Origin: Schlesneria paludicola DSM 18645 | GTDB lineage: Bacteria > Planctomycetota > Planctomycetia > Planctomycetales > Planctomycetaceae | Direction of reading: 5' to 3' | NCBI GenBank assembly: GCA_945862235.1 | Contig: CAMAYU010000003.1 | Coordinates: 1-64,000, forward strand | DNA: 64,000 nt | Shown here: positions 1 through 64,000 of the stretch, one piece after another | Layout of the letters: each line of letters begins with the position of its first letter | How positions within the stretch are numbered: the first letter of the stretch is position 1 | Notes under the pieces: model-generated | The model's database searches: none | What the model was told of the DNA's origin: nothing | The model's input: only the letters and a program-made list of their open reading frames with translations | Position numbers and translations under genes: made by a program

Positions 1-1
1 C

Positions 2-130
2 TCGGTGAAAGACACCCAAGCCTGGATCAAAACTCACATCCCCGAGACACTCACCTCGAAACGTCAAGCCGCTTACCGAGAGTTCAATTCAAAACTCCCC
101 CGCGCAACAAAACTCGGCACAACGAATTAA
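2..130 (+). CDS. C-terminal end of an unidentified protein (partial)
   Basis: The window opens inside a reading frame that encodes about 42 residues and stops with TAA at 128-130. The tail is hydrophilic and lysine/arginine rich (it contains KTHIPETL and ends KLGTTN). It has protein-like composition but no family I can recognise. The 5' part lies outside the window, so neither function nor start can be given. The next recognisable coding material is in another frame only a few bases downstream, so this is probably the true 3' end of the upstream gene. Confidence 0.45.
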   Translation, partial: SVKDTQAWIKTHIPETLTSKRQAAYREFNSKLPRATKLGTTN

Positions 131-140
131 CGGTTTTCAT

Positions 141-302
141 CAGGCCAGCATCACCGTGGCCGTGGGGATTTCGTTCTTCCAATGGGGCGGACTGGAATTT
201 CTCTGGACCGCCCCGGCCTCTCTGCTGGCGGGGATTGTGGTGGGCACCGCAGTCAGCCTGATTTCGCCGCGAGCAAGACCAACGGAAAAAGCCATCTCCT
301 GA
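141..302 (+). pseudogene. Remnant of the C-terminus of a sodium:solute symporter-like transporter
   Basis: This frame has no start codon. It encodes one hydrophobic transmembrane-type segment (FLWTAPASLLAGIVVGTAVS) followed by a short basic tail and a TGA at 300-302. It resembles the last membrane helix of SSS-family symporters. The same pattern (F-x-W-x-x-P-x-S-L-L-x-G-x-x-V-G-T) recurs in the remnant at 27860-28006. Both scraps sit directly before a plus-strand metabolic gene. I infer that the rest of the transporter has been deleted. It is also possible that the frame is joined to upstream sequence by a frameshift not resolvable here. Confidence 0.4.
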
Positions 303-323
303 ATTCATTCATTGGAGTTTTCC

Positions 324-1286
324 ATGTCGTCGCGAGTCGTCTATTTCAATGGTCAATTCGTACCGGAATCCGAGGCTCGGGTTTCGATCTTTGATTCCGC
401 CCTCATGTACGGCGACATGGCCTTCGAGATGACGCGGACCTACAACCGCCGGCCATTCAAGCTGCGCGAACATCTCGACCGGCTCTACGCCTCGTTGCGA
501 CTGCTGGAAATCGATTGCGGCTTGTCCATCAAGGAGATGGAACGCATCACCTCGGAAACGCTGGAACGCAACCTGCCGACCGAGTCCGCCGACATGGACT
601 GGCAGCTCATGCACGATGTTTCGCGCGGACCGCTGGACGTTTACCGCACGGCGTTTCCCGACGGGCTGAGGCCGACCGTGTCGATCAACTGCTGGCCGCT
701 GATCACGCACATGGGCGGCTTTGCTCCGAAGTATACGAGTGGTGTTCACGTCGTGATTCCGGCCCAGCAAGCGCTGCCGGCGCATCTCGTCGACGCCAAG
801 GCAAAGACGCGCAGCCGGCTGCATTACCAAATGGCCAATCTGCAGGCAGCTCGGATGGAGACCGGTCGCTGGCCTGTGCTGCTCGATCCCGACGGCTTCC
901 TCGCCGAAGGCCCCGGCTGGAATATTTTCCTCGTCAAGAACGGCGAACTCCTGACCCCCGAACCGCGAAACATCCTGCTGGGAGTCAGCCGCGCAACGAC
1001 GATCGAACTGGCTCGTGAATTGGGAATCCCGGTTCGGGAAACTAATCTCGGCCGCTATGAAGCGTTGCAAGCGGACGAAATATTCTGCACGGCCACAACG
1101 TATGCCCTCGTTCACGCCACGACCTTCGAAGGACAGACGATCGGCAACGGCGGACCAGGGCCAATCTTCAACCGGTTGCTGGAAGCCTGGAAAAGCAAAG
1201 TCGGCATCGATTTCGTCGCCCAGGCAGGCAACTACGCGGAACGCTTGCCGGCGTGGGAAAAGACGCAGGCGAACGGGTCAAAGTAA
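324..1286 (+). CDS. Class IV PLP-dependent aminotransferase (branched-chain / D-amino-acid aminotransferase fold)
   Basis: The 320-residue product has the fold-type IV layout of IlvE, D-alanine aminotransferase and aminodeoxychorismate lyase. The N-terminus (VVYFNGQFVP, then VSIFDSALMYGDMAFEMTR) is the typical small domain. Lys161 in AKTRSRLHYQMAN is the probable Schiff-base lysine. FLAEGPGWNIFLV (around 193-205) matches the conserved E-G-x-x-x-N-x-F segment binding the cofactor. No signal peptide is present, so it is cytoplasmic. The ATG at 324 is chosen because GGAG lies about 6 nt upstream; the TTG at 312 would sit ahead of that site. It transfers amino groups between an amino acid and a keto acid; the exact substrate cannot be read from the sequence. 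The following gene is 225 bp away, so it need not be co-transcribed. Confidence 0.9.
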   Translation: MSSRVVYFNGQFVPESEARVSIFDSALMYGDMAFEMTRTYNRRPFKLREHLDRLYASLRLLEIDCGLSIKEMERITSETLERNLPTESADMDWQLMHDVSRGPLDVYRTAFPDGLRPTVSINCWPLITHMGGFAPKYTSGVHVVIPAQQALPAHLVDAKAKTRSRLHYQMANLQAARMETGRWPVLLDPDGFLAEGPGWNIFLVKNGELLTPEPRNILLGVSRATTIELARELGIPVRETNLGRYEALQADEIFCTATTYALVHATTFEGQTIGNGGPGPIFNRLLEAWKSKVGIDFVAQAGNYAERLPAWEKTQANGSK

Positions 1287-1352
1287 GGGGAAGAGGAAAA
1301 ACAGCTCCGTGTTTCTGGGTACCGGACGTCTTTGTCGGACATCGTCAAAAAC

Positions 1353-1423
1353 CTCTGCGCTCTTCGCTTCTCTGCGGTGAACTGAACCGTTCAATTCACC
1401 GCAGAGAAGCGAAGAGCGCTGAG
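1353..1423. repeat. Palindromic repeat, family B, copy 1
   Basis: Two near-perfect inverted arms of about 25 bases (core GCTCTTCGCTTCTCTGCGG and its complement) are separated by about 13 bases. The transcript would form a long hairpin about 65 bp after the aminotransferase stop. A second copy with the same core lies at 20315-20384. It may serve as a terminator or mRNA-stabilising hairpin, or be a non-autonomous mobile repeat. Confidence 0.85.
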
Positions 1424-1511
1424 GCTGCATTGGAAATATCGAAGTCAATCAACCTCGCCCCCTAAGTCGCTCTCGAACAATTGTCTGGTCACCGAAACAG
1501 GAAACTGAGTC

Positions 1512-2654
1512 ATGCAAGTCTTGCGGGTCGTGGCGATGAGTGCCTTCTTCTTGGCCGGAGGTCTCGCAACTCAGGCGAAAGAACCGGAGACGCTTCTGTT
1601 TGCCAAGGCCGACGATCAGCTCGTGCGCCATTCCGAAGGTTCGGCGGTGGAACTGAAGGATGGTCGAATCCTGCTGGTCTGGCAGGAATTTCGGAAAGGC
1701 AAGAAAGGCGATTCGGATTTCTATCCCGCCCGGTTGGTCAGCAAATCATCCCGCGACGGCGGACGGACGTGGGATGATTACCAGGTGCGAGTGGAAATTG
1801 CGCCCGGCGATCTCAACGTGTTTTCCCCAAGCCTGCTGCGCCTGAAGGACGGTTCGATCCTGTTGGCCTTTTTGCGAAAGCATGATTTCGAGAAGCCGAC
1901 CGATCAGTACACACCGACCTCGGCCTTCACCCTCGTTTCCCGCGATGAGGGGCAATCATTCGAGCCGCATGCGACCGTCTGGAGTCGGCAGCGGATGCAC
2001 TTGTGCAACAACACGCTGAAGCAGCTTTCGAACGGCCGCATCATTCTGCCGACCGATCGTGACAACAGCGCTCCCGACCGGCCCGACAACTGGGCCTGCG
2101 GCTGTGTCTACAGCGACGACAATGGCAAGACCTGGACCGTCAGCGAGAACTTTGTCGAACTTCCGAAACGCGGCGGCATGGAACCGCACATCGAGGAACT
2201 CAAAGACGGCCGGTTGCTGATGATCATGCGGACCATGCTGGGGGCCATCTACAAATCGGAATCAGCCAACGGCGGGAAAACGTGGTCGAAAGGGGAATCG
2301 CTGGGCGTTGAATCGCCGCAGTCTTGCCCGGATCTGTTGAAGCATCCGAAAACGGGCGACCTCGTCCTCATTTGGAATGCGGCGAAGTACGATCCGAAAT
2401 GGTTTTCTCACGAAGGAAAACGGACGCCGCTGAGTGTCGCGATCTCGAAGGATGCCGGAAATACCTGGTCTCAGCCGAAGCACATCGAGACCGAACCCGG
2501 TTCGGCGTTCACGAATCCCGGCGCGTTCTTTACGAGCCGGGGGACGATGTTCGTCAACTACTGGACCTGCAATTACGAGCCGAACGGTGCGATGGTCAGC
2601 TTTCCGATCCACCTGAAGACGGCAATCGTCGACAGCAACTGGTTCTTGGAGTGA
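1512..2654 (+). CDS. Secreted sialidase-like protein with Asp-box (BNR) repeats
   Basis: The 380-residue protein begins with a Sec signal peptide (about residues 1-22, ending near ATQA-KEP). A six-bladed sialidase-type propeller follows. Asp boxes of form S-x-D-x-G-x-T-W are visible as SRDGGRTW, SRDEGQSF, SDDNGKTW, SANGGKTW and SKDAGNTW. It lacks an obvious N-terminal YRIP motif, so it is not a canonical GH33 sialidase. Planctomycetes have many such exo-alpha-sialidase-annotated relatives of unproven substrate. It is predicted to be periplasmic or extracellular and to hydrolyse or bind glycans. A hairpin repeat separates it from the upstream gene, and it precedes a FAD oxidoreductase on the same strand by 129 bp. 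Confidence 0.85.
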   Translation: MQVLRVVAMSAFFLAGGLATQAKEPETLLFAKADDQLVRHSEGSAVELKDGRILLVWQEFRKGKKGDSDFYPARLVSKSSRDGGRTWDDYQVRVEIAPGDLNVFSPSLLRLKDGSILLAFLRKHDFEKPTDQYTPTSAFTLVSRDEGQSFEPHATVWSRQRMHLCNNTLKQLSNGRIILPTDRDNSAPDRPDNWACGCVYSDDNGKTWTVSENFVELPKRGGMEPHIEELKDGRLLMIMRTMLGAIYKSESANGGKTWSKGESLGVESPQSCPDLLKHPKTGDLVLIWNAAKYDPKWFSHEGKRTPLSVAISKDAGNTWSQPKHIETEPGSAFTNPGAFFTSRGTMFVNYWTCNYEPNGAMVSFPIHLKTAIVDSNWFLE

Positions 2655-2783
2655 CATATCGAGTGAAAACGGCGATGCGAATGACTCTGCCGAGAACTGG
2701 CCGGAAGGGAAAACGCGAACGTCAATCGAAAGAGGAAGTGGAACAGTTGGAATGTGCATCTCACTTGTCTGGAAGCGTCGGTG

Positions 2784-4349
2784 ATGACTCACTCCACTCC
2801 TCAGTCCGCGTCACTTCTGTTTCGGATCAGAGTCTTTTGCGGCTTGCTATTCGGCTTGCGCAAGCACGACTTCCGCGCGGCGTCGACATGGATCAACACG
2901 ATGTATCGCGGTGTCTCGCCGCTCGGGCGATTCACGCGGTTCGTCCGCTGGTCTATGTGGCAGATGTGGTGCGAGATTCCCGATGCACTCTGCACGATGA
3001 CGTTTGTGGCCCCGGTCTCCCGAACACCGTTTTGGCTGGCGCAGGGAAATCCGCTGGAGAATCATCCCTGGCGAGAGCATCCCGAGGCCCGGCTCCCGGC
3101 GCGGTCGCACGTGGTGGTGATCGGTGCCGGCTTTACGGGCGGATCGCTCGCGTACCACTGGGGGAAGCACGCCCCGGCCGACCCTTCCAGGACGATGGTC
3201 GTGCTCGACATGGGGGACGCGGCCAGTGGCTCCTCGGGGCGCAACGAGGGACTGGTGGTCATGGGACGCTATTGCCACATGGTCGCCGCTACGGTCAGAA
3301 CGCATCTCGCGGATGTCCGCGCCGATCTCACTGGCGACGAACGGGAGCAACTGGCAAAACAATTCGCCGTGGCCTATTGCCGGGCCGCGTACCGCAATGG
3401 CGACCTGGTGGAGCAAACGATCCGCGACGAGGGTTTCGATTGCGATTACGCTCGACAAGGCTGGGTGCAGGCACGCGATGCCGAGGAACAACGCTCGCTG
3501 GCGGAATCGGTTCGCCTGGCCCAGGAAACCGGAACGATCGACTGGACCAGCATCACGCCGGAGGAGGTCCGGAGACGAACCGGCATGCAAGTCACGCACA
3601 ACGCCGGATTCTCGATCGCCGCTGCGTCGTTTCATCCGGCGAAGTGGGTCTTCTGCCTCTTCGGCTCGGCCCTGCGATCGTGTCGCGTGGAACTCTTCTC
3701 GCGGACCAAAGTCACTCGAGTCGAACGCCTCGGCGACACCTACCGGGTTCACACATCACGCGGAATGATCGAGACCGAGTACGTGGTCAATGCGACGGAG
3801 TCCTACACGCCACTCTTGCATCCGCAGTTTCACGACCGCATCCTCCCCACGCAGACTCAGGCCGCCAGCGGCTTCGGCGGACCGGACGACATCAAGCCTC
3901 ACGTCGGCATCAGTGGCACGCGAGCGTTTTTCGCGCGGCACGGCGACTCGATTCTCTTTGGCTCCGACGCCACACGAGTCCCCGATGGTGAAGCGGGCGT
4001 CAACCAGCCTTCGCGATTCATCACGGCATTTGTCCTCGGTGAACTACGTAGGTACTTTGGGCCCAGCCGCGTGCGTGTGACGAACGAATGGAGCGGCACC
4101 GTGAGCTACACGCCGGACGAATTCCCGATCGTGGGAGTGATGGACGGCCACCGGCAATACATCATCGCCGGCATGGCCGGCTCGGGCACGGCGGTCTCCT
4201 TCAACGGCGGACGTTGCATCGTCAACCGCATCCTCGAAAGAACCGCCGAAGCCGACGATTATCCCGCGGAGTATTTCTCCCCAACGCGGCTCCTCAATCC
4301 CCGTGACCATTCCTGGCCGGAACTTGATTCGCAGGAGAAGCGGCAATGA
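2784..4349 (+). CDS. FAD-dependent oxidoreductase (DAO family) with unusual N-terminal extension
   Basis: The 521-residue protein carries the dinucleotide-binding motif VVVIGAGFTGGSLAYHW at about residues 110-126, an SGSSGRNEG segment typical of DadA/glycine-oxidase-type flavoproteins, and a C-terminal EFPIVGVMDG...IAGMAGSGTAVSFNGG flavin-binding tail. About 105 residues precede the Rossmann motif, rich in Trp/Phe/Arg (WSMWQMWCEIPDALC). That extension is longer than usual and has no recognised domain. ATG 2784 is preceded by GGAAG; an in-frame ATG at 2754 would add ten residues. The likely reaction is oxidative deamination or demethylation of an amine or amino acid using FAD. The substrate is unknown. 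Confidence 0.85.
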   Translation: MTHSTPQSASLLFRIRVFCGLLFGLRKHDFRAASTWINTMYRGVSPLGRFTRFVRWSMWQMWCEIPDALCTMTFVAPVSRTPFWLAQGNPLENHPWREHPEARLPARSHVVVIGAGFTGGSLAYHWGKHAPADPSRTMVVLDMGDAASGSSGRNEGLVVMGRYCHMVAATVRTHLADVRADLTGDEREQLAKQFAVAYCRAAYRNGDLVEQTIRDEGFDCDYARQGWVQARDAEEQRSLAESVRLAQETGTIDWTSITPEEVRRRTGMQVTHNAGFSIAAASFHPAKWVFCLFGSALRSCRVELFSRTKVTRVERLGDTYRVHTSRGMIETEYVVNATESYTPLLHPQFHDRILPTQTQAASGFGGPDDIKPHVGISGTRAFFARHGDSILFGSDATRVPDGEAGVNQPSRFITAFVLGELRRYFGPSRVRVTNEWSGTVSYTPDEFPIVGVMDGHRQYIIAGMAGSGTAVSFNGGRCIVNRILERTAEADDYPAEYFSPTRLLNPRDHSWPELDSQEKRQ

Positions 4350-4379
4350 TCTGTGCGACTGCGACCTGCTGAGAAACGC

Positions 4380-4456
4380 GGGATAGGCTTCCAGCCTGTC
4401 AATCTTTCACGTCGATTCACAGGCTGGAAGCCTATGCCACGACGTTTTTCAACAGG
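4380..4456. repeat. Palindromic repeat, family A, copy 1
   Basis: Inverted arms with core GGATAGGCTTCCAGCCTGT and its complement flank a short AT-rich loop; the right arm is followed by CCACGACGTTTTTCAACAGG. It lies 31 bp after the oxidoreductase stop. Related copies are at 16726, 18534 (interrupted), 21911, 35486 and 61290. Confidence 0.9.
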
Positions 4457-4509
4457 CGACGATACTCCATGTTTACAGTACGATGGCTTCGCAACCCCAG
4501 GAGTGCAGC

Positions 4510-6048
4510 ATGTGTCACTGGCTGAATAGATTTGTCGTTCTTGTGATCTCGACTTTCGCGGTCACCGCGCGAGCCGCCGAACCGATCGACATCGGGTCGC
4601 GGCGGGAGTTGTTTGTCGATCAAGCATTGGTCGAACGGCTGCACGGGCGGGCTGAGTTTCGGCTGCATCATCCGACACCGCGCGAAGTAGCGCTCACGTT
4701 CGAGAAGCCGTGGGAGGGGAACGCCAGCGGGTACGCGACCGTGTTTCAGGACGGCGACATTTTTCGGATGTACTACCGAGGCCACCGCTACATCATCGAC
4801 CCGCCGCCGTTGAGACAGGCTCAATCAGAAGTTGTCTGCTATGCCGAGAGTCGCGACGGGGTTCATTGGGTGAAGCCGAACCTCGGTTTGTTCGACTGGC
4901 CGCCGACTATGAACAACACGGGGACGAAAGAGAACAACATCTTCTGGCGAGGCGGCTACGAGACGCACAACTTCGCTCCGTTCAAAGACACGAACCCGGC
5001 CTGCGTGCCCGACGAACGTTACAAGGCGGTCGGCGGCACGACTGCCAGCAAGGGGCTGCTGACGTTCAAGTCGGCCGACGGAATCCATTGGTCGAAACTC
5101 AGCGACGGGCCGGTCGTCACGACGGGAGCGTTCGACTCGCACAACACAGTCTTCTGGGACGCCAGCCGCCAGCGGTATTCGATGTATGTCCGGTACTTCA
5201 GCGAGAAGGATTTCAAGGGGCTGCGTTCGATCGGCGTGTCGCATTCGACCGACTTCAAGACGTGGTCCGAACCGGTGGGGCTGACGTATCCGGCCGACTC
5301 GCCGCCTCAGCAGATGTACACAAATCAGATCGCGCCGTATCACCGAGCACCACACATTCTGATGGGCTTTCCGACTCGCTTCGTCTCGCGCCCGCTGACC
5401 GATCATGCGAAGCAACTGGAACCGGTGAAAACGCGAGCCCAATTCGCCGCGTCCATCGCCGGGAGCGGAGCCTACACGGGAGCCGAAGTGACCGACGGCC
5501 TGTTCATGACCAGCCGCGACGGCCGCGCCTTTCGCCGCTGGGACGAAGCCTTCCTGCGACCGGGACCGGAAGCGGAGGGCCGTTGGATCTACGGCGACAA
5601 CTATCAAAGCTACGGCCTGTTCGAGACCCGCTCCGCGACCCCGGGCGCGCCGCACGAACTCTCGCTGCACTTCAACGAAGGTTCGTGGCGCGACGAAACC
5701 CATCGACTGCGCCGCTACACAATCCGCCTCGACGGCTTCGTCTCGCTGCGCGCCCCGCTGACCGGCGGCGAACTGACAACCAAGCCCTTGAAATTCACCG
5801 GCCGCCGCCTCTCGCTGAATTACTCAACCTCCGCCGCCGGCAGCCTCCGCATCGAAATCCAAGACGCCGCCGGCCAACCGATCCCCGGCTTCTCGCTCGC
5901 CGACGCCGACGAGTTGTTCGGCGATTCCGTCGATCAAACCGCCTCCTGGAAAAACGCAACCGACATCAACCGCCTCGTCGGCCAGGAAGTCCGCCTCCGC
6001 TTCGTGCTCCACGACGGCGACCTCTTCTCGTTCCAATTCCGCGATTGA
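4510..6048 (+). CDS. Secreted five-bladed-propeller glycosidase-like protein with C-terminal beta-sandwich
   Basis: The 512-residue product has a Sec signal peptide (1-22, cleavage after VTARA), then IGSRRELFVDQALVERL, the family entry motif. Repeated Asp-box-like strands (ESRDGVHWVKP, SADGIHWSK) and blade motifs such as FRMYYRG indicate a GH32/GH43-type propeller to about residue 400. A tail begins at YTIRLDGFVSLRAPLTGG and ends RLRFVLHDGDLFSFQFRD. This tail recurs in six other proteins of this window, and the protein is closest to the one at 61387-62946. ATG 4510 is favoured by CAGGAG 6 nt upstream; an ATG at 4483 lacks this and would bury the signal peptide. No catalytic residues can be assigned with certainty, so enzyme activity is inferred. 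Confidence 0.85.
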   Translation: MCHWLNRFVVLVISTFAVTARAAEPIDIGSRRELFVDQALVERLHGRAEFRLHHPTPREVALTFEKPWEGNASGYATVFQDGDIFRMYYRGHRYIIDPPPLRQAQSEVVCYAESRDGVHWVKPNLGLFDWPPTMNNTGTKENNIFWRGGYETHNFAPFKDTNPACVPDERYKAVGGTTASKGLLTFKSADGIHWSKLSDGPVVTTGAFDSHNTVFWDASRQRYSMYVRYFSEKDFKGLRSIGVSHSTDFKTWSEPVGLTYPADSPPQQMYTNQIAPYHRAPHILMGFPTRFVSRPLTDHAKQLEPVKTRAQFAASIAGSGAYTGAEVTDGLFMTSRDGRAFRRWDEAFLRPGPEAEGRWIYGDNYQSYGLFETRSATPGAPHELSLHFNEGSWRDETHRLRRYTIRLDGFVSLRAPLTGGELTTKPLKFTGRRLSLNYSTSAAGSLRIEIQDAAGQPIPGFSLADADELFGDSVDQTASWKNATDINRLVGQEVRLRFVLHDGDLFSFQFRD

Positions 6049-6153
6049 CGCCGCGCTGTGCCATCAAGAATGCTGTTCTGCGAAGTTGCAGTCTCTGCGT
6101 ACAATTCTTGGCATCCTTTGTCAGAAACACTGCTTCTCGGAAGGAGCCGAATC

Positions 6154-6966
6154 ATGAGTGCAACGTCGAGCATTGAATGGACGGATGCAACTTGGAATCC
6201 AGTGCGCGGCTGCACCAAGATCAGTCCGGGGTGTGCTCACTGTTACGCCGAGACTTTTGCGGAGCGTTTTCGTGGTGTACCGGGGCATCCGTATGAGCAA
6301 GGATTTGACTTGCGGCTGGTACCAGAGAAGCTCTCGGAGCCGTTGAAATGGCGGATCCCGCGAATGATCTTCGTGAATTCGATGAGCGATCTGTTTCACG
6401 AAGAAGTGCCCGACGAGTACATCGAGCAAGTGGCACGCGTGATGACGCTCGCCAACTGGCACACATATCAAGTGCTGACGAAGAGAGCCTCGCGGTTGCG
6501 GTCTTTGTTGCAGTCACGATTGCAGTTTGCGGCAGCACTCTCACACATTTGGTGGGGCGTCAGTGTCGAGAATCGAAAGCACGGACTTCCGCGTATCGAA
6601 CAACTGCGAGCGGCCCCGGCATCGGTGCGATTCCTTTCGGTAGAGCCGCTACTGGAGGACATCGGGGCGATTGAGCTTGAGGGCATCCACTGGGTCATCG
6701 TTGGTGGCGAGAGCGGAGCAGGAGCTCGACCGATGCAAGAGGAATGGGCGCTCTCGATTCGCGACCAATGCAAGAAAGCGAACGTTCCGTTCTTCTTCAA
6801 ACAATGGGGCGGCGTCCGTAAGTCAGAGAATGGGCGACAACTTGCTGAACGAACTTACGACGAATTTCCGACACAAAAGCGGAAGCAACCCGTCCCATCC
6901 GATCAAACCCGTCGCAATCTCATCGCTACCTTCGACGCGATTCAACCGACGGGAGTGGTGGCATGA
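6154..6966 (+). CDS. DUF5131 / phage Gp37-Gp68 family protein (three-Cys-motif protein)
   Basis: This 270-residue cytoplasmic protein begins IEWTDATWNPVRGCTKISPGC and carries Cys20, Cys27 and Cys30 in CTKISPGCAHCYAE, the three-cysteine motif that defines the family and resembles a radical-SAM or metal-binding cluster. Other family segments are FVNSMSDLFHE, QVLTKR, IWWGVSVEN, LSVEPLLE and VIVGGESGAGARPM, all intact, and the length is normal. AAGGAG lies upstream of ATG 6154. Its stop overlaps the start of tcmP by ATGA at 6963-6966, so the two were translationally coupled before the insertion sequence arrived. The biochemical role of the pair is not established. The association with TcmP is known family context. 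Confidence 0.92.
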   Translation: MSATSSIEWTDATWNPVRGCTKISPGCAHCYAETFAERFRGVPGHPYEQGFDLRLVPEKLSEPLKWRIPRMIFVNSMSDLFHEEVPDEYIEQVARVMTLANWHTYQVLTKRASRLRSLLQSRLQFAAALSHIWWGVSVENRKHGLPRIEQLRAAPASVRFLSVEPLLEDIGAIELEGIHWVIVGGESGAGARPMQEEWALSIRDQCKKANVPFFFKQWGGVRKSENGRQLAERTYDEFPTQKRKQPVPSDQTRRNLIATFDAIQPTGVVA

Positions 6967-7022
6967 CCGACGAGTCGCTGTATGAGGGGAGAGAGCAAAC
7001 GCTGGTAAAACATCGTATTTTG
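6963..7022 (+). pseudogene. tcmP: 5' fragment of tcmP (first 20 codons), cut off by an ISL3-type insertion
   Basis: The ATG at 6963 overlaps the DUF5131 stop. The frame reads MTDESLYEGREQTLVKHRIL and then enters the insertion sequence. Joining base 7022 to 8392 (removing the element and one target duplicate) restores an uninterrupted 393-residue frame: ...KHRIL-QRYLQRFARIIG. The GREQTLVKH...YL segment is typical of TcmP N-termini. This shows directly that the downstream gene originally began here. Confidence 0.9.
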
Positions 7023-7050
7023 GGTTCATCGGGATTCTTGGGGGCTGGTG
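7015..7050. repeat. Left end of the insertion sequence: target duplication plus terminal inverted repeat
   Basis: GTATTTTG at 7015-7022 is the target-site duplicate. It is followed at 7023-7050 by a 28-bp terminal repeat starting GGTTCATCGGGATTCTTGGG. The exact complement of all 28 bases is at 8356-8383, and the same GTATTTTG follows at 8384-8391. Confidence 0.97.
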
Positions 7051-8383
7051 ACATAGCGTCTCATCCAGCGAGGGTGAACTTGGTGTGATGGAGTGTGAGG
7101 AGTCGGAGTTTGAAGTGGTCGTAGCGGCGGTAGCCATAGGCTCGGCGTTGGAGCAGGCCGATCTTGTTGTTGGTGCCTTCCAGTGGGCTGGTGGAGATCG
7201 GATGGTCGTACCAGTTGAGCAAGCCGACGCGATGGCCGCGCAGGGTGTGGCTCATGGTGCGGAGGACGCGGATGCCGGTGGCTTCAGCGCGGCGGCACCA
7301 GTCGTCGAGGAACTTCGCCGCAGAGGACTTGGAGTCTTGCTGCCAGAACAGTCGCAATTCGTCTTTGAGGTAGTACGCCTGCGCCAGCGGTTCGTTCAGC
7401 TTCAAAGCTTCCGCCAGTCGTGAGCGTTCATCGACACGAGCCGTCTGCTTCAAGTTCTCCGGGTTCTTCAGCAAGAGCCAGCGCACCCCCTTGAGCACTT
7501 CACGTTGCTGCACGTCTTTGAGTTCGCGGTACATCTCGCGTCGCAGCTTGGTCAGCTTTTCGTTCATCAGCTTCACGACATGAAAGCGATCGAAGATCAG
7601 TTGTGTCGGCCAGAGATGTTTCATCACCGCCGCGACATAGCCGCCCGCCATGTCCGTGGCCACCGCTTGAATGAAGACTCCGGCCCGTTTCAGCCGCGAA
7701 AAGAAGCCGTTTAACGCTTTCTGGCCCCGGCCCTTCGAGACCGACACGATCGCGCCGCTGTCCAGGTCGTACACCAGCGTGAGGAACCGATGCAACTTGC
7801 CGACATGCACTTCGTCAATCGCCAGACGCTTCAAGCTCTTCAGTTCCGGTCCCCCCAGCCGCTTCAGCCGACGCTGGTCGATCTCAGCCACCGTGTCCCA
7901 CGACAGTCCGCACGTCTCGACCACGTCTTGAATCGTGACTCGCGACAGCCAGCCGCAGACGTACGTCTCAAAGTTCTTCGTGTACCGCTTCTGCCCGGCC
8001 GCAAACGTCGGCTGATGCCAGGTCTTCGCTCCGCAGTTCAGGCAGCGGACTCGCGGAGACTGCATCACGATCAGCACCGGCTTCCCGGCAAACGGCGTGT
8101 CCTTCCAACTCCGCAACTTGCGTTCGTGAACATGCACCCGACGGCTGCGACAACACCGACACCGCAGCGATTCACGCGGCGGTTCGACCAACACCTCGAT
8201 CTCGCCGCCGCGAGACTCCCACACATCGACGATCCAGTAGCCCTGCAAACCCATCGCTCGATAAAACACTTCCGCGGACATGTTGCTCTCTCCTTTCGGG
8301 ATTCGTGTTGACCAACACAACCCGATTGGAACTCACCATGTCCGCATTCTTCAAACACCAGCCCCCAAGAATCCCGATGAACC
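7023..8383. mobile_element. Complete ISL3-family insertion sequence (1361 bp)
   Basis: The element is bounded by 28-bp perfect inverted repeats and flanked by 8-bp direct repeats, the duplication length usual for ISL3. It carries one minus-strand transposase occupying nearly its whole length. It lies in tcmP after codon 20. Perfect ends, an intact transposase and an intact target duplication point to a recent insertion that may still be mobile. Confidence 0.97.
7061..8281 (-). CDS. ISL3-family transposase
   Basis: The 406-residue protein has an N-terminal zinc-binding region with paired cysteines (LRCRCCRSRR, then VRCLNCGAKTWHQ), a helix-turn-helix-like region (VTIQDVVETCGLSWDTVAEID), and an RNase-H-like DDE core. 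The core includes LAIDEVH (first Asp), ATDMAGGY (second Asp), FDRFHVVK and HPISTSPLEGTNNKIG (Glu), all landmarks of the ISL3/DUF-transposase_20-like group. Length is normal and no stop interrupts it. ATG 8281 is chosen because GGAGAG lies about 8 nt upstream inside the element. It would cut and paste the element flanked by the 28-bp repeats. Confidence 0.95.
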   Translation of the reverse strand: MSAEVFYRAMGLQGYWIVDVWESRGGEIEVLVEPPRESLRCRCCRSRRVHVHERKLRSWKDTPFAGKPVLIVMQSPRVRCLNCGAKTWHQPTFAAGQKRYTKNFETYVCGWLSRVTIQDVVETCGLSWDTVAEIDQRRLKRLGGPELKSLKRLAIDEVHVGKLHRFLTLVYDLDSGAIVSVSKGRGQKALNGFFSRLKRAGVFIQAVATDMAGGYVAAVMKHLWPTQLIFDRFHVVKLMNEKLTKLRREMYRELKDVQQREVLKGVRWLLLKNPENLKQTARVDERSRLAEALKLNEPLAQAYYLKDELRLFWQQDSKSSAAKFLDDWCRRAEATGIRVLRTMSHTLRGHRVGLLNWYDHPISTSPLEGTNNKIGLLQRRAYGYRRYDHFKLRLLTLHHTKFTLAG

Positions 8384-9513
8384 GTATTTTGCAGCGATAT
8401 CTCCAGCGATTTGCGCGAATCATTGGTTCTTGGAGCGATTCCATCACCTACATCGACTGTTTCGCTGGACCGTGGATGTCGCGCTCCGACAGTCATGAAG
8501 ATGCGTCCTTCGCAATCGCGGTCAACGAACTGCGAGCCGCTCGCGATGACCTGGCCCGCCAGAAACCAGAACGGCCAGCGATCAAACTACGATGCTTCTT
8601 CATGGAGAAGGACAAGTCCTCTTTTGAGCGTCTCTGCGAGTATGTGGATCAGATTTCTGACATCGAAATCGAAAAGAAGAACGCGGAGTTTGAAGAGTCA
8701 ATTGATGCGATTCGCAAATTTGTGCGTTCGTCCAAGGCGCCAACTTTCCCGTTTTTCTTCATCGACCCCACTGGGTGGACCGGTTTTCGGCTCAACATCA
8801 TCCAACCACTTCTCGAAATGAAACCAGGCGAGGTGCTGATCAACTTCATGACCGAACACATCCGCCGCTTCGTGGATTCGCCTGATCCCGCGACCCAAGA
8901 GAGTTTCGTTGGGTTGTTTGGCGACGATTCGTTTCGTGAGCATGTCGCGGGACTGAAATACGAGGAACGCGACGATGCGTGCGTGACCAAGTACATGCAG
9001 GCAGTTCAAGCGAAAGGCAGATTCGACTTCGCAAGTAGCGCAGTCGTGCTGCATCCGGAGAAAGATCGCAGCCACTTTCATTTGATCTATTTGACTCGCG
9101 ATCGTCGCGGGATTGAGGTTTTCAAAGAGGCAGAACGCAAATCGATGGAGGATATGGAGGCTGCACGAGCACGCGCACAGCAGCGAAAACGGGTTCAAAA
9201 GACCAAGCAGAAGGAGATGTTCTCAGGAGACGACGTAACCTCGACACATTTCGAGAATCTGCGTGAAAGGTACACGTCGCAAGCGAAAGCTGCGCTCTTG
9301 GAGCAACTGAAAACGATGGGCGTGGTCGAGTACGATGTCGCGTGGTCGAACGCACTGCGGTTGTCGTTGGTCTGGGAGTCTGACCTCAAAAGTTGGATCG
9401 ACGATTGGCGTAAATCTGGAAACATTCAATTGCGCGGGATGAAACCGAATCAACGTGTCCCGAAACTTGGTCAGCACATTGAATTGGTTTGGAATCAAGA
9501 TTCGACCCTATAA
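8338..9513 (+). CDS. tcmP: Three-Cys-motif partner protein TcmP, N-terminus replaced by IS-encoded residues
   Basis: From 8392 onward the frame is native TcmP. ITYIDCFAGPW resembles SAM-methyltransferase motif I (D-x-F-A-G), RCFFMEKD resembles an acidic motif II, and FFFIDPTGW resembles the catalytic DPxx segment, so a Rossmann methyltransferase-like fold is plausible (inference). Bases 8338-8391 lie in the right IS end and target duplicate. They happen to be open and in frame, giving MSAFFKHQPPRIPMNRIL in place of the 20 native residues. A GTG at 8305 is another possible start. The remaining 374 codons contain no disabling change, so the protein may still be made from a promoter in or near the IS end, but coupling to DUF5131 is lost. 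Confidence 0.85.
   Translation: MSAFFKHQPPRIPMNRILQRYLQRFARIIGSWSDSITYIDCFAGPWMSRSDSHEDASFAIAVNELRAARDDLARQKPERPAIKLRCFFMEKDKSSFERLCEYVDQISDIEIEKKNAEFEESIDAIRKFVRSSKAPTFPFFFIDPTGWTGFRLNIIQPLLEMKPGEVLINFMTEHIRRFVDSPDPATQESFVGLFGDDSFREHVAGLKYEERDDACVTKYMQAVQAKGRFDFASSAVVLHPEKDRSHFHLIYLTRDRRGIEVFKEAERKSMEDMEAARARAQQRKRVQKTKQKEMFSGDDVTSTHFENLRERYTSQAKAALLEQLKTMGVVEYDVAWSNALRLSLVWESDLKSWIDDWRKSGNIQLRGMKPNQRVPKLGQHIELVWNQDSTL
8356..8391. repeat. Right end of the insertion sequence: terminal inverted repeat plus target duplication
   Basis: Bases 8356-8383 are the exact complement of 7023-7050, and 8384-8391 repeats GTATTTTG. The reading frame of the truncated tcmP passes through both without a stop. 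Confidence 0.97.
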
Positions 9514-9560
9514 AGTTCACGAACAGTCCGATGCCTCTTGATCCACGCCGTCCTCATCGC

Positions 9561-10433
9561 TCAAGAGCCCCAGCGCCGCGGGCTGATTCCGGGTGCGTGC
9601 CGAGCCATGTTGTCGGGGCGATTCGGCAAGTCGTATTCGATCTGCCGAGTATTGAGGCTGCGAAAGAGCGGGCGGACTTCAGGCGGCAATCCTCCCACCC
9701 GCTCCGAATCGTGATCGGGAACGTCGCCGATGGGGCCGGCCCACGCTGGTCGATAGGCGATGGCCAGCATCCGACGGTCGCGGTCGCTGTAGTTCGGATA
9801 GTTCGCGTGGAAGACCTTCTGGTTGATGATCACCGCTGAACCGGCCTGGCAGGTGACCATCACTTCGTCGTCATGCGACAAGTAGCGCCGATAGGGATTG
9901 CCGTCCGAGTGCAGCGACAGGTGCGATTTCGGAATGACCTTGAACGGGCTTCGCTCAGGAGTCAAATCGTCGAGGTAGTACAGCACGCGAACCAGACAAG
10001 GAGCACTCGCCGCGAGGCCGAAAATCTTCGAGCCATACGGCTGCGCGTCGGTGTGAATCGCAATGCCCGGATGCCCCGGCTGAGACACCGCATACGCGCA
10101 CGACGTGCAAACCAACTCGTCGCCGAACAGCGCCGTCAGGAACTCGATCATGGCCGGCAAGGCGATGACTCGAATGGCTGCCGGCGAATCGGTCCATTGG
10201 ACGTTGGGACAACCTCGCTGATGCTCGCTGTAATCGACCGCCGTCGTCGGCAGCCGCGACAACTCATCGCGAATCGCATCCAGTTGAGTTGCCGACAACA
10301 AGTCGGGGATCACGACATAGCCCTCCAACTCGATGGAGCGAATCCGCTGTGGCAACGTTAGCGACGCCCAATCCGTATCGGCTCGTCGGGCGGAATGGAT
10401 GCTCGTGCGCGAGTTCGTGAAAGACACGTCCAT
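9561..10433 (-). CDS. Phytanoyl-CoA dioxygenase (PhyH) family Fe(II)/2-oxoglutarate oxygenase
   Basis: The 290-residue protein shows the PhyH pattern: ELEGYVVIPDLLSATQLD near the N-terminus, the iron ligands H127 and D129 in IAIHTDAQPYG, the product-stabilising LYYLDDLTPERSPFKVIPKSH, and the third ligand H209 in QKVFHANYPN. The basic residues just after (SDRDRRMLAIAYRP) are suitable for 2-oxoglutarate. No signal peptide is present, so it is cytoplasmic. It should hydroxylate or otherwise oxidise a small organic molecule; the substrate is unknown. It is the last gene of a twelve-gene minus-strand run and lies 46 bp after the propeller protein at 10479-12143, suggesting co-transcription. Confidence 0.88.
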   Translation of the reverse strand: MDVSFTNSRTSIHSARRADTDWASLTLPQRIRSIELEGYVVIPDLLSATQLDAIRDELSRLPTTAVDYSEHQRGCPNVQWTDSPAAIRVIALPAMIEFLTALFGDELVCTSCAYAVSQPGHPGIAIHTDAQPYGSKIFGLAASAPCLVRVLYYLDDLTPERSPFKVIPKSHLSLHSDGNPYRRYLSHDDEVMVTCQAGSAVIINQKVFHANYPNYSDRDRRMLAIAYRPAWAGPIGDVPDHDSERVGGLPPEVRPLFRSLNTRQIEYDLPNRPDNMARHAPGISPRRWGS

Positions 10434-10478
10434 CGTGGCGACCTCCTGGAAACAGCATTGGGTCAGGTCCGAATGGCG

Positions 10479-12143
10479 TTACGCTGGCGAAAACCGGTAG
10501 CTGTACAGCAGCGCCGTCGCGACGCGGAAGGCGAGCCGGATCGGCTGACCCTGCAGCGAAGTCAGGTCCGCGCGCTGCTTCCAGCGCACGCGGGTGTAGA
10601 CCTGCCGCGGATCGTAATTCATCTGGCATTCGTCGAACCCGAAGCCCGGCAAGGGGGTCCCCTCGGCATCGACCACGGCGACCTGTAACGGCGTCGCCTC
10701 CAGCAGTTCGATGTTCACGTCCAGATGCGGGTGTGTCGCCATGACGGGCTTGGTCACGACCATTCCCACACGTCGCGAACGCCAGTTCCCCAAGCCGGCG
10801 AAGCGGTCGAGGCGCAGCGTCGCCAGGCCGATCGACATGGGAATTCCCTGCTTCGGATTCGTCTTCACACCTCCGCCGGTGTAGTAGATGTGCAGTGTGT
10901 CGCCGATGCGGATCGGGGCGTTGTGCGTCGGGTAAGCCAGCAGGCGGTCGAAGGCACCTTCGGGACCGACATCGAGGAATGGCACCCCCGGCGCCACGCG
11001 TTCCCACTTGCCCCCTTCCGGCTGCCAGATCAGTTCGCAAGTCGCGCCGAAGCCGACGTTCGGCCACTTTTCGAGCAAGCCGAGGTTCACGTTTCCGTAG
11101 TTGAACGGTGTCATCCCGCCGTGCCACTCGAAGCGCTTGCCGAACTCGCTCTCCGGTCCGTTGTCGAAGATGAGCTCGGGGGCCGACCAGTCCGTCCAGT
11201 TGGTGCCGACTCGCAGGGCGGCGTTGCGGCCGAAGGTCCCTTTGGCGCTGCGCTCATTGAGCCACCAGCGGCGGCTGCGGTGATCGCGCAGCACCATCAT
11301 GTAGTCGCCGCTGGAGCCGTGCGAAATGCGCCGCGGCTTGCGGGTCCAGTGAATGCCGTCGGGACTGGTGTCGAGATACTGCCCGATGATCGTGCGGGCC
11401 TGCTGTTCATCCTCTTTGGTCACCTGCGGATATTTGTCCGGGTAGGCATACGCCCACATGCGATGGTCCTGCATGTTGGCGACGAGTTTATACCGCCGCA
11501 TCGGATCGGGATCGTCGTCGTCACGCACCACCGTGAGGCCATCGAGATTGTTGACGACGCCGATGATCTTCCCGTCCTCGCTGATCGCCGGCAGGCCGAC
11601 GTTGCGACGGGCGAGTTCTTCATCGACGAGGTTCTTGCCGTCCGGCGCGCACGTATAGAAGAGGTTGTTCCGCTTGCTGCCGCGGAACTCGACGACGCCG
11701 AGGTCCGGTTTCTTCCAGTGAATCCCGTCGCGGCTGTCGGCGTAGGCGTAGCCGCCCCGGTCCAGTTCGTCCGGCTTGCGTTCGGTGTTGAACGCGAAGT
11801 ACCACATCCGCACGAGGCCGTCCGGCTCGACGATCACGCTCCCCCACGCCTGCGCCCGTTCCCCTTCCCAGGGCTGATCGGCGACGAGCACCGGCTGCGG
11901 ATGTTTTTTGGGCCGGTTGATCTCCAGCGCAACGTCGTCGACGACCGCCAGTTCGTCGCGATTGAGGAACAGGTGCAAGTTAGCATCAAGATGATTCGAC
12001 GTGCGGATTTCGGCGGAGTCCGCCGCGACTTGAGCAGCCGCGCTTCGCCGTGCCGCTGCGCCGCCGGCGAATATCACTCCCGAAGCCCCGATCGAGGTCA
12101 AGAACTCGCGGCGAGTGACGGGAGCGGACGCGAATTGACGCAT
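10479..12143 (-). CDS. Tat-exported propeller/beta-sandwich glycosidase-like protein
   Basis: The 554-residue product starts with a twin-arginine signal (VTRREFLTSIGASGVIFAGG). The propeller has the family motifs LFLNRDELAVVDD, NRPKKHPQPVLVADQPWEGE, VRMWYFAF, YADSRDGIHWKKPDLG and DTSPDGIHWTRKPR. IGLATLRLDRFAGL introduces the shared C-terminal sandwich, which ends RLAFRVATALLYSYRFSP. It is a divergent member of the seven-protein family in this window. Export is through Tat, unlike most paralogues, which use Sec. Hydrolytic activity is inferred from the GH32/43-like fold, and no substrate can be assigned. It is spaced 46 bp from the downstream PhyH gene. Confidence 0.85.
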   Translation of the reverse strand: MRQFASAPVTRREFLTSIGASGVIFAGGAAARRSAAAQVAADSAEIRTSNHLDANLHLFLNRDELAVVDDVALEINRPKKHPQPVLVADQPWEGERAQAWGSVIVEPDGLVRMWYFAFNTERKPDELDRGGYAYADSRDGIHWKKPDLGVVEFRGSKRNNLFYTCAPDGKNLVDEELARRNVGLPAISEDGKIIGVVNNLDGLTVVRDDDDPDPMRRYKLVANMQDHRMWAYAYPDKYPQVTKEDEQQARTIIGQYLDTSPDGIHWTRKPRRISHGSSGDYMMVLRDHRSRRWWLNERSAKGTFGRNAALRVGTNWTDWSAPELIFDNGPESEFGKRFEWHGGMTPFNYGNVNLGLLEKWPNVGFGATCELIWQPEGGKWERVAPGVPFLDVGPEGAFDRLLAYPTHNAPIRIGDTLHIYYTGGGVKTNPKQGIPMSIGLATLRLDRFAGLGNWRSRRVGMVVTKPVMATHPHLDVNIELLEATPLQVAVVDAEGTPLPGFGFDECQMNYDPRQVYTRVRWKQRADLTSLQGQPIRLAFRVATALLYSYRFSPA

Positions 12144-12247
12144 GGGAAGCCTCCAGAGATTTCTTCTTCAAACCGTTGCGATTCTGACTGGCCGGAGTAT
12201 TCAAATCGTAACCGAGATGGAACTCAGAACGCCAAAGGATGGCCTGG

Positions 12248-13774
12248 TCACCGAGCCTTGATGACTGACGACTCGGTGAGCGGAACGATTGAAAACTTGA
12301 TCCGCCCCTGCCGTTCGGTGAGAACTCCGAGAATGTCCGACGTTCCGTCCATCGCTCCCCCATAGCCGAGGCTTAGTCGCGGTGGTGCCTCCGGGATTTC
12401 CAGTTGACCGAGCGGCCGTATGCTCGACCCGCCATTCGGTGAGCGGGTCGCCACGGCGATGATCTCCTGCCCGTCGACCACCTCCCAGCCTGCCCCAGGA
12501 GCGAGCTCGAAGTGCTTAAGAACAATGGCCAATCTGCCGTCGCGGCTCACCATAGCGTCATAAAAAACGCGACCGTCTTGTTGGCCCCGCAAGATCGCAG
12601 TGGGATGGAGAAACGGCTCTGTTGTGTGACGCAACCAGGTTCGGGGGCGTTCGATCGCCGTGGGCCATTCGGGCTGCGTGGTGTCCAGCGAAAGAAAGTA
12701 GACTCCCACGTTCCAACTGAAAACGATGAAAACCTGTCCGCGTTGTTCCAGCACGGCTCCCGCCGTGAGGGTGCGGTCCGAATGATCGAAGACGGCGTTC
12801 GGACCTTGTCCGATGACTGTGATGTGTCGGAAATCGTCCCATTCCGGCCGTTCTCTTCGGGTGAACGAGACGACCAGTTCGACGACTCGCTCATGATGCC
12901 TCCGAGCGGTGAGGACTAGCCAGGTGCCGTCAGCGCACCGCACGATCTGTTTCCCCGAGGGCCCGGGCAGCAGACACGGTTTCAAGTCGGCGCCGGAGAC
13001 GGACATGCTGCGGAGGTCGTCTGTGGTAAACTGCGCCGCGTCGGGCCACAACGTGCCGACGATATCCCGCGCAAAAAGACGGTGGCCCGCAAGGTTGGGA
13101 TGAATCGCATCATTCAACCGGGCGACCAGCGAGTCGGGGACAGTCGCCAAGCCCCTCCACCGTGCGAAGCAATCGACGGCCGGCACCGCCTCACGGCGAG
13201 CGACTCGAAGTGCGCGTGCCGCAAATAGCGGGAGAGCCTGTCGGAGCTTGCCGTCCGCAGAGGCGTAAAGGATCTCATTCTGAGTACAGACAACCGGCAG
13301 CGCACCACTCGCGCGGGCCTTGCCGATCAATGCCGTCAAATTGCGGTCATACGCTTCCAACTCGGCCTCTCCCCCAAGGCAATCATTCATGCCGAACATC
13401 AGGAAGACCAGATCCGGGCGGCACGACAGAACGTGTCGAGCGAAGCGATCTTCGCCGAGACCGCGCGCCGCGTTGCCCATGTTGCCCCCATGAACAAGGG
13501 TGATCTGGGCGCCACGATATTCTTTCCGCAAGGCATCAGCAGTCAGGGTCAGATAGTTCTGTCGAAAGTCGGTGTGGAAGCATGGCCAGGAAATGCTGTC
13601 CCCGAAGCTGGCGAGCGTGACTGGCTTCCCCGCGGCCAGGCGCGACGTGAGCGCTTCAAGCTCGGAAACCCAGGCGTCCGCAGCCATCACCGATGGTGCC
13701 CTGAGCAGCGTGAGCCCCAATCCGAGAATAATCACACGGAAAGCAGCGAACGGCAGCCCGCGCGAAGTCTTCAT
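12248..13774 (-). CDS. Secreted SGNH/GDSL-type hydrolase fused to a beta-rich C-terminal domain
   Basis: The 508-residue protein has a signal peptide (1-31, ending PSVMA) and an SGNH esterase domain at about 50-240. The blocks are visible: LASFGDSISWP (Ser60), VHGGNMGNAARG, FGMNDCLGG (Asn130) and LNDAIHPNLAGH (Asp222, His225). Residues of about 260-508 form a beta-rich, propeller-like region (KQIVRCADGTWLVL, VVSFTRRERPEWDDF, DAMVSRDGRLAI) of no assigned family. The enzyme should remove acetyl or other acyl groups from carbohydrates at the cell surface or outside. ATG 13774 is preferred to an in-frame ATG at 13858 because it places the signal peptide at the N-terminus. Confidence 0.87.
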   Translation of the reverse strand: MKTSRGLPFAAFRVIILGLGLTLLRAPSVMAADAWVSELEALTSRLAAGKPVTLASFGDSISWPCFHTDFRQNYLTLTADALRKEYRGAQITLVHGGNMGNAARGLGEDRFARHVLSCRPDLVFLMFGMNDCLGGEAELEAYDRNLTALIGKARASGALPVVCTQNEILYASADGKLRQALPLFAARALRVARREAVPAVDCFARWRGLATVPDSLVARLNDAIHPNLAGHRLFARDIVGTLWPDAAQFTTDDLRSMSVSGADLKPCLLPGPSGKQIVRCADGTWLVLTARRHHERVVELVVSFTRRERPEWDDFRHITVIGQGPNAVFDHSDRTLTAGAVLEQRGQVFIVFSWNVGVYFLSLDTTQPEWPTAIERPRTWLRHTTEPFLHPTAILRGQQDGRVFYDAMVSRDGRLAIVLKHFELAPGAGWEVVDGQEIIAVATRSPNGGSSIRPLGQLEIPEAPPRLSLGYGGAMDGTSDILGVLTERQGRIKFSIVPLTESSVIKAR

Positions 13775-13919
13775 GAGTGAATCTAGCGAACCGGTGACTG
13801 CTTGGTCTCTCACTTGGTACCTCCTCAGTCCCGCAACTCGCGTTTCGCCGGGCGACATTTTGCCTACGATGGCGCGAGAAGAGAAAGGGGCAAGACTGTT
13901 TCTTTTGGTGTTGACGATG

Positions 13920-15065
13920 TCACTGGCCGGCCGACTTTGCGGTGAGCCATTCCAGGTTGAAACGGGCGAAGCTGATTCTCTCGTAGGGGTGAGAGGCGCC
14001 GGTTTCGTAGAGCAGTCCGATCGTGGCGCCGTCGGCCAGGACTGCCAGAGAGGAATAGGCGCCGGGGCCGGGATTGACCTCGCGGGCGACGGCCCAGGAC
14101 TGTCCGTCGTCGTAGCTGATTCTGACGGTGAGGTTGGTCCGGGCTTCGAAGGGACCCGGATGCGGCGGATTACAAAACAAGAGGGCGCTCGCGCCCTGCG
14201 GTGGTTTCGGATAACGCAGGATGCTGGCCTGGCAGCCCGGATCGGGGAGCGATTCCGCGTTCGATTGCTTGCTCCAGGTCTGGCCTCCGTCGCGGCTCAG
14301 GGCGACGTAGCGGCAACGCCCTCCCTGGCGCATGTTCATCAACAGCGATCCGTCGGCCAGCTCAACGGCTTGCGACTCGTTGGCCCCTTTGTTGGCGACG
14401 GGTGCGCCGGCGCGCCAGGTCTTGCCGTGGTCGTCGCTATAGATCACTCGCGGGCCCTCTTTGGAGTAGCCCGGCACGACCAGCCGGCCGGTCTTCAGTT
14501 GCAGACCCACGCCCGGCCCCGCCGCGAAATGACCCACGCTATCGGTGATCTCTTGCGGCGACGACCAGGTCTGGCCGTCATCGGTGCTGCGGACAATCAG
14601 GCACCGCCCGTGCCACTCGTTCTTGAGCAGGTTGGCCAGGCCGCCGCTGATCTCCTGGCAGCAGAGGAGGATTTCTCCCGTAGTGCGATCGACGAGCGGG
14701 CAGGGCTGCATGATCGCCTTTCCGTTCCCCGGCAGCACGACCTGCATCGGCAGCCAGTTGACGCCATAGCCGAAGGTGCGCGGATAACCGTTGAGCTGGC
14801 GCGGCTGGCTGGGCCGCCCGTCGTACAGGCTGCGCTTGAGCACAAGGTCGGTCGGATCGCCGTCGTCCCCCTCGCGGGCCTCGCAAAACGCCAGGAGCGT
14901 CCCCTTGGGCGACACGATCAGCGCGGGGATGCGATAGATGTTGACGTTGTCGATGCCGCTGGCAAACAGGTCCTGCTGCGTGAAGAAGGGCTCCGCCGCC
15001 CGAGCGTTGGGCGATGCAGCCAGCAGGATGGCAACCGTGAGGAAAAAACTGGATGTGGTTTTCAT
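13920..15065 (-). CDS. Secreted sialidase (neuraminidase), GH33 family
   Basis: The 381-residue enzyme has a Sec signal peptide (1-23) and the canonical YRIP motif (44-47, Arg45 of the arginine triad) in VNIYRIPALIVSPKG. Asp boxes are STDDGQTW, YSDDHGKTW, SRDGGQTW and SYDDGQSW. The NESQAVELADGS segment (Glu230/Glu235) supplies the conserved acidic residue, and YSSLAVLADGATIGLLYE carries the nucleophilic tyrosine region. It most resembles bacterial exo-alpha-sialidases that cleave terminal sialic or related nonulosonic acids. It lies 41 bp from the propeller protein at 15106-16701 and is probably co-transcribed with it. Of the sialidase-like proteins here, this one and the N-terminal half of 54738-57149 have the most complete active-site pattern. 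Confidence 0.93.
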   Translation of the reverse strand: MKTTSSFFLTVAILLAASPNARAAEPFFTQQDLFASGIDNVNIYRIPALIVSPKGTLLAFCEAREGDDGDPTDLVLKRSLYDGRPSQPRQLNGYPRTFGYGVNWLPMQVVLPGNGKAIMQPCPLVDRTTGEILLCCQEISGGLANLLKNEWHGRCLIVRSTDDGQTWSSPQEITDSVGHFAAGPGVGLQLKTGRLVVPGYSKEGPRVIYSDDHGKTWRAGAPVANKGANESQAVELADGSLLMNMRQGGRCRYVALSRDGGQTWSKQSNAESLPDPGCQASILRYPKPPQGASALLFCNPPHPGPFEARTNLTVRISYDDGQSWAVAREVNPGPGAYSSLAVLADGATIGLLYETGASHPYERISFARFNLEWLTAKSAGQ

Positions 15066-15105
15066 GGACTGAACTCCTCGACTCAGGGTTAGCGGTCAAC
15101 GACGT

Positions 15106-16701
15106 CTACTCGTACGACTGCAAATAGTGGTTGTGGCGAATCCGCGGCTCGAACGCGTACAGCTTCGCGTTCTTCAAATGAAACCGCAGCTTGATCGGCC
15201 GCGCCTGGAGCAGGTGACAGTCCGGGTTGTCCTTCCACTTCACCACGTGACGCACGCTGTCGGTGGTGATCGGCGTGCAGTCAGAAGCGCTGAAGCCTTC
15301 GATGACTTTCCCCTCGGCGTCGAGAGCCTCGACGGTGAGCGAACCGCCCACGGCGTTCGCATTGACCTCCAGCGTGTCGCCGAAGAACACCAGCGGCTTG
15401 GTCGTGAGCGTGCCGGCATCAGCTCCGGCGTTCACCGAAACGAAACCGTCCAATCGCAAGGTCGCGAGGCCGATGCCGCTATCCCGCGTGTCTTTGTGAT
15501 AGGTATGCCAGTGACGTCCCGTGATGCCGGTGTAATAGAAGCGGATTTCATCGCCAACGACCAACGGCGGATGATGCGGGTAGATTTGGCCCCAATCCCA
15601 GTCTTTGCGAAACTCGCCGTAAGGGAGAAACGTCGCCTGCTGGGCGGCCTGTTTCCAGTCCCGCTCGCCGCGCAGCTCGCTCGCGGAGATCGCACCATCC
15701 TTCAGGACTCGCTGCCAGGTGACTCCGTCGCGGCTGAAGGTCAGTTGATTATCGGTGCGATCCATCCAAGGCTGGTCATCGGGAATCGGCTTGATCGTTT
15801 CGCCGTGATAGGTGTTGAGCACGCCGATGTACACTCCGGCATACGGCATCGCCCCCATCGTGTAGAGTTCGGTCGCGAACGGCGCATCCAGTTTGCTTTT
15901 CTTGACGACCGTGACCTTCGGCGACCAGTGCAAGAAATCCTCGCTCTCGATGCGGCTGATGATCCGCACGTTGGGCGGGCCGAAGCGGAGGTACGCGACG
16001 AACCGATTCCGTCGCGCATCCCAGTACGGCGCGATCTGCGTGTCGCTGTACGGGATCAGCGGGTTCTTTGGCTCGGGCTTCCAATGCACGCCGTCGGCCG
16101 AGTAAGCGACGCAACTCTGCAAGGAACTCGACTTGCCGGTTGGCTTGGCGAGATACATCATTTTGAAGCGACGAGCGGGGTTCTTTTCCGCCAAGTCGAT
16201 CATCACTCCCGCGCCGCCGACCCACGGTTCTTTCGGCTCGAAAATCGCCCAGTTGTTGCCGGCCTGCGGATCGGTGATCGGTTTCTCCCAAGTGATCCCA
16301 TCCGGCGATGTGATGTAACCAAGCGAGCCCACAGCGTCCTTGTCGTCATGCCAGATCTGATACCAGATCTTGTACAACCCATCGCGCTCATCGCGGACCA
16401 CGGCCCCGTACCCGAACGGCGACGAGAGTTTTTCTTCCCATGGCTTGTCGCGGCGGACCAGCGGATTCCGCGGATGCTTGACCGGCTGGTTGAGCACTTT
16501 CTTTGCGTTGGCCAGCGATTCGATAACGTAGTTGTCGATGAAGAGTTGCTTGCCATGTAGCACGATCGCCTTGCCGACGATCTCGTCGTCCAGGTCTTTG
16601 AACATGCCAGGGGGCGCTTGGCGGCTTTGAGCCAGTACCGGCGAATGGAGCGACAGAATCGCCAACACCAGCGCGATGGAAAACCGAAAAATTGTTTGCA
16701 T
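15106..16701 (-). CDS. Secreted propeller/beta-sandwich glycosidase-like protein
   Basis: The 531-residue protein has a signal peptide (1-25, ending SPVLAQ), then PGMFKDLDDEIVGKAIVLHG and LFIDNYVIESL. The propeller contains YITSPDGITWEKP, YSADGVHWKPEPKNP and SEDFLHWSPKVTVVKKSK. IGLATLRLDGFVSV begins the shared sandwich tail, which ends KLRFHLKNAKLYAFEPR plus a short extra tail. Residues about 252-286 are almost duplicated in the chimeric protein at 59114-59827. Its N-terminal MFKDLDDEI segment recurs in the pseudogene at 31287-31467, so this gene type has been a donor in local rearrangements. No catalytic residues are assigned. Confidence 0.85.
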   Translation of the reverse strand: MQTIFRFSIALVLAILSLHSPVLAQSRQAPPGMFKDLDDEIVGKAIVLHGKQLFIDNYVIESLANAKKVLNQPVKHPRNPLVRRDKPWEEKLSSPFGYGAVVRDERDGLYKIWYQIWHDDKDAVGSLGYITSPDGITWEKPITDPQAGNNWAIFEPKEPWVGGAGVMIDLAEKNPARRFKMMYLAKPTGKSSSLQSCVAYSADGVHWKPEPKNPLIPYSDTQIAPYWDARRNRFVAYLRFGPPNVRIISRIESEDFLHWSPKVTVVKKSKLDAPFATELYTMGAMPYAGVYIGVLNTYHGETIKPIPDDQPWMDRTDNQLTFSRDGVTWQRVLKDGAISASELRGERDWKQAAQQATFLPYGEFRKDWDWGQIYPHHPPLVVGDEIRFYYTGITGRHWHTYHKDTRDSGIGLATLRLDGFVSVNAGADAGTLTTKPLVFFGDTLEVNANAVGGSLTVEALDAEGKVIEGFSASDCTPITTDSVRHVVKWKDNPDCHLLQARPIKLRFHLKNAKLYAFEPRIRHNHYLQSYE

Positions 16702-16725
16702 GAACGGTCCTTGGTTGGAAGGTGA

Positions 16726-16790
16726 CGTGGGATAGGCTTCCAGCCTGTCGTTTTCATCCGGGAATCACAGGCTGGAAGCCTATGCCACGG
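16726..16790. repeat. Palindromic repeat, family A, copy 2
   Basis: Arms GGGATAGGCTTCCAGCCTGT and its complement lie around a short loop. The right arm ends one base before the stop codon complement of the gene at 16792-18507, so the hairpin would form at the very 3' end of that mRNA. Confidence 0.92.
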
Positions 16791-16791
16791 G

Positions 16792-18507
16792 TCAGTTCTG
16801 CTTGGGCGCGGAATCTCCGGCCGCATCGGAGCGATACGCGGCTTCGACGAGTCCCAGGGGCCGCTCTTGATCGCTCATGGTCAGCGCATGCAGCCGGGCG
16901 CGCGTCATGTGGAACTTGAGCCGAATCTCCTGGCCCACGAGCTTGCCCAGGTCGGCGTTGTTCGACCAGCGGACCGGGTGGTCGAGAGCGTCTCCCTGGA
17001 TCTCGCGAGACTCGGCGACTGTGAAGCCCGGGATCGGCTGCCAATCGCGGGTCAGCACTTCCACGCGGATGGAGCCTTTCCCCCACGTCGCGGCGTTCAG
17101 GTACAGGCGGGGATGTGAGACGACCAGCGGTTTCGTGAGCACACGGCAGGGCTGCGCATCGGGCGTTCCGGTTTCCAGCGAGGCGAATCGGTCGCGTTTC
17201 AGGGTCGCCAGCGCAACGCCCCCGGAATAATCCGCCGACGCGCTTTCATCGACGTCATGGGGAAAGTTCAGGGCCGCGTAATAAATGTAGATCGTGTCGT
17301 TGACCACGATCGGCCGGGGCTGCGAGCAAGCCATCGCCATGAAGTCGTAATACCCCAACGGCCCATGCGGAATGAACGGCGTCCCGCGACAGACTCGTGT
17401 GAAGTGAGTGCCGTCGCGGCTCGTCGCCAGATGAATGTCGATCGGCTGAGGGTGACGCAGATAGAAGATGCTCACATATCCGACGTACGTCGCGCCGAAC
17501 TTGTGGCAGCCGAATTGATAGAGTTCCGTGTCGGCCGGATCATCGGCGTCCATCGCGAGAATGAATCGATGGTTCTTCCATTCGCGCAGGTCGTCGCTCT
17601 CGGCATAGGCATACGAGCGGTTGTAGCGATCGATGGGCGACCGATTCCGATCGCTGTCGTTGGCGATCATCCGCTCGCTGAACTCGGGGATGATCCGCCG
17701 GTAGATCACCCACTTCCGCTTCGCCTCGTCAAACATCAAGTGCATCAGACAGTCGTCCCCGGTGCCCGCAACATCGTGCGGCGTTTGCCAGAACGGCGAT
17801 GCCGCGCAGGACCAGTGAACGCCATCCGGCGAGGTGACGATGTGCGCTCCTCGGCGGTGATCCTGCACGATCGCCAGTGCGACGTAATTCTCCGACGGAT
17901 CGCGCGGCTGCGGATGCTTGTTGACGCCCCAGAAGAAAGCCTTCTTGCCCTGCGGCACCATCGGCGTCGTCGGAATGACGAATTTCTCCGGACCGTACGC
18001 GAGTCGGGTCGGAGCCTTCGGGATCAGGTCGCTGGCAAAGACGACGTTGTGGTCGCGGCGACCTCCCAGGTCGAAAACTCCCAGATCGGGCTTCTCCCAA
18101 TGGACGCCGTCTCGTGACGTGTAATAGAGGATCCACGCGGCATTACCGCCGACATACCCGGCCTTCGCATCGCTGCCGGCCCGAGCCCACATTTTGAACA
18201 GCTTTTCTTCGGCGTCGTACATCGTCGTGTATGGCTCGATGTACGTTCCCTCGCACCAGCGTTCCGGCCGGATCACGGGATTCAGCAAGTGTTTCTTGGC
18301 CGGGTGCAACTTGCGCGACACGCCAGGAGTCGCTTCCAGCAACTGGTTGTCGAGGAACAATTCCGTCGTGAAGGGGGGCCGGTCAACGGGTCGGCTTCGA
18401 TCGGCCGCCGGCGCCGCGGTCTCGTCCGCCGAAGCGGTCTGCAACGTCAACAGCGCCGCTCCCGCGGTTCCGGCAGCCTGAATGAACTGGCGACGATTCG
18501 ATGTCAT
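16792..18507 (-). CDS. Tat-exported propeller/beta-sandwich glycosidase-like protein
   Basis: The 571-residue product starts with a twin-arginine signal (MTSNRRQFIQAAGTAGAALL). Family motifs follow: TELFLDNQLLEATPG, HPAKKHLLNPVIRPERWCEG, FKMWARAG, YTSRDGVHWEKPDLGVF and TSPDGVHW. ALATLKRDRFASL leads into the C-terminal sandwich with IRVEVLTRDWQPIPGF and RLKFHMTRARLHAL. ATG 18507 is chosen although the frame stays open to 18750, because the extra N-terminal part would only translate intergenic palindromic repeat (it reads GIGFQPV). It is a member of the seven-protein family; its enzyme activity is inferred. Confidence 0.85.
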   Translation of the reverse strand: MTSNRRQFIQAAGTAGAALLTLQTASADETAAPAADRSRPVDRPPFTTELFLDNQLLEATPGVSRKLHPAKKHLLNPVIRPERWCEGTYIEPYTTMYDAEEKLFKMWARAGSDAKAGYVGGNAAWILYYTSRDGVHWEKPDLGVFDLGGRRDHNVVFASDLIPKAPTRLAYGPEKFVIPTTPMVPQGKKAFFWGVNKHPQPRDPSENYVALAIVQDHRRGAHIVTSPDGVHWSCAASPFWQTPHDVAGTGDDCLMHLMFDEAKRKWVIYRRIIPEFSERMIANDSDRNRSPIDRYNRSYAYAESDDLREWKNHRFILAMDADDPADTELYQFGCHKFGATYVGYVSIFYLRHPQPIDIHLATSRDGTHFTRVCRGTPFIPHGPLGYYDFMAMACSQPRPIVVNDTIYIYYAALNFPHDVDESASADYSGGVALATLKRDRFASLETGTPDAQPCRVLTKPLVVSHPRLYLNAATWGKGSIRVEVLTRDWQPIPGFTVAESREIQGDALDHPVRWSNNADLGKLVGQEIRLKFHMTRARLHALTMSDQERPLGLVEAAYRSDAAGDSAPKQN

Positions 18508-18533
18508 CGAGTGATTCCTCGCGGGGGTTTCTT

Positions 18534-18722
18534 CCGTGGCATAGGCTTCCAGCCTGTGAAAAAGTCCGAAGATTGCATCCTGTCCGCATTCGCTTGTCCC
18601 CATTCGTCTGTCATCCCAAATACATAAAGATGACAGACGAATGGGGACAGGCGAATGAAGTCCGCGGCGCTGCCGCCTCAAGAGAAATACGACAGGCTGG
18701 AAGCCTATCCCACGACTTTTCA
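18534..18722. repeat. Palindromic repeat, family A, copy 3, interrupted by a second palindrome
   Basis: The left arm (GGCATAGGCTTCCAGCCTGT, about 18538-18557) and right arm (from about 18692, reading ACAGGCTGGAAGCCTAT) are those of family A. Their loop has been expanded to about 130 bases by an unrelated palindrome at 18587-18657. The right arm ends 12 bp before the stop of the PQQ-propeller gene. Confidence 0.85.
18587..18657. repeat. Nested palindrome, family G, inside the family A copy
   Basis: Two 29-base arms (18587-18615 and 18629-18657, core CCCCATTCGTCTGTCATC) are complementary with one mismatch around a 13-base AT-rich loop. It sits in the loop of the family A repeat, suggesting insertion of one repeat into another. 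Confidence 0.88.
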
Positions 18723-18733
18723 ACGGGGTCGAT

Positions 18734-20269
18734 TTACTTCGCGCGGCCATCAGCGGCGAAGCACATCAACTGTGTTCGCGTGCGGACGAAGAGGCCGCTG
18801 TCGGCGATCGCGGGAGTCGCGACGATGCTCTCGCCGATGTCGTTCACTGCGAGTTCTTCGTAGTCCACTGCGTTCTTCAGGACGGTGACGTTGCCGTTGT
18901 CGCTGGCGAGATAAATTTTCCCATCGCCGAATACGGGAGACGCGAAGTAGCTGCCGCCGCTGCCGATCCGTTTGGGGCCACGCACGGAGTCTCCCTGCTT
19001 CGTGTTGAAGACGGTGCTGATGCCTCCCTCTTTGACCAGAAACATGCGGCCGTCGGAAACGAAGGGCGAGACGATGTGATCGGTGTTCTTCGTCTTGTGC
19101 TTCCACAGCAGGTGCGTTTTCGTGACGTCTCCCCGGCCGCCGCCACGCACCGCCAGAATGAACTGCTCGGCGGCCGCGTCGCCGGTCGCGTTGAAATCGG
19201 CTCCCGCGAAATTGTCGGGATGCAGGAACGCGACATCCAACTCGCGTCCTTCCAGGAAACCGTCTTTGTTGAGGTCGCCGCGATCGAACGTCTTCTTGAA
19301 GAACGCTTCGGGGATCGGTTGCTTGCCGACGAAGCGTTGAATCTCCGCTTTGTCGAGCTTGTTGTCGTTGTTGCCGGCTTTCTCATCGCGATCGACGGAG
19401 GCCAGCCATTGATTGGCGATCGCGCCGCTTTGCACCGAGATGTAAATCACACCGTCGAGACAAACGGGCGTCGTCTTGATGTTTCGCAGCATGACCTTCG
19501 CAAACCAGCGACGCTTGCCAGAATCGGGGTCGTAGCCGATTAACTGGCCGGTCCCCGCCACCACGATCTCATCGCGACCGTCCACCGTGCAGATGACCGG
19601 ATGCGAGTAATTCACCGCCATGTCGAGCCGCTCGTCTCGCCAGCGCAACTTGCCCGTGGCTTTGTCAAAGGCCCAGAACGTGGGATTGAGATCGTCGTCC
19701 TGGCAGAACAACACCAAGTCGCGATACAGCACCGGCGACATTCCCGGTCCCCATTTGAAAACAAAGAACGGCGTCGGGAGTTTCTGCTGCCAGACGTCCT
19801 TGCCGGTCTGTGCATCGACGGTCAGCAGGCCCAGCGTGCTGAAGTAGAAGTAGACTCGCTCGGCATCCGCGGCCGGCGTCGCGCTGGCCTGACTGTTCGT
19901 CGCATGAACTTCCGCGAGCGGTCCGGTCTGCCAATCGCGTTGCCACAGCTTCTTGCCCGTGACGGCATCGAACGCGAACAAGCTGACTGTTTCGTCCGCC
20001 GTCATGCCGCTCACGAAGACTCGCCCGGCCGCGATGACCGAGCCGCCGACACCATCCCCCACCTTCGCGGACCAGCGAACATTCTCGGTCGCCGAAAACT
20101 TGACCGGCAGCGGTTTGGTCCCCGTTGAAATACCCGCGCAATTCGGCCCGCGAAACTGCGGCCAATCATCCGCTTGCACCATCGCGGGAAAGATCACCAG
20201 CGTCAGCAGTCCCGCCGAAACGATCGCGTTACGGAGTTGAGAAGGATGGATGCGGCTCAGGGTTTTCAT
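18734..20269 (-). CDS. Secreted PQQ-type beta-propeller protein with internal EF-hand pair
   Basis: The 511-residue protein has a signal peptide (ending AMVQA) and starts DDWPQFRGPNCAGIS, the hallmark of planctomycete outer-membrane-biogenesis (BamB-like) PQQ propellers. Blades carry GKKLWQRDW, GKDVWQQKL, GKLRWRDERL and GKRRWFAKV. Between blades lie two calcium-binding EF-hand loops, around DEKAGNNDNKLDKAEIQRF and RGDLNKDGFLEGRELD. AAGGAG 6-8 nt before ATG 20269 fixes the start; the open frame continues upstream into a repeat. Such proteins are probably periplasmic scaffolds or binding proteins. True quinone binding is not supported. Confidence 0.88.
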   Translation of the reverse strand: MKTLSRIHPSQLRNAIVSAGLLTLVIFPAMVQADDWPQFRGPNCAGISTGTKPLPVKFSATENVRWSAKVGDGVGGSVIAAGRVFVSGMTADETVSLFAFDAVTGKKLWQRDWQTGPLAEVHATNSQASATPAADAERVYFYFSTLGLLTVDAQTGKDVWQQKLPTPFFVFKWGPGMSPVLYRDLVLFCQDDDLNPTFWAFDKATGKLRWRDERLDMAVNYSHPVICTVDGRDEIVVAGTGQLIGYDPDSGKRRWFAKVMLRNIKTTPVCLDGVIYISVQSGAIANQWLASVDRDEKAGNNDNKLDKAEIQRFVGKQPIPEAFFKKTFDRGDLNKDGFLEGRELDVAFLHPDNFAGADFNATGDAAAEQFILAVRGGGRGDVTKTHLLWKHKTKNTDHIVSPFVSDGRMFLVKEGGISTVFNTKQGDSVRGPKRIGSGGSYFASPVFGDGKIYLASDNGNVTVLKNAVDYEELAVNDIGESIVATPAIADSGLFVRTRTQLMCFAADGRAK

Positions 20270-20314
20270 GCGGACTCCTTCGTTTTCAAGACTTGTTGCA
20301 AGTGAGTCAAGTTT

Positions 20315-20384
20315 TCTCCGCGCTCTTCGCTCCTCTGCGGTGAAGAAACACGTTGCACCGCAGAGAAGCGAAGAGCGCAGAGAA
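20315..20384. repeat. Palindromic repeat, family B, copy 2
   Basis: Inverted arms with core CGCTCTTCGCTCCTCTGCGG and complement surround a 14-base loop. It lies between the DUF1501 stop at 20427 and the PQQ-propeller start at 20269. Compare copy 1 at 1353-1423. Confidence 0.88.
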
Positions 20385-20426
20385 GTTACGACCTGGTCTG
20401 GAGCGATGCCTCGCTGGACTCTCTCG

Positions 20427-21851
20427 CTAGAACAGTTCGAACAGCGGTTTGCCCTCGTCGAGCAGGTTATACGGTCGGTTTTGATTATCGAACGCTTCCA
20501 AGTTGTGAATGTCCATCGCGTGATAGACGGTTTTGGTGACGTCGGCCGGCGTGACGGGGCGCGTGGCTGGATATTCGCCGTAGCGGTCGCTGGCTCCGTA
20601 AGTTTGACCCCCTTGAATACCGCCCCCGGCGAGCACATCGGTGAGGCAGTGCGTCCAATGATCGCGGCCGGCTCCGGTGACGCCTCCCGAACGCGGGTCG
20701 CCGATCTTCGGTTTGCGTCCCATTTCGCTGGTGATCATCAGCAGCGTTTCATCGAGCAGTCCGCGATCGGACAAGTCTTCGACCAACGCGGAGAACGCTC
20801 GGTCGAACTCAGGCAGCAGATCCTCTTTCAAACAACCGAAGTTGTTGCCGTGCGTATCCCACCCGCCTCCGCTGAGGCATTTCTTGGCGACCTTTTCATC
20901 TTCCTCGGACCAGAAGACGGTCACGAACGGAACGCCGGATTCGACGAGTCGGCGAGCAGCCAGGAGGCTCATGCCGTTGATCGTGGCACCGTATCGGGCG
21001 ATCGTCTCGGGCTTCTCGCGAGCGACGTCGAAGGCGGCGGTCGTCGCGGCGGACGTCAGCAGTGAAATCGCTCGCTCCTGCTGGCTGTTCCAGGTTTGGA
21101 CTGCGGCAAACTGATCGAGATCGCGCCGGACCTCGTCGAGTCCCGACAGCAACTCCTTCCGCATGCCGAATCGCCTTCCGGGCACATCGGCCGAGAGGAC
21201 AAGGTCGGGTGCTCGAAACTCGGTCGGCTTGTCGCGACGCCCGAAGACATACAGCGGATCGTGCTTGATGCCCAGTCGAGCGGCGAACTGTCCGGGGCGG
21301 GTGTAGGGAGCTTGGCTCGGCTTGTAGGGCAACGTGACCGCATTGGGCATTCCGGTGCGCTGCGGACGCTTCGCCGCGACAACACAACCCATGTAGGGCC
21401 AGTCGTCAGGATACGGCGTGCGATTATTCCCTTGGGTCAAAAACGTCAGGTCGGGAACATGACCAGTCAGGTTGTGATAATACCCGGCATGGTGGTCGTT
21501 CGTGTTGACGGTCGCGCCGACCGAGTTGATGAGCGCAATGTGGTGAGCCTGCTTCGCCAGCAGCGGTAGGTGCTCGCACAGACGCACGCCGGGCGCTGAG
21601 GTCGCGATTGACTGAAACGGCCCGCGATACTCCAACGGGGCTTCCGTTTTCAAATCCCACATGTCGACGTGCGAAGCGCCACCGCAAAGAAAAAACAGGA
21701 TCGTGGACTTCGCTGTCGGTCGCCCGCTCGCCGACTTCACCGCGGTCTCAGCTTGAGCCGCACGCCCGAATGTCAGTCCGGCAACGCCAACACTCGACGC
21801 CACCAAGAATGTCCGTCTGTTGAGTGCGGGGATTTGATGTGGATCAACCAT
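20427..21851 (-). CDS. DUF1501 domain protein, Tat-exported
   Basis: The 474-residue protein begins MVDPHQIPALNRRTFLVASS, a twin-arginine signal. DUF1501 landmarks are FFLCGGASHVDMWDLK, APGVRLCEHLPLLA, GGWDTHGNNFGCLK, LDETLLMITSEMGRKPKI and GAGRDHWTHCLTDVLAGGGI, fitting an alkaline-phosphatase/sulfatase-like fold. The biochemical function of DUF1501 is unknown. In planctomycetes its gene usually follows a DUF1549/DUF1553 gene, but none is present here. It is close to the second DUF1501 gene upstream (170 bp, with a family A palindrome between). ATG 21851 is used because upstream codons only translate the palindrome. Confidence 0.9.
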   Translation of the reverse strand: MVDPHQIPALNRRTFLVASSVGVAGLTFGRAAQAETAVKSASGRPTAKSTILFFLCGGASHVDMWDLKTEAPLEYRGPFQSIATSAPGVRLCEHLPLLAKQAHHIALINSVGATVNTNDHHAGYYHNLTGHVPDLTFLTQGNNRTPYPDDWPYMGCVVAAKRPQRTGMPNAVTLPYKPSQAPYTRPGQFAARLGIKHDPLYVFGRRDKPTEFRAPDLVLSADVPGRRFGMRKELLSGLDEVRRDLDQFAAVQTWNSQQERAISLLTSAATTAAFDVAREKPETIARYGATINGMSLLAARRLVESGVPFVTVFWSEEDEKVAKKCLSGGGWDTHGNNFGCLKEDLLPEFDRAFSALVEDLSDRGLLDETLLMITSEMGRKPKIGDPRSGGVTGAGRDHWTHCLTDVLAGGGIQGGQTYGASDRYGEYPATRPVTPADVTKTVYHAMDIHNLEAFDNQNRPYNLLDEGKPLFELF

Positions 21852-21910
21852 GATGCTCGCCCGCGTTGAAGATGTTTCAAAGTCGTTGAGTCGTGAGAGC
21901 CGTGGGAGCC

Positions 21911-21985
21911 GTGGGATAGGCTTCCAGCCTGTCATTTACTTCGGGGAATCACAGGCTGGAAGCCTATGCCACGAAGTTTTTCAAT
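21911..21985. repeat. Palindromic repeat, family A, copy 4
   Basis: Arms GGGATAGGCTTCCAGCCTGT and complement, followed by CCACGAAGTTTTTCAAT, lie between the two DUF1501 genes. The repeat begins about 60 bp before the ATG of the downstream gene. Confidence 0.92.
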
Positions 21986-22021
21986 CGGGGCTAGCGCCGC
22001 GCGGCTGATTCAAAAGTTGGG

Positions 22022-23446
22022 TCAGGCAATGATCTCTCGCACGGGGTCTCCTCCGTGAGCGATTGGGATCGGGCGGCCGGTGCGGTCGGGGACCGTTTGG
22101 TGGGAGTCGATGCCCATCAATTGATAAATCGTGGCGACGAAGTCGGCGGGGGACACTGGATGCGACGCCGGGTAGGCTCCGATCGCATCGGTCGAGCCGT
22201 GGACCAGGCCCTGCTTCACGCCGCCGCCGAACAGCAAACTAAATCCGCATTGAGGCCAGTGATCGCGGCCGGCGCTGCCGTTGACCTTCGGGGTTCGGCC
22301 CATCTCGCCCATCACGACGACCAACGTCGAATCGAGCAGCCCGCGCGAATCGAGATCGTGCAGCAGCGCGGGGATCACTTGATCGAGCAGCGGCAGATTC
22401 AGATTTTTCAACATGCCGAAGTTGTTGGAGTGCATGTCGTAGGCATGACCGTAATGGTCGAAGATTTCTTGATGGACGCTGACGAATGGGACGCCGGATT
22501 CGACGAGTCGTCGCGCGATGAGCAGGCTCGCGCCGACGAGGTTGTGGCCGTAGGCTTCGCGGATCGCGGCGGGTTCCAGGTTCAGATCAAAGGCATCGCG
22601 CGTGCGGCCCGACGTCAGCATCAAGAAGGCTCGCCGTTGAGCGTCACTCATCGTGGCGACTGCTCGCGACGATTGTGTGCGAGCGAACTCGCCGTCAATT
22701 TGCGAAACCAGTGATCGTCGCCGATCCAACCGCTGCACGGTCATGTCGGGCAGTGCGTCGGCCGTCGGCGGGAACGGCTCACCCAGGGGCATCACCGGGT
22801 CGTAGTGTTGAAACTTCGGCTCGCGAGCGAAGGTTGGCTGGCAGAGCGTGAACAGCGGGTCGTATTGCTTGCCCAGGAATCCGCCATACGGCCCGCGCCG
22901 ACGATGACCCATCTGTCCCGATCCGGGAAAGCACGGCATGCAGACGGCACCCGGCAAGTCGCTCGGCCCCAGTCCCAGGTACTGGCAGATCGCACCGATG
23001 TCCGGCGGATCGGTCGGCATCGCTTGAGCGGCGGGATTGCCATCCGTGAAGCCGGTCATGAACGGCAGCGGATCGTGCGAGTTGAACATGTGGCTGAAGG
23101 TGCGAATCAACGTCGCTCGGTGCATCCACTGCGCGAGCTTCGGCAGATGCTCGCAGATCGACAGGCCAGGGACTGATGTCGCGATGGGGTTGAACTCGCC
23201 GCGGATCTCGACGGCGGCCTGCGGTTTCAAATCCACCATGTCGATATGCGACGGACCTCCGAGTAAATTGAACATGATCACGGACTTCGCCGGGCCGCGA
23301 GTTCCTCCGCCGCTGTTCGCCGCCTGAGCGGCTCGCGACCAATTCAACCCGCCAAACAGCGACAGTCCGCCGACCCGCATCAGTTCGCGGCGAGTAATCC
23401 CATCGCACAGTCGCGTCTCGGAGCCAAGAACTCGCAACATGTTCAT
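22022..23446 (-). CDS. DUF1501 domain protein, Tat-exported
   Basis: The protein is about 474 residues with twin-arginine signal ITRRELMRVGGLSLFGG. Conserved blocks are MFNLLGGPSHIDMVDLKP, IRGEFNPIATSVPGLSICE, MHSNNFGMLK, LLDSTLVVVMGEMGRTPKVN and GSAGRDHWPQCGFSLLFGGG. Its start overlaps the stop of the GntR gene (ATGA at 23443-23446), so the pair is translationally coupled. A second ATG at 23440 has AGGGGA at better spacing and could be the real start. Coupling to a GntR/FCD regulator suggests it belongs to the aldolase operon's regulon (inference). As elsewhere in the window, no DUF1549/1553 partner is adjacent. Confidence 0.9.
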   Translation of the reverse strand: MNMLRVLGSETRLCDGITRRELMRVGGLSLFGGLNWSRAAQAANSGGGTRGPAKSVIMFNLLGGPSHIDMVDLKPQAAVEIRGEFNPIATSVPGLSICEHLPKLAQWMHRATLIRTFSHMFNSHDPLPFMTGFTDGNPAAQAMPTDPPDIGAICQYLGLGPSDLPGAVCMPCFPGSGQMGHRRRGPYGGFLGKQYDPLFTLCQPTFAREPKFQHYDPVMPLGEPFPPTADALPDMTVQRLDRRRSLVSQIDGEFARTQSSRAVATMSDAQRRAFLMLTSGRTRDAFDLNLEPAAIREAYGHNLVGASLLIARRLVESGVPFVSVHQEIFDHYGHAYDMHSNNFGMLKNLNLPLLDQVIPALLHDLDSRGLLDSTLVVVMGEMGRTPKVNGSAGRDHWPQCGFSLLFGGGVKQGLVHGSTDAIGAYPASHPVSPADFVATIYQLMGIDSHQTVPDRTGRPIPIAHGGDPVREIIA

Positions 23447-24177
23447 TCCCCTGTTTCTGTGGTCGGCGTGGAAGCGACGACTTGATCGGCAGCGTCCAGT
23501 GTCGCTCGGATCTGCACACGGATCATGGCGCGAGCCCGTTCGACGTCGCGGTCGCGAATGGCGTCGAGCAGTTCGCGATGCTCCCAGCAAATGCGTTCGG
23601 CCGAAGCCAAGGTCGGTTTGGACTGCGGAACCGTCTGAAAGAATTGCACCAGGACTTGCTGCATTCCGGCGATCAGCCGCGATCCGGTCATCTCCAGAAT
23701 CAACGAGTGAAATTTTACATCCAGCTCGATGGAGCGAACCGACGACTGGTCCTGCAAAACGGCTTGTTCCAGTTCTTGCTCGATCTGACCGAGCCGATCA
23801 ATCTGTTCGTTGGTGGCAGCTCGAATCGCTAGTTCGATCGCCCCGACCTCCAGCGCGTAACGAAGCTGAGCGAGATCGCGCCAATCGTCGGGCGAGGTCA
23901 TCAGCGAGGGGAGACTGTTTTGAAACAGTCGCAGCGGGTCGGGGCAGCGAACGATCAGCCCTTTCCGTTTGCGTCCCTCCAAAAGTCCGAGCGCCTGCAA
24001 ACGGCTGACCGCTTCGCGCGTGACCGTCCGCGACGCACCGTACTCGGCGGCGAGCTGTGCCTCAGTCATGAAGAACGAGCCGTCGGTCAACCGCTCCGCT
24101 TGAATCCGGTGGCGGATCTTCCGAGCAAGTTCTCGGACTTGTGTCGCAGGTCGTGAGCTAGAAACGACAGCGTCCAT
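23443..24177 (-). CDS. GntR-family transcriptional regulator, FadR subfamily (FCD domain)
   Basis: The 244-residue protein has an N-terminal winged helix (about 12-80) with TEAQLAAEYGASRTVTREAVSRLQALGLLEGRKRKGLIV, typical of GntR. An FCD ligand/metal domain follows (about 95-230) with LRYALEVGAIELAI, DVKFHSLILEMTGSRLI and ICWEHRELLDAIRDRDVERA, whose histidines and Asp suit a metal-bound carboxylate effector. FCD regulators usually sense sugar acids or similar metabolites. It sits between the aldolase/fusion genes and a DUF1501 gene, and overlaps the latter by 4 bp. The simplest inference is a local repressor of the catabolic genes. The AT-rich spacers at 24190-24260 and 27690-27830 are the places to look for its operator. 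Confidence 0.92.
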   Translation of the reverse strand: MDAVVSSSRPATQVRELARKIRHRIQAERLTDGSFFMTEAQLAAEYGASRTVTREAVSRLQALGLLEGRKRKGLIVRCPDPLRLFQNSLPSLMTSPDDWRDLAQLRYALEVGAIELAIRAATNEQIDRLGQIEQELEQAVLQDQSSVRSIELDVKFHSLILEMTGSRLIAGMQQVLVQFFQTVPQSKPTLASAERICWEHRELLDAIRDRDVERARAMIRVQIRATLDAADQVVASTPTTETGE

Positions 24178-24319
24178 TTGATTGAGTCTCCAAGGGGTGC
24201 GAACTTAACACCACGACGTTAGATCGGTCAATAAGTAGGATTTAATTGCCGTTCGTCTGTTTGCCCTCAAAATTTCGCCAAGCGAACCCACTTCCAATCA
24301 GTCACGGGATTGTTCGGAG

Positions 24320-26683
24320 TCACGTCAGCCGGGCGAAGCCGGTATGACGAACCGGAACGCCGATCGACTGAAGTCGTTGCTGCACGTCACCCAGGCGAAT
24401 CGCTTCGGCTAGTTCGGCGAAGACCGGTTCGAGGGCGGCCAGGTATTGGGTGAGGTGATGTTCCTTGTGGGCGTAGCTGGGATAAAAGCCGCTGCCGGTG
24501 AGGAAGCCTCGGTTGAGCATCCGCGCGGTGAGGAACGTTCCTAGCCCGGCCGCTTGTTCGTGATCGAAACTCAGGTGGAGCAGCGCCGGGTGGCCGGAGA
24601 CTTTCACCGGCACTTTCCATCGCTGACCGAGATGCTTCCAGCCGTCACGCATCAGCCCGCCGATGCGACTGGTGTGAGCGGCGATATCGACCTCACGCAG
24701 TTTGCGAATGGTCGCCAGGGCCGCAGTCGGACCAATGGCTTCGGTCCAGTAGGTGCTCGAGATGAACGATGTTTGCGCGGCTTCCATGACTCGCCGCCTA
24801 CCGATAATCGCGGCCATCGGATGACCGTTTCCAAGAGCCTTGGCGAAGACGGCCATGTCCGGCATCACGCCGTATTTCAAATGCGCACCGCCGAGATGCA
24901 TCCGCCAGCCGGATGAGATTTCGTCGAAAATCAGCGTCGCACCACAGCGGTCGCACAGTTCGCGAACACCTTCCAGAAAGCCTGGTTCGGGATCAGTGGA
25001 TCGAGTCGGCTCCATCACAACCGCCGCCAGTTCGCTGCCGTGACGAGTGACGAGCTGCTCGAGTTCCTCCAGCCGGTTGTAGGTAAAAGGGAGCGCTGTC
25101 CCGGCCAGGCCGCGCGGCACGCCGTTCGGTGCCAAGCCCGGCAACAGGTGGCCCTGCAAACCATCCGTCGCGCCTGCGGGATTCACATTCGCCGCGAGGT
25201 ACCAGTCGGACCAACCGTGATAGCCGCAGAACGCGATCTTGTCTCGACCGGCCGCCGCACGAGCGATGCGGACGGCGATCGCCATCGACTCGCCGCCGGA
25301 ACGCGCATAGCGAACCTGTTCGGCCCACGGATGCAGTTCGATCAGCAGCTCGGCCAGTTCGACATCTTCGGCGGCGTTCAGCGTCGACATCGAGCCGAGC
25401 GAGATTCGGCGTTGAACGGCTGCGGTGACATCGGGGTCGGCGTATCCCAGCAAACAGGAACCGATGCCGGAGGTCGTCATGTCGATAAATCGTCGACCAT
25501 CGAGATCGGTCACTTCACAACCACGAGCTTCGCGCGCATAGGCGGGCCAGAGTCCGGGAGCGAACATCTCCGGCCGCTTGCTGAGCAGTTGCGTTCCGCC
25601 GGGAATGAGTTGTTTTGCGCGGGCGTATGTGGCTTGTGTCTGCTCGCCGATTCGCGACCCGGACGCGGCCTTATTGTCATCCCCGAAGCTCACTTCGAAG
25701 GCGGCGACCGCGTTTCTCCAGAAGAGGTTGTGGATGTCATCTTTGGACCACTGAGCGATCTCCGCAGCATGCTTCATCGACAGCAGTTGCTCGTAGATCG
25801 CCAAGATCGGCCGACCATCGCAGTGCGGAAACTGCAGGTTGAAGCGGTCGATATCCACGTACTGCCACGCGCGGCCCATCGCGGCGTACTGCCCGTGAAA
25901 GTACGTCGCGTCGACACCGTCCGAGCCGTACAGAATGCGCCGCCGATCCTCGCGCGAGAACAACGTGATCAGCGGTCGCACGTCGGTCACGGCCGAAACG
26001 TCGTACCAGATATTCGGCATGTCGCGCAGTTGATCGATCGCCTTGCGGATTGGCCAATACGTAAAGCTGCGAGCGCAATGAGCCAGAATCCATTTGATGT
26101 TCGGGTAACGGCTTCCGGTGAACTCCCGCAGGTCGTCCAGGTTGAACTCGTCCGCGCAGCCATGAAACCGCGAGAGGTGCATCGTGACCCACAGTCCCAA
26201 TTCGTTCGCCAGCTCCAATTGTTCGTGAGGCAGGAACTCATGAATCCGGCACTGTGCGATGTCTCCCGTAACGGAGAACAACCGGTACGGTTTGAGTCCG
26301 ATGAATCCTCTCTCGCGCACATCGCGTTCGATGTCCTGCACGCGGCACGACGGCGTCACCAACCGATTCATCCGTGACTGCGGATCTTGCCTGACCTGCT
26401 CGATGCACCAGCGATTGTGAGCCGTCACGTCGATCCCCAGCGTCGGCGTTCCCAGCACGAGAAAATGCGTCTCACGACCGGGATACAACCGCTCGGCCCA
26501 CTGCTGCAGCGATGAGAAATCGGTATGTCCCCACGCACTGGACCCAGACGCGGCCGTCGTCAGATGTTCGGGATGAAACATGTGGATGTGTGCGTCGAAC
26601 ACACGATCCGAGACAAAGTCCTGCAGTTCTTCATCCCAAATCTGCTGATCGTGCGGCGAGAAGTCGTTGATCGAGACGGGCAT
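24320..26683 (-). CDS. Fusion: amidohydrolase (TIM barrel) + class III glutamate-1-semialdehyde-type aminotransferase
   Basis: The 787-residue protein has two complete enzyme domains. Residues 1 to about 335 are an amidohydrolase-2 barrel with the metal set D-A-H-I-H (His32, His34), His169 (VTMHLSRFH), His202 (ILAHCAR) and Asp255 (LYGSDGVDA). Residues about 345-787 are a class III aminotransferase of the GSA-AT type: LIPGGTQLLSKRP, ARSGGESMAIAVRIARA, FCGYHGWSD, FDEISSGWR (Asp587) and the PLP lysine Lys615 in AVFAKALGNGHPM. All key residues are present in both halves. There is no signal peptide. ATG 26683 has GGGAA nearby, and the frame extended to 26791 only translates a palindrome. It follows the aldolase gene and precedes the GntR gene. 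A two-step pathway on one polypeptide (hydrolysis, then amino transfer or isomerisation) is inferred. Confidence 0.9.
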   Translation of the reverse strand: MPVSINDFSPHDQQIWDEELQDFVSDRVFDAHIHMFHPEHLTTAASGSSAWGHTDFSSLQQWAERLYPGRETHFLVLGTPTLGIDVTAHNRWCIEQVRQDPQSRMNRLVTPSCRVQDIERDVRERGFIGLKPYRLFSVTGDIAQCRIHEFLPHEQLELANELGLWVTMHLSRFHGCADEFNLDDLREFTGSRYPNIKWILAHCARSFTYWPIRKAIDQLRDMPNIWYDVSAVTDVRPLITLFSREDRRRILYGSDGVDATYFHGQYAAMGRAWQYVDIDRFNLQFPHCDGRPILAIYEQLLSMKHAAEIAQWSKDDIHNLFWRNAVAAFEVSFGDDNKAASGSRIGEQTQATYARAKQLIPGGTQLLSKRPEMFAPGLWPAYAREARGCEVTDLDGRRFIDMTTSGIGSCLLGYADPDVTAAVQRRISLGSMSTLNAAEDVELAELLIELHPWAEQVRYARSGGESMAIAVRIARAAAGRDKIAFCGYHGWSDWYLAANVNPAGATDGLQGHLLPGLAPNGVPRGLAGTALPFTYNRLEELEQLVTRHGSELAAVVMEPTRSTDPEPGFLEGVRELCDRCGATLIFDEISSGWRMHLGGAHLKYGVMPDMAVFAKALGNGHPMAAIIGRRRVMEAAQTSFISSTYWTEAIGPTAALATIRKLREVDIAAHTSRIGGLMRDGWKHLGQRWKVPVKVSGHPALLHLSFDHEQAAGLGTFLTARMLNRGFLTGSGFYPSYAHKEHHLTQYLAALEPVFAELAEAIRLGDVQQRLQSIGVPVRHTGFARLT

Positions 26684-26742
26684 GTTGAGTTCCCAAAAGA
26701 GATTGCCACTGAGTGTCGGCTTTCGCTCCGCGAACACATGTG

Positions 26743-26788
26743 GGCGAGTTGCTCCGCAACTCGCCGCCGAGTCGCGGAGCGACTCGGC
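26743..26788. repeat. Pair of adjacent short palindromes, family D
   Basis: Two perfect hairpins lie back to back: 26743-26765 (GGCGAGTTGC, TCC loop, complement) and 26766-26788 (GCCGAGTCGC, GGA loop, complement). They lie between the aldolase stop and the fusion-enzyme start. A related single hairpin is at 32844-32866. Confidence 0.88.
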
Positions 26789-26815
26789 CACAAAACGTGC
26801 TGTTGCAGATAGGCG

Positions 26816-27643
26816 TCATGACTGGTTTTCCATAAGACGGGCCGCTTCGGAGGCGAGCCGGTTGTCGAAGGTGAAACCAAGCGGGGCATAGCGCTGTTGA
26901 ATCTGTTCCATCCCCTGCTTCACCATAATCAGATCGGCGCCGTGGCAGATGAACTTCGCGCCCAGATCGAACAGCTTCTGCGTGTGTTCCGGACTGCCAC
27001 TGACCGTGCCCCACCATTTGCCCGCGTTCTTCGCGGCTTCGGCAACGCGACGGTAGGCGTCGATGATGATCGGATGATCGAACTGGTACGGGATGCCCGC
27101 GACGACGCTCAGGTCGCCGGGCCCCAACATCAGCACGTCCACGCCCGGCACGGCCGCGATCGCTGCCGCATGATCGAGCGCATTGGGGGATTCCAATTGT
27201 GCGATGAGCAGCGTGTGCTCGTTGGCCGCCTTCAGGTACGGCACCATCGGAATCGCGCAGTACGGGTTGTCTCCATTCGCACCGTCCACGCCACGCTCGC
27301 CCTGAGGAGCGAACTTCGCCCACCGCACCAGCTCGGCGGCTTCCTCGGCTGACTCACAGCGCGGATACATGATCCCTTGAGCTCCGGCTTCCAGCAGCCG
27401 CCCCATGCGCATGAACTCACCTTTGGCAGGTCGCGCGATGATGTCCGACGCTCCGACGCGCGCGGCTCGCATCAGATTCGAGGCGGTCTCATCGCTCGTG
27501 GAATGATGTTCCAGATCGAGCCAGATCCCGTCGAACCCCAACAAGCTGACGAGTTCATACACGCTGGGATCGATGAAGTGGCAGCAGGTGATGAGCACCG
27601 GCTCGCCACGGGTGAGTTTGGCTTTGACTCGACTCGGTCGCAT
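26816..27643 (-). CDS. HpcH/HpaI-family class II pyruvate aldolase (2-keto-3-deoxy-sugar-acid type)
   Basis: The 275-residue enzyme has the HpaI/GarL signature. DGIWLDLEHH contains the catalytic His46, ARPAKGEF contains Arg71, IAQLESPNALDH contains metal ligand Glu151, and MLGPGDLSVVAG contains metal ligand Asp177. A C-terminal GADLIMVKQGMEQIQQRY helix is also normal. Family members cleave 4-hydroxy-2-oxo acids or 2-keto-3-deoxy sugar acids to pyruvate plus an aldehyde. ATG 27643 is selected by AAGGAAA 7 nt upstream. It is the first gene of a minus-strand set with the amidohydrolase-aminotransferase fusion and the GntR regulator, so it probably acts on a product of extracellular glycan breakdown (inference). 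Confidence 0.92.
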   Translation of the reverse strand: MRPSRVKAKLTRGEPVLITCCHFIDPSVYELVSLLGFDGIWLDLEHHSTSDETASNLMRAARVGASDIIARPAKGEFMRMGRLLEAGAQGIMYPRCESAEEAAELVRWAKFAPQGERGVDGANGDNPYCAIPMVPYLKAANEHTLLIAQLESPNALDHAAAIAAVPGVDVLMLGPGDLSVVAGIPYQFDHPIIIDAYRRVAEAAKNAGKWWGTVSGSPEHTQKLFDLGAKFICHGADLIMVKQGMEQIQQRYAPLGFTFDNRLASEAARLMENQS

Positions 27644-27859
27644 TGGCTGTTTCCTTGAGAGTGGCTCGCCGAAGATCCGGCGGACCACACGGGTGTTTCT
27701 TGATTTCAAGCCGATTAAACCCCCTTTTGTCGGAGTCTTCTTCGGAAATACCGCCTGCTTGCGGCTGAACTGAAAGACTAATACTATTTTATTGAACTTC
27801 CAAGAGACCGCCGTCACTGGCCATTCGAGGATGCACCGTCGTGAAGATCGTCCGTCGCG
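27644..27859. other. AT-richer spacer, probable divergent promoter region
   Basis: This 216-bp stretch separates the minus-strand aldolase gene from plus-strand material. It is richer in A/T than its surroundings, especially 27765-27800 (CTAATACTATTTTATTG), and contains no convincing reading frame. Its position suggests promoters and possibly the GntR operator, but I could not identify a clear -35/-10 pair or symmetric operator by eye. Confidence 0.3.
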
Positions 27860-28006
27860 TACTCGAAAGACCTGGGCCTGCCTCTGACGATCAGCTTCGT
27901 GTGGATCATCCCGTGCTCGCTGCTGTTGGGAGTCACCGTCGGAACCGTAGCCAGCGCCCTGCGGCCCAATCACCCGAAAGAAACGCCAAATGACCTTCGA
28001 ACTTGA
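27860..28006 (+). pseudogene. Remnant of the C-terminus of a sodium:solute symporter-like transporter
   Basis: This frame lacks a start. It encodes a hydrophobic helix (FVWIIPCSLLLGVTVGTVAS) plus a short basic tail, stopping at 28004-28006 inside the next gene. It aligns with the remnant at 141-302 over about 25 residues. The rest of the transporter is absent upstream. I read it as debris of a deleted symporter gene that once preceded the PhyH gene. Confidence 0.4.
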
Positions 28007-28742
28007 GAAGCAACACTACGACCGATACGGCTTCGTGATCGTGCGACAGCTTCTCGGGGAAACAGACTTCACGGAGCTGAAGGAGAATCTGGACCGCTAC
28101 ATTCGCGACGTGGTCCCCGGTCTTCCCGACGGCGACGCTTTCTATCAGGATCGCTCCCGTCCCGAGACGCTCAAGCAGATGCAGCGAATGGGAGGCGATA
28201 CGTTCTTTCTGAACTACATGCAGCATCCAAAATGGACGGCATTGGCTCAGGTTCTCGTCGGCGAGCCAGTGACTGCCGATCAGCCGGAATGGTTCAACAA
28301 GCCGCCTGGAACGAATCACGTCACGCCGCCGCATCAGGACAACTACTACTTCTGCCTCGCGCCGTCCAATGTCGTCACGATCTGGCTGGCGCTCGACCCG
28401 GTCTACGCGGAAAACGGTTGCTTGCGATACGTCGACGGCTCACACCAACGCGGTTATCGCACGCATGCGAAGTCGCAGATTCTTGGCTTCTCGCAAGGAA
28501 TCACGGACTACTCTCCCGAGGACTTCACGCGCGAGGTCGCCGTACCGCTTCAGCCTGGCGATGCGGTCGCGCACCACGGCATGACGATCCACCGCGCGGA
28601 CGCCAATCTCTCATCGACCCGGCATCGCCGCTCGTTTGCGATGGTCTTCAAAGGCGTTTCCTGTCAGCGCGACGAAGCCGCCTTTGCTCGTTATTCGGCC
28701 GCCGCGCGCGATCAACATCAAGAACTGGGACTGAAGACCTAA
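27990..28742 (+). CDS. Phytanoyl-CoA dioxygenase (PhyH) family oxygenase
   Basis: The 250-residue cytoplasmic protein has EKQHYDRYGFVIVRQLL at the N-terminus, the iron ligands H115 and D117 in VTPPHQDNYYF, the substrate loop TIWLALDPVYAENGCLRYVDGSH, and the distal ligand in HHGMTIHRADAN (most likely H201), with basic residues following (TRHRRSFAMVFKG). It resembles ectoine-hydroxylase-like PhyH enzymes of planctomycetes. The substrate is unknown. The next gene, a signal-less propeller, starts 12 bp after the stop and is surely co-transcribed. It is only distantly similar to the other PhyH protein here (9561-10433). Confidence 0.9.
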   Translation: MTFELEKQHYDRYGFVIVRQLLGETDFTELKENLDRYIRDVVPGLPDGDAFYQDRSRPETLKQMQRMGGDTFFLNYMQHPKWTALAQVLVGEPVTADQPEWFNKPPGTNHVTPPHQDNYYFCLAPSNVVTIWLALDPVYAENGCLRYVDGSHQRGYRTHAKSQILGFSQGITDYSPEDFTREVAVPLQPGDAVAHHGMTIHRADANLSSTRHRRSFAMVFKGVSCQRDEAAFARYSAAARDQHQELGLKT

Positions 28743-28754
28743 CGGAAAACCAAA

Positions 28755-29828
28755 ATGATTGACCTCTCGCAATCGGCATCGGCCTCGCCGCTGGTTCATT
28801 CCGCGGCAACGGACCCAGGCAAGGTCTGGATGAAAGACGCCGCCGTGGCGATCGAGGCTCCGCCGGATACGGATGTTGATCCGCGGCCCGAAGCCCGATG
28901 GTTGCCTGACGCCCCGCGCACCGGTCTCTGTGGCGCGGTCAGCCCGCGCGTGCTTGCTGTGCCGAATGGCGGCTACCGCATGTACTACTCACAGATTTTG
29001 CCGCGACCTGGATTTCCCGCCGGAGCCAACGACTACGACAACTCAACGACGCGCATCTTGAGCGCGTTCTCGCCGGATGGCGAAGTGTGGACTCCGGAAC
29101 CGGGCGTGCGACTGTCGCCTCAAGCCGGAGGAGCCGGAGGAGCCGGAGAGTTCCGCGTCGTCTCGTCCGAAGTTGTCCCCGTCGGTGATGGCCGCCGACT
29201 GCGGATGTATTACGAGTGCTGCGCCGGCCCTCAGTCGATCGAAAATTCGATCCGCAGCGCCATCTCGACCGACGGCGGACTCGATTGGACGCCCGAGCCG
29301 GGTGCGAGATGGGAAATCGCGGGCCGTAATCTTTCGGCACCACGCATCGTCTTTCTGAGCGACGGTCGCTGCCGGCTGTACTGCGTCGAGCGAGGTCGCG
29401 GCATCATCAGCGCCGTGTCGGACGACGGCGGCCTCGTGTTTCATCCCGAACCGGGCGTGCGAGTCGCTCAAAACGGAGCGTTCGACTCGCACGCGGCATT
29501 CGCGCCTGAGATCCTTCGCGTCGCGACTGACCGTTATGTGATGTACTACGCGGGATACGCTCAGCCGAATCGAGCGTACATCCTGCGGGCCGTCTCCGAC
29601 GACGGCCTGACTTGGTCCAAAGACTCCGCGCCGGTGCTCGCGCCCGGTCCCGGCGGTTGGGATGGCGCGAAGTGTTCCGAAATGTGCGTGATCCGTCTGC
29701 CGCATCGCGAAGACGCAGTTCCTCGTTCTCGCATGTTCTACGAAGCGTGCGACGGGACCGCGAAAGACGAACGCGGCGTGTGGCGCATCGCCAGCGCGAC
29801 CAGTGCGGCTTGCCAGAACTCAAAGTGA
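28755..29828 (+). CDS. Signal-less five-bladed propeller, GH43/GH32-like
   Basis: The 357-residue protein lacks any signal peptide. Repeats of the type GGYRMYYSQ, ILSAFSPDGEVWTPEPGVRL, RSAISTDGGLDWTPEPGARW, IISAVSDDGGLVFHPEPGVR and ILRAVSDDGLTWSKDSAPVL show about four to five blades, each with an S-x-D-G-x-x-W turn and a following EPG element. It pairs with the PhyH gene 12 bp upstream. A clear paralogue with the same EPG repeats is at 63313 to the window end. A cytoplasmic location is unusual for this region. It may be a lactonase-like or glycosidase-like enzyme, or a binding protein; no catalytic residues are evident. Confidence 0.82.
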   Translation: MIDLSQSASASPLVHSAATDPGKVWMKDAAVAIEAPPDTDVDPRPEARWLPDAPRTGLCGAVSPRVLAVPNGGYRMYYSQILPRPGFPAGANDYDNSTTRILSAFSPDGEVWTPEPGVRLSPQAGGAGGAGEFRVVSSEVVPVGDGRRLRMYYECCAGPQSIENSIRSAISTDGGLDWTPEPGARWEIAGRNLSAPRIVFLSDGRCRLYCVERGRGIISAVSDDGGLVFHPEPGVRVAQNGAFDSHAAFAPEILRVATDRYVMYYAGYAQPNRAYILRAVSDDGLTWSKDSAPVLAPGPGGWDGAKCSEMCVIRLPHREDAVPRSRMFYEACDGTAKDERGVWRIASATSAACQNSK

Positions 29829-29846
29829 GGAAGTCCGCCAGGCTGC

Positions 29847-31190
29847 TCAAACGAGTTCGCGGATTGGTTCGTGCGTTTCAGCAACGTACTGCGGGCGGCC
29901 ATTGAGATCAGGGATCGTCGTGTGAGCCGTGTCGATGCCAAGATTGTGATAGAGCGTGGCCGTCACATCCTGAAAATGGACCGGCCGCGAAACCGGTTCC
30001 TCGGCCAGTCGATTGGTCTCGCCGATGACCTGGCCGGTGGTCATGCCTCCGCCCGCCAGCATGGCGAACGTCACTCGCGGCCAGTGGTCTCGTCCGGCGC
30101 TCGCGTTGATCTTGGGAGTTCGCCCAAACTCACCCCACACGACGACGGACACGTCGCGATCGAGCCCTCGTTCGTGCAGATCCGAGACGAGCGCCGCCAG
30201 ACCGTGGTCGAGCAGCGGGATCACTTTGCGACCGTTCGTGAAATTGCCTCCGTGCCAATCGAAGTCCGCAAACGCCACCGTCACACAGCGAGCCCCCGCT
30301 TCGACCAATCGCCGAGCAGCCAGAAACTTCGACATGTGAGCCTGATAGCCCGCCTTCGAATACGGCAGACATTCTGGATCGTCCTTCCCGTAACGCTCGC
30401 GAATGCGCGGATCTTCGCGCGACAGGTCGAGTGCCTCGACAAGGCGACTCGAACTGAGAATCCCCAGTGCTCGTTCGGTGAAGCCATCGGCATCCGATTG
30501 CGACGCGGCCTGCGCGTCCGCCTGCCGACGAAATCGATCGAGGCTCGCCAACAGCGAACCGCGATCGGTCAGCCGGTCGAGGCTGACTCCTTGCAACACC
30601 ATGTCGTTCATCGCATCACCCGACGGCTTGAACGGCGAGTGAGCCATGCCGAGGAACCCCGGTCCCGGCAGGTTGTACGGCTGGTGCTCCATTTTCATCG
30701 ACAGGTCGACGGCGGGCGGCACCGATGGATCGACCGGCCCGTGCAGTTTGGACAACACCGATCCGATCTCCGGCCAACCTCCCTGCGGTTGCGAACGAAA
30801 CAGCCGGCCCGTCGCACACTGAAACGATGAATGTCGGTCTTCGGCACCGACCAGCGAGCGAATGATTGCGAACTTGTCCATCATCGCCGCGACGCGCGGC
30901 ATGAGTTCGGAGATTTGAATCCCCGGCACGTTGGTCGCGATCGGCCGGAACTCGCCACGGACTTCGGCCGGAGCATCCGTTTTCAAATCCACCATGTCCT
31001 GATGAGGCGGACCACCGGTCAAATAGACCATAATGATCGCCTTGTGCGACGCACGAACTCCGGCCTGAGCTTCTGCTCGCAGCAACCGCGGCAACGTCAA
31101 TCCGCCGACGGCCAGCGATCCAATCGTCAAGAAATCGCGTCGCGGCAAGCGGTCACACAATCGAATCGCGTTGCCGGAAATCGTCAGCAT
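29847..31190 (-). CDS. DUF1501 domain protein, Tat-exported
   Basis: The 447-residue protein starts MLTISGNAIRLCDRLPRRDFLTIGSLAVGG, a twin-arginine signal. Family blocks are MVYLTGGPPHQDMVDLK, VRGEFRPIATNVPGIQISEL, FDWHGGNFTNG, DVSVVVWGEFGRTPKINA and SAGRDHWPRVTFAMLAGGGM. It converges on the propeller gene ending at 29828. No DUF1549/DUF1553 partner is adjacent. ATG 31190 is chosen because it directly precedes the signal; the open frame to 31271 adds unrelated residues. Confidence 0.9.
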   Translation of the reverse strand: MLTISGNAIRLCDRLPRRDFLTIGSLAVGGLTLPRLLRAEAQAGVRASHKAIIMVYLTGGPPHQDMVDLKTDAPAEVRGEFRPIATNVPGIQISELMPRVAAMMDKFAIIRSLVGAEDRHSSFQCATGRLFRSQPQGGWPEIGSVLSKLHGPVDPSVPPAVDLSMKMEHQPYNLPGPGFLGMAHSPFKPSGDAMNDMVLQGVSLDRLTDRGSLLASLDRFRRQADAQAASQSDADGFTERALGILSSSRLVEALDLSREDPRIRERYGKDDPECLPYSKAGYQAHMSKFLAARRLVEAGARCVTVAFADFDWHGGNFTNGRKVIPLLDHGLAALVSDLHERGLDRDVSVVVWGEFGRTPKINASAGRDHWPRVTFAMLAGGGMTTGQVIGETNRLAEEPVSRPVHFQDVTATLYHNLGIDTAHTTIPDLNGRPQYVAETHEPIRELV

Positions 31191-31286
31191 GGAGTGATCC
31201 TCGTGGTGCTCTGATTGGAAACAGTTCTGAGGTAGGTGCGGCAGTCTATCGCGCACTGGTCTCGAACCCAAACTTCAATCTCCGGG

Positions 31287-31467
31287 TCACGGGTTGCTGA
31301 AACTCAGTTCGTAACGATCAACCTGCTTGTCGTGAATGATGAGCGCATCGCCGAGAATTTCGTCATCCAGGTCCTTGAACATGCTTGGCGGGGCTGGGCC
31401 AACAGTTGCGATGCCAGCCACAGGGGGTGATCCCGGACACAATCGCGATGCGAAGGACATTGACCAT
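31287..31467 (-). pseudogene. Truncated, frameshifted N-terminus of a propeller/sandwich gene
   Basis: From ATG 31467 the frame gives a signal-peptide-like start (MVNVLRIAIVSG) but ends early. In the next frame the segment PPSMFKDLDDEILGDALIIH matches PPGMFKDLDDEIVGKAIVLH of the protein at 15106-16701, and a stop follows after about 17 more residues. The rest of the gene is missing. It is therefore a doubly disabled fragment of that gene type. Confidence 0.75.
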
Positions 31468-31521
31468 GAGCCACTTTTCGTGAAGTAGTTGTTTGCGACG
31501 TGTTGGGCGAGATGCGGCGAA

Positions 31522-32754
31522 TCAACGCACCTTCCACACCAGTTTGACAACCCAAATGCTGTTGGTGTCCTGAGAATTCTGAGGGATGGCTTTCCATCCG
31601 TGGGGAATGCGGTCATAGATCACAATCACCGATTGCTCATCGAGCGCCGCGACTTCGGTGTACGAGGTCGTTTGGTCGGCGCGCGTGATGGCGTCTTGCG
31701 GATGATTCTCGTTGTGATGGCCTTGCAGATCCACCTGCAACCAATTCTTGCCGTCGCCGGCGCGGTTGATCCAGGCGAAGATCCCTGGTCGGCCGCCGGT
31801 CAGCACGAGGGAGCCGTCTTTCATCAGCGCCAGACTCGGCTGCACGGAATGAGCGTCCTTCATCGCCGCGGGCTTTGACCACGTTCGGCCATCGTCCTCG
31901 CTGAAAGTCTGGCCGTAGGGAACGTTGGAGGCCAGCCGAAAAATGTTCATCAAGCGCCCGTCCTTAAGGCGGATCGTCTGAGATTCGCACGGCCCTTCGC
32001 CGCCGGCGAGCGGGCAATCGAAACCTGCGATCAACGACCGGAATTTCCAGTCCAGACCATCGGTGGATTCCACCATCACGAGGCTGTAACGACGCTCGTC
32101 TTTGAAGTAGCCGTACATAGTGGCCAGATACTCGCCCGACTTGCCCGTGATGCCGTGGCCGTTAAAACCGAATCCTGACAACCCGAGCTGTTCGTTGAAG
32201 CTGCGATCGGGTTTGGGCCATCCAGAGACGGTGAGGCTTTTGTCGGTGAAGGTGACTTTGCGCTGGCCCTTCGTTCCCGAGACAATCTGATGCCAGCCGC
32301 GCATCGCCTTGTCATCCGGATAGAGATTGAACGGGAGCAACAGTTCGTCGCCGTTCTTCAGTCGCAACATCGTTTCTGCGTAGAGGTCGCCTTTTGGCAT
32401 GATCGAGGCGGGTTCACTCCAGGTGAGACCGTCGTCCGCCGACCAACTGACCGAAGATGTCCGATCGGCGACGATGGCGTCGAGATTCGTCGAGAAGTTA
32501 GCGCACAGCTCGCCGCCCGACAGTCGCGTCATCGTGGGAAACCACAAGTATCCGTGGCTGCGGGCGACCAGCCGCGGTTTGGAAAGCGTGACTCGGTATC
32601 CCGCAAGATCGACGGTCTTCGCGTCGGTCCATCGCGCCTCGCCCGCCCGCGGTTCCGTTTTCGCTGGTTCCTCTGCCGCAGCCGCCAGTGTGGAGAGCAA
32701 GAACAGTGCTAATGCGGCTGCGAATCGAAATCGCTGTATGGACGATTTGAACAC
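31522..32754 (-). CDS. Secreted sialidase-like Asp-box protein, GTG start
   Basis: The 410-residue protein has a signal peptide (SSIQRFRFAAALALFLLSTLAAAAEE) and sialidase-type blades: SWSADDGLTWSEPA, ESTDGLDWKF, SEDDGRTWSKPA, plus the CESQTIRLKDGRLMNIFR segment that resembles the conserved acidic loop of sialidases. No in-frame ATG fits; GTG 32754 with AAAGGA about 9 nt upstream is the likely start. The open frame further upstream translates two intergenic repeats. No YRIP motif is seen, so activity on sialic acid is uncertain. It is divergent from the GH51-like gene, sharing a 235-bp spacer. Confidence 0.82.
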   Translation of the reverse strand: MFKSSIQRFRFAAALALFLLSTLAAAAEEPAKTEPRAGEARWTDAKTVDLAGYRVTLSKPRLVARSHGYLWFPTMTRLSGGELCANFSTNLDAIVADRTSSVSWSADDGLTWSEPASIMPKGDLYAETMLRLKNGDELLLPFNLYPDDKAMRGWHQIVSGTKGQRKVTFTDKSLTVSGWPKPDRSFNEQLGLSGFGFNGHGITGKSGEYLATMYGYFKDERRYSLVMVESTDGLDWKFRSLIAGFDCPLAGGEGPCESQTIRLKDGRLMNIFRLASNVPYGQTFSEDDGRTWSKPAAMKDAHSVQPSLALMKDGSLVLTGGRPGIFAWINRAGDGKNWLQVDLQGHHNENHPQDAITRADQTTSYTEVAALDEQSVIVIYDRIPHGWKAIPQNSQDTNSIWVVKLVWKVR

Positions 32755-32781
32755 AGGATCTTTTCCTTTCGTGGGAGTCTG

Positions 32782-32825
32782 GTTTGCTCCGCACTCGCTC
32801 GACCGACCGCTCGCCCGTCTGCGGT
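32782..32825. repeat. 44-bp dispersed repeat, family F, copy 1
   Basis: The stretch beginning GTTTGCTCCGCACTCGCTCG matches 38407-38450 at most positions. Here it lies in the spacer just upstream of the sialidase-like gene; there it is inside a coding region. Confidence 0.7.
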
Positions 32826-32843
32826 GCCGCTCTGCGACATCGT

Positions 32844-32866
32844 GCCGAGTTGCGGAGCAATTCGGC
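32844..32866. repeat. Short palindrome, family D
   Basis: GCCGAGTTGC, a GGA loop and GCAATTCGGC form a hairpin with one mismatch. Loop and following GGCCACA match the second hairpin at 26766-26788. It lies between divergent genes, so it cannot be a simple terminator for either. Confidence 0.75.
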
Positions 32867-32989
32867 CACACTCGCGTAAACGACCGTCGCGGATTAACCG
32901 CACGTCTTCAAGAATGGTATTATGCGATGCCTGACTCGACCAAACCACCCAGCGACAATGACTCGTTACTTCGCAACCAGGAGACGACC

Positions 32990-34744
32990 ATGAGTATTCG
33001 CGGCCACGTTTCACGAAACCTCGTTAATCTGGTAGCGGGTCGGGCGAAACTGGGTGTTACCACTTGGGCTGTGATGCTCGTCGGCGCGTTCTGGCCGTGC
33101 CTGCCGGTGGTTGCCGACGAGTTGAGCGTTGATTTACAGGTCATGCCGTGCGTGCAGAAGGGGCGGATCAGTCCCTACGTCTTCGGTGCCGGAATCGACG
33201 CCAAAACGAATCCACTGCGCGCTCCGAAGTATCCGGAAAAAGTGTTCCGCGACATCGGAGAATCTGGCCTGCGCATTGCCCGATATCCCGGAGGGTTCGT
33301 CTTTAACCGAGACGACCACCGCGGCTCATGGGCCAATTTCTATTGGCAGGATCACATCGGAAAGAATCCCGAACGTCTCCCCTATGAAGTTTACGACCTC
33401 GATACGTATCTCCAACTTTGCGAACGCTTCAACATCGAACCCTTGATGCAGATCAATTTTGTCGGCGAACCCCAGGAGTCCGTGCAGGGCTACCTCGAGT
33501 ACCTCGTGGGCGATGGAGACATCGACGGTGACGGCGTCAATTGGGCGGAGAAACGCAAAGCCAACGGCCGAGTGAAACCGTACAAAATCACTTACTGGCA
33601 GCTTGGTAACGAGGTCCACAGTTACCCGCAGGGATTTCAGGAGAACGCTGCGGGGGCGAAGGAATATGCGAAAGCACTGGATCGCCTCGTGCCGCTGATC
33701 CGCAAGATGTCACCGGGAGCGAAGGTGCTGGTGCCGCTGATCAACATCGAACGGCCCCGCTCCGAGGTGAAAGACAAGCCCAACGCTCCAGACATCAACT
33801 TCACGACCAGCCACGAATTCGCCGTGGCATTTCTTGAAAACTTGAACGTCGATGTCGACTACTTCGACTGGCACTTTTATCCAGCCAATGGTTGGAACGG
33901 CAAATACGACTTCCTGGATACTGACGACGAATGGAAGCATCTTTACTGCTGGGGAACGAAGTTCCGCGAGTGCCATGAAATCATCAATGCCCTGATCAAG
34001 TCCAAGTGCAAGCAACAGCCGCCTCCCAAACTGATGGTCGGCGAATGGTCCGCCGACTGGACGGCAGGCATCTTCCCTCAACACAAAAACAGTGTTCGCG
34101 GATCGCTGATGCGAACGATGGCCACCGCCGTGTTCATGTCCGATCATTTGCTCTACATGATGCAGAAGAGCGTTCCCTCGGAGAATATCCACGCGGCATT
34201 CTGGCACACCTTTTCCAACGACGCCCAGGCGTTGTTTTCGATTCAGACTTCACGCGAGCAAGGCTTGTCCTACAAGGGAAAAAGCACCGACGAAGGATAC
34301 GGTTATCGCATGCCGATCTACTGGACGTTCAAGCTTCTCAGCGAGCAGCGCGGGGAGCTGCTTGTCGACAGTCGCCTGCAAGGCAACAACTCGATCGTCG
34401 CCCCCAAGCCCGGCGTGTACTTCGACCCGGTATTTGCGTTCGAGCGCGTGACCCATTGCGCTTCACTGCGCGGCGACCGGCTCTACGTCGCCCTGCTGAA
34501 TAAGGACGCGAACCAAGCCGTCGAGACCCGCATCGAGATCCGGGACTGGCCCAGGAAGGCTGCCGCCGAAGTCCATGAAGTGCGAGCAGACAGTTATTTG
34601 GCGGAAAACACGATCGAACGGCCCGACACCGTGAAGCTCGCCGATCCGCAGACTCTCCAACTCGCGCCAACCGGCACGGTGACTTACCGGCTCAAGCCAA
34701 ACTCGCTGGTTGTGCTCCGCTTCGAAGGGGCGACGAGCGAGTAG
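32990..34744 (+). CDS. Secreted alpha-L-arabinofuranosidase-like glycoside hydrolase (GH51-type TIM barrel)
   Basis: The 584-residue protein has an export signal (about 1-42, ending PVVADE). The barrel shows GLRIARYPGGFVFN, the acid/base ITYWQLGNEVH (Asn207-Glu208), DYFDWHFYP (His295) and the probable nucleophile MVGEWSADW (Glu352), which is the GH-A clan arrangement of GH51/GH39-like enzymes. The C-terminal part (about 455-584; LRGDRLYVALLNKDAN...TVTYRLKPNSLVVLRF) is the usual all-beta domain. AGGAG 6 nt before ATG 32990 fixes the start, although the frame is open far upstream. It should release arabinofuranosyl or similar residues from plant- or algal-type polysaccharide; exact specificity is inferred. 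Confidence 0.87.
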   Translation: MSIRGHVSRNLVNLVAGRAKLGVTTWAVMLVGAFWPCLPVVADELSVDLQVMPCVQKGRISPYVFGAGIDAKTNPLRAPKYPEKVFRDIGESGLRIARYPGGFVFNRDDHRGSWANFYWQDHIGKNPERLPYEVYDLDTYLQLCERFNIEPLMQINFVGEPQESVQGYLEYLVGDGDIDGDGVNWAEKRKANGRVKPYKITYWQLGNEVHSYPQGFQENAAGAKEYAKALDRLVPLIRKMSPGAKVLVPLINIERPRSEVKDKPNAPDINFTTSHEFAVAFLENLNVDVDYFDWHFYPANGWNGKYDFLDTDDEWKHLYCWGTKFRECHEIINALIKSKCKQQPPPKLMVGEWSADWTAGIFPQHKNSVRGSLMRTMATAVFMSDHLLYMMQKSVPSENIHAAFWHTFSNDAQALFSIQTSREQGLSYKGKSTDEGYGYRMPIYWTFKLLSEQRGELLVDSRLQGNNSIVAPKPGVYFDPVFAFERVTHCASLRGDRLYVALLNKDANQAVETRIEIRDWPRKAAAEVHEVRADSYLAENTIERPDTVKLADPQTLQLAPTGTVTYRLKPNSLVVLRFEGATSE

Positions 34745-34763
34745 TCCGTGACGAAGTGACGGC

Positions 34764-35456
34764 TCAACGAAATTCAATTCGCACTTCGTCGAGCATCACA
34801 TAGCCTTCTGGCAGGCGGCTACGCCAGACCGGGTAGTCCTTCTCGGGTCTCAGGAGGTGCGGATCGCCGTTCAGCGGACCCATGGGTGCGACATCCAGCG
34901 GAAACAGCACGAGCAGGATGTCAGCATTGACGTCGCCAAGCACGGTTCTCAGCGGAGTTCGGCCATAAAAGTCCGCACGATCGTGCCGGCTGCCGAGGCA
35001 CGTCCAGGCCGACTCATCGGTCACCGCGGTGATCTTTTGCTCGGACCAATCCGGTGTGACCGTGATCGGCTGGCCGGTCAGCAACCAGCCGGTGCAGATT
35101 CCTTGGTGGACTCCCTGGCACAGCAACAGGAGCTGCGTGTCGCGCGCGAGCAACTCGCCCTTCAGCCGCAAAGTCAGTGCGGCATTGGTGAAGTCCGTAC
35201 CAACGCCGCTCTTGATAAAGCGGTTCTCGCCGCTGACTTCCCGCTGGTTCTCGCCGGGACTGCCGCTGGTCAGCAACATGAACAGCAGGTGCATGTAACC
35301 GGCACCCGGCGGCGCATGGTTGTAGTCGATCCACCACGGGCTGCGCGAGATGACGCAACTTTCGCCGCGTTCGAGCGGCTTGGGCCCGCGAGCATTATCG
35401 ATCCACCCAAACCAGCCTCCGGGTCCGTTGTCGAATGTTTCGAGATACGTTTTCAA
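34764..35456 (-). CDS. Conserved hypothetical protein, probable beta-jelly-roll
   Basis: The 230-residue protein has no signal peptide and no recognised domain. It begins YLETFDNGPGGWFGWIDN, includes SPWWIDYNHAPPGAGYMHLLFML, alternating beta strands (TDFTNAALTLRLKGELL, TQLLLLCQGV), and ends GYVMLDEVRIEF. This is the pattern of a carbohydrate-binding-like jelly roll in which the final strand states a substrate-facing edge. It is the last gene of the long minus-strand series and lies 117 bp after the FG-GAP/DUF6807 gene with a family A palindrome between. Its role is unknown. Confidence 0.7.
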   Translation of the reverse strand: MKTYLETFDNGPGGWFGWIDNARGPKPLERGESCVISRSPWWIDYNHAPPGAGYMHLLFMLLTSGSPGENQREVSGENRFIKSGVGTDFTNAALTLRLKGELLARDTQLLLLCQGVHQGICTGWLLTGQPITVTPDWSEQKITAVTDESAWTCLGSRHDRADFYGRTPLRTVLGDVNADILLVLFPLDVAPMGPLNGDPHLLRPEKDYPVWRSRLPEGYVMLDEVRIEFR

Positions 35457-35485
35457 GTCGTGCTCCTTAGCAGGCTGGTTAAAGA

Positions 35486-35563
35486 CGTGGGATAGGCTTC
35501 CAGCCTGTCGATTATTTGCGGCAATTCACAGGCTGGAAGCCTATGCCACGACTTTTTTCAACC
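35486..35563. repeat. Palindromic repeat, family A, copy 5
   Basis: Arms GGGATAGGCTTCCAGCCTGT and complement, followed by CCACGACTTTTTTCAAC, extend to within 10 bp of the stop of the gene at 35573-38530. A weaker outer arm (AGGCTGGTTAAAGACG) precedes it. Confidence 0.92.
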
Positions 35564-35572
35564 GACTCAATG

Positions 35573-38530
35573 TCATGGAAAACTCCCCGGAACGACAGAC
35601 GGAACGAGCGGTTCGGCGAAGTTCAGCCAGAGTCGGTTGGTTGTTGTCTCCGGCAGGTTCCCATCGTGAATGACGAACTGGTATCGCGAGACATGCGGTG
35701 TACCGGGGGTGATCTCCCAGTCGCCGAGATGTGACGGCGAGTAGACCATGTACGGCATGGTCGGATGAATGCGGAGCGGTTCCGGCGCGCGGAAGTTGGC
35801 CGGGTGAGTGAGGAACGCAATTCCGGCCGTCTGATCGCCGACAGGACCGAAGAGGTCGCACCAGCGCGGACGCGTGTGATTTCCGGCGACCCGATCCTTT
35901 CCCTCGGAGGTGAGGAAGCGAGCGTGTTCGGCATCCCAGGATCGAGCGCCGCGAAGTGCCATTCCGCCGTAGTGATACTTCAGTAACCGCAACGGGGCGG
36001 GTGTGGCACAGTTCAAGGTTGAAGTGAGATCGCAGATCCAGAAACCGGCGTCACGGCCACCGATGTTCCAGACGCGAACGCTCCACGTCTCGACGAGCGC
36101 CACCTTCCCCTCCGGAGCGGACAAGTCCACATGCTCGTGTTCTGCAAGCAGCTCGCCGAAGATCGGCCCGCTGGTTGTGTTCTTCACTGCTTTGAAGCGA
36201 ACGAGTCCAGTCCCGCCGAGCAGATCCCAAAAATTCGGCGTGCGACCGGCGAACTCAGTCTTGGTGTGAGCCAGGAAGGCACCACTTTGATGTAGGTGGT
36301 CGGGAGGAAACTGATCGGTTGCGACGATGCCGGCCGGCGTCCACAACGGATGAATGAACGCGCTCCGGCCGTACTTGGCGTCGGCACCGGCGGGCGGTTC
36401 GACATGGGCCGTGTTGTATTGCAGCACGGAGGACTCGCCGACACGAACAACGACAGACTCCGCACGACGATCGACCGAGACCTCCGGACCTGCGACTGCG
36501 GTACCGGCGTCGATGCGATAAGTTCGTTTCGCCCCGGCCGGCAATTCTCCTCGCACAATCCACCATAGACGCGGCGGTGTCCCCGGTTCAATCTGCGACG
36601 GTCTGGGGATTACCTTTCGCCCCGTGATCTCGACCAACCTCAAAGAGCGCTCTTCTTCCGGCTTAATCATCAGCGCGATGGACACTGCTGCGTCGATCCG
36701 CGGTCGATTCCCTGCTTCGATGACCAGCGTTTGACCAATCGCGGCCGTTGGCGGCGGACTCTTGTGACGACTCGATTCGGCCGCCGACTCTTGGCGGCGA
36801 TCGAACGCCAGCGAGTACGAGTCGAGCTTCGGCGTCTTGGCCGGGTCCGTCGTCGAAAAGCTGAACGCCAGTCGAACCGGCACGTCGATCCGTAGATCGG
36901 TGTCCGAAGTGACTGCCTCGCGCAGCGGACGGTCGTTGGCGGCCAGCACATCGACGCGGATCTGAGTTCCGGCTGGTGTCTCGGCGGCGAATTGAAGTCG
37001 GCGGAATTCGCAATCGGGAGGAAGCGTCAGCAGCTCCGTGACTAACCGACCATCGCGCACGAAGCCGCCGTCTCCCTTCGCGAGAATGAGATTGTCCGTC
37101 AGATTGGTCACACCCTGTTTTCGGCCGCGCTCGATGAAGAAACTGTCTTCATACGCCCACGGGCGGACGTTGAGTCGCTGATAATTGCGGCGGCGCTGAA
37201 AGTGTTCTGTGTTCGGCCCGAAGCCGCGTGTTTCGATCACGTCGAGGCCGCCATATCCCGAGACGACGAGTTCGAGATAGGGATCGTCGTCGAGGTTGCA
37301 GACGAAGGCGTGCCCCCAGAACCGCGACTCGCCCAGGTCCAGTTCATCGAGCACATTGCCGCGTGCGTCGAGGGCCGTCAGCCTGGCGTTCGGCTTCTGT
37401 CCGGGCGTGGGTGAGTATTGCCCCTGGGTCATGGCGAGGATTTCGAGTTGCCGGTCCCCGTTCAGGTCGCAGAGGATCGGCGTCATATACATGTGCTGGC
37501 CGTCGTCGAGTTCCGGCCGCAGATCGCGCCGCCATTGGAAGCGGCCCTTTGCGTCCAGGCAGTAGACCTCGCCGCCAAATGTCATGCCGACGATCTCGAC
37601 CGAGCCGTCGCCATCCAAATCCGCGACGTTCGGCGAGTCCTCTTCCGATAACCCTTCCACTTTCCACAGCAGCTTGCCGTCGATCGTGAACGCCATGACG
37701 GCATCGTGAGCATCGTCCTGCTTGTAGTTGTCGACCGACTTGATGATCTCGACGATGCCGTCGCCGTTGATGTCGACCAACACGGCATCGGCACTCGATG
37801 CGTTGTCGTTGGTTGGAAAACTCCACACGCTCGCCAGCGTCAGCGGATTCAAGCGGTGCAGCACTCCTTTCCCGGCGAAGTCGTCCCCGCTTCCGGCAAA
37901 CAAGTCCCAGCGGCCATCACGATCGACATCCAGCGCCGACGTGTAGCAGCCGCACTGCACCCAGCCTTCGCGGCGCCGCAGAAGCGACATGTCGTTCATG
38001 CCGACACGAGCCAGATACCGAGATCGACTTCCGAGGTAACCATCGAGTACGCCGTCGCCGTCCCCGTCGATGACCACAGGCGAGTTGCCGAGCTTGCCAT
38101 CTTCCGAATCCCACTGGCGCAGAACTTTGCCGCTGTGATCACAGACGTACATCACGCCCGGATCCGAGACCGTGTACAGGATCTCCCACCGGCCGTCGCC
38201 GTCGAGATCAAACGCGGAGGTCGATTGTTGCTGCCCCTTCAGCTCGCGGCTCCAGCGAACGCTCCCGTCCGACGCGTTGAGCATTTGCAACTTGCCGGGC
38301 GCTCGCGACGCGTACAGCAATTCGCGCCGGCCGTCGTTGTCAAAGTCCACACACACTTCGGAGCCACAGAACTCCCGATCGTAGATCGTGTACTGATGCC
38401 GAAAGAGTTTGCTCTGCACGCGATCGACCGACCGTTGGCCCGTCTGTGGTTCCTCAGCCGAGGTCAATGTGGCGACGGCAATCCCCATCAACCCGATGAA
38501 CGTACGCGTCATTGTCCAGAGTCGGTTCAT
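35573..38530 (-). CDS. Secreted FG-GAP/VCBS propeller fused to a DUF6807 (PmoA-like) domain
   Basis: The 985-residue protein has a signal peptide (ending ATLTSAEE). Residues about 45-430 form an FG-GAP propeller with repeated calcium-type loops such as DFDNDGRREL, DLDGDGRWEI, DGDGDGVLDG, DVDRDGRWDL, DINGDGIVEI and DLDGDGSVEI. A linker with a beta domain (about 500-600) follows. The C-terminal part (about 690-985) matches the PmoA-like DUF6807 family: FIHPLWTPAGIVATDQFPPDHLHQSGAFLAHT, LVETWSVRVWN, GFWICDLTSTL and YGGMALRGAR. Its ATG overlaps the stop of the lyase-like gene (TCAT at 38527-38530), so the two are translationally coupled. The function of DUF6807 is not established; surface glycan handling is inferred. 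Codons for part of the mature N-terminus derive from repeat family F. Confidence 0.85.
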   Translation of the reverse strand: MNRLWTMTRTFIGLMGIAVATLTSAEEPQTGQRSVDRVQSKLFRHQYTIYDREFCGSEVCVDFDNDGRRELLYASRAPGKLQMLNASDGSVRWSRELKGQQQSTSAFDLDGDGRWEILYTVSDPGVMYVCDHSGKVLRQWDSEDGKLGNSPVVIDGDGDGVLDGYLGSRSRYLARVGMNDMSLLRRREGWVQCGCYTSALDVDRDGRWDLFAGSGDDFAGKGVLHRLNPLTLASVWSFPTNDNASSADAVLVDINGDGIVEIIKSVDNYKQDDAHDAVMAFTIDGKLLWKVEGLSEEDSPNVADLDGDGSVEIVGMTFGGEVYCLDAKGRFQWRRDLRPELDDGQHMYMTPILCDLNGDRQLEILAMTQGQYSPTPGQKPNARLTALDARGNVLDELDLGESRFWGHAFVCNLDDDPYLELVVSGYGGLDVIETRGFGPNTEHFQRRRNYQRLNVRPWAYEDSFFIERGRKQGVTNLTDNLILAKGDGGFVRDGRLVTELLTLPPDCEFRRLQFAAETPAGTQIRVDVLAANDRPLREAVTSDTDLRIDVPVRLAFSFSTTDPAKTPKLDSYSLAFDRRQESAAESSRHKSPPPTAAIGQTLVIEAGNRPRIDAAVSIALMIKPEEERSLRLVEITGRKVIPRPSQIEPGTPPRLWWIVRGELPAGAKRTYRIDAGTAVAGPEVSVDRRAESVVVRVGESSVLQYNTAHVEPPAGADAKYGRSAFIHPLWTPAGIVATDQFPPDHLHQSGAFLAHTKTEFAGRTPNFWDLLGGTGLVRFKAVKNTTSGPIFGELLAEHEHVDLSAPEGKVALVETWSVRVWNIGGRDAGFWICDLTSTLNCATPAPLRLLKYHYGGMALRGARSWDAEHARFLTSEGKDRVAGNHTRPRWCDLFGPVGDQTAGIAFLTHPANFRAPEPLRIHPTMPYMVYSPSHLGDWEITPGTPHVSRYQFVIHDGNLPETTTNRLWLNFAEPLVPSVVPGSFP
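38407..38450. repeat. 44-bp dispersed repeat, family F, copy 2, inside a coding region
   Basis: The bases match 32782-32825 at most positions. Translated on the minus strand they give QTGQRSVDRVQSK, just after the signal peptide of the FG-GAP protein. The intergenic copy would translate as QTGERSVERVRSK. Confidence 0.7.
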
Positions 38531-40974
38531 TGGTCCTCCAACGCCGAGAACGCGAACGGCGGGAACAGGAATATTCCGGAATAGTACCCGGTTTGTCCGA
38601 CGGACTCCCGAGCTTCCAGCGTTTTCATGCCGGCGGAGATCGCTGTCCGCAGCGCGTCGCGCATGATGCGGCCATGCTCCTTATTCCCGGTCAGCCGGGC
38701 TTCGTAGGCGAATGCCTCGGAAGCATGGAACGTCGCGGAGCTGTACGCCGGCGGCGACGAGCGCGAATGCTGACACGAAGTCAGATAGAACGACTTGTGC
38801 TCCTCGCTCCAGGCCTCGCGGATCATTTGCTCGACCCCGGCGGAAAGGGCACGGAGCACTTCCGGATCCTCCGTCAGGCGGTGATAGCGGGCCAAAGCCG
38901 TGAGGGTGAAGCCCAACATGTAGAAGTTGTTGCCTCGACATCGCTTTGATTCCGCCGCTTCGGAACAGTGCCCGTGGGCCAACATGATCACCCAACCCCG
39001 CTGTGGATCGAGGTTCTTCTTGAGCACGTTCCACTGCTTGCCCGCCGCAGCCAGATACCGTTCCTCGCCGGTCGCCTCGTAGGCATTCAACAGCAGGTGC
39101 AGCGGCCAGCCGACCTGCCGAATGTGGTCGGAGTAACCGGTCGGACACAGTCCGGCCATCGTGTCGCTGGCCAGGATTCCCACGTCAAGGGCGCGCCGGT
39201 CCCCCGTCAGCAGATAGTGATCGAAGACGCCGCCGATCCACGCATGGCCGTGGTCCCATAATCCCACCTGATAGGCGCCGGTCATCTTGAGCTTGGCGAG
39301 ACCCTCGTATTGCCCATTGACATAACGCCCGTAGTATCCGCCGGTGTGTCCGACCAGATGCGGCCAGACTTGGCCAGCCCGCATGTCGGTCGTGCCCGGG
39401 AAACTGCGGATTTCCGGATGAGTGACGTGCAGAATGTCCACGTCCTCGAAATGCCGGGCGGCCTGCTCGGCCCGGTCAAAGTACCGACGATCTCCGGTGC
39501 GCAGGTATTGCTGGAACCAGATGCGAGCCGTGTCGTATTCCAGGTTTCCCCAGGAGTCCCAATTCGTGTTGTACCAGTCGCCGAAATTCAACATGCCGAA
39601 CTCGCGAACCCGTTCGCGGTCAGCCAGGTGCTGATCGAAGTAATTGTCAACCAGGGCATCATAGGCGCCATGCTTGTCTGCATCCGCGGGCGACAGCGGG
39701 CCGATGGCCTGACTGGCATAGATGTAAGCCGGCTCGCACTGAGCGAGCAACGGCGTCTCGACGGCGCGAAAGAACTGGTCGAGGTCGGCAGGTTCCGGTA
39801 CGCCGTCGAAGAAGGTCGCCCAGAGTTCATGCGTGCGAGCCTGGCCGCATTTGAACGAGTAAACGCCGTCTCGCAGATAATAGAACAGCTTGCACTCTTC
39901 CGTGATCGGCTGGTTGTCATAACGCCCCGCGGGAAAATCCGGGCAGATGTCGACCTGCAACTCGCCCGGCTTCTGCTCGAATCCCTTGGGCCAGTTCTGC
40001 CAGAATTCGCGTACGCCGACAGCCATTCCGCCGTGCTGACTGCCTTGCGCGATCCAACCCCGCGCACGCTCGCCGGCCGGCTTGCCGTTGATTGCGTAGG
40101 ATCGATCGTCAATCTGGTCCACTCGCCCCGCGCCCATCGGCCGACCATCTGTCAGGTACTCGGGACTCTCCGCGTCGCGCAGTTGGAATCTCAGCGCAAG
40201 CGAATCGATGCGTGCCATCAACTCAGGCTGGTAGTCGTTCACGAACGTGTAACACAACTTCAGATACGGCTGCCCTCGAAACGCATGAATGCGGACAACA
40301 TAACGAAACATCGTGCCGCGCTGCGAAGCGTGTTGCCCTTCCAGCCGGATGCACGCGCGCAGCGGGCCGTTCTGTTCGACGGTCGCCTGGGCCGCCGTCA
40401 GATCGGCCCTAAAGATCTCTCCGTCCGGGCTGCGCAGCTCGATCCCTGCAGTACCACTCGCAGTCAGTCTTTCAGTGTCGGAGAAGCTACCGTCGCCGTC
40501 ACGATCGAGCCGCACGTCATCCAGCAGACGGAAGCTCTTTGGAGAAAGAGCAACCCGCATGGGGCCAGTTTCAATGACGGCCGCATCGTCCCTGGATACG
40601 GCTCGTACGCCATTCGCAACCGGAGCCCGTCGGACGGCACTGCTGCATTGCAGAGTCAATCGTTTCGTTTCGCGCGCCGCCAAGTCGATCGAGAAATCCA
40701 GCAGCAGCCAGCGCACTGAACCGTCAGGCCATCGGGACAGCACCTCGGTCTGCAACGGAACCTGAAGCCCGTCGCCCGCGAACAACGCCGTCTGTTCTCC
40801 GTCACGCACGACTCCCCGGCCAAGCGGAACTCCCGACGTGACTGGCCAGTTGCTCCGCGCCAGGCCGCTCGGTTCGGCCACCGTGAGCCGGATTGTAGTC
40901 GTTTCGCCGGCAGTTCCTTGAGGCGGGCTCGTCAGCAGAAGCAGAAGAAACCCGATGACTCTGGTGTTCCTCAT
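38527..40974 (-). CDS. Secreted PcRGLX/YetA-like protein (exo-rhamnogalacturonan lyase family, PL26-like)
   Basis: The 815-residue protein has a signal peptide (MRNTRVIGFLLLLLTSPPQG). A RIFT-barrel-like N-terminal domain follows, with GVPLGRGVVRDGEQTALF, DGLQVPLQTEVLSRWPDGSVRWLLLDF and RLTLQCS. A middle beta domain (RYVVRIHAFRGQPYLKLCYTFVN) follows, then a C-terminal helical toroid (DTARIWFQQYLRTGDRRYFDRAEQAARHFEDVDILH, GHAWIGGVFDHYLLTGDRRALD, YLAAAGKQWNVLKKN). This three-part plan fits the PcRGLX/YetA family that includes rhamnogalacturonan exolyases. ATG 40974 is used; upstream in-frame codons translate a scrap of another gene. It is translationally coupled to the downstream FG-GAP/DUF6807 gene. 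Substrate is inferred from family. Confidence 0.85.
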   Translation of the reverse strand: MRNTRVIGFLLLLLTSPPQGTAGETTTIRLTVAEPSGLARSNWPVTSGVPLGRGVVRDGEQTALFAGDGLQVPLQTEVLSRWPDGSVRWLLLDFSIDLAARETKRLTLQCSSAVRRAPVANGVRAVSRDDAAVIETGPMRVALSPKSFRLLDDVRLDRDGDGSFSDTERLTASGTAGIELRSPDGEIFRADLTAAQATVEQNGPLRACIRLEGQHASQRGTMFRYVVRIHAFRGQPYLKLCYTFVNDYQPELMARIDSLALRFQLRDAESPEYLTDGRPMGAGRVDQIDDRSYAINGKPAGERARGWIAQGSQHGGMAVGVREFWQNWPKGFEQKPGELQVDICPDFPAGRYDNQPITEECKLFYYLRDGVYSFKCGQARTHELWATFFDGVPEPADLDQFFRAVETPLLAQCEPAYIYASQAIGPLSPADADKHGAYDALVDNYFDQHLADRERVREFGMLNFGDWYNTNWDSWGNLEYDTARIWFQQYLRTGDRRYFDRAEQAARHFEDVDILHVTHPEIRSFPGTTDMRAGQVWPHLVGHTGGYYGRYVNGQYEGLAKLKMTGAYQVGLWDHGHAWIGGVFDHYLLTGDRRALDVGILASDTMAGLCPTGYSDHIRQVGWPLHLLLNAYEATGEERYLAAAGKQWNVLKKNLDPQRGWVIMLAHGHCSEAAESKRCRGNNFYMLGFTLTALARYHRLTEDPEVLRALSAGVEQMIREAWSEEHKSFYLTSCQHSRSSPPAYSSATFHASEAFAYEARLTGNKEHGRIMRDALRTAISAGMKTLEARESVGQTGYYSGIFLFPPFAFSALEDQ

Positions 40975-41009
40975 CGTCTTTATCCGACAGGATTGCAGCG
41001 GCGTTTTCG

Positions 41010-41094
41010 TCGTGATCCGCGATGGGGGCAAAGTCATTGAGACGTTCTCCTGGTCCGCACCACGATTCCAAGTGAAGCCATCGACGCTGGACAC
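41010..41094 (-). pseudogene. Scrap of a Tat-propeller gene upstream of the lyase-like gene
   Basis: The minus strand reads SSVDGFTWNRGADQENVSMT, matching ASVDGLTWVRGGDQENVSLT in the intact protein at 43050-44153. About four of five bases agree over about 64 bp (41030-41093 against 43195-43258). It has no start, no blades and no C-terminus. Confidence 0.75.
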
Positions 41095-41116
41095 GCGAGT
41101 TTGTCGAGCTGTGTCA

Positions 41117-42988
41117 TTACTTTGAATGGACTTGAATCCGTCTCAACGCGGCGCACGCCTTGTCCCCTTGTTCGACGCCGCTACTGCTCGACAGCGTGAT
41201 GTGCAGATCAAAGTCTTGCAGTCCTTTGAGTTCTTCGCTCGGAACGGTTAACGACAAAGGACCGTCGTGCCGACCCTGGGAGGTCACACTCCAGCGAGGT
41301 TGTCCTTTTCGAGGTGCGATGCTCAGCGTGACGCTCCCGCCGAGATTGGGGGCGTCTGCATTGCAGTCGGCGATGACCGTCAGTTGCTTCAGCGGCCGAG
41401 GCGAAGTTACCCGTTGGATTAACTGCGTCGAGGTTCCCGTTCCGCCTATCCCGCCCACCCAGAAATAGCCATCGCGAAAACCGCCGTGGGAGGGATGCGC
41501 GGCCGTCACTGCGCCAAGATGGGCCCAGCGGGTCGCCTGGAAGTCGTCCTCATAATTCAAGGCATCGTTGTCGTCAGCCACGAGTTGTGCAGACGCACCG
41601 GGCTGCGGCGGTTGATGCACGCAGCGGACGCGCAGGCGATCGAGCCGATTGGTCGCGATGCCCGCCTGCCCGTTTGGGCTCTCCATCAGGATGCGCACGA
41701 AGAAAACGTGTCTGCCTTGAACGACTTTTTTGTCATCCAGACGCAAGGTCGCGATGCCGTTGGAATTCTGCTGGATTGCTTCGAGAGGCCAACTCTTCTC
41801 AGTTTCGTCCGTTGTCAGGGATAGCACATTGCGGGCGCCGGCGGAGGCCGTTACTTCGGCGTCGAGCAGAATCTCCACATGATCCAACGGAAACGATGAC
41901 TCGAAGCGATAAACCAACGACGCCGTCGCGGGACCGTTCTCTCGCGGCATCAATTCCAGATACCCGGGCGTATCGGGCCGGCTCGTGAGCCTGAGACTGA
42001 GGAACCCGCGCACATCGGCGGCATGCAGCCAATCGAACCCCGAAAATGTCTCGGCATACTCGCTCGGCGCCCCCGGGTCGCCGCCGACGGAAATGGATCG
42101 GTCGCGCGCGGCGATATTGGCGGACGACAGCGGCAGTTCCCGCGGGCGAACCGCGTGCATCGCCTCTCGCTGCGCAGAAAGCGCATTGCGCAGTTTGATC
42201 AACTCCGGCGCCGAGCTGCCGGCCCAGGTGTTCACGGAACCGTGCGGCCCCGCCACAGCGAATACGGCGCAGCCGACGTTGAACTCACGACAAATGTCGA
42301 ACTGGCGCCATTCGCGGTCGATCAGTGCCGCAGCCGTGGGATACTGAGTCCACTGAGGCCAATGGGGATCAGCCGCCCAGGGAACGCAGATCGCCGGTTT
42401 GCGCAGGGCCGTGAACTTCATCAAATGCTTGCGGAAGCTGACGCTGTCCCTGCCGTACGAATCCCAAATCCAGCCATCGGCAGTCAGATTCGGATCGGGA
42501 GTCAGCGGGTCGCTGAACCATTGGAATACGGGGATGCGATACTTCTCGCGAACATGCCGAGCCAGGCCACCCAGCACCTCGACACGGGTGTGGATGTTTT
42601 CTTCGCCCAGGCAAATTGCCGGAATCAATTCCGGATAGGTCGGGCAGTCCTTCTCTGCCGCCAGCCATGCATCGAGTCGCCGCTTGCCCGTTTCCAGGTC
42701 CGCATCCCGTTCACCGCAGTAAACCGTCCACACGTCGTGGCGATGTGCGTCATCTCGATTCGCGCGGCTCGCTTTCACTCCGGCCCACCACGCGGCCTTG
42801 TCGGGGAAGGAATCGCCCAGACTGAGCTTGCGGAGAAAGTAGTCGAAGTGCTGTTCCGGCCCGCCGGCATAAACCCCCAACCAACGATGTCCCGGATCAG
42901 GATAGGGCCGCACTTCCGACTGCGCCATAGCAGATGTGACCCACAGCGATAACACGAGCATCGTTAACAGACGCTGGGCATTTGACAT
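41117..42988 (-). CDS. Secreted uncharacterised protein, possible TIM-barrel plus beta domains
   Basis: The 623-residue protein has a signal peptide (1-22, MLVLSLWVTSAMAQS). The first half contains barrel-like segments: PDPGHRWLGVYAGGPEQHFDYF, ELIPAICLGEENIH, IPVFQWFSDPLTPDPNLTADGWIWDSYG and KPAICVPWAADPHWPQW, consistent with a glycosidase-like barrel though no family could be named. The second half (about 300-623) is beta-rich with SLVYRFESSFPLDHVEILLDAEV and SVTLSIAPRKGQPRWSVTSQ, like a carbohydrate-binding module. AGAGGTAG lies just upstream of ATG 42988. It stands 62 bp after the Tat-propeller gene and 143 bp before the lyase-like gene, in an apparent operon. Confidence 0.8.
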   Translation of the reverse strand: MSNAQRLLTMLVLSLWVTSAMAQSEVRPYPDPGHRWLGVYAGGPEQHFDYFLRKLSLGDSFPDKAAWWAGVKASRANRDDAHRHDVWTVYCGERDADLETGKRRLDAWLAAEKDCPTYPELIPAICLGEENIHTRVEVLGGLARHVREKYRIPVFQWFSDPLTPDPNLTADGWIWDSYGRDSVSFRKHLMKFTALRKPAICVPWAADPHWPQWTQYPTAAALIDREWRQFDICREFNVGCAVFAVAGPHGSVNTWAGSSAPELIKLRNALSAQREAMHAVRPRELPLSSANIAARDRSISVGGDPGAPSEYAETFSGFDWLHAADVRGFLSLRLTSRPDTPGYLELMPRENGPATASLVYRFESSFPLDHVEILLDAEVTASAGARNVLSLTTDETEKSWPLEAIQQNSNGIATLRLDDKKVVQGRHVFFVRILMESPNGQAGIATNRLDRLRVRCVHQPPQPGASAQLVADDNDALNYEDDFQATRWAHLGAVTAAHPSHGGFRDGYFWVGGIGGTGTSTQLIQRVTSPRPLKQLTVIADCNADAPNLGGSVTLSIAPRKGQPRWSVTSQGRHDGPLSLTVPSEELKGLQDFDLHITLSSSSGVEQGDKACAALRRIQVHSK

Positions 42989-43049
42989 CTCACTACCTCT
43001 GACTCTTGGAACGGCAACTCTTCCCAACCGCAATCAGTTCTCGGTGGAT

Positions 43050-44153
43050 TTAATCGTTGTCGAGCATCGCCGCCACGGCCATGCCCACACCGGTTCCGCC
43101 GCCGCCGGCCCCGTTATAGAACAACCGGACGGAACCGTTTTCCGGCAGGACGCAGGGATAACCGATCATGCCGCCGTCCCACTTTCCCGGTTGCAACGTC
43201 AATGAGACGTTTTCCTGGTCGCCGCCACGAACCCAAGTGAGACCGTCGACGCTGGCTGCCTCCGCCAGGGCATAGGTCTTGAACTTCGTACCCAGACCGG
43301 TATAGATGCCGCGATATCCCTTCTTTGTCTTCCAGACGTTGAGTCCCACGACGCCGATGTCTTCCGTCGGCACATTGCGGCGACGTTCGATGACGACCCT
43401 GCGATCGCTCCATTTGATACCATCCAGCGAATGCGCGGCGACACAGACCTTGTGCTCGATGACGTGCCAGGTGCCGTTGGTCAGATAGTTGGGGTCCTTC
43501 AGTCCCGGCAACAGTGTGTAGTACATGCGGTACAACATTCGGCCATCGGGCTGCGGCAGAGCGATGATGTTTCCCAGGCCGACGAGTGCCCGAGAATCGG
43601 GATACTCCTGGACACCGTCTCCCTGAAGGACCGGTTCGGGCGAGTGTTTTTTCCAGTGTCGCAGGTCGTCGCTCTGCGCCAGTCCGATGCCCCAGTAGTT
43701 GGAAAAATGAAACTTGTTCTCGCGGCTGCTGCGACCGGAATAATAGAGATGCCACTTTTCCCCAATGCGATGGACGCAGGGGTATGTTGCACCACGTTCG
43801 TCAAAGGCGTCTTTCGGTCCGAGATCAAGGATCGGTCCATGCCGCTCCCACTCCGTCGGCTTTTCGGGATGCGCCGTTGCCAGGCAGATCCGCTGAACTC
43901 CGTCCTTTCCGATTCCGGCATAAAACATCCACCATTGGCCATCATGCAGCACGACAAACGGACCCTGCGCGCCGCCGACATCGAAATCGGATCGAGGCAC
44001 AAAGATCGGATTACGCGCATCGCGCTCCCAGGCGTGCAGCGACATCTGGCTCTCGTTTGTCGCAGTGTCTTCGGCGGCGCATTGGCGTAGCGACAACGCC
44101 GTGGACGACAGTGCTGCTGAGGCGGCCAGGAACTCACGGCGGGAAATCGTCAT
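43050..44153 (-). CDS. Tat-exported GH43-like propeller protein, tandem copy 1
   Basis: The 367-residue protein has twin-arginine signal MTISRREFLAASAALSS. The propeller includes WERDARNPIFVPRSDFD, GGAQGPFVVLHDGQWWMFYAG, ICLATAHPEKPTEWERHGPI, YPCVHRIGEKWHLYYSGRSS, IGLAQSDDLRHWKKH and VDGLTWVRGGDQENVSLTL. It lacks the C-terminal sandwich of the seven-member family, so it is a separate single-domain group. It is a tandem duplicate of the gene immediately upstream (44186-45262; 33 bp spacing). Short DNA remnants of this gene type are at 41010-41094 and 63080-63145. Hydrolytic function is inferred from the fold. Confidence 0.88.
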   Translation of the reverse strand: MTISRREFLAASAALSSTALSLRQCAAEDTATNESQMSLHAWERDARNPIFVPRSDFDVGGAQGPFVVLHDGQWWMFYAGIGKDGVQRICLATAHPEKPTEWERHGPILDLGPKDAFDERGATYPCVHRIGEKWHLYYSGRSSRENKFHFSNYWGIGLAQSDDLRHWKKHSPEPVLQGDGVQEYPDSRALVGLGNIIALPQPDGRMLYRMYYTLLPGLKDPNYLTNGTWHVIEHKVCVAAHSLDGIKWSDRRVVIERRRNVPTEDIGVVGLNVWKTKKGYRGIYTGLGTKFKTYALAEAASVDGLTWVRGGDQENVSLTLQPGKWDGGMIGYPCVLPENGSVRLFYNGAGGGGTGVGMAVAAMLDND

Positions 44154-44185
44154 CCAGAAGGACCTTTCATGTTGGAGAAGTCTCG

Positions 44186-45262
44186 CTAATCCAGCATCGG
44201 TGCAGTGACCATGCCGATCCCCGTCGAACCGTAGCCGCGCGCGCCGTTGTAGAAGACGCGTAAGGAGCCGGCTTCGTGCAGCAGGAGCGGGTAGCCGATC
44301 GTGCCGCTTTCCCAGGTGTTGGGCCGGATGGTGAGCGAGACGTTTTCGCCCGGGGCGCCTCGTTCCCAGGTCAGTCCGTCATTGCTCACGGCTTCGCACA
44401 AGGAGTAGGTCAGCCCGGCATCCATCCCCGTGTAAATCGCCCGATAGCGAGTCTTCGTTTTCCAGACATGCAGTCCGACGACGCCGGTGTTTTCATGGGC
44501 CGCGTCCTGGCGGCGGTCGAGCACGACTCGCCGATTCTTCCACTCGATCCCATCGAACGACTCGGCGGCGGCACAGACTTTGTGATTCGGGTCGCGTTCC
44601 GTAGTGCCGGGCAGAATTGTGTAATGCAGACGGTACAACGTCCGGCCGTCGAGTTGCGGCAATTCCAGAATATTCCCGAGTCCCACGAGCGCCCGGTTGT
44701 CCGGATACTGCGGCACTCCGTCCCCCAGCAGGACGGGGCTATCGGGATGCTTCTTCCAGTCTCGCAGGTTGTCGCTTGTCGCCAGACCGATCCCCCAATA
44801 CTGAGAGAAATTCTGAGGTCCCACACGCGTGCTGCGGGCGGAGTAATACAAGTGCCACTTGTTTCCGAAACGATGCACGCACGGGTAAATGCAATGCACT
44901 TCGTCGAACGATCCAGGCCCGCCGAGATCAATGACAGGCCCCAGTCGTTCCCATTCCGTCGGCTGTTCGGGATGCGCCGTGGCCAGGCAGATCCGCAACT
45001 TGTCGTCGGTCCCATGTCCGCCATAGAACATCCACCAGCGGCCGTCTTGCGGAATCACGCACGGTCCCTGTGACCCACGAGCATCGAAGGGCGACTTGGG
45101 CACAAAGATCGGATTGCGTGCATCGCGCTCCCAGGCGTGCAATGCGAACTTCCGATTCTCATCGGCTGATTCGCGTGCGCTGCCGTGGCGATTCCACAGC
45201 GCGCTGGCTGATACGGCGGCTGAGGCGATCAGAAACTCGCGGCGCGAATCGGACATGCTCAC
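44186..45262 (-). CDS. Tat-exported GH43-like propeller protein, tandem copy 2
   Basis: The 358-residue protein begins MSMSDSRREFLIASAAVSAS (twin-arginine). It aligns throughout with the copy at 43050-44153: LHAWERDARNPIFVPKSPFD, GSQGPCVIPQDGRWWMFYGG, ICLATAHPEQPTEWERLGPV, CIYPCVHRFGNKWHLYYSARS, VVGLHVWKTKTRYRAIYTG and NDGLTWERGAPGENVSLTI. The GTG at 45262 overlaps the preceding stop by GTGA and has GGAG 7 nt upstream; ATG 45256 is the alternative. The overlap implies translational coupling to the propeller/sandwich gene at 45259-46791. Function is inferred as for copy 1. Confidence 0.88.
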   Translation of the reverse strand: MSMSDSRREFLIASAAVSASALWNRHGSARESADENRKFALHAWERDARNPIFVPKSPFDARGSQGPCVIPQDGRWWMFYGGHGTDDKLRICLATAHPEQPTEWERLGPVIDLGGPGSFDEVHCIYPCVHRFGNKWHLYYSARSTRVGPQNFSQYWGIGLATSDNLRDWKKHPDSPVLLGDGVPQYPDNRALVGLGNILELPQLDGRTLYRLHYTILPGTTERDPNHKVCAAAESFDGIEWKNRRVVLDRRQDAAHENTGVVGLHVWKTKTRYRAIYTGMDAGLTYSLCEAVSNDGLTWERGAPGENVSLTIRPNTWESGTIGYPLLLHEAGSLRVFYNGARGYGSTGIGMVTAPMLD

Positions 45263-46791
45263 GGCTTCGCTCCACTACGAAATGCGAAGGCGAACAACGA
45301 CGCATCGCGAAGATGAAACCGCAATGTGATCGAGCGGCCGGCCAACAGGGCCAGGTCTTTCTGGCCTGGGATTACAACCGGGTGACGCAGGTTGTCGCCG
45401 GCGATCGGCTCGGAGATGCCGAACCCGGATAGCGGCTGGCCAGCCGCATCGAGCAGTTCGACGCGAACCTCGCCCTCGGGCTTGGTCGATGCGTTAATTT
45501 CCAGCCTCGTGCCGGTGAAGCGCAGGGGAATGGTCGTCAGCGTGGCGCCCTCCGCTGGGCCGTCCGCCGAGCCGAAGCGATCTTTCTTCCACATCGCCAG
45601 GCCGCTGGCGCCGGTGTATTTCTGCTGACCTTTATCTCGCAATTTGTAATCGGCCACCAGGCCGTGCGTGTGGTTGTGGCCCCCGTAATACAGCCACACT
45701 TCATCGCCCACGTCGATCGCCTGCGATGCCGTGAGAATCATGCCCGAGTCCCATTCGCCGGGTTTCCCCAGCGGAATGATCGGGGTGCGAAACGGCCGGC
45801 TCCAGGTTTCTCGATCGCGCGTCAGCGCCACCTGCACGTCGATCGGCCCTTCTTGATTGCCTGGCGCGGGCACGTTGGCGCTAATGGTGAACACCCAGGG
45901 GAAGCCGATCGTGCAGCTTTCGGCCAGGTACACGCCAGCGCCGTAGAACTCCGTTCGCATCACGTTCGGATTGTCGGGCACGTTGAGCAGCGACCGGACG
46001 CGCTCCAACCGGCCGAGTGTTCCCAGGTCGTCGCGGCGATCAGCGAGGAATGCCGGCTCGGGGCGCGACCAGTGGCGGAAGTCGCGGCTTGTCGCAAGGT
46101 AGATGCTTCGCCGCACCCGGCCGAAGACCGGCGTGCTCAGCTTGCCCAGGAGGCCGAACTCGCCGGCCGCACGATCATGAAACGCGGAGACCACGTCGTC
46201 AACATAGGAGATCGGCACGACCGGCTTCGCGCTCTGCTCCTTCCAATTCAAGCCGTCGGGAGATACGTAGGCCATGTATCCGCGATTGACGTCGAACGCA
46301 ATCATCTTGTAACGCCGCGCTGGGTCGGGATCGCCTTCATCTCGGAAGACGCTGGGGCAATCACCGAGCGCGAGAACGGAATTGTGCGGCTTGCCGTTCC
46401 TGGCCTTTCTGGTGCCAACGGCCGGCTTCTTCCATGTGAGCCCGTCGCGGCTCGTTGCGTAGCAAATGCCTCGGTCGGCGAAATACTCGGGGTTGTTCTC
46501 GCACGTGTACCACATTTTGAAAAACGAATCGGACTGGTCAAACAGCACCGTGCCGGCAAACAAGGAAACGTAGCCTCCTTCCCACGGCTCGTCGGCGACG
46601 ACGAGCGGATTCTGTGGGTGCTTCCGCCCCGGGTGTAACGAGAACGAAACGCGCTCGGCATCAAAAACCAGCGATGGGTCGAGCAGCAACTGGCTGCGAC
46701 TGCCTGCGTCCAGCACGTTGATCTGCTGAGCAACGACCGCCGTCCGTGGCACGAGCACGATGATCGTTACCAGCACGATGAGAATTCGCAT
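45259..46791 (-). CDS. Secreted propeller/beta-sandwich glycosidase-like protein
   Basis: The 510-residue protein has a signal peptide (MRILIVLVTIIVLVPRTAVVAQ). Family motifs follow: GSRSQLLLDPSLVFDAERV, HPGRKHPQNPLVVADEPWEGG, FFKMWYTCE, YATSRDGLTWKKPAVG, DEGDPDPARRYKMI and YVSPDGLNWKEQS. The shared tail starts LAMWKKDRFGS and ends TLRFHLRDASLFAFAFRSG. It is first in a series of closely spaced minus-strand genes running down to 34764, and overlaps the next gene by 4 bp. No catalytic residues are assigned. Confidence 0.86.
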   Translation of the reverse strand: MRILIVLVTIIVLVPRTAVVAQQINVLDAGSRSQLLLDPSLVFDAERVSFSLHPGRKHPQNPLVVADEPWEGGYVSLFAGTVLFDQSDSFFKMWYTCENNPEYFADRGICYATSRDGLTWKKPAVGTRKARNGKPHNSVLALGDCPSVFRDEGDPDPARRYKMIAFDVNRGYMAYVSPDGLNWKEQSAKPVVPISYVDDVVSAFHDRAAGEFGLLGKLSTPVFGRVRRSIYLATSRDFRHWSRPEPAFLADRRDDLGTLGRLERVRSLLNVPDNPNVMRTEFYGAGVYLAESCTIGFPWVFTISANVPAPGNQEGPIDVQVALTRDRETWSRPFRTPIIPLGKPGEWDSGMILTASQAIDVGDEVWLYYGGHNHTHGLVADYKLRDKGQQKYTGASGLAMWKKDRFGSADGPAEGATLTTIPLRFTGTRLEINASTKPEGEVRVELLDAAGQPLSGFGISEPIAGDNLRHPVVIPGQKDLALLAGRSITLRFHLRDASLFAFAFRSGAKP

Positions 46792-46875
46792 CAGCCCTGA
46801 CCTCCCTTGATCCCTTTGCCTCGCTCCAATCTCCTACTTCTGGCTCTCCGCCATTTGTGTTGAATTCGGTGTCTT

Positions 46876-46940
46876 GTGAGCCGCAAGGCGCTAGCCGCGG
46901 GTTCTCTTCCTCGACCCGCGGCTAGCGCCTTGCGGCTCAC
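46876..46940. repeat. Perfect 26-bp palindrome, family C
   Basis: Arms 46876-46901 and 46915-46940 (core GCCGCAAGGCGCTAGCCGCGG and complement) are perfectly complementary around a 13-base loop. It lies between the FG-GAP gene stop (46973) and the next start (46791), where it could terminate or stabilise the FG-GAP mRNA. Confidence 0.93.
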
Positions 46941-46972
46941 GAATTCGTTTTCAACAGGAATGGCGGAGAGCC

Positions 46973-48187
46973 CTACTTTTTTGCCTGGCCCAGGTTGCGC
47001 CACCAGTGGCAGGTTCCGTGTTCGGAGCCGCAGGCAATGTCGAGTTTGCCGTCGGCGTCGAAGTCGGTCGCGATGATCGTGCAGGCACCGAGATACTCCT
47101 TGAAGGGGTGCCGCTTCCACTCGCCCTTGACGTCGCCCATGTTCTCGAACCAGCAGATTTCGCCAGCAACTTGTCTGCCGCCGGTGCAGCCTGAACCGAT
47201 GACGTCGACGTCACCGTCGCCGTCGCCGTCGAGATCGCCCGTGACAGCCTCAAAGCCAAAAGGGAGACGGCCGATGAAATGCTGCTTCCATTTCAGCGTC
47301 CCCCCATCTCCGCCGAGATTTTCGTACCACGCGGCTTGATTGGAATTCTTGTCGTCCGGGTTGCCGCGCATGCCGCTGGCCATCACGAAATCCTGATCGC
47401 CGTCGCCGTCCAGATCGACCGGATGCCCGTGCGTCGGCGTCAGCGTCTTATCGTCGATGAGATGGCGACGGAACATTTTCTCGGCCGGTTCACCTGTGTT
47501 CTCGTACCACAGTGTCTTGTGGGCGTACGTCCCGGTGCCGAGCAGGTCGAGCTTGCCGTCGCGGTTGAAATCGACGGCGATCACCGTCCGCGTGTTGGCG
47601 ATGTCGGGGGACTTGTCGAACCGATGCTGCTTCCACGGCTCGGTCACGGATTTGTCGCCAGGGTTCTCGAACCACGAGAAGCAATCACCCGTGTAAGCCG
47701 ACGCAGCAAGATCGAGATCGCCATCACGGTCGAGATCGGCGAGATCGACGTCGTAGGCCCGCGGAAAGTCCGTCGAAACGACGTGCCGCGTCCACGCCTG
47801 CGGCGATGCACCCTGCTTGAACCACAACAGATGTCCCTTGAGATTGAGGACGACCGCGACGTCGAGTTTGCCGTCGCCGTTGATGTCACCCCAGTCGTGC
47901 CGTTCGAGATAACCGGGGTCGTTCTCGCCGATGACGTGCGTTTTCAGATTCCCTTTGCCGTCGTTCTCGTGCCACAGAATGCTGTTGACGCGGGCGTCGG
48001 CCGTGGTGAAGTCGAGATCGCCGTCGGCGTCGACGTCGGTCGCGGTCAGGCCGTAGACATACTGGCCGGTCCAGATGGAACGTTCTTCAAACTTCAGCCC
48101 GCCGCTCAGGACAGGTTCCGCGGCGACGACCGATGAAATGAGAACCACGAGGATCAAGACAGCGGCGGCAGGACGATGAATCGGCAT
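46973..48187 (-). CDS. Secreted FG-GAP/VCBS repeat protein
   Basis: The 404-residue protein has a signal peptide (MPIHRPAAAVLILVVLISSVVAAE), then seven calcium-type FG-GAP loops: DVDADGDLDF, DINGDGKLDV, DLDRDGDLDL, DFNRDGKLDL, DLDGDGDQDF, DLDGDGDGDV and DFDADGKLDI, each followed by a WFEN/WYEN strand. This is the common planctomycete VCBS propeller, probably secreted and calcium-stabilised, with binding rather than catalytic function. GAGGAAT upstream of ATG 48187 fixes the start. Confidence 0.88.
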   Translation of the reverse strand: MPIHRPAAAVLILVVLISSVVAAEPVLSGGLKFEERSIWTGQYVYGLTATDVDADGDLDFTTADARVNSILWHENDGKGNLKTHVIGENDPGYLERHDWGDINGDGKLDVAVVLNLKGHLLWFKQGASPQAWTRHVVSTDFPRAYDVDLADLDRDGDLDLAASAYTGDCFSWFENPGDKSVTEPWKQHRFDKSPDIANTRTVIAVDFNRDGKLDLLGTGTYAHKTLWYENTGEPAEKMFRRHLIDDKTLTPTHGHPVDLDGDGDQDFVMASGMRGNPDDKNSNQAAWYENLGGDGGTLKWKQHFIGRLPFGFEAVTGDLDGDGDGDVDVIGSGCTGGRQVAGEICWFENMGDVKGEWKRHPFKEYLGACTIIATDFDADGKLDIACGSEHGTCHWWRNLGQAKK

Positions 48188-48246
48188 GTCGGCATTCCTC
48201 AATAGGATGGTGCATTCGGATGAACGCATTCACGGCGTTGGCGTAC

Positions 48247-50658
48247 CTAGCGGTCACCAACCGTCTTCAACGCCTCCATCAGGCGCACGCGTCCGTTGAT
48301 GCCCGCGGCAAATGAATTCTTGACGACGCGCATGACGAGCTGATGTTTGGCGCCGGGCTTGGTGAACCGCGTCAGGTCAACGGCTTTCGGCTTGTCCCAT
48401 GGGTCAGCGGGAGTCTTGCCGGCGAGTGTTCCGTCGATCCAGATCTCGGCGGCTCCGTCCAGCATGTCGAACAAGAGCCACAAGTCCTCGTCGACGCCCT
48501 TCGGGACCGTGAAGGTTGTTGTGTACCAAGCGGCACCGTGGTAGCGGATGCCTTGATCCGTCCAGAACTTGTCGGATCGGATATCGCGCCACGGCGTGGC
48601 GCTGGAGTCGACGGACTTTGGCCAGCCTGCCTTGACGCCCTCGTCGTTGGGATCCGTCCGAAACCTCCAAACCGTTGGCAGCACGAGCCGCTCCGCGCCG
48701 CGCAGCGCCTCGAACGGCGGACGGTAGCCGTTTGTCTTGAGTTGGTCGATGAACGGACCAGTCGCCGCCATGGGGTACGGCAGATTCATCTCCTGAATCA
48801 TCGCCAACGTCTCTGCCTGCAGCTTGCGGTAATTGTCGAATCGCTTCGGATCGACTTCCGTGGCTGGAACATTCTCGACTTGTGTGATCGCGAACGTGTT
48901 GAGTGACACCTGGATCAGCCTTAGCCGCAATTGCACGGCTGGGTCATTCGTCTTGCGCTTTGCCGTGTCGAGCAGATCCTGCATGTCGTTGATCACTTGC
49001 GGATCGAACTGCGAAACCCAATTGCCCCAGATCATGTGACCAGTGTGGTTTGCGAGCCCTTCTTCATATCGCCGATAGTACGCCTGCATGGTGTCAGCAG
49101 CGTCGCCGAACAGATCCCGGCAGTACTCCTCGATCAGTTGATCGACGTTGGCGTCGACGTCCCACATCAGCCGTGCCCGGATGTAGTGGAACAACGCGGA
49201 ACCGGCCCAAACCCCCTGGCTCTCACCGGACAGGCCGATCACGCTGTTGCGATGCAGAAAGCGGAGCAGTTTCTGATAGTGATGGAAAAAGCCGGTGGGA
49301 ACGTGGATGTGTCGACCTGTGGGCGGGTAGTCATAGAAAATGACCTTGCCGCGTCGCGACCAGTCCTCGATCCACGCTTTGAATCGAACGTTGGTGGGGC
49401 AAGTCGGATCGTCGATATCATGCTTCAGGCAATGGTCGCTATAGGCGAATTCGACCACAACATTGTCTTCCAGCTTCAGCGCCGGATCGCGCGGCGGAGC
49501 AACTGTCGAACCATACGCGTAGAAGCTGATCATCAAGTCGCGGCGCTCCCGGGCGACCTTCCGAGCAACGCGATTGGCGAACGTCGCGTATCGCTGACTG
49601 ATTGGTCCGGGGCCGTTCTTGATCATCGGATCGTTGGGATATGCGTCGTAGCTGTCGTTGGCTTTCCACGTGCTGCCAGGGCCGTCCATCGCACGGCAGG
49701 AGTCGCATTCGCACCAGTACGTCGGCTCATCGTTGTGACCGATCGAAAGCAGCCACCAGTTTGGTTTTTCGTGGTTCTCGTAACCTTCTTTCGAGTAACG
49801 AATGACCTCGCGAGCCGTGTGATCGACGACTTCCTGGTTGGATAGGCAGCCCTGCACGCGACGGCCATCCCGGTACTTCCAGGTCCGCTCGCCGTCGACC
49901 AGCGGATACCAATTGGGATGAGAGTCGAAGCTCTTCTTTACCTCGTCGGCCGTTTCTGCCTCTGCGCCTGAGCGGACGAACCAGTTAAGTGTGTGCCCGG
50001 TTTGCTTCTCACGTCCGCGCCCCAGAGACTCCGGATACAGAATACATGTGTCGCCGGACGTCAGAGCATTGACGCAGTTCCGCGTCGCCCAGTCGTGATA
50101 ATGTGGCCCCGGCATCACCGCAGTCATGTGCCAGCCGCGATCGGGAAAGGACGGTGTGTGCTTCTTCGGTTCTCCGGAGAGTTTCAGTTTCACACGCTGA
50201 GGGATATGCCGCCCCACCTCCAGCTTGTGGTAAGTCACCGGCATGTACCAGCGACATCCCTGGTCACGCAAGAACTCGAATACTGCAAAGAGGGTCCCCT
50301 GCCTCCCCTCACCAATGATGGCAATGTCGCCGACTCCATACCCGATGTAGATCGTGTCAGTCGGCCACGTGTCGGGTTGGTGATGCTTCAGGTTAGACGC
50401 GGTCCGGCCGAGAATGATTGCGCGGCCGGCGCTGCTAATCTCGTTCTTGGCTGCCTGCGACTCCGTAATCACTGGCACCGCTTGCCCCGTCATCATGGCG
50501 ATGTTGGCAATCAGTTCGTTAGCAGCATGCCGTTCGGCCGCTGTCTCGCGATCCGGTATGATGATTCGAGCGATCGCATGACCAGTCTGCTCCGCGGCCT
50601 CGCTTGAGCCCCCCATCATCCAACCCAATGCGATCAGCCAACACAACGGGTGCCTCAT
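48247..50658 (-). CDS. Secreted DUF4838 domain protein (alpha-glucuronidase-like architecture)
   Basis: The 803-residue protein has a signal peptide (ending GSSEAAEQ). An N-terminal GH67/GH20b-like alpha/beta domain follows (IARIIIPDRETAAERHAANELIANI, AIIGEGRQGTLFAVFEFLRDQGCRWY). The DUF4838 barrel contains PNWWLLSIGHNDEPTYWCECDSCRAMDG, ERRDLMISFYAYGS and VVVEFAYSDHC. A C-terminal jelly roll (about 665-803: FWTDQGIRYHGAAWYTTTFTVPKG, DGAAEIWIDGTLAGK) resembles the GH2 sugar-binding domain. The overall plan suggests a large exo-acting glycosidase, but the DUF4838 catalytic role is not established. AAGGAG precedes ATG 50658. Confidence 0.85.
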   Translation of the reverse strand: MRHPLCWLIALGWMMGGSSEAAEQTGHAIARIIIPDRETAAERHAANELIANIAMMTGQAVPVITESQAAKNEISSAGRAIILGRTASNLKHHQPDTWPTDTIYIGYGVGDIAIIGEGRQGTLFAVFEFLRDQGCRWYMPVTYHKLEVGRHIPQRVKLKLSGEPKKHTPSFPDRGWHMTAVMPGPHYHDWATRNCVNALTSGDTCILYPESLGRGREKQTGHTLNWFVRSGAEAETADEVKKSFDSHPNWYPLVDGERTWKYRDGRRVQGCLSNQEVVDHTAREVIRYSKEGYENHEKPNWWLLSIGHNDEPTYWCECDSCRAMDGPGSTWKANDSYDAYPNDPMIKNGPGPISQRYATFANRVARKVARERRDLMISFYAYGSTVAPPRDPALKLEDNVVVEFAYSDHCLKHDIDDPTCPTNVRFKAWIEDWSRRGKVIFYDYPPTGRHIHVPTGFFHHYQKLLRFLHRNSVIGLSGESQGVWAGSALFHYIRARLMWDVDANVDQLIEEYCRDLFGDAADTMQAYYRRYEEGLANHTGHMIWGNWVSQFDPQVINDMQDLLDTAKRKTNDPAVQLRLRLIQVSLNTFAITQVENVPATEVDPKRFDNYRKLQAETLAMIQEMNLPYPMAATGPFIDQLKTNGYRPPFEALRGAERLVLPTVWRFRTDPNDEGVKAGWPKSVDSSATPWRDIRSDKFWTDQGIRYHGAAWYTTTFTVPKGVDEDLWLLFDMLDGAAEIWIDGTLAGKTPADPWDKPKAVDLTRFTKPGAKHQLVMRVVKNSFAAGINGRVRLMEALKTVGDR

Positions 50659-50756
50659 TCGCCTCTCCTTCAAACATCGTGCGGTGTAGTGATCGCAACC
50701 AAGGCGTGTGCCAGTATAGTCGAACCGCCAATTGAGGACTTTCCTGGGGATGCAGC

Positions 50757-51515
50757 TCAAGGAAGAGCGGCCGTTCTACTGCGAAAGAACCGAATCTGCA
50801 CTCGTCCCTGGAATTCCTTGCTCGGTTTGTAATCCGGCGGGAGCAACTTGCCGGAAGGGATCATCCCTGAGTCACAGATGACTGCGACCGTATTGTCATC
50901 GAGGACGCGGATAATCGGTTCGCCGCCGGGAGGCCACTGCGTCGACTGCTCGGCGGCGCCGCTTCGCCAGGGAAGTTCTGCCGGGTCGTGTTGGATCTGC
51001 CACGACACGCCCTTGTCATAAGAGATCCAGACGCTGGCCAGATTGTCGTCGCGGAATGTCGCCATCACGGCGCCGCCGGGCAGGGCTTCGATGTCTGGCT
51101 CGACGCCCAGAAAGCCGAATGATGATTTCCAGGTCCGGCCGTCATCGGTGCTGCGCGCCAGACAGAGAAAGGGCATGCTCAAGGGACCGCGCTCCGCATT
51201 CTCCGGCGATTGTGTTCCGCGCGATTCGCGGAAGATGCCCAGCCAGTCGTTGTCATTCAGCACAGCAAGAGATGTTTCGCGCAGGTCAGCGAACGAGCCG
51301 TGCGGCAGCCCTTCGTAGCGTGTTCCGGGATGTGTTGCCCAGAAGATCGGCGCGCTCCAGGTCTCGCCGCGGTCGCGGCTGCGAACGTAAAACAGAGGAT
51401 GCTGTTTGCTCTCTCCGTGAAACGGCCGCTGCATCGGAAAGATCAGGCTACCATCCTTCCGTTCGACAATCTTGTTGGCTTCATGGACGGCAGGAAGGCC
51501 GGTGATCCGTGCCAT
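50757..51515 (-). CDS. 3' part of a frameshifted sialidase-like gene
   Basis: The 252-residue frame opens upstream of its first ATG (51515); the preceding codons still read sialidase sequence, with APDIILTYSDDEGKTWRT around 51585-51540. They fit directly onto the end of the upstream frame (LLFLPL...), so both belong to one gene broken by a shift near 51583-51590. The fragment has Asp boxes SRDRGETWSAPI and STDDGRTWKSSF and the EPDIEALPGGAVMATFRDDN strand. Alone it would lack half the propeller and its signal peptide. Either the gene is a recent pseudogene or the sequence has a small error there. Confidence 0.75.
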   Translation of the reverse strand: MARITGLPAVHEANKIVERKDGSLIFPMQRPFHGESKQHPLFYVRSRDRGETWSAPIFWATHPGTRYEGLPHGSFADLRETSLAVLNDNDWLGIFRESRGTQSPENAERGPLSMPFLCLARSTDDGRTWKSSFGFLGVEPDIEALPGGAVMATFRDDNLASVWISYDKGVSWQIQHDPAELPWRSGAAEQSTQWPPGGEPIIRVLDDNTVAVICDSGMIPSGKLLPPDYKPSKEFQGRVQIRFFRSRTAALP

Positions 51516-51546
51516 GGAGCCGATGGTTCGCCAGGTTTTTCCTTCA

Positions 51547-53202
51547 TCATCGGAATAAGTCAGGATGATATCTGGTGCTGAGCGGCAGGAAGAGCAGCCC
51601 GGATGAGTGCTGCGTCATCGCACCCGGAGTGCCAGCCCCCGTGCCGGTATCAAACAATCCGCCGACTTCCGGCGGCATGGGAATGTCGGCAATCTTCTTC
51701 CAGGGGCCGGTGATCTTCGCCGAGCGGAGCGCGCACACGCCGGTCGGCGCGAAACCGTAGGCGGTGTCCGCTTTCTTCGATCCCACAAATCCCAGGCAGA
51801 TCCAGTCGCCGCTGCGCAGTTTCAACAGCGTCTTGATGGGGATTCCCGCCGGCGCATCGGGGATATGCGGTAACTGATACGCCTCAGCCATGTGCCACTT
51901 CGCTTGGAGGTTCCGTTTCTCGACCGTTGGCCTTTTTGTTTCGGGCGTTGGTCCTGTTGCGCGGCGAATCACCTGACTGCGGACTTGCGTGCGGGAAAGA
52001 TCTTTGTCGTCCATCCAGTGGTAGACCGCCAGCACTCCCTCATCGAGTTTCAGCAATCGAGTCCCGCCGCGATTTCCCGCTCCGTACCAGATGCACCACC
52101 ACACCTGGTCCTGATACAGCCAGTCTTCGCCGGCGTTTGTACCGACCGTGAAGTGAATGCCCCGGTCCTTCCAGCCGCCGACCATGATCTCTTCGCCATC
52201 GCGACCATCCAACGTAACGGTCGACGTGCCATGATTCAGGAACTTCTGCTCCGGCACGCTCCACGTCCGCCCGGCGTCGGAGCTGATCGTGCGGCAGACT
52301 CGCGGGCGGGTGTAGTCACCGAGTCCGCGGTGATTGCCTTGCAGAAGTCCGAGCCAGCGCCCATCGGGCAGCACGGTCACGTCCCCCGGACCGTAGCCGA
52401 TGTTGTGTGCCTCATCCGCTTTGGCAATCCAGTGTGAGAACTTCCACGACTGGCCAACGTCGTCGCTGCGCATCAATCCGACGCCACTCAGCGCAGCATC
52501 CGTTTGTTTTTCATCGGAAGGTCCGTAGACGGGAAGCCAGACGGCACCGTCGGCCGCGAACACGGTTTCCATGGCCGCCGTCGCCACCGGGCCGCCAGCG
52601 ACGTTTGTGATGGCGGCTGACCAGCTCTTTCCGTCGTCATCGCTGAGGAACACTTTCAGCACACTCGCTCGGTGATAGCCGCTCCATCGATAATGATGCA
52701 CTCCGGCCGGTTCCTCGCGGACGTGTTCCACCGTGCCGGGCTTCTCCTGCCACTCGTGGCATGCCAACACCAGCCGTCCCGAAGGAAGCATCCCCGCCGC
52801 GCCGGCACTGACTCGATATCCGTCCTTCGCCTGAACCACATGCCCGGTCTCGCGATTCCACGTCTGTCCCTGGTCCGCGCTGCGCGACAGCACGATGGCG
52901 CTCTCGCTCTTCGCGACATGCTCCGCTGCTACCAACAGCGAGCCGGAACGGGTCCGCACGGCAACCGGCTCGATCACTTGGTGCTCGGAGGCAATCGCTA
53001 CGGATGGCAGACTTGTCACCCACCGGGATGGCAGAACTCCCGCAGATTCCTCGGCCCGAATCGAACTTGCCATCCAGACGCTGGCCAAGAAGGCCAATGC
53101 GAGGGACGCGGCGTTGAATCGCATCCGTACCGAGTCTCCGCACAGAATCGTTTTCCGAACAGATCGAACTCGCATGACTTGCTCGTTTCGTCGTTTTTTC
53201 AT
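51547..53202 (-). CDS. 5' part of a frameshifted secreted sialidase-like gene
   Basis: The frame gives about 551 residues with a signal peptide (RFNAASLALAFLASVWMASSIRAEE) and Asp boxes SRSADQGQTWNRE, LSDDDGKSWSAA, RSDDVGQSWKFS and SSDAGRTWSVPE. The second half runs into WHMAEAYQLPHI and GLLFLPLSTRYHPDLF, then a stop. The correct continuation lies in the next frame (see 50757-51515). The start at 53202 overlaps the preceding stop by ATGA; 53124 (directly before the signal peptide) is another candidate. An intact gene would encode about 815 residues, suggesting two propellers, like the gene at 54738-57149. Confidence 0.78.
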   Translation of the reverse strand: MKKRRNEQVMRVRSVRKTILCGDSVRMRFNAASLALAFLASVWMASSIRAEESAGVLPSRWVTSLPSVAIASEHQVIEPVAVRTRSGSLLVAAEHVAKSESAIVLSRSADQGQTWNRETGHVVQAKDGYRVSAGAAGMLPSGRLVLACHEWQEKPGTVEHVREEPAGVHHYRWSGYHRASVLKVFLSDDDGKSWSAAITNVAGGPVATAAMETVFAADGAVWLPVYGPSDEKQTDAALSGVGLMRSDDVGQSWKFSHWIAKADEAHNIGYGPGDVTVLPDGRWLGLLQGNHRGLGDYTRPRVCRTISSDAGRTWSVPEQKFLNHGTSTVTLDGRDGEEIMVGGWKDRGIHFTVGTNAGEDWLYQDQVWWCIWYGAGNRGGTRLLKLDEGVLAVYHWMDDKDLSRTQVRSQVIRRATGPTPETKRPTVEKRNLQAKWHMAEAYQLPHIPDAPAGIPIKTLLKLRSGDWICLGFVGSKKADTAYGFAPTGVCALRSAKITGPWKKIADIPMPPEVGGLFDTGTGAGTPGAMTQHSSGLLFLPLSTRYHPDLFR

Positions 53203-54695
53203 GCCTCGCCAAACTTCCATAGCGGCCTTGTCGCACCGGCGGAAATCACCTCTTCAACATATTGGCCCGTGTGGGGCGTCGGTTCGCCGCCACTGTGTTC
53301 GCCTCGATCCATCAGTCGGTAGGTCAACACGTGGTGCCATTCCCCGTCGGCCAACCGCAACGTGGCGGCGCTGGGATGGTCCATGAACCACACCAACCCG
53401 CTGGGAGGCGGACCAAAGTCCTCGACTGCGTTGCGCACGTTGATCATCGCACCGAGCGCCTTGCGATCTGGCTGAAGCGGCCACAGTCCGAGCCAATCCC
53501 GTTCGTGTCCCGGCAGGTTGGCCACGATGTACGGCGTGCCGTCCGCGGCCTGGTTGAGTGTCACGGGAGCCTGGCCACGGGCCTTGGGGAGATCGATGAG
53601 GACATCCCAGGTGCGGCCGTTGTCGGCGGACCGCCAGACGCGGACCAGGTTGTCGAAGTCGCCATAGGCGCCACGGGCCGTGAAGAGCAGCGATCCATCC
53701 GTGTCGCGGATGAGACTCGGCTCGGCCCACATTCCCGCGCCTTCCTGATGAGCGACGGGGACGAAGGTGATCGGGCGCCATCGACCGTCTTGTCGTCGCC
53801 ACCTCGCGACCCCGCTCGCAACCGGCTCGGGCACCCATGTTGTCGCGTCGCCTCGCGCGGCATAGGTCGGGTACAGTAGATCGTCGCCGTCGGGAATGGC
53901 CCAGGTCAGGCCGGGCCAGATGAGCTTCCACTCACTGTCAGGGGCCTGCGGCGGATTCTCCAACGTCGTACGAACCGTCTCGGTGGCGCGCAAAACTTTG
54001 CCGTCGTATGCGAGCTGTCGCACCTCGGTGCCCCGGATCATGTCCGTCTTCTTGTCCTCCTTGCGGTAGTAGCCCGTTTTCCATTCGCCGTGCATCGGGA
54101 AGTCCAGTACCTCGCACAGTCCAAAGCCGGTGCCTGCGTGCGGATGGGGCGAACCATCGGCGCGTCTTGCGCCCAGGGGCACGAATCCGCCCGTGAGCGG
54201 ATACTTGACAATGATTCTCGGCTTGCCCGTGCTCGTGTGAACGTATTTCTCGTTGCGCGAAACGGGACTGGCGTGCTCCGCCGAGATGCGGCTGAGGTCG
54301 TCGAACAGAATGACATCCACCCCACTCTCGAAATCGCCGACGGGGGTCTTCTCAATGCGCAATGAGCAGGTCATGGCGGCCATGGTTGGCGACAACTGGA
54401 ACGGCGCGCCGACGCCGTACCTGCATACCTGTTCCTCGGGAGTCCGCGGCGGTATGACAAGATCCGCGGGGCCGCGGGTGACGCGGATGATCCCTGAGTC
54501 CGCGGCGTACGCTCGTGCCGTTGCCCCCCGCCCACCGGCCAGCGACGTCGCCCATGCGACTGCACCTGCAGTCAAAAAAAACTGCCGACGATCGAGACAA
54601 CCAGTCGTGGAGATAGGCAGACGTTGGTGGCGGTTTTCCATGATCCTCCCGATGAGTCGAATACTGCGGCGAAGTTCGTTTTGCACATCATTCAT
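53199..54695 (-). CDS. Tat-exported sialidase/propeller-like protein
   Basis: The 498-residue protein has a twin-arginine-type signal (CLDRRQFFLTAGAVAWATSLAGG). Blades include TWVPEPVASGVARWRRQDGRW, GMWAEPSLIRDTDGSLLFTARG, VWRSADNGRTWDVLID and WFMDHPSAATLRLADGEWHHVL. Only one clear Asp box is present, so it is a divergent propeller rather than an obvious sialidase. AGGAGG 8 nt before ATG 54695 defines the start despite a long pre-signal region. It overlaps the next sialidase-like gene by 4 bp and lies 43 bp after the double sialidase, giving a three-gene sialidase-like cluster. Confidence 0.82.
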   Translation of the reverse strand: MNDVQNELRRSIRLIGRIMENRHQRLPISTTGCLDRRQFFLTAGAVAWATSLAGGRGATARAYAADSGIIRVTRGPADLVIPPRTPEEQVCRYGVGAPFQLSPTMAAMTCSLRIEKTPVGDFESGVDVILFDDLSRISAEHASPVSRNEKYVHTSTGKPRIIVKYPLTGGFVPLGARRADGSPHPHAGTGFGLCEVLDFPMHGEWKTGYYRKEDKKTDMIRGTEVRQLAYDGKVLRATETVRTTLENPPQAPDSEWKLIWPGLTWAIPDGDDLLYPTYAARGDATTWVPEPVASGVARWRRQDGRWRPITFVPVAHQEGAGMWAEPSLIRDTDGSLLFTARGAYGDFDNLVRVWRSADNGRTWDVLIDLPKARGQAPVTLNQAADGTPYIVANLPGHERDWLGLWPLQPDRKALGAMINVRNAVEDFGPPPSGLVWFMDHPSAATLRLADGEWHHVLTYRLMDRGEHSGGEPTPHTGQYVEEVISAGATRPLWKFGEA

Positions 54696-54737
54696 GACGG
54701 GTACCTCCTGTTGATCCTTGTCAATTGAAGCCGACCC

Positions 54738-57149
54738 TCACGGAGCGGGCAGGGCTGGTTTACACGTGCGTGGATCGAGCCAGTTGCGAAGATCGGAATC
54801 GGCGGCGGCATCACGGATTCGGCTGCTCTCGCCGGTTCGTTTCTTGCTCAATCGCCACTGAACGAGCCCGACATCTCTCGGGGATGACATGCCCTGAGCG
54901 TTCGGCTGCGAGCGGTAGCCGGTCCCGAAGGCCGTCAGCAGACTCCCGTCCGGCAACTGGACCGTCGAGGTGGCCTGGCTGCTGGCCCACCAGGCTTGCG
55001 GACCCGGAGCACCTTGATTGGAGCCTTTGCGATTGCCGACCCAGGTATGCAGCAGATAGCGGTGATCGAGATCCCAAGTCTGTCCGTGATTGCGACTGAC
55101 GACGGCTTCAATCCCGAATTGTGGGAACCCCTCTTCCGTGTCGATGTATCCTTTGCGGACCACATAAGTCATGACGATGTCGCCAGTCGGCATGACGACC
55201 AGCGACGGATGGTGCCTGCCCCAATCGAAGAGCTTACGAACTTCGGACCAGGTGCGGCCTTCGTCGGTAGAGATCGAAACGCCAAGTCCTTCAAAATGAT
55301 CGAGCGTCTCACCTTGCTTGCTCGGGGGGATATCGGTTCGACAGGCGGCCACGATGTCACCGTTGGCCGCACGCACGAGCGCCACTTCGCTGACTTTCGC
55401 CCATTGCGGCACACGCGTGGCATCGTTCCAGGTTTTTCCAAGATCTCGGCTGGAACGCAGAAAGGCTTCCTGACCGCCGTCCGTGGAACCCCGATAGCCT
55501 GTTTCGATGATATGAGTGACTTTGCCGGTGGTTGCGTCACGATCCACCAGGTAAGGATCCCATTGATTCCATCCACCGCCATGAGAATTCGGAGGAATCG
55601 GTTCGGAACTCCAGGTCTGACCATAGTCGACGCTGCGGCAACGCAGCTTTCCTTCGACACCACACAAGAGCTGTCCGTCGCCCAGATAGGTCAGCGACAC
55701 TCCCAGCAGATGCCGCGCATGAGCTGGTTCGTCGGGCAGCACCGGTTGGGGCTTACTCCAATTCGCTCCTTGGTCGTCACTCGTCAACACCATCGGGCGG
55801 TGGGGATAATCGCAACTAACAAGCATCAACAGCCGGTCTTTCTCCGGCATGTAAACGATGTACGGCACCGCGACGACACGATTCCAACTCTCGGTCACGA
55901 TTTGCAGCTTCGCGGGCGTTCGATCGCCGCCGGCTGGTTCGCCCAGTTGTCGGACCTCGTGAGCACTCCACGTTTTGCCCAGAGCAGCAATTGTGTCCTG
56001 TCCGCCGGACAACCACTCGACGTTGAACTTCGCGAGCACGAGGTTTGTTCGATTCTCGCCAAACTCCTTGTACGATGGCCATGTCTCGTACAGACAAAGA
56101 ACTTGACGGTCGCCGGTAACTGCCAGGTCGGAATAGCCACCGAGATGAGCCAGGGGCTCGGAAGCAATGGGCCAGGTCTGGCATTCGTCGTAGCTCATCC
56201 GAACTCTGATGTGGGCCCGCGTATCCGGGTTCGTAGGGCAGGCGACCAGCACCCGGTTCTTGTCCGAGCGGCGACTGTCACTCAGCCGGATCAGCGCCCC
56301 ATCGCATGACGGTTCTGGCTGAAGGGGATCGTATTTCACCGCTGACCAATTCTGCCCGCCGTCCTTGCTGAAGGCATAGGCGCGTTGTTTCTGACCACGG
56401 GACCGCGCGTTGAGATAGACCGTGCCATCTTCCAGTTCCACGATGTCACACTCGTCGGAAGCGTTGCGCGTCAGCGGTTCGCCCCGTTTCCAGGTCACGC
56501 CGTGATCGTCACTGTAGATGCAACACGACGACTGGACCTCGCCGCAGGTAGGCGTCACGTCAAACCAGCAGGGAATCAGCAATCGTCCACTCTTCAATTG
56601 AATGCCGTGTCCCGGTCCCGTACCGACGAACGTCCAGGAAGGGTCTGCCGCCGTCTGATGAATGCTGACCGGCCGGGACCAGGTCTGGCCATCGTCGGTG
56701 CTCTTCATCAGGAGAACTTCGGCATTGCCCAGTCCCGGCTTGCGGCCTCGGCACAGCGGCAGCCAGATCGTGCCTGTCTTGTGATCGATCACCGGGCACG
56801 GTTGATTGATCGTCAACTCTCCCTCGTCGGCGATAATCTGCATCTTGCTCCAGGTGCGACCGTGGTCGGTACTGCGCTTCAAAGCCAGGTCGACGTCATC
56901 CCAGTCGTGGCCCGTCTTCTTGCGCGCTTCGCAGAGCGCCAGCACTGTGCCCTGTGTCGTCACCACCAGGCTGGGAATGCGGTAGTTGAAGTACCCGTCC
57001 TCACCGGCCTTAAACAACGGCTGCTGGTCGATACGCGGCGCAACCGGCTCGTCACTGCGGACAAGTCCGCTGACAGGCAGCAAGACAAGCGCCGCCATGA
57101 TGGCCTTTATCACCCAGCCGAACGTCATATTTGGACTCCACAGAATCAT
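54738..57149 (-). CDS. Secreted double sialidase-like protein (two propeller domains)
   Basis: The 803-residue protein has a signal peptide (ending GLVRSDE) and two sialidase-type propellers. The first (about 40-385) has YFNYRIPSLVVTTQGTVLAL (YRIP at 56-59), Asp boxes RSTDHGRTWSKM, KSTDDGQTWSRP, YSDDHGVTWKRG and SKDGGQNWSAV, the acidic SDECDIVELEDGT and the tyrosine segment YSDLAVTGDRQVLCLYE, so it looks catalytically complete (GH33). The second (about 395-790) has TSDDQGANWSKP, SVDYGQTWSSE, SSRDLGKTWNDA, STDEGRTWSEV and SRNHGQTWDLD but no YRIP, so it may bind rather than cleave. Both ATG 57149 and 57128 have good ribosome sites. Confidence 0.88.
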   Translation of the reverse strand: MILWSPNMTFGWVIKAIMAALVLLPVSGLVRSDEPVAPRIDQQPLFKAGEDGYFNYRIPSLVVTTQGTVLALCEARKKTGHDWDDVDLALKRSTDHGRTWSKMQIIADEGELTINQPCPVIDHKTGTIWLPLCRGRKPGLGNAEVLLMKSTDDGQTWSRPVSIHQTAADPSWTFVGTGPGHGIQLKSGRLLIPCWFDVTPTCGEVQSSCCIYSDDHGVTWKRGEPLTRNASDECDIVELEDGTVYLNARSRGQKQRAYAFSKDGGQNWSAVKYDPLQPEPSCDGALIRLSDSRRSDKNRVLVACPTNPDTRAHIRVRMSYDECQTWPIASEPLAHLGGYSDLAVTGDRQVLCLYETWPSYKEFGENRTNLVLAKFNVEWLSGGQDTIAALGKTWSAHEVRQLGEPAGGDRTPAKLQIVTESWNRVVAVPYIVYMPEKDRLLMLVSCDYPHRPMVLTSDDQGANWSKPQPVLPDEPAHARHLLGVSLTYLGDGQLLCGVEGKLRCRSVDYGQTWSSEPIPPNSHGGGWNQWDPYLVDRDATTGKVTHIIETGYRGSTDGGQEAFLRSSRDLGKTWNDATRVPQWAKVSEVALVRAANGDIVAACRTDIPPSKQGETLDHFEGLGVSISTDEGRTWSEVRKLFDWGRHHPSLVVMPTGDIVMTYVVRKGYIDTEEGFPQFGIEAVVSRNHGQTWDLDHRYLLHTWVGNRKGSNQGAPGPQAWWASSQATSTVQLPDGSLLTAFGTGYRSQPNAQGMSSPRDVGLVQWRLSKKRTGESSRIRDAAADSDLRNWLDPRTCKPALPAP

Positions 57150-57289
57150 GTCAGTCTCCCTGCAATATGGCGAGTACGGAACATCGGAATGATTCCCATT
57201 GTGTGAGTTGCTTCGCTTGTTTGAGTCATGACATCAGGCGCGCCGGGAATGATCTGCAGTCCGCTTCCGCGCAGGAGGCTGTTGGTGGC

Positions 57290-59011
57290 TTATCTGGGCT
57301 TGACGCCGACGGGCGTTTCGCCGGAAGTGCCCACGGTGTCGATCGGTCCGGTGAAACCTGGTCCGCCCGCGCCAACAGGGCCGTAGCTTGCGGCGCTTTG
57401 GTCCGGGCTGACCCAGAACGAATAGATGTCGCCGTTGGTCAGATAGAAGCGGAGTTTGACCGGCTGGCCAGCCAAGCTGGACAAATCGCTCACGCCATTC
57501 CAAGCAAGCCGCGCGGTGGTCGAATCGGACGACATGGGGACGCTGTTTGCCCGCGAGAACGGCTCGATGACGGCGCCATTCCGGTCGAGAACCTCTGCCT
57601 GTAATTGGCCGCCGACCGCATCGGCATTGACGAACGGGTATTTCCCGGAGAACTGGATCAGCCGGGTTGTCAAAACGCCTTCCTGGGGACCAGCATCCAT
57701 CGAGGCGAACCCATCCCGCCGCAGGACACCCAACCCGGTGTTGATGGTGCGGTCGGTGGTCGTGTTGTTTTCGCTCCAGCCCATGACATAGAAATAGAGC
57801 TTGTCTCCGACCACCAGGCACCCGCCACCCGCCGACTGGACGTTGCCCCAGTTCCAGGCGCCTGGTTGTTCGTTGGCCGGAGCAAACGGCGTGCGATCGG
57901 GTCGATCCCAGTGAAATCCGTCTCGGCTGAACCCCACCAAGACCTCATTCCGCTTTGGTTTATCTTTAAGACCTCCCTGCCAGATGGAAAACAGCCCAAG
58001 CATGAGGCTCTCGTAGCCCACCGCATCAAGATTGTAGAGCTGCGGATTGATATGACTTAGTTCGGGGTTGGGGTTGCGTGGATCTAATCGATCGGAATAC
58101 GCCCAGGGGTACACATCCTCTGCCTGCCAAGCCGTCCCTATCAGGGCATCCACGTGTTCCCGGTAAGCCCTCGCCCGACCTTCCCCGCCAGCACCGGCTC
58201 CTTTGATGCTCCAAACCCAGACCTTGCGGAACGGGTTATAGAAGGCGGTGGTTCGATCGCCGATCCGCGGAGATTGGGGCCGCAAAATCGGTTCTGACCA
58301 ATGGATACCGTCCGGTGAGAATCGCAGCCCAAACCTCAGAAATTCAAAATTGTCCAAATGGTCAGGATCCGGCAGCGTTTCAAACATCTTGAACCGCCTC
58401 TTCGAGTCGGTCTCTCGTTCATCGATCCAGACAGTCTGTGAACCACGGCCAAAGGAAGCCCGACTATGTCGGATCACGATGTTGGTGCCCGGCTCCACGT
58501 CCAGCGACGGTTTGTCCCAATGGATCCCGTCCTTACTGGTGGCGTAACAGGTAAGTTTATAGAAAGCAGCCGAGTACCAAATCTTGAACAGCTTGTCGGT
58601 CGGGTCGTACCAGACGCCGTCGCTAAATGGCGCAGCGATGTGACCACTGCGCCGTCCGAAAATATCCTCATGGCTTCCTGACTCCCAGGGCTTGTCCGCC
58701 GTCAGTACCGGGCCGTGGTATTGGAGTTTATGGAAAGTCCGATTCAACGTGGTCTGCTGGACGAGAAAATCATCGACGAACAACTGCCGACCCACATCGA
58801 TAGAAATCACTTCCGGCGGGTGTTTGAGGTACGGCACCGGCATTGGCTCGCGACCTAGCCCCGTCAGTCTTGGCGGCCACGTGTCAGGCAACCGGATTCC
58901 ATTGTAAAGCAATTCGCCACCGGAGGCGACTTCAGCCGCCACCCCCGCGGAACTTGCCAATAGGACCAAGGCCAGTCGTAGATACCAACATTTTTGGTGT
59001 TGCAGACTCAT
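57290..59011 (-). CDS. Secreted propeller/beta-sandwich glycosidase-like protein
   Basis: The 572-residue protein has a signal peptide (about 1-26). It carries IDVGRQLFVDDFLVQQTTL, YHGPVLTADKPWESGS, FKIWYSAAF, YATSKDGIHWDKPSLDVEPG, FSPDGIHWSEPIL and FSRDGFHWDRPDRTPF. GLGVLRRDGFASM opens the shared sandwich, which ends KLRFYLTNGDIYSFWVS; an extra glycine-rich tail (GPVGAGGPGFTGPIDTVG) follows, not seen in the paralogues. GAGGAAA upstream of ATG 59011 supports the start. Enzymatic activity is inferred. The 140-bp spacer to the double sialidase shows nothing recognisable. Confidence 0.86.
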   Translation of the reverse strand: MSLQHQKCWYLRLALVLLASSAGVAAEVASGGELLYNGIRLPDTWPPRLTGLGREPMPVPYLKHPPEVISIDVGRQLFVDDFLVQQTTLNRTFHKLQYHGPVLTADKPWESGSHEDIFGRRSGHIAAPFSDGVWYDPTDKLFKIWYSAAFYKLTCYATSKDGIHWDKPSLDVEPGTNIVIRHSRASFGRGSQTVWIDERETDSKRRFKMFETLPDPDHLDNFEFLRFGLRFSPDGIHWSEPILRPQSPRIGDRTTAFYNPFRKVWVWSIKGAGAGGEGRARAYREHVDALIGTAWQAEDVYPWAYSDRLDPRNPNPELSHINPQLYNLDAVGYESLMLGLFSIWQGGLKDKPKRNEVLVGFSRDGFHWDRPDRTPFAPANEQPGAWNWGNVQSAGGGCLVVGDKLYFYVMGWSENNTTTDRTINTGLGVLRRDGFASMDAGPQEGVLTTRLIQFSGKYPFVNADAVGGQLQAEVLDRNGAVIEPFSRANSVPMSSDSTTARLAWNGVSDLSSLAGQPVKLRFYLTNGDIYSFWVSPDQSAASYGPVGAGGPGFTGPIDTVGTSGETPVGVKPR

Positions 59012-59113
59012 CAATGATTTCCTCAAAGGAGTGTGGTTTTTGGATCGTTTCAAACAAGTTTCGCGTGACCGCCAACTCGGCCAATTGAAGGAACACGTAC
59101 TCTGAGCGCCGCG

Positions 59114-59827
59114 TCACCTTGGCTTCAGAGTTCTTGCGGTCGGTAGTTTGACCATGAAGCCGCGATTAGACCTCAAAGCGTTGGCGCGTTCCTGGGCCGT
59201 TTGACTGATGACAGGGAGGTCCGGATTGGCGGTCGTTTCATTTTGGGACCGCATGTGAGTCAGGATGGCGTGCGACAACCGGACCAGGTCGATGCGCCGT
59301 TTGAGGTCCATCTTTCCGGTGGTGACTTCGGCCCCCTCCGTTGCGAAGACAATCTGAGCTATTGCTCCCACGGTCCCCGAAGTCTCGACCTCCAGCCGAT
59401 ACTCGCCGGGCAGCAGCGAGACTTCCTGGAAGTAATAGGCACGGCCCGCTTCATGCGCGGCAATTACGGCAGCCGAGGGGGGAAGCAGAAATTCCCGACC
59501 GGTGGCCGTGGGGTCCAGCCGAAAGTCATGCTTGCCGCTCTCCACCGCTGGATTCCATTCCGCCGGTCGCCCGTGACTTTGATAGCGTGAAAAATCTCCA
59601 TTGCGCGGCATCGCCCCCATCGTGTAGAGCTCAGTGTTGAAGGGCGCATCCAGTTTGCTCTTCTTGACGACCGTGACCTTCGGCGACCGGTGCAGGAAAT
59701 CCTCGCTGACGTTCCAACGTAACTCGCTGGCGACGGGATCATCCGCGACTGCGAGGCTGGAGAATCCCAGGCAGAGCAAGGCCACCAGCATCGGAAGAGT
59801 CTTCATTGGTTGTCTGCCGCCAGGCAT
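59114..59827 (-). CDS. Chimeric secreted protein containing a piece of a propeller/sandwich gene
   Basis: The 237-residue protein has a signal peptide (MKTLPMLVALLCLGFSSLAVADD). Residues 41-74 (SEDFLHRSPKVTVVKKSKLD, then APFNTELYTMGAMP) nearly duplicate residues 253-286 of the protein at 15106-16701. Residues 80-237 are unrelated and may be a small beta domain (GRAYYFQEVSLLPGEYRLEVE). The DNA match covers about 100 bp (59605-59705 against 15845-15947). A propeller cannot fold from one strand, so the product is either a fortuitous chimera or a degenerate gene. Its neighbour at 59846-60076 is another scrap of the same family. Confidence 0.6.
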   Translation of the reverse strand: MPGGRQPMKTLPMLVALLCLGFSSLAVADDPVASELRWNVSEDFLHRSPKVTVVKKSKLDAPFNTELYTMGAMPRNGDFSRYQSHGRPAEWNPAVESGKHDFRLDPTATGREFLLPPSAAVIAAHEAGRAYYFQEVSLLPGEYRLEVETSGTVGAIAQIVFATEGAEVTTGKMDLKRRIDLVRLSHAILTHMRSQNETTANPDLPVISQTAQERANALRSNRGFMVKLPTARTLKPR

Positions 59828-59845
59828 GTGCTGTCTCTCCTCATT

Positions 59846-60076
59846 TCATGGCTTCCAGTTTATACCATCGGGGCTGACAATTGGCTGGCGACCGATGGCT
59901 CCCAGGAAGCCCTTGAATCTCCGCTGAGGGTCGGCGTCGTCCGGATCGTAGACAACGTTCAAGATCGCATTGGCAGGCCAGGCCGAGTCCGGTTCGACAG
60001 CGACGAAATTGTTCTCCAGCGAATCCTGATACTTCCATTGACGCAGGATGGGTTTGGTCCACTTTGTCCTTGCCAT
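59846..60076 (-). pseudogene. Internal fragment of a propeller/sandwich gene
   Basis: The 76-residue frame has no signal peptide. It encodes AILNVVYDPDDADPQRRFKG and IVSPDGINWKP, which match the DPDPARRYKM...VSPDGLNWKE segment of the paralogue at 45259-46791. It stops abruptly after the first Asp-box-like turn. It is a truncated remnant beside the chimeric gene. Confidence 0.7.
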
Positions 60077-60109
60077 GATGCGGGTTGTCAGAGTGTGTGG
60101 CGTTGCGCG

Positions 60110-61216
60110 CTACTCTTTCGATACGCGGCCGTCAGGAACGAGAACCTTCCGATCCATCACGCTGCGAGATGCAGGGTTGGTGTCATTGTGAGGCGATAAG
60201 ATGACGCAATTCGACGTTGATATCGCGTCGAAGACTTTCTCATAACCTGTGACCATGGTCAGTTGAGCTGTGACATAGCAATCGGCGTGCTTCTGTTGCA
60301 GTACGAGCCGCACATGCTCGGAATAGCAGCCCAGCACGTCGTTGTTCGTGCCGCGTTGCTGGTGTTCGCGACGTGCCGGACAAAGGTCGAACTGGTAGCC
60401 CACGTCGTTGCTTTCCAACACTTGCCCGTGAAAGACGTTGCCAGTGCCGAAGCAACGCACGGCAATCTGACAGGAAGAAACACGGCCGCCGAAGATCTGA
60501 TTCGCATTGGCGGACTGAAGCTGATCCGGTTCGTCGTAGTGGAAATCGAACCCGACGCAACCGTTGCTGCGGTGCTCGCCGTTGCCGGCCACATGGCACG
60601 CGGTAAAGACGTTGTAATACGGGGAACTACCTTTCCGAATGCCAGGTCCGAAAAAACCGCTCGTGCGCGGTTGGCGCAGATGGACGGTCATGTGATCGAA
60701 GTGGCTGTAGCTCATGCCTCGAAGATCGATTCCGTACGCCTCCTCCGTATGCACAAACAGATTCAGTCGCGACAGGCCAATCGCGATTGTGTGAGGCTCG
60801 CCGCGCACTTGCAGGCAGCCTGTCTTGGGCGGACCTTCGTAATGCAACTCAGAAAACAAGCCGTCGCCCTGCAACAGCACTCCTTGGGGAATGTGCAATG
60901 GGCGAGTGACTCGGTATTTGCCCGACGGCACATAAACCGTCCCGCCCGATTGCGCTGCGTCGAGCGCGGATTGAATCGCGTTGGTGGCGTCAGGAATGGA
61001 GGCCGCTCCAAACCAGCGGATGTCTAACGGAGCCGCAGTGACGCGTCGCCATCGTCCCGATTTGGAAAATCGGCTCTTGAGAATCGTGCCGTGATTGGGT
61101 TCTTCCGTTGCATCGGCCACCCAGTGGAACAGGCCGCCCCCGCCGTCGCCCGGAGCCGTGTGACCGAGGGCCAGAGCGCAATTGGCCGACCCCGGCATGA
61201 TGTCGGCCAACTCCAT
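60110..61216 (-). CDS. Right-handed beta-helix protein, pectate-lyase-3-like
   Basis: The 368-residue protein begins MELADIMPGSANCALALGHT, followed by APGDGGGGLFHWV, typical of the N-terminal part of Pectate_lyase_3 or phage-tailspike-like helices. The helix contains ATNAIQSALDAAQSGGTVYVPSGKYRVT, LHIPQGVLLQGDGLFSEL, YGIDLRGMSYSHFDHMTVHL and NVFTACHVAGNGEHRSNG. No signal peptide or convincing ribosome site precedes ATG 61216, and an in-frame TAG lies six codons upstream. Relatives normally have a longer N-terminus, so the gene may be 5'-truncated. It could cleave polygalacturonate-like glycans or act as a structural helix; no catalytic residues are identifiable. Confidence 0.75.
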   Translation of the reverse strand: MELADIMPGSANCALALGHTAPGDGGGGLFHWVADATEEPNHGTILKSRFSKSGRWRRVTAAPLDIRWFGAASIPDATNAIQSALDAAQSGGTVYVPSGKYRVTRPLHIPQGVLLQGDGLFSELHYEGPPKTGCLQVRGEPHTIAIGLSRLNLFVHTEEAYGIDLRGMSYSHFDHMTVHLRQPRTSGFFGPGIRKGSSPYYNVFTACHVAGNGEHRSNGCVGFDFHYDEPDQLQSANANQIFGGRVSSCQIAVRCFGTGNVFHGQVLESNDVGYQFDLCPARREHQQRGTNNDVLGCYSEHVRLVLQQKHADCYVTAQLTMVTGYEKVFDAISTSNCVILSPHNDTNPASRSVMDRKVLVPDGRVSKE

Positions 61217-61289
61217 GAGCGCGTTGACCGACTAAACATGCTGCATCGCATTGTCCTTCTCTTTGAATTGACGTCTTTGGGCGTTGCTC

Positions 61290-61380
61290 AGTGGGATGGG
61301 CATCCTGCCTGTCATTGGTTTCTGTCATTGATTTGCTGAGAGTTTTGACCGGCTGGAAGCCTATCCCACGGTTCTTCAAC
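61290..61380. repeat. Palindromic repeat, family A, copy 6 (degenerate hybrid)
   Basis: The right arm (CCGGCTGGAAGCCTATCCCACGG) is family A. The left arm is altered to GTGGGATGGGCATCCTGCCTGTC, a related but distinct palindrome arm. It lies between the gene ending at 61387 and the start at 61216. Confidence 0.7.
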
Positions 61381-61386
61381 AGGCTG

Positions 61387-62946
61387 CTAACGCGAAGCGG
61401 CTCGAAACTGGAACGAATACAGATCCGCGTCCTTGACCTCGAAGCGAAGTCGCACCGGTTTGCCGACGAACGCGCCGAGGTCGGGATTGCCGGCCCAGAT
61501 CACGGTCCGTTCCAGATCATCGCCATACGCTTCCTGGCAACCCGCAAGGGCGAAGCCAGGCAGCGGCTGGCCGTCGACGTCTTGAATCTCGACCCGCACG
61601 GAGCCGGCAGCCGAGGTCGAAGCGTTGAGCGTCAGTTGATTGCCCGTGAACGTGAGCGGCTTGGTGATCAGTTCGCCGCCGACCAGCGGCGCATGCAGCG
61701 AGACGAAGCCGTCGATGCGCAGGCTGTAGCGACGCAGCACGCCGCCGGTTTCTTGCATCGTGCGCTCGGTGGCGTACAGCGACAGTTCCGGCGGCGCGTC
61801 GCCAATCGCGGATTTCGTTTCGACCAGGCCCCAGTTTTGATAGGCGTCGCCGTAGAACCAACTGTCGCGCGTGCGCAGTCCCGGTCGCAAGAAAGATTCC
61901 GGCCAGACCGAGAATTGTCGGCGGTCGCGGCTGGTCATGAACATGCCGTCGGTCAAGGCCGTTCCCTCGCGGCGCGAATCTTTCGCTCGCGCCTGACGAT
62001 AATCGTAGCGCGGCAGCGACTTGACCGACTCCGTCCAGCCGCGATCGATGTACCGCGTGGGAAAGCCCAGCAGCAGATGCGGCGCGCGGTAGTACGGCGC
62101 GATTTGATTGGTGTACAGCTCGCTGACGCGGCCGAACGGATACTTCTCGCCGACCGGATCCTTCACGTCTCCCGGTTGCCCCTCGCGCCGACCCGGATCA
62201 ACGTTGGCCGAATAGCCGAGATACTCCGGCTCGGTCCATTTAAGAAAATCCTGCGAAGTGCCCGTGCGGATGTCGCGGCCTTCTCGGAAGTCGCGGTGGT
62301 ATTCGCGATACTCGTTTCGCTCGGCATCCCAGAACGCGACATTCTGCGAGTCGAACGCGCCTGTCGTGATCACCGGCTCGGGGTGCATCAGCGTCCAATG
62401 GATCGCGTCTGCGGACTGGAAGGCGTACAGCCCGTGCTTCTTGCCGCCAACGCCGAGCGCCTTGTACTTCGCGTCAGCCGCGCATTTTGGGTTCGTGTCG
62501 CGGAACGGCACAAACGCGTGTGCCCCGACGCCGTCCCAGACGATGTTGTTCTTCTTCGAGCCGTTCCAGTCGAACAGCCCCAACTCCGGCTTCGTCCAAC
62601 GCACGCCGTCCGAGCTTTCGGCATAACAATAGACGTCGCGAGTGTTCGGCCGGTCCTTGCCGCCGAGATAGGAAAAGTGACTGCCGCGGTAGTACATGCG
62701 GTACTTGTCGCCGTCCTGAAACACCGTGACGTAGTTGGTCGAGTTCCCTTCCCACGCTTCGTTGGTCTCCAGCGCGACCTCGCGCGGCGTCGGCTGATGC
62801 AGCCGCAAGTCAGCCCGGCCCACAAGTCGTTCGACGAGCGCGTCGTCCACAAACAACTCGCGCCGCGAGCCGATATTCACCGGCTCCGCGGCCAGAGACA
62901 TTGCGTTGACACTCAGCAATGTGATCAGAATCAGAGAGCGAGTCAT
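61387..62946 (-). CDS. Secreted propeller/beta-sandwich glycosidase-like protein
   Basis: The 519-residue protein has a signal peptide (1-19, MSLAAEP). It is the closest relative of the protein at 4510-6048: VNIGSRRELFVDDALVERLVG, QPTPREVALETNEAWEGN, TVFQDGDKYRMYYRG, AESSDGVRWTKPELGLFDW, SELYTNQIAPYYRAPHLLLG, then YSLRIDGFVSLHAPLVGGEL and a C-terminus VRLRFEVKDADLYSFQFR. GGAGG upstream of ATG 62946 fixes the start. The ribosome site lies where the signal-peptide scrap of another gene ends (see 62962-63145), so this gene was probably placed here by recombination. Activity is inferred. Confidence 0.87.
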   Translation of the reverse strand: MTRSLILITLLSVNAMSLAAEPVNIGSRRELFVDDALVERLVGRADLRLHQPTPREVALETNEAWEGNSTNYVTVFQDGDKYRMYYRGSHFSYLGGKDRPNTRDVYCYAESSDGVRWTKPELGLFDWNGSKKNNIVWDGVGAHAFVPFRDTNPKCAADAKYKALGVGGKKHGLYAFQSADAIHWTLMHPEPVITTGAFDSQNVAFWDAERNEYREYHRDFREGRDIRTGTSQDFLKWTEPEYLGYSANVDPGRREGQPGDVKDPVGEKYPFGRVSELYTNQIAPYYRAPHLLLGFPTRYIDRGWTESVKSLPRYDYRQARAKDSRREGTALTDGMFMTSRDRRQFSVWPESFLRPGLRTRDSWFYGDAYQNWGLVETKSAIGDAPPELSLYATERTMQETGGVLRRYSLRIDGFVSLHAPLVGGELITKPLTFTGNQLTLNASTSAAGSVRVEIQDVDGQPLPGFALAGCQEAYGDDLERTVIWAGNPDLGAFVGKPVRLRFEVKDADLYSFQFRAASR

Positions 62947-62961
62947 TCGAACATCCTCCGT

Positions 62962-63145
62962 CGGCCGTCGGGCAATGAGCAGTCATTTCAAGGGCGAGCA
63001 GAAACAGGATCGCTCCGCTGATCCCGGTGTTCTTCATCGCCGTTCTCTGGCAGGTCTGAAGTGGCGTTGTCATCGTGATGCACGATCAGTTCTCGGTGGG
63101 TGCGATTATTGTCGAGCATCGCCGCCACGGCCATGCCCGCACCGA
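62962..63145 (-). pseudogene. Junction of two gene scraps (Tat-propeller end and lyase signal peptide)
   Basis: On the minus strand, 63145 to about 63080 matches the last codons and the bases after the stop of the propeller gene at 43050-44153 (GMAVAAMLDN, then CACCGAGAACTGAT). About 63070 to 63037 matches the leader of the lyase-like gene at 40974. From ATG 63037 the frame reads MKNTGISGAILFLL, comparable to MRNTRVIGFLLLLL. The rest of both genes is gone. Confidence 0.75.
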
Positions 63146-63169
63146 CCGTTTGAATTGGCGACGCCCGCC

Positions 63170-63254
63170 GTTCGTCGTACCGGCTCTAGCCGAATCTTGG
63201 CGGTCAGAGAACACTGTGGTATCACGCTGGCCGCCTGAAGGCGGTACTACGAAC
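63170..63254. repeat. Imperfect palindrome, family E
   Basis: GTTCGTCGTACCG at 63170-63182 is complementary, with mismatches, to CGGTACTACGAAC at 63242-63254. The right half contains the internal hairpin CCGCCTGAAGGCGG. It lies upstream of the last gene and may be a further dispersed repeat; no second copy was seen in the window. Confidence 0.6.
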
Positions 63255-63312
63255 GAAACTCCAATTGTGGAGTGCCGTCTGCTATCGGCTGGTTGGTCTC
63301 CGGAGTCCGCTC

Positions 63313-64000
63313 ATGGAACTGTTCAAGTCTTGGATCAAGGAAGATGGACCGCGATTGCAGGGCTCGCGGAGCCTTGACAGCTCCAAGCTGCAGTCGCCGT
63401 GTATCGTGCGACTTCCTTCGAGAGGGTACCGGCTGTTTTATACGGCTGTCGGACCTGCGAAGCCGTTTCCGGATTGCCAGGGGTACATCCTCAGTGCGGT
63501 CTCCGAAGACGGGCTGAACTTTCAGAAGGAGCCGGGGATTCGACTGGTGCCCCAACCGAACATCCCGCACATGTCATTACGCGTGATTTCGCCTTCGGTG
63601 ACCCTGTGTTCGGACGGGCGTTGGCGAATGTATTTCGAGTCGCGAGGCCCAGCTTCCATTCCGACCGCCATTTGCAGTGCGATTTCGTCGGACATGCTGA
63701 ACTGGGAACTGGAGGAAGGGATTCGGTGGCAAGCACTCGGCGGGGTGGGCGGCGTGCGGTATCTGGCATTGCCCGATGGTCGGGGTCGATTCTATTGCTT
63801 CGAGTCGGTGTATGGTCCTGGCGGTTTGGCGAATGGGACTCGGATATCTCAAGGCATCGTGAGCGCCACCACGTCGGACGGAATCCACTTCGAACGAGAG
63901 CCGGGCTATCGTGTACGGGATAAACAGTCGGAATACGACTCCGCCGGGATCACCACCGGGGAAGTGATCGCCCCGCTGCATGTGGGCGCCCCGTGGACGA
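63313..64000 (+). CDS. Signal-less propeller protein, partial (runs off the window)
   Basis: From ATG 63313 (GGAG 7 nt upstream) the frame is open for 229 codons to the window end. It encodes GYRLFYTAVGPAKPF, ILSAVSEDGLNFQKEPGIRL, CSDGRWRMYFESRG, CSAISSDMLNWELEEGIRW, GRGRFYCFE and SATTSDGIHFEREPGYRV. The repeated S-x-D-G-x-x-F/W plus EPG elements match the signal-less protein at 28755-29828, and the order of blades is the same. No export signal is visible. It is a five-bladed GH43/GH32-like propeller of unknown activity. The other signal-less member follows a PhyH gene; here the upstream region is only repeats and gene scraps. Confidence 0.85.
   Translation, partial: MELFKSWIKEDGPRLQGSRSLDSSKLQSPCIVRLPSRGYRLFYTAVGPAKPFPDCQGYILSAVSEDGLNFQKEPGIRLVPQPNIPHMSLRVISPSVTLCSDGRWRMYFESRGPASIPTAICSAISSDMLNWELEEGIRWQALGGVGGVRYLALPDGRGRFYCFESVYGPGGLANGTRISQGIVSATTSDGIHFEREPGYRVRDKQSEYDSAGITTGEVIAPLHVGAPWT

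Follow-up and report, generated by a model that had tools for sequence, protein, structure and literature searches.

In a 64,000-nt stretch of DNA from the source genome (hereafter the window), we found a REPIN-like doublet that carries an unrelated palindrome in its spacer (positions 18534-18722). The most likely explanation is that this palindrome arrived by insertion, in a genome where nesting of this kind recurs, and we put the probability of this reading as a whole, with the doublet as one case of a genome-wide nesting habit, at roughly 0.6. A different repeat, made of 14-bp units, would have entered the spacer as a short, mobile, MITE-like insertion and in doing so probably duplicated the heptamer AAGTCCG; genome-wide, small mobile palindromes would land in other palindromic repeats and give rise to Russian-doll hairpins. 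We infer for this site that the outer palindrome came first and the inner one later, that AAGTCCG was genuinely duplicated, and that an enzyme of a duplication-making kind was responsible.

A REPIN-like doublet with a second palindrome in its spacer

The initial annotation had described a family A palindrome at this site whose loop holds a second palindrome with 29-nt arms, and we confirmed this arrangement, coordinates included. The outer arms are 23 nt each (96% complementary) and stand 134 nt apart, while the arms of the inner palindrome (B) are 29 nt each (97% complementary) with 13 nt between them (Table 1). Relative to most other family A copies in the window, the outer copy (18535-18714) is inverted.

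Table 1. Positions of the compound structure, the other family A doublets and a second nested palindrome in the window
Feature	Position	Strand	Remarks
Outer palindrome, left arm	18535-18557	+	family A REP, GTGG-tagged, GTGGCATAGGCTTCCAGCCTGTG variant
AAGTCCG, left copy	18562-18568	+	candidate target duplication
Asymmetric 18-nt tail	18569-18586	+	from left AAGTCCG to inner left arm; part of a further 14-bp unit within; basis: sequence
Inner palindrome B, left arm	18587-18615	+	14-bp units, read inward = CCCCATTCGYCTGT
Inner palindrome B, right arm	18629-18657	-	
AAGTCCG, right copy	18658-18664	+	candidate target duplication; abuts inner right arm
Outer palindrome, right arm	18692-18714	-	family A REP, GTGGGATAGGCTTCCAGCCTGTC on minus strand
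Family A doublet	4377-4441		no inner palindrome; spacer 19 nt
Family A doublet	16726-16789		no inner palindrome; spacer 18 nt
Family A doublet	21910-21973		no inner palindrome; spacer 18 nt
Family A doublet	35481-35555		no inner palindrome; spacer 19 nt
Family A doublet, degenerate	61296-61364		spacer 35 nt
Second nested palindrome	46842-46972		outer 46842-46864/46950-46972; inner 46876-46902/46914-46940

The family A arm consists of GTGG followed by GATAGGCT, TCC and AGCCTGTC, and folds as an 8-bp stem (with one G-T pair) and a 3-nt loop; in the other arm variant the basal pair is swapped to C-G and the fold is unchanged. Among 38 half-sites read in the source genome, the basal stem pair was G-C in 29, C-G in 6 and unpaired in 3 (A-C in 2, C-C in 1), with the swaps sitting in related copies and therefore counting as few events. 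A REP is defined by a GTAG or GTGG tag 0-2 nt ahead of a 7-20 bp hairpin with a 2-5 nt loop (PMC6006769). Both arm variants of the outer palindrome carry such a tag and hairpin, and the family occurs as dispersed inverted pairs with a short spacer. We classify the outer palindrome as a REPIN-like doublet, composed of two inverted GTGG-tagged REP hairpins and a spacer. We use this term in place of REPIN because no RAYT gene adjoins family A: the family lay beside none of the six Y1 transposase loci of the source genome, so the same REP does not flank a RAYT, and neither the window nor the family A loci from other genomes gave a Y1 match.

The source genome contains 22 family A half-sites (at most 1 mismatch). 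Across 120 sampled genomes of its taxonomic family, family A was present in 24 (source included) from 14 of 58 genera, with a maximum of 147 half-sites in one genome, and it was found in none of the five other congeners in that sample. A TTTTTCAACAGGC-like stretch lies just to the right of most family A copies in the window (ends near 4441, 18714, 21973, 35555 and 61364). Other palindrome families have a similar stretch at their border (GCCTGTTGAAAAA at L156:13689 and L197:1284), and it is possibly a landing site common to several of them.

The inner palindrome and possible traces of its entry

The inner palindrome is built of a 14-bp unit, ACAGRCGAATGGGG, and differs from a REP or REPIN in that its arm bears no GTAG or GTGG tag and folds at just -0.8 kcal/mol. 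Its 15-base core (at most 2 mismatches) occurs at 16 places in the source genome, two of which are its own arms; within 150 nt of the other 14 places no inverted repeat exceeds a score of 11, compared with 26 for the inner palindrome, which is single-copy in the source genome. In BLAST searches it was missing from all 39 relatives covered in addition to the source genome, and among 392 genomes of the phylum its palindromic core was present in one, namely the source genome. A search of plasmids gave nothing useful, and the one match in viral contigs was a single unit-like sequence with no such palindrome, which we took as chance.

When 84,980 species genomes were scanned with a tandem-unit pattern, one that is blind to single units and to the source genome, matches were found only in the Verrucomicrobiales MAG H5_VER1 (4 places). 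This genome has 37 exact 13-base matches to the 14-bp unit, arranged as tandem and inverted clusters; a 17-base unit pattern matched 34 times in H5_VER1 and in none of the remaining 193 genomes sampled from that phylum, and a 25-base run of the window (ACAGACGAATGGGGACAGGCGAATG) was found there exactly, by reading. At L072:979-1518, H5_VER1 carries a minisatellite-like run of 21 forward units. All 14 of the two-strand H5_VER1 clusters place forward units first and reverse units last, whereas the inner palindrome of the window reads reverse-reverse-forward-forward (--++) and is inside-out with respect to them. The unit is thus shared with H5_VER1, but with the polarity reversed the palindromes are different objects. 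The H5_VER1 clusters gave no duplication signal (direct repeat of at least 6 in 3 of 14, null mean 2.6). We also considered a RAYT as the mover of the 14-bp unit and rejected it: the 21 Y1 loci of two genomes held only isolated 2-mismatch matches to the unit, with no unit clusters or palindromes. Family A was likewise absent from the surroundings of all 21.

The flanks of the inner palindrome contain a 7-bp direct repeat, AAGTCCG, one copy of which abuts the inner right arm; the other is separated from the inner left arm by 18 nt. A direct repeat this long abutting an arm was obtained in 0.36% of shuffles (P = 0.0036) and 0.66% of random genomic pairs (P = 0.0066); with any position in both flanks allowed, the figures rose to 3.4% and 6.2%, respectively. 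These frequencies are suggestive of AAGTCCG being a target duplication of the insertion. Assignment of the inner palindrome to the MITEs, which are marked by terminal inverted repeats and a target site duplication, is putative: it has inverted arms and this direct repeat (P = 0.004-0.007), and it is single-copy with an asymmetric tail. Several points speak against insertion: the 18-nt tail is found on just one flank, and the loop minus the element and one AAGTCCG is 38 nt, longer than the usual spacer; the reversed polarity and missing duplication signal of the H5_VER1 clusters, and the isolated unit matches at the Y1 loci, also weigh against it.

The compound fills the gap between two minus-strand genes, P0002 (start codon at 18507), which has no Pfam match and a start that resembles a Tat signal as judged by eye, and P0001 (stop codon 18734-18736), which encodes a PQQ-type beta-propeller protein (PF13360); a DUF1501 gene near the site suggests a planctomycete. 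We sought an empty orthologous site via both flanking proteins and found none. Relatives of P0001 (62-64% identity) occur in six congeners, none of which has P0002 within 1.5 kb of them, and a relative of P0002 (68%) occurs in 1 of 14 congeners, on a contig other than that of its close P0001 relative, such that the two genes were not neighbours in any congener found. Taken together, it is likely, if unproven, that the inner palindrome got to this site by insertion.

Nested palindromes across the genome and competing explanations

We surveyed 1,554,042 bases of the source genome (1.55 of 6.83 Mb, 23%), made up of the window and further stretches, some of which were chosen for family A matches. 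This sample contained 282 tight hairpins and, of its 99 wide inverted repeats, 20 enclose a tight hairpin. In 1.55 Mb of sequence simulated with a first-order Markov model of equal composition there were neither hairpins nor nested pairs of this quality, and 400 kb of one congener yielded 9 tight hairpins, 1 wide inverted repeat and no nesting. The palindromes of the sample formed 90 clusters, of which 44 have two or more members, and 10 of the 23 long-spacer members of short-spacer families held another detected palindrome. Several nesting layers were recognized by reading at L219:3932-4176. The second nested palindrome of the window (Table 1) has GAATTCG on both sides of its inner palindrome, abutting on the right; since GAATTC is self-complementary, these copies could be part of the outer stem. 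Yet another palindrome (CTCTGCGCTCTTCGCTTCTCTGCGGTGAA type) is present twice in the window, at 1352-1424 and 20314-20384, one copy having a 1-nt loop, and at L183:8484-8725 a GCGCAGACGACTTT unit makes up another tandem and inverted array, its inverted repeats densely packed and overlapping.

Matched by arm sequence, family palindromes flank four of the six Y1 transposase loci of the source genome (family C6 at L102, C10 at L104, C1 at L106 and C16 at L108), with the remaining two having a palindrome of its own (L099) and none of note (L110). Because the sister families C1, C6, C10 and C16 flank Y1 genes, the palindrome families are in part REPIN-RAYT systems. We found no convincing signal of target duplication in 17 simple doublet families, where the z values of about 2-5 are the highest picked from trials over many offsets and widths. 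IS200/IS605-type (Y1) transposition is not known to make a target duplication, and the missing duplications at simple doublets are as expected from this chemistry.

Insertion of one element elsewhere in the genome, a 121-bp element of two layers, is well supported. Its outer palindrome, AATGGCACTCACTTTG, occurs at 15 places, of which 14 hold GGCGCTAGCC-type sequence inside (mostly with a spacer of 89 nt, and 39 nt in a shortened copy) and one has a 19-nt spacer without such sequence. The flanks of 12 of the 15 copies agree at 10 or more of 12 bases, with the agreement confined to 10 positions. Nine different left 12-mers were present, the repeats matching within a locus and differing between loci, and none of 20,000 partner shuffles reached the observed flank-identity sum. 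The locus-specific target duplication characteristic of a MITE was found for this element, with 3 of the 15 copies lacking it. At the L154, L161 and L189 copies the flanks read as inverted and not direct repeats, which either counts against the insertion reading or reflects later change.

The 10-bp direct repeats of the 121-bp element lie mostly in REP cores, and in four of five folded sequences the duplicated ten bases form the tip of a bulged REP hairpin, with an apical stem of 3 bp and a loop of 4 nt (the exception being the L190 sequence, with no such fold). Since REP cores are themselves repeated, some of these direct repeats could stem from neighbouring REPs, an origin that is disfavoured because the variants are locus-specific (among them GGGCTTACGGC, GGACTCACGC and GGCCTCACGGC). 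It is most likely that this nested palindrome element inserts into REP hairpins, and its recognition may be of sequence instead of hairpin shape. MITEs of IS4/IS231-like elements have the target GGG(N)5CCC. The 121-bp element resembles these in having inverted ends and a GGC...GCC-like target that is directly repeated over 10 bp, and differs from them in that no parent IS was found in the 1.55 Mb sampled: a search for a parent transposase by its ends (CAATGGCACTCACTTT) returned no convincing full-length candidate in this part of the 6.83-Mb genome. One locus, L218, was rejected as parent, as its listed pair of ends joins two separate copies.

The proposed mobility of at least one repeat family is supported by the dispersal of family A, by the sister families beside Y1 genes and by the locus-specific 10-bp repeats of the 121-bp element. 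Given that this two-layer repeat appears inserted into hairpin repeats, insertion of repeat into repeat probably also explains the structure at 18534-18722.

A competing explanation grants insertion and denies targeting alone: the inner repeat would insert anywhere between genes and have struck a loop at random, which we regard as a serious contender at somewhat short of even odds. Among 322 testable doublets, 25, representing 14 distinct pairs, were enclosed by the arms of another cluster, and 6 interrupted an arm. A model of uniform insertion for 333 doublets, which uses crude gene calls (226 of the 333 doublet centres fall between genes), by itself yields 6.6 loop cases (5-95%: 3-11), in line with random nesting; it also predicts 15.7 arm cases (10-22), against the 6 seen, a weak argument for targeting given that one replicated composite inflates the loop cases. 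The surplus of distinct loop pairs over arm pairs (14 against 6, P = 0.0002) was withdrawn as proof that loops are targeted, on two grounds: copies of a single composite, which itself targets REP cores within arms, make up the majority of the loop cases, and long spacers occur often. The suggestion that a mobile repeat can target hairpin loops stands insofar as the 121-bp element supports insertion into REP hairpins; a preference for loops as such was not established. For the inner palindrome itself, the choice of this loop as a hairpin loop is conjectural, with long loops lacking a strong inner palindrome in 10 of 32 doublets of other genomes, a confounded loop-versus-arm count and no empty site.

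Rather unlikely is an explanation in which the doublet can carry any spacer and the inner palindrome was already part of the stretch that its arms flank or have captured. Spacers measured 18-35 nt in 15 of the 17 distinct source-genome doublets, 53 nt in one and 134 nt in the nested one, and 13-33 nt in 22 and 48-101 nt in 10 of the 32 family A doublets from other genomes, counts that differ from a random sample in that the stretches were picked from listed matches, many because two arms stood close. Folding revealed no strong inner palindrome in any of the 10 long-spacer doublets (48-101 nt), so a long spacer does not require the insertion of a palindrome; these ten doublets, along with the 63 nt of sequence besides the inner palindrome in the 18534-18722 loop, favour such passive carriage. 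It is opposed by AAGTCCG abutting the inner arm, by the 18-35 nt spacers of most source-genome doublets, and by the sister composite, the 121-bp element, which shows insertion. Nor is the compound structure the normal form of the repeat, as 16 of the 17 doublets of the source genome and all 32 from other genomes have no such inner palindrome. The doublet with the 53-nt spacer sits on contig C358 (L150) of the source assembly, which shares 97.7% identity over 3 kb, and an identical family A doublet, with a genome of another genus; judging by this sequence match, C358 is probably a contaminant. A third genome has the C358 region at 79%, carrying a doublet of its own.

That the whole was made as one regulatory hairpin (a terminator, attenuator or mRNA stabiliser) and owes nothing to mobility is very unlikely. 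The strength of the fold (-114.1 kcal/mol for RNA of 18514-18742; z = -10.3, equalled by none of 200 shuffles) and the position between two co-directional genes are in keeping with such a role; yet an Rfam scan of the whole window found no RNA family match, the inner part is single-copy, and the outer part is dispersed and normally lacks the inner. Least probable of all is a misjoining of short repeats in the draft assembly, which has 377 contigs, at least one of them (C358) apparently foreign, for the A arms, the flanking genes and the inner palindrome all lie within one 84-kb contig and, the inner palindrome being single-copy, there is no duplicate of it to mislead assembly.

Relation to known mobile repeats

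As far as the available part of the REPIN paper goes (Bertels and Rainey 2011, PMC3116915), the structures described here share with REPINs an inverted REP pair that forms a hairpin with its spacer and occurs in many dispersed copies, and the sister families, like REPINs with their RAYTs, adjoin Y1 transposase genes. Unlike the REPINs in that part of the paper, family A here has no RAYT next to it, tens of families share the one genome, and some spacers contain other palindromes; the term 'nested' is absent from the paper. Family A similarly resembles the GTAG-tagged head-head REP dimers of Di Nocera et al. 2013 (PMC3733652), with a terminal GTAG or GTGG by a short stem-loop and inverted dimers whose tags point outward; the available part of that paper neither shows family A nor uses the term 'nested'. 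Mobile DNA that inserts specifically into REP palindromes is exemplified by IS1397, IS621, ISPpu9 and ISPpu10 (Tobes and Pareja 2006, PMC1525189). These are full insertion sequences, whereas here gene-less short palindromes insert. A partly too broad literature search for nested palindromes in bacterial genomes, judged by title and start of abstract, found none.

REPINs and MITEs are usually handled family by family. A broader picture, which we offer tentatively and lean against as a whole, is that several unrelated classes of small palindromic elements may land in each other's hairpin tips, so that hairpins would grow from within and the composites would spread; the structure at 18534-18722 would then be a fresh case, an immigrant palindrome in a REPIN spacer. 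Nested layers give the relative order of insertions, and tens of families, layered nesting and repeats in REP cores together make it testable whether hairpin tips are preferred and whether nesting makes new composites.

Follow-up and report, generated by a model that had tools for sequence, protein, structure and literature searches.

Within the window, the whole stretch of 64,000 nucleotides from Schlesneria paludicola DSM 18645 that was analysed, a single open reading frame joins an amidohydrolase to a class-III aminotransferase. The gene, its two domains and the genes around it are as follows:

23443..24177, minus strand: GntR/FCD regulator; nearest NCBIfam models NanR and LldR, with scores far below cut-off
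24320..26683, minus strand: amidohydrolase–aminotransferase fusion gene, 787 aa (Amidohydro_2 and class-III PLP aminotransferase)
24323..25648, minus strand: aminotransferase domain, residues 346-787, with D587, K615, YHG at 488-490 and SGGE at 462-465
25664..26683, minus strand: amidohydrolase domain, residues 1-340, with H32, H34, K131, H169, H202 and D255
26816..27643, minus strand: HpcH/HpaI-type aldolase (PF03328, E 1.2e-25), with a probable ATG start at 27643 in an ORF open to 27973
27990..28742, plus strand: PhyH-type Fe(II)/2-oxoglutarate dioxygenase, divergent, recurring beside fused and split forms
28755..29828, plus strand: Asp-box beta-propeller protein with sialidase-like repeats, 13 bp after the PhyH gene

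The fusion frame starts with an ATG at 26683 and stops at 24320, whilst an alternative in-frame GTG upstream would give a protein of 823 aa; the span given in an earlier sequence-only reading was correct, and the strand is now established as minus. Transcription on this strand runs from the HpaI-type aldolase (start chosen by comparison with relatives) through the fusion to the GntR/FCD regulator. The propeller protein shows a weak BNR match below cut-off and three Asp-box motifs. Elsewhere in the window lie several proteins of about 510-650 aa (4483-6048, 45259-46791, 61387-62946 and 16792-18750): the first three cluster by sequence, that at 16792 resembles the same secreted type, and the two of the four that were scanned, at 45259 and 16792, had no Pfam match.

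Both domains score above the Pfam gathering cut-offs, with Amidohydro_2 (PF04909) covering residues 85-329 (E 9.5e-17; 62.1 bits versus 26.4) and Aminotran_3 (PF00202) covering residues 382-752 (E 4.7e-47; 161 bits versus 30.5). The metal set of Amidohydro_2 (HxH, H, H, D) corresponds to H32, H34, H169, H202 and D255, which are the predicted metal ligands, and the PLP lysine K615 and the aspartate D587 of Aminotran_3 are both present: these seven residues, together with K131, are unvaried in all 61 full-length homologues compared. The claim that both active sites are complete on one 787-residue chain was thus borne out, with every named residue found at the number given for it. In the full-length model (pLDDT 86, pTM 0.73) the linker at about residues 340-345 is of low confidence.

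The sequence-only reading had allowed for a sequencing error that joined two genes, and split relatives lying side by side do make a lost stop codon conceivable. Full-length fusion homologues are, however, found at 76-83% identity in other genomes of the same genus and at 45-47% in the same family, and dozens of independent genomes encode fusions of the same length with 42-99% identity; by a hand count from the table, about 50 of 397 genomes of the class carry the full-length fusion, several of them as single contigs. The same junction recurs in single-contig genomes, in the isolate Candidatus Laterigemmans baculatus JC640 (L087) and in metagenome-assembled genomes (MAGs) of many phyla, and two independent junctions, backed by identities and trees, likewise stand against an assembly error. 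An error of assembly or sequencing that joined two adjacent genes is therefore practically excluded by the independent full-length homologues. With one genome scanned per species, at least 561 relatives, fused or not, were confirmed; the best 80 of these include JC640 and belong to Planctomycetota, Verrucomicrobiota, Lentisphaerota, Kiritimatiellota, Acidobacteriota, Chloroflexota, Armatimonadota and Hydrogenedentota, along with single MAGs filed as Bacteroidota and Bacillota. The fusion is a family spanning at least eight phyla and not a lone oddity, and the hosts of the conserved fusion are hundreds of bacteria, mostly aquatic.

Two side observations concern individual loci. One MAG holds an intact fusion gene (L069) and a second copy broken into three ORFs (L078, G369:C115), which is either a pseudogene or the product of assembly errors. 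In Verrucomicrobiota, proteins of about 520 aa (cluster c14) are encoded immediately 5' of the fusion gene in L096, L101, L102 and L107; they have signal-peptide-like starts (e.g. L101:8398-9963), the two members scanned had no Pfam match, and in L101, L102 and L107 their genes overlap the called start of the fusion gene. Genes in relatives' loci were called with a simple script based on codon usage, so precise start positions and short intergenic distances there are approximate.

Comparison of the homologues domain by domain separates two types of fusion: FA, with the window's protein and its close relatives (15 rows), and FB (54 rows). Between the types the aminotransferase domains are 51.5-72.7% identical (mean 60.7%), whilst the amidohydrolase domains share just 23.8-31.2% identity, regardless of that of the aminotransferases, and belong to different subfamilies. 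FA pairs are equally constrained in both (mean identities of 80.3% and 80.2%), and FB pairs with 70-80% aminotransferase identity show 47-85% in the amidohydrolase. In the amidohydrolase tree, FA clusters with amidohydrolases that stand alone (100% SH-aLRT), apart from FB, which makes up a group by itself (94%). These trees are quick ones, with no outgroup and with long branches present; the identity comparison is independent of them. The amidohydrolase data reject one clade of all fusions (p-AU 4.3e-44) and likewise a clade that unites FA with the FB members closest to it in the aminotransferase (p 1.2e-5); on these data a single origin of the fusion is rejected. The aminotransferase data allow both FB monophyly (p 0.18) and a grouping of FA with divergent type-C aminotransferases (p 0.59), so that domain replacement and independent fusion are indistinguishable. 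Either way, the pairing arose on at least two occasions, with a different amidohydrolase each time and the same aminotransferase, which argues for two activities acting consecutively: repeated fusion from non-orthologous parts is strong evidence for one shared pathway.

Split forms of the pair occur as well. Stand-alone FA-type amidohydrolases exist at 56-82% identity, and in L156 the gene for one of them shares 42 bp with the gene for a type-C aminotransferase. In L032, from the same genus, an 82% identical amidohydrolase adjoins a type-C aminotransferase of 45% identity on the opposite strand, and in L033, L034, L035, L162 and L163 more distant amidohydrolase and aminotransferase genes lie close together, with a PhyH gene present in L033, L034, L035 and L163. 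The fusion to two kinds of amidohydrolase, together with the repeated co-location of split forms, is the strongest evidence here for one pathway. A further arrangement is seen in L163:7561-9912 (783 aa), where a D-2-hydroxyacid dehydrogenase and a type-C aminotransferase form one chain, followed by PhyH and amidohydrolase genes; a similar open frame of 802 residues is present in G391. The L163 type is a third way in which this aminotransferase group has been fused.

The gene neighbourhood was compared over 81 non-redundant loci. The position of the fusion between an HpaI aldolase and a GntR/FCD regulator, from which a compact catabolic route had been proposed, is real in the window and is one of several contexts across the family. 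Nine of the 81 loci, FA and FB alike, have an HpaI gene within 3 kb, where about 0.3 loci would be expected by chance from the 4 PF03328 genes in the 6.8-Mb genome. In Gimesia (L085, L086 and L088) the HpaI gene, whose product is 57% identical to that of the window, and the FB fusion gene overlap by about 4 bp, with a divergent GntR gene in two of the three loci. A Pfam tally of 95 operon neighbours gave HpaI 7 times, BNR_2 9 times, Gfo/Idh 6 times and GntR 4 times, compared to 2 for BNR_2, 4 for Gfo/Idh and at most 2 for HpaI (which was absent from the 25 commonest families) amongst 92 more distant genes of the same loci; since loci of one genus are not independent, these counts are a guide and not a statistical test. 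Enrichment of Gfo/Idh and SDR genes is not clear, given the similar control counts, and DUF1501 and propeller genes amongst the linked genes are common background in these genomes. Many members from Verrucomicrobiota and Acidobacteriota, and many FB loci, lack an HpaI gene in the vicinity. In a Schlesneria MAG (L021), a D-threonine-aldolase/3-hydroxyaspartate-aldolase-like gene (5303-6430; BhcC 190 bits, below cut-off) and a second Amidohydro_2 gene both precede the fusion.

A PhyH gene lies within 3 kb in 10 of the 81 loci, fused and split, with only 6 PhyH genes in the genome of the window. This could reflect a route through gamma-hydroxy alpha-amino acids, in which PhyH would hydroxylate an amino acid or derivative, the amidohydrolase would open a lactone, lactam or amide, the PLP domain would form a 4-hydroxy-2-oxo acid and HpaI would release pyruvate and an aldehyde. 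4-Hydroxy-2-oxo acids are textbook HpaI substrates, which counts for such a route, and the aminotransferase–D-2-hydroxyacid dehydrogenase fusion in L163 fits a 2-oxo acid product. However, the PhyH gene is often transcribed divergently, not in the same direction, and most FB loci lack it, and the route leaves the sugar-linked neighbours (NagA/NagB-like proteins, sugar dehydrogenases and propellers) unexplained: taken as a whole, we regard it as unlikely, although with a real chance of being correct.

Unfused relatives of the aminotransferase point to the class of substrate. In L144, a locus of a single lineage, an unfused aminotransferase 64% identical to that of the window shares an operon with GntR/UTRA, a NagA-like deacetylase (E 7e-53), a NagB-like protein (E 9.5e-18; both below NCBIfam cut-offs), Gfo/Idh, SDR and HpaI. 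Here the aminotransferase and HpaI occur together with a third kind of amidohydrolase, a relative of the deacetylases of amino sugars. Other unfused relatives (48-53% identity) belong to pseudaminic-acid or NeuB-type clusters (L152, L153, the Pseudosulfitobacter plasmid locus L168 and a Halorussus plasmid), where they adjoin or are fused to a cytidylyltransferase. The fused ones, from pseudaminic-acid gene clusters of planctomycetes and the Pseudosulfitobacter plasmid, are:

L152:6519-8651: cytidylyltransferase–aminotransferase fusion, CTP_transf_3 by Pfam
L153:8151-10196: cytidylyltransferase–aminotransferase fusion, CTP_transf_3 from sequence likeness
L168:9296-11329: cytidylyltransferase–aminotransferase fusion, CTP_transf_3 by Pfam

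Together, L144 and the nonulosonic clusters suggest amino sugars or nonulosonic-type acids, in breakdown and synthesis respectively, and the biosynthetic relatives show that the aminotransferase family serves the opposite metabolic direction too. The fused enzyme itself might then act in the biosynthesis or tailoring of a nonulosonic-acid-like surface sugar and not in catabolism: its aminotransferase relatives lie in PseB/PseC/PseG/PseI or NeuB clusters, and in Legionella pneumophila Sg6 a gene annotated as 'glutamate-1-semialdehyde aminomutase', a possible member of the subfamily, is reported to lie between pseG and a cytidylyltransferase gene (PMC3694923). Against this, the neighbours of fused members include HpaI aldolase, secreted propellers, symporters and regulators of the GntR/FCD or UTRA type, whereas none was identified as a cytidylyltransferase, PseI or NeuB, which makes a biosynthetic role improbable. 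As for the proposal of a catabolic route for a keto or amino sugar acid, the neighbourhood is consistent with catabolism of such a putative substrate and HpaI recurs in both fusion types.

The predicted structure of the amidohydrolase domain was compared with known folds. For this domain alone (AlphaFold model, pLDDT 89.7), the best folds by VIA were the COG3618 lactonase-type 4dlf and LigI-type hydrolases (Z 21), followed by isoorotate and dihydroxybenzoate decarboxylases (Z 20) and ACMSD/LigJ (Z 18-19). With lactonase, decarboxylase and hydratase folds at Z 18-21 and no wide gap between them, no one chemistry is singled out by VIA or Foldseek: lactonases are nearly tied with decarboxylases and LigJ, and amide hydrolysis hence has no advantage over hydrolysis of a lactone or C-C chemistry. 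The invariant K131 is placed on predicted strand 4 (129-131); binuclear amidohydrolases of subtype I bear on this strand a carbamylated lysine that bridges the two metals.

The aminotransferase domain has 5i92 and 4zm3 as its best PDB matches. A role in heme biosynthesis was ruled out: the fusion scores 194-196 bits against the hemL model (TIGR00713; cut-off 527), and the true hemL of the genome lies elsewhere (G000:C8, 598 bits). The score for the PRK06209 equivalog is likewise low (227.7 bits versus 486). The class-III fold also includes amino acid amide and caprolactam racemases (matches 6gio and 3dxw), and caprolactam racemase and lactamase pairs offer an analogue for a PLP domain that would act as racemase or aminomutase on an amide, lactam or amino aldehyde, of which the amidohydrolase would take one isomer. 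Whilst the top matches are indeed glutamate-1-semialdehyde aminomutases (5i92), the low hemL score and the separate hemL gene argue against an aminomutase, and the racemase matches (1e-20 to 1e-26) are much weaker than those of the GSAM type (2e-47); we consider isomerisation by the PLP domain quite unlikely.

The reading that we favour, with a probability of roughly 40%, is that of a bifunctional enzyme catalysing two consecutive steps in the degradation of an amino sugar or an amino sugar acid that is N-acylated (or a lactam/lactone). The metal-dependent amidohydrolase domain would cleave an amide or lactone to give a free amino acid, which the PLP domain would transaminate via the K615 Schiff base to an oxo acid or an amino-shifted aldehyde; the separate HpaI-type aldolase would then split a 4-hydroxy-2-oxo-type acid into pyruvate or hydroxypyruvate and an aldehyde, and the GntR/FCD regulator, from its position, would control the gene set in several lineages. 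This proposed order, hydrolysis followed by removal or shift of the amine and then HpaI aldol cleavage, is the best-supported reading. We suggest more tentatively, and with rather more doubt than belief, that the twice-assembled deacylase/lactonase-transaminase forms the core of an undescribed non-phosphorylated pathway of the PVC bacteria, leading from amino sugar acids or sialic-like nonulosonic acids to the HpaI aldolase. Planctomycetota and Verrucomicrobiota degrade complex glycans in water and sediment, and the fusion gives access to a still uncharacterised catabolic route that is widespread in both phyla; its elucidation would also assign a function to many proteins likely annotated just as 'aminotransferase class III' or 'glutamate-1-semialdehyde aminomutase'.

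The fusion presents known domain families in a conserved, recurrent and undescribed combination. In agreement with the sequence-only reading, which knew of no characterised enzyme with this domain order, none was found in literature or PDB searches: nothing relevant on an amidohydrolase-aminotransferase fusion was found in the literature, none of the PDB chains among the 60 phmmer matches listed covers both domains, and no characterised close relative of the amidohydrolase domain was found. With the Amidohydro_2 enzymes (COG2159/COG3618; ACMSD, dihydroxybenzoate decarboxylases, LigJ, L-fuconolactonase-type 4dlf and LigI) the fusion shares the TIM-barrel with its HxH, H, H and D, but identity to the solved folds is just 9-17% in fold alignments and the fusion has the invariant Lys131. 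Glutamate-1-semialdehyde 2,1-aminomutase and PRK06209-type enzymes, which give the best PDB and NCBIfam matches, have the same PLP fold, Schiff-base lysine, SGGE and YHG, whereas the fusion has a hydrolase attached and scores far below their curated cut-offs. The cytidylyltransferase–aminotransferase fusions contain an aminotransferase domain 48-53% identical to that of the window, yet have an N-terminal CTP_transf_3 partner and belong to biosynthetic clusters. In N-acetyltaurine-type logic, a separate amidohydrolase is followed by a class-III transaminase: the order of chemistry (deacylation, then transamination) is that of our proposal, although the genes are separate, the subfamilies are different and the likeness drawn here is one of chemistry.
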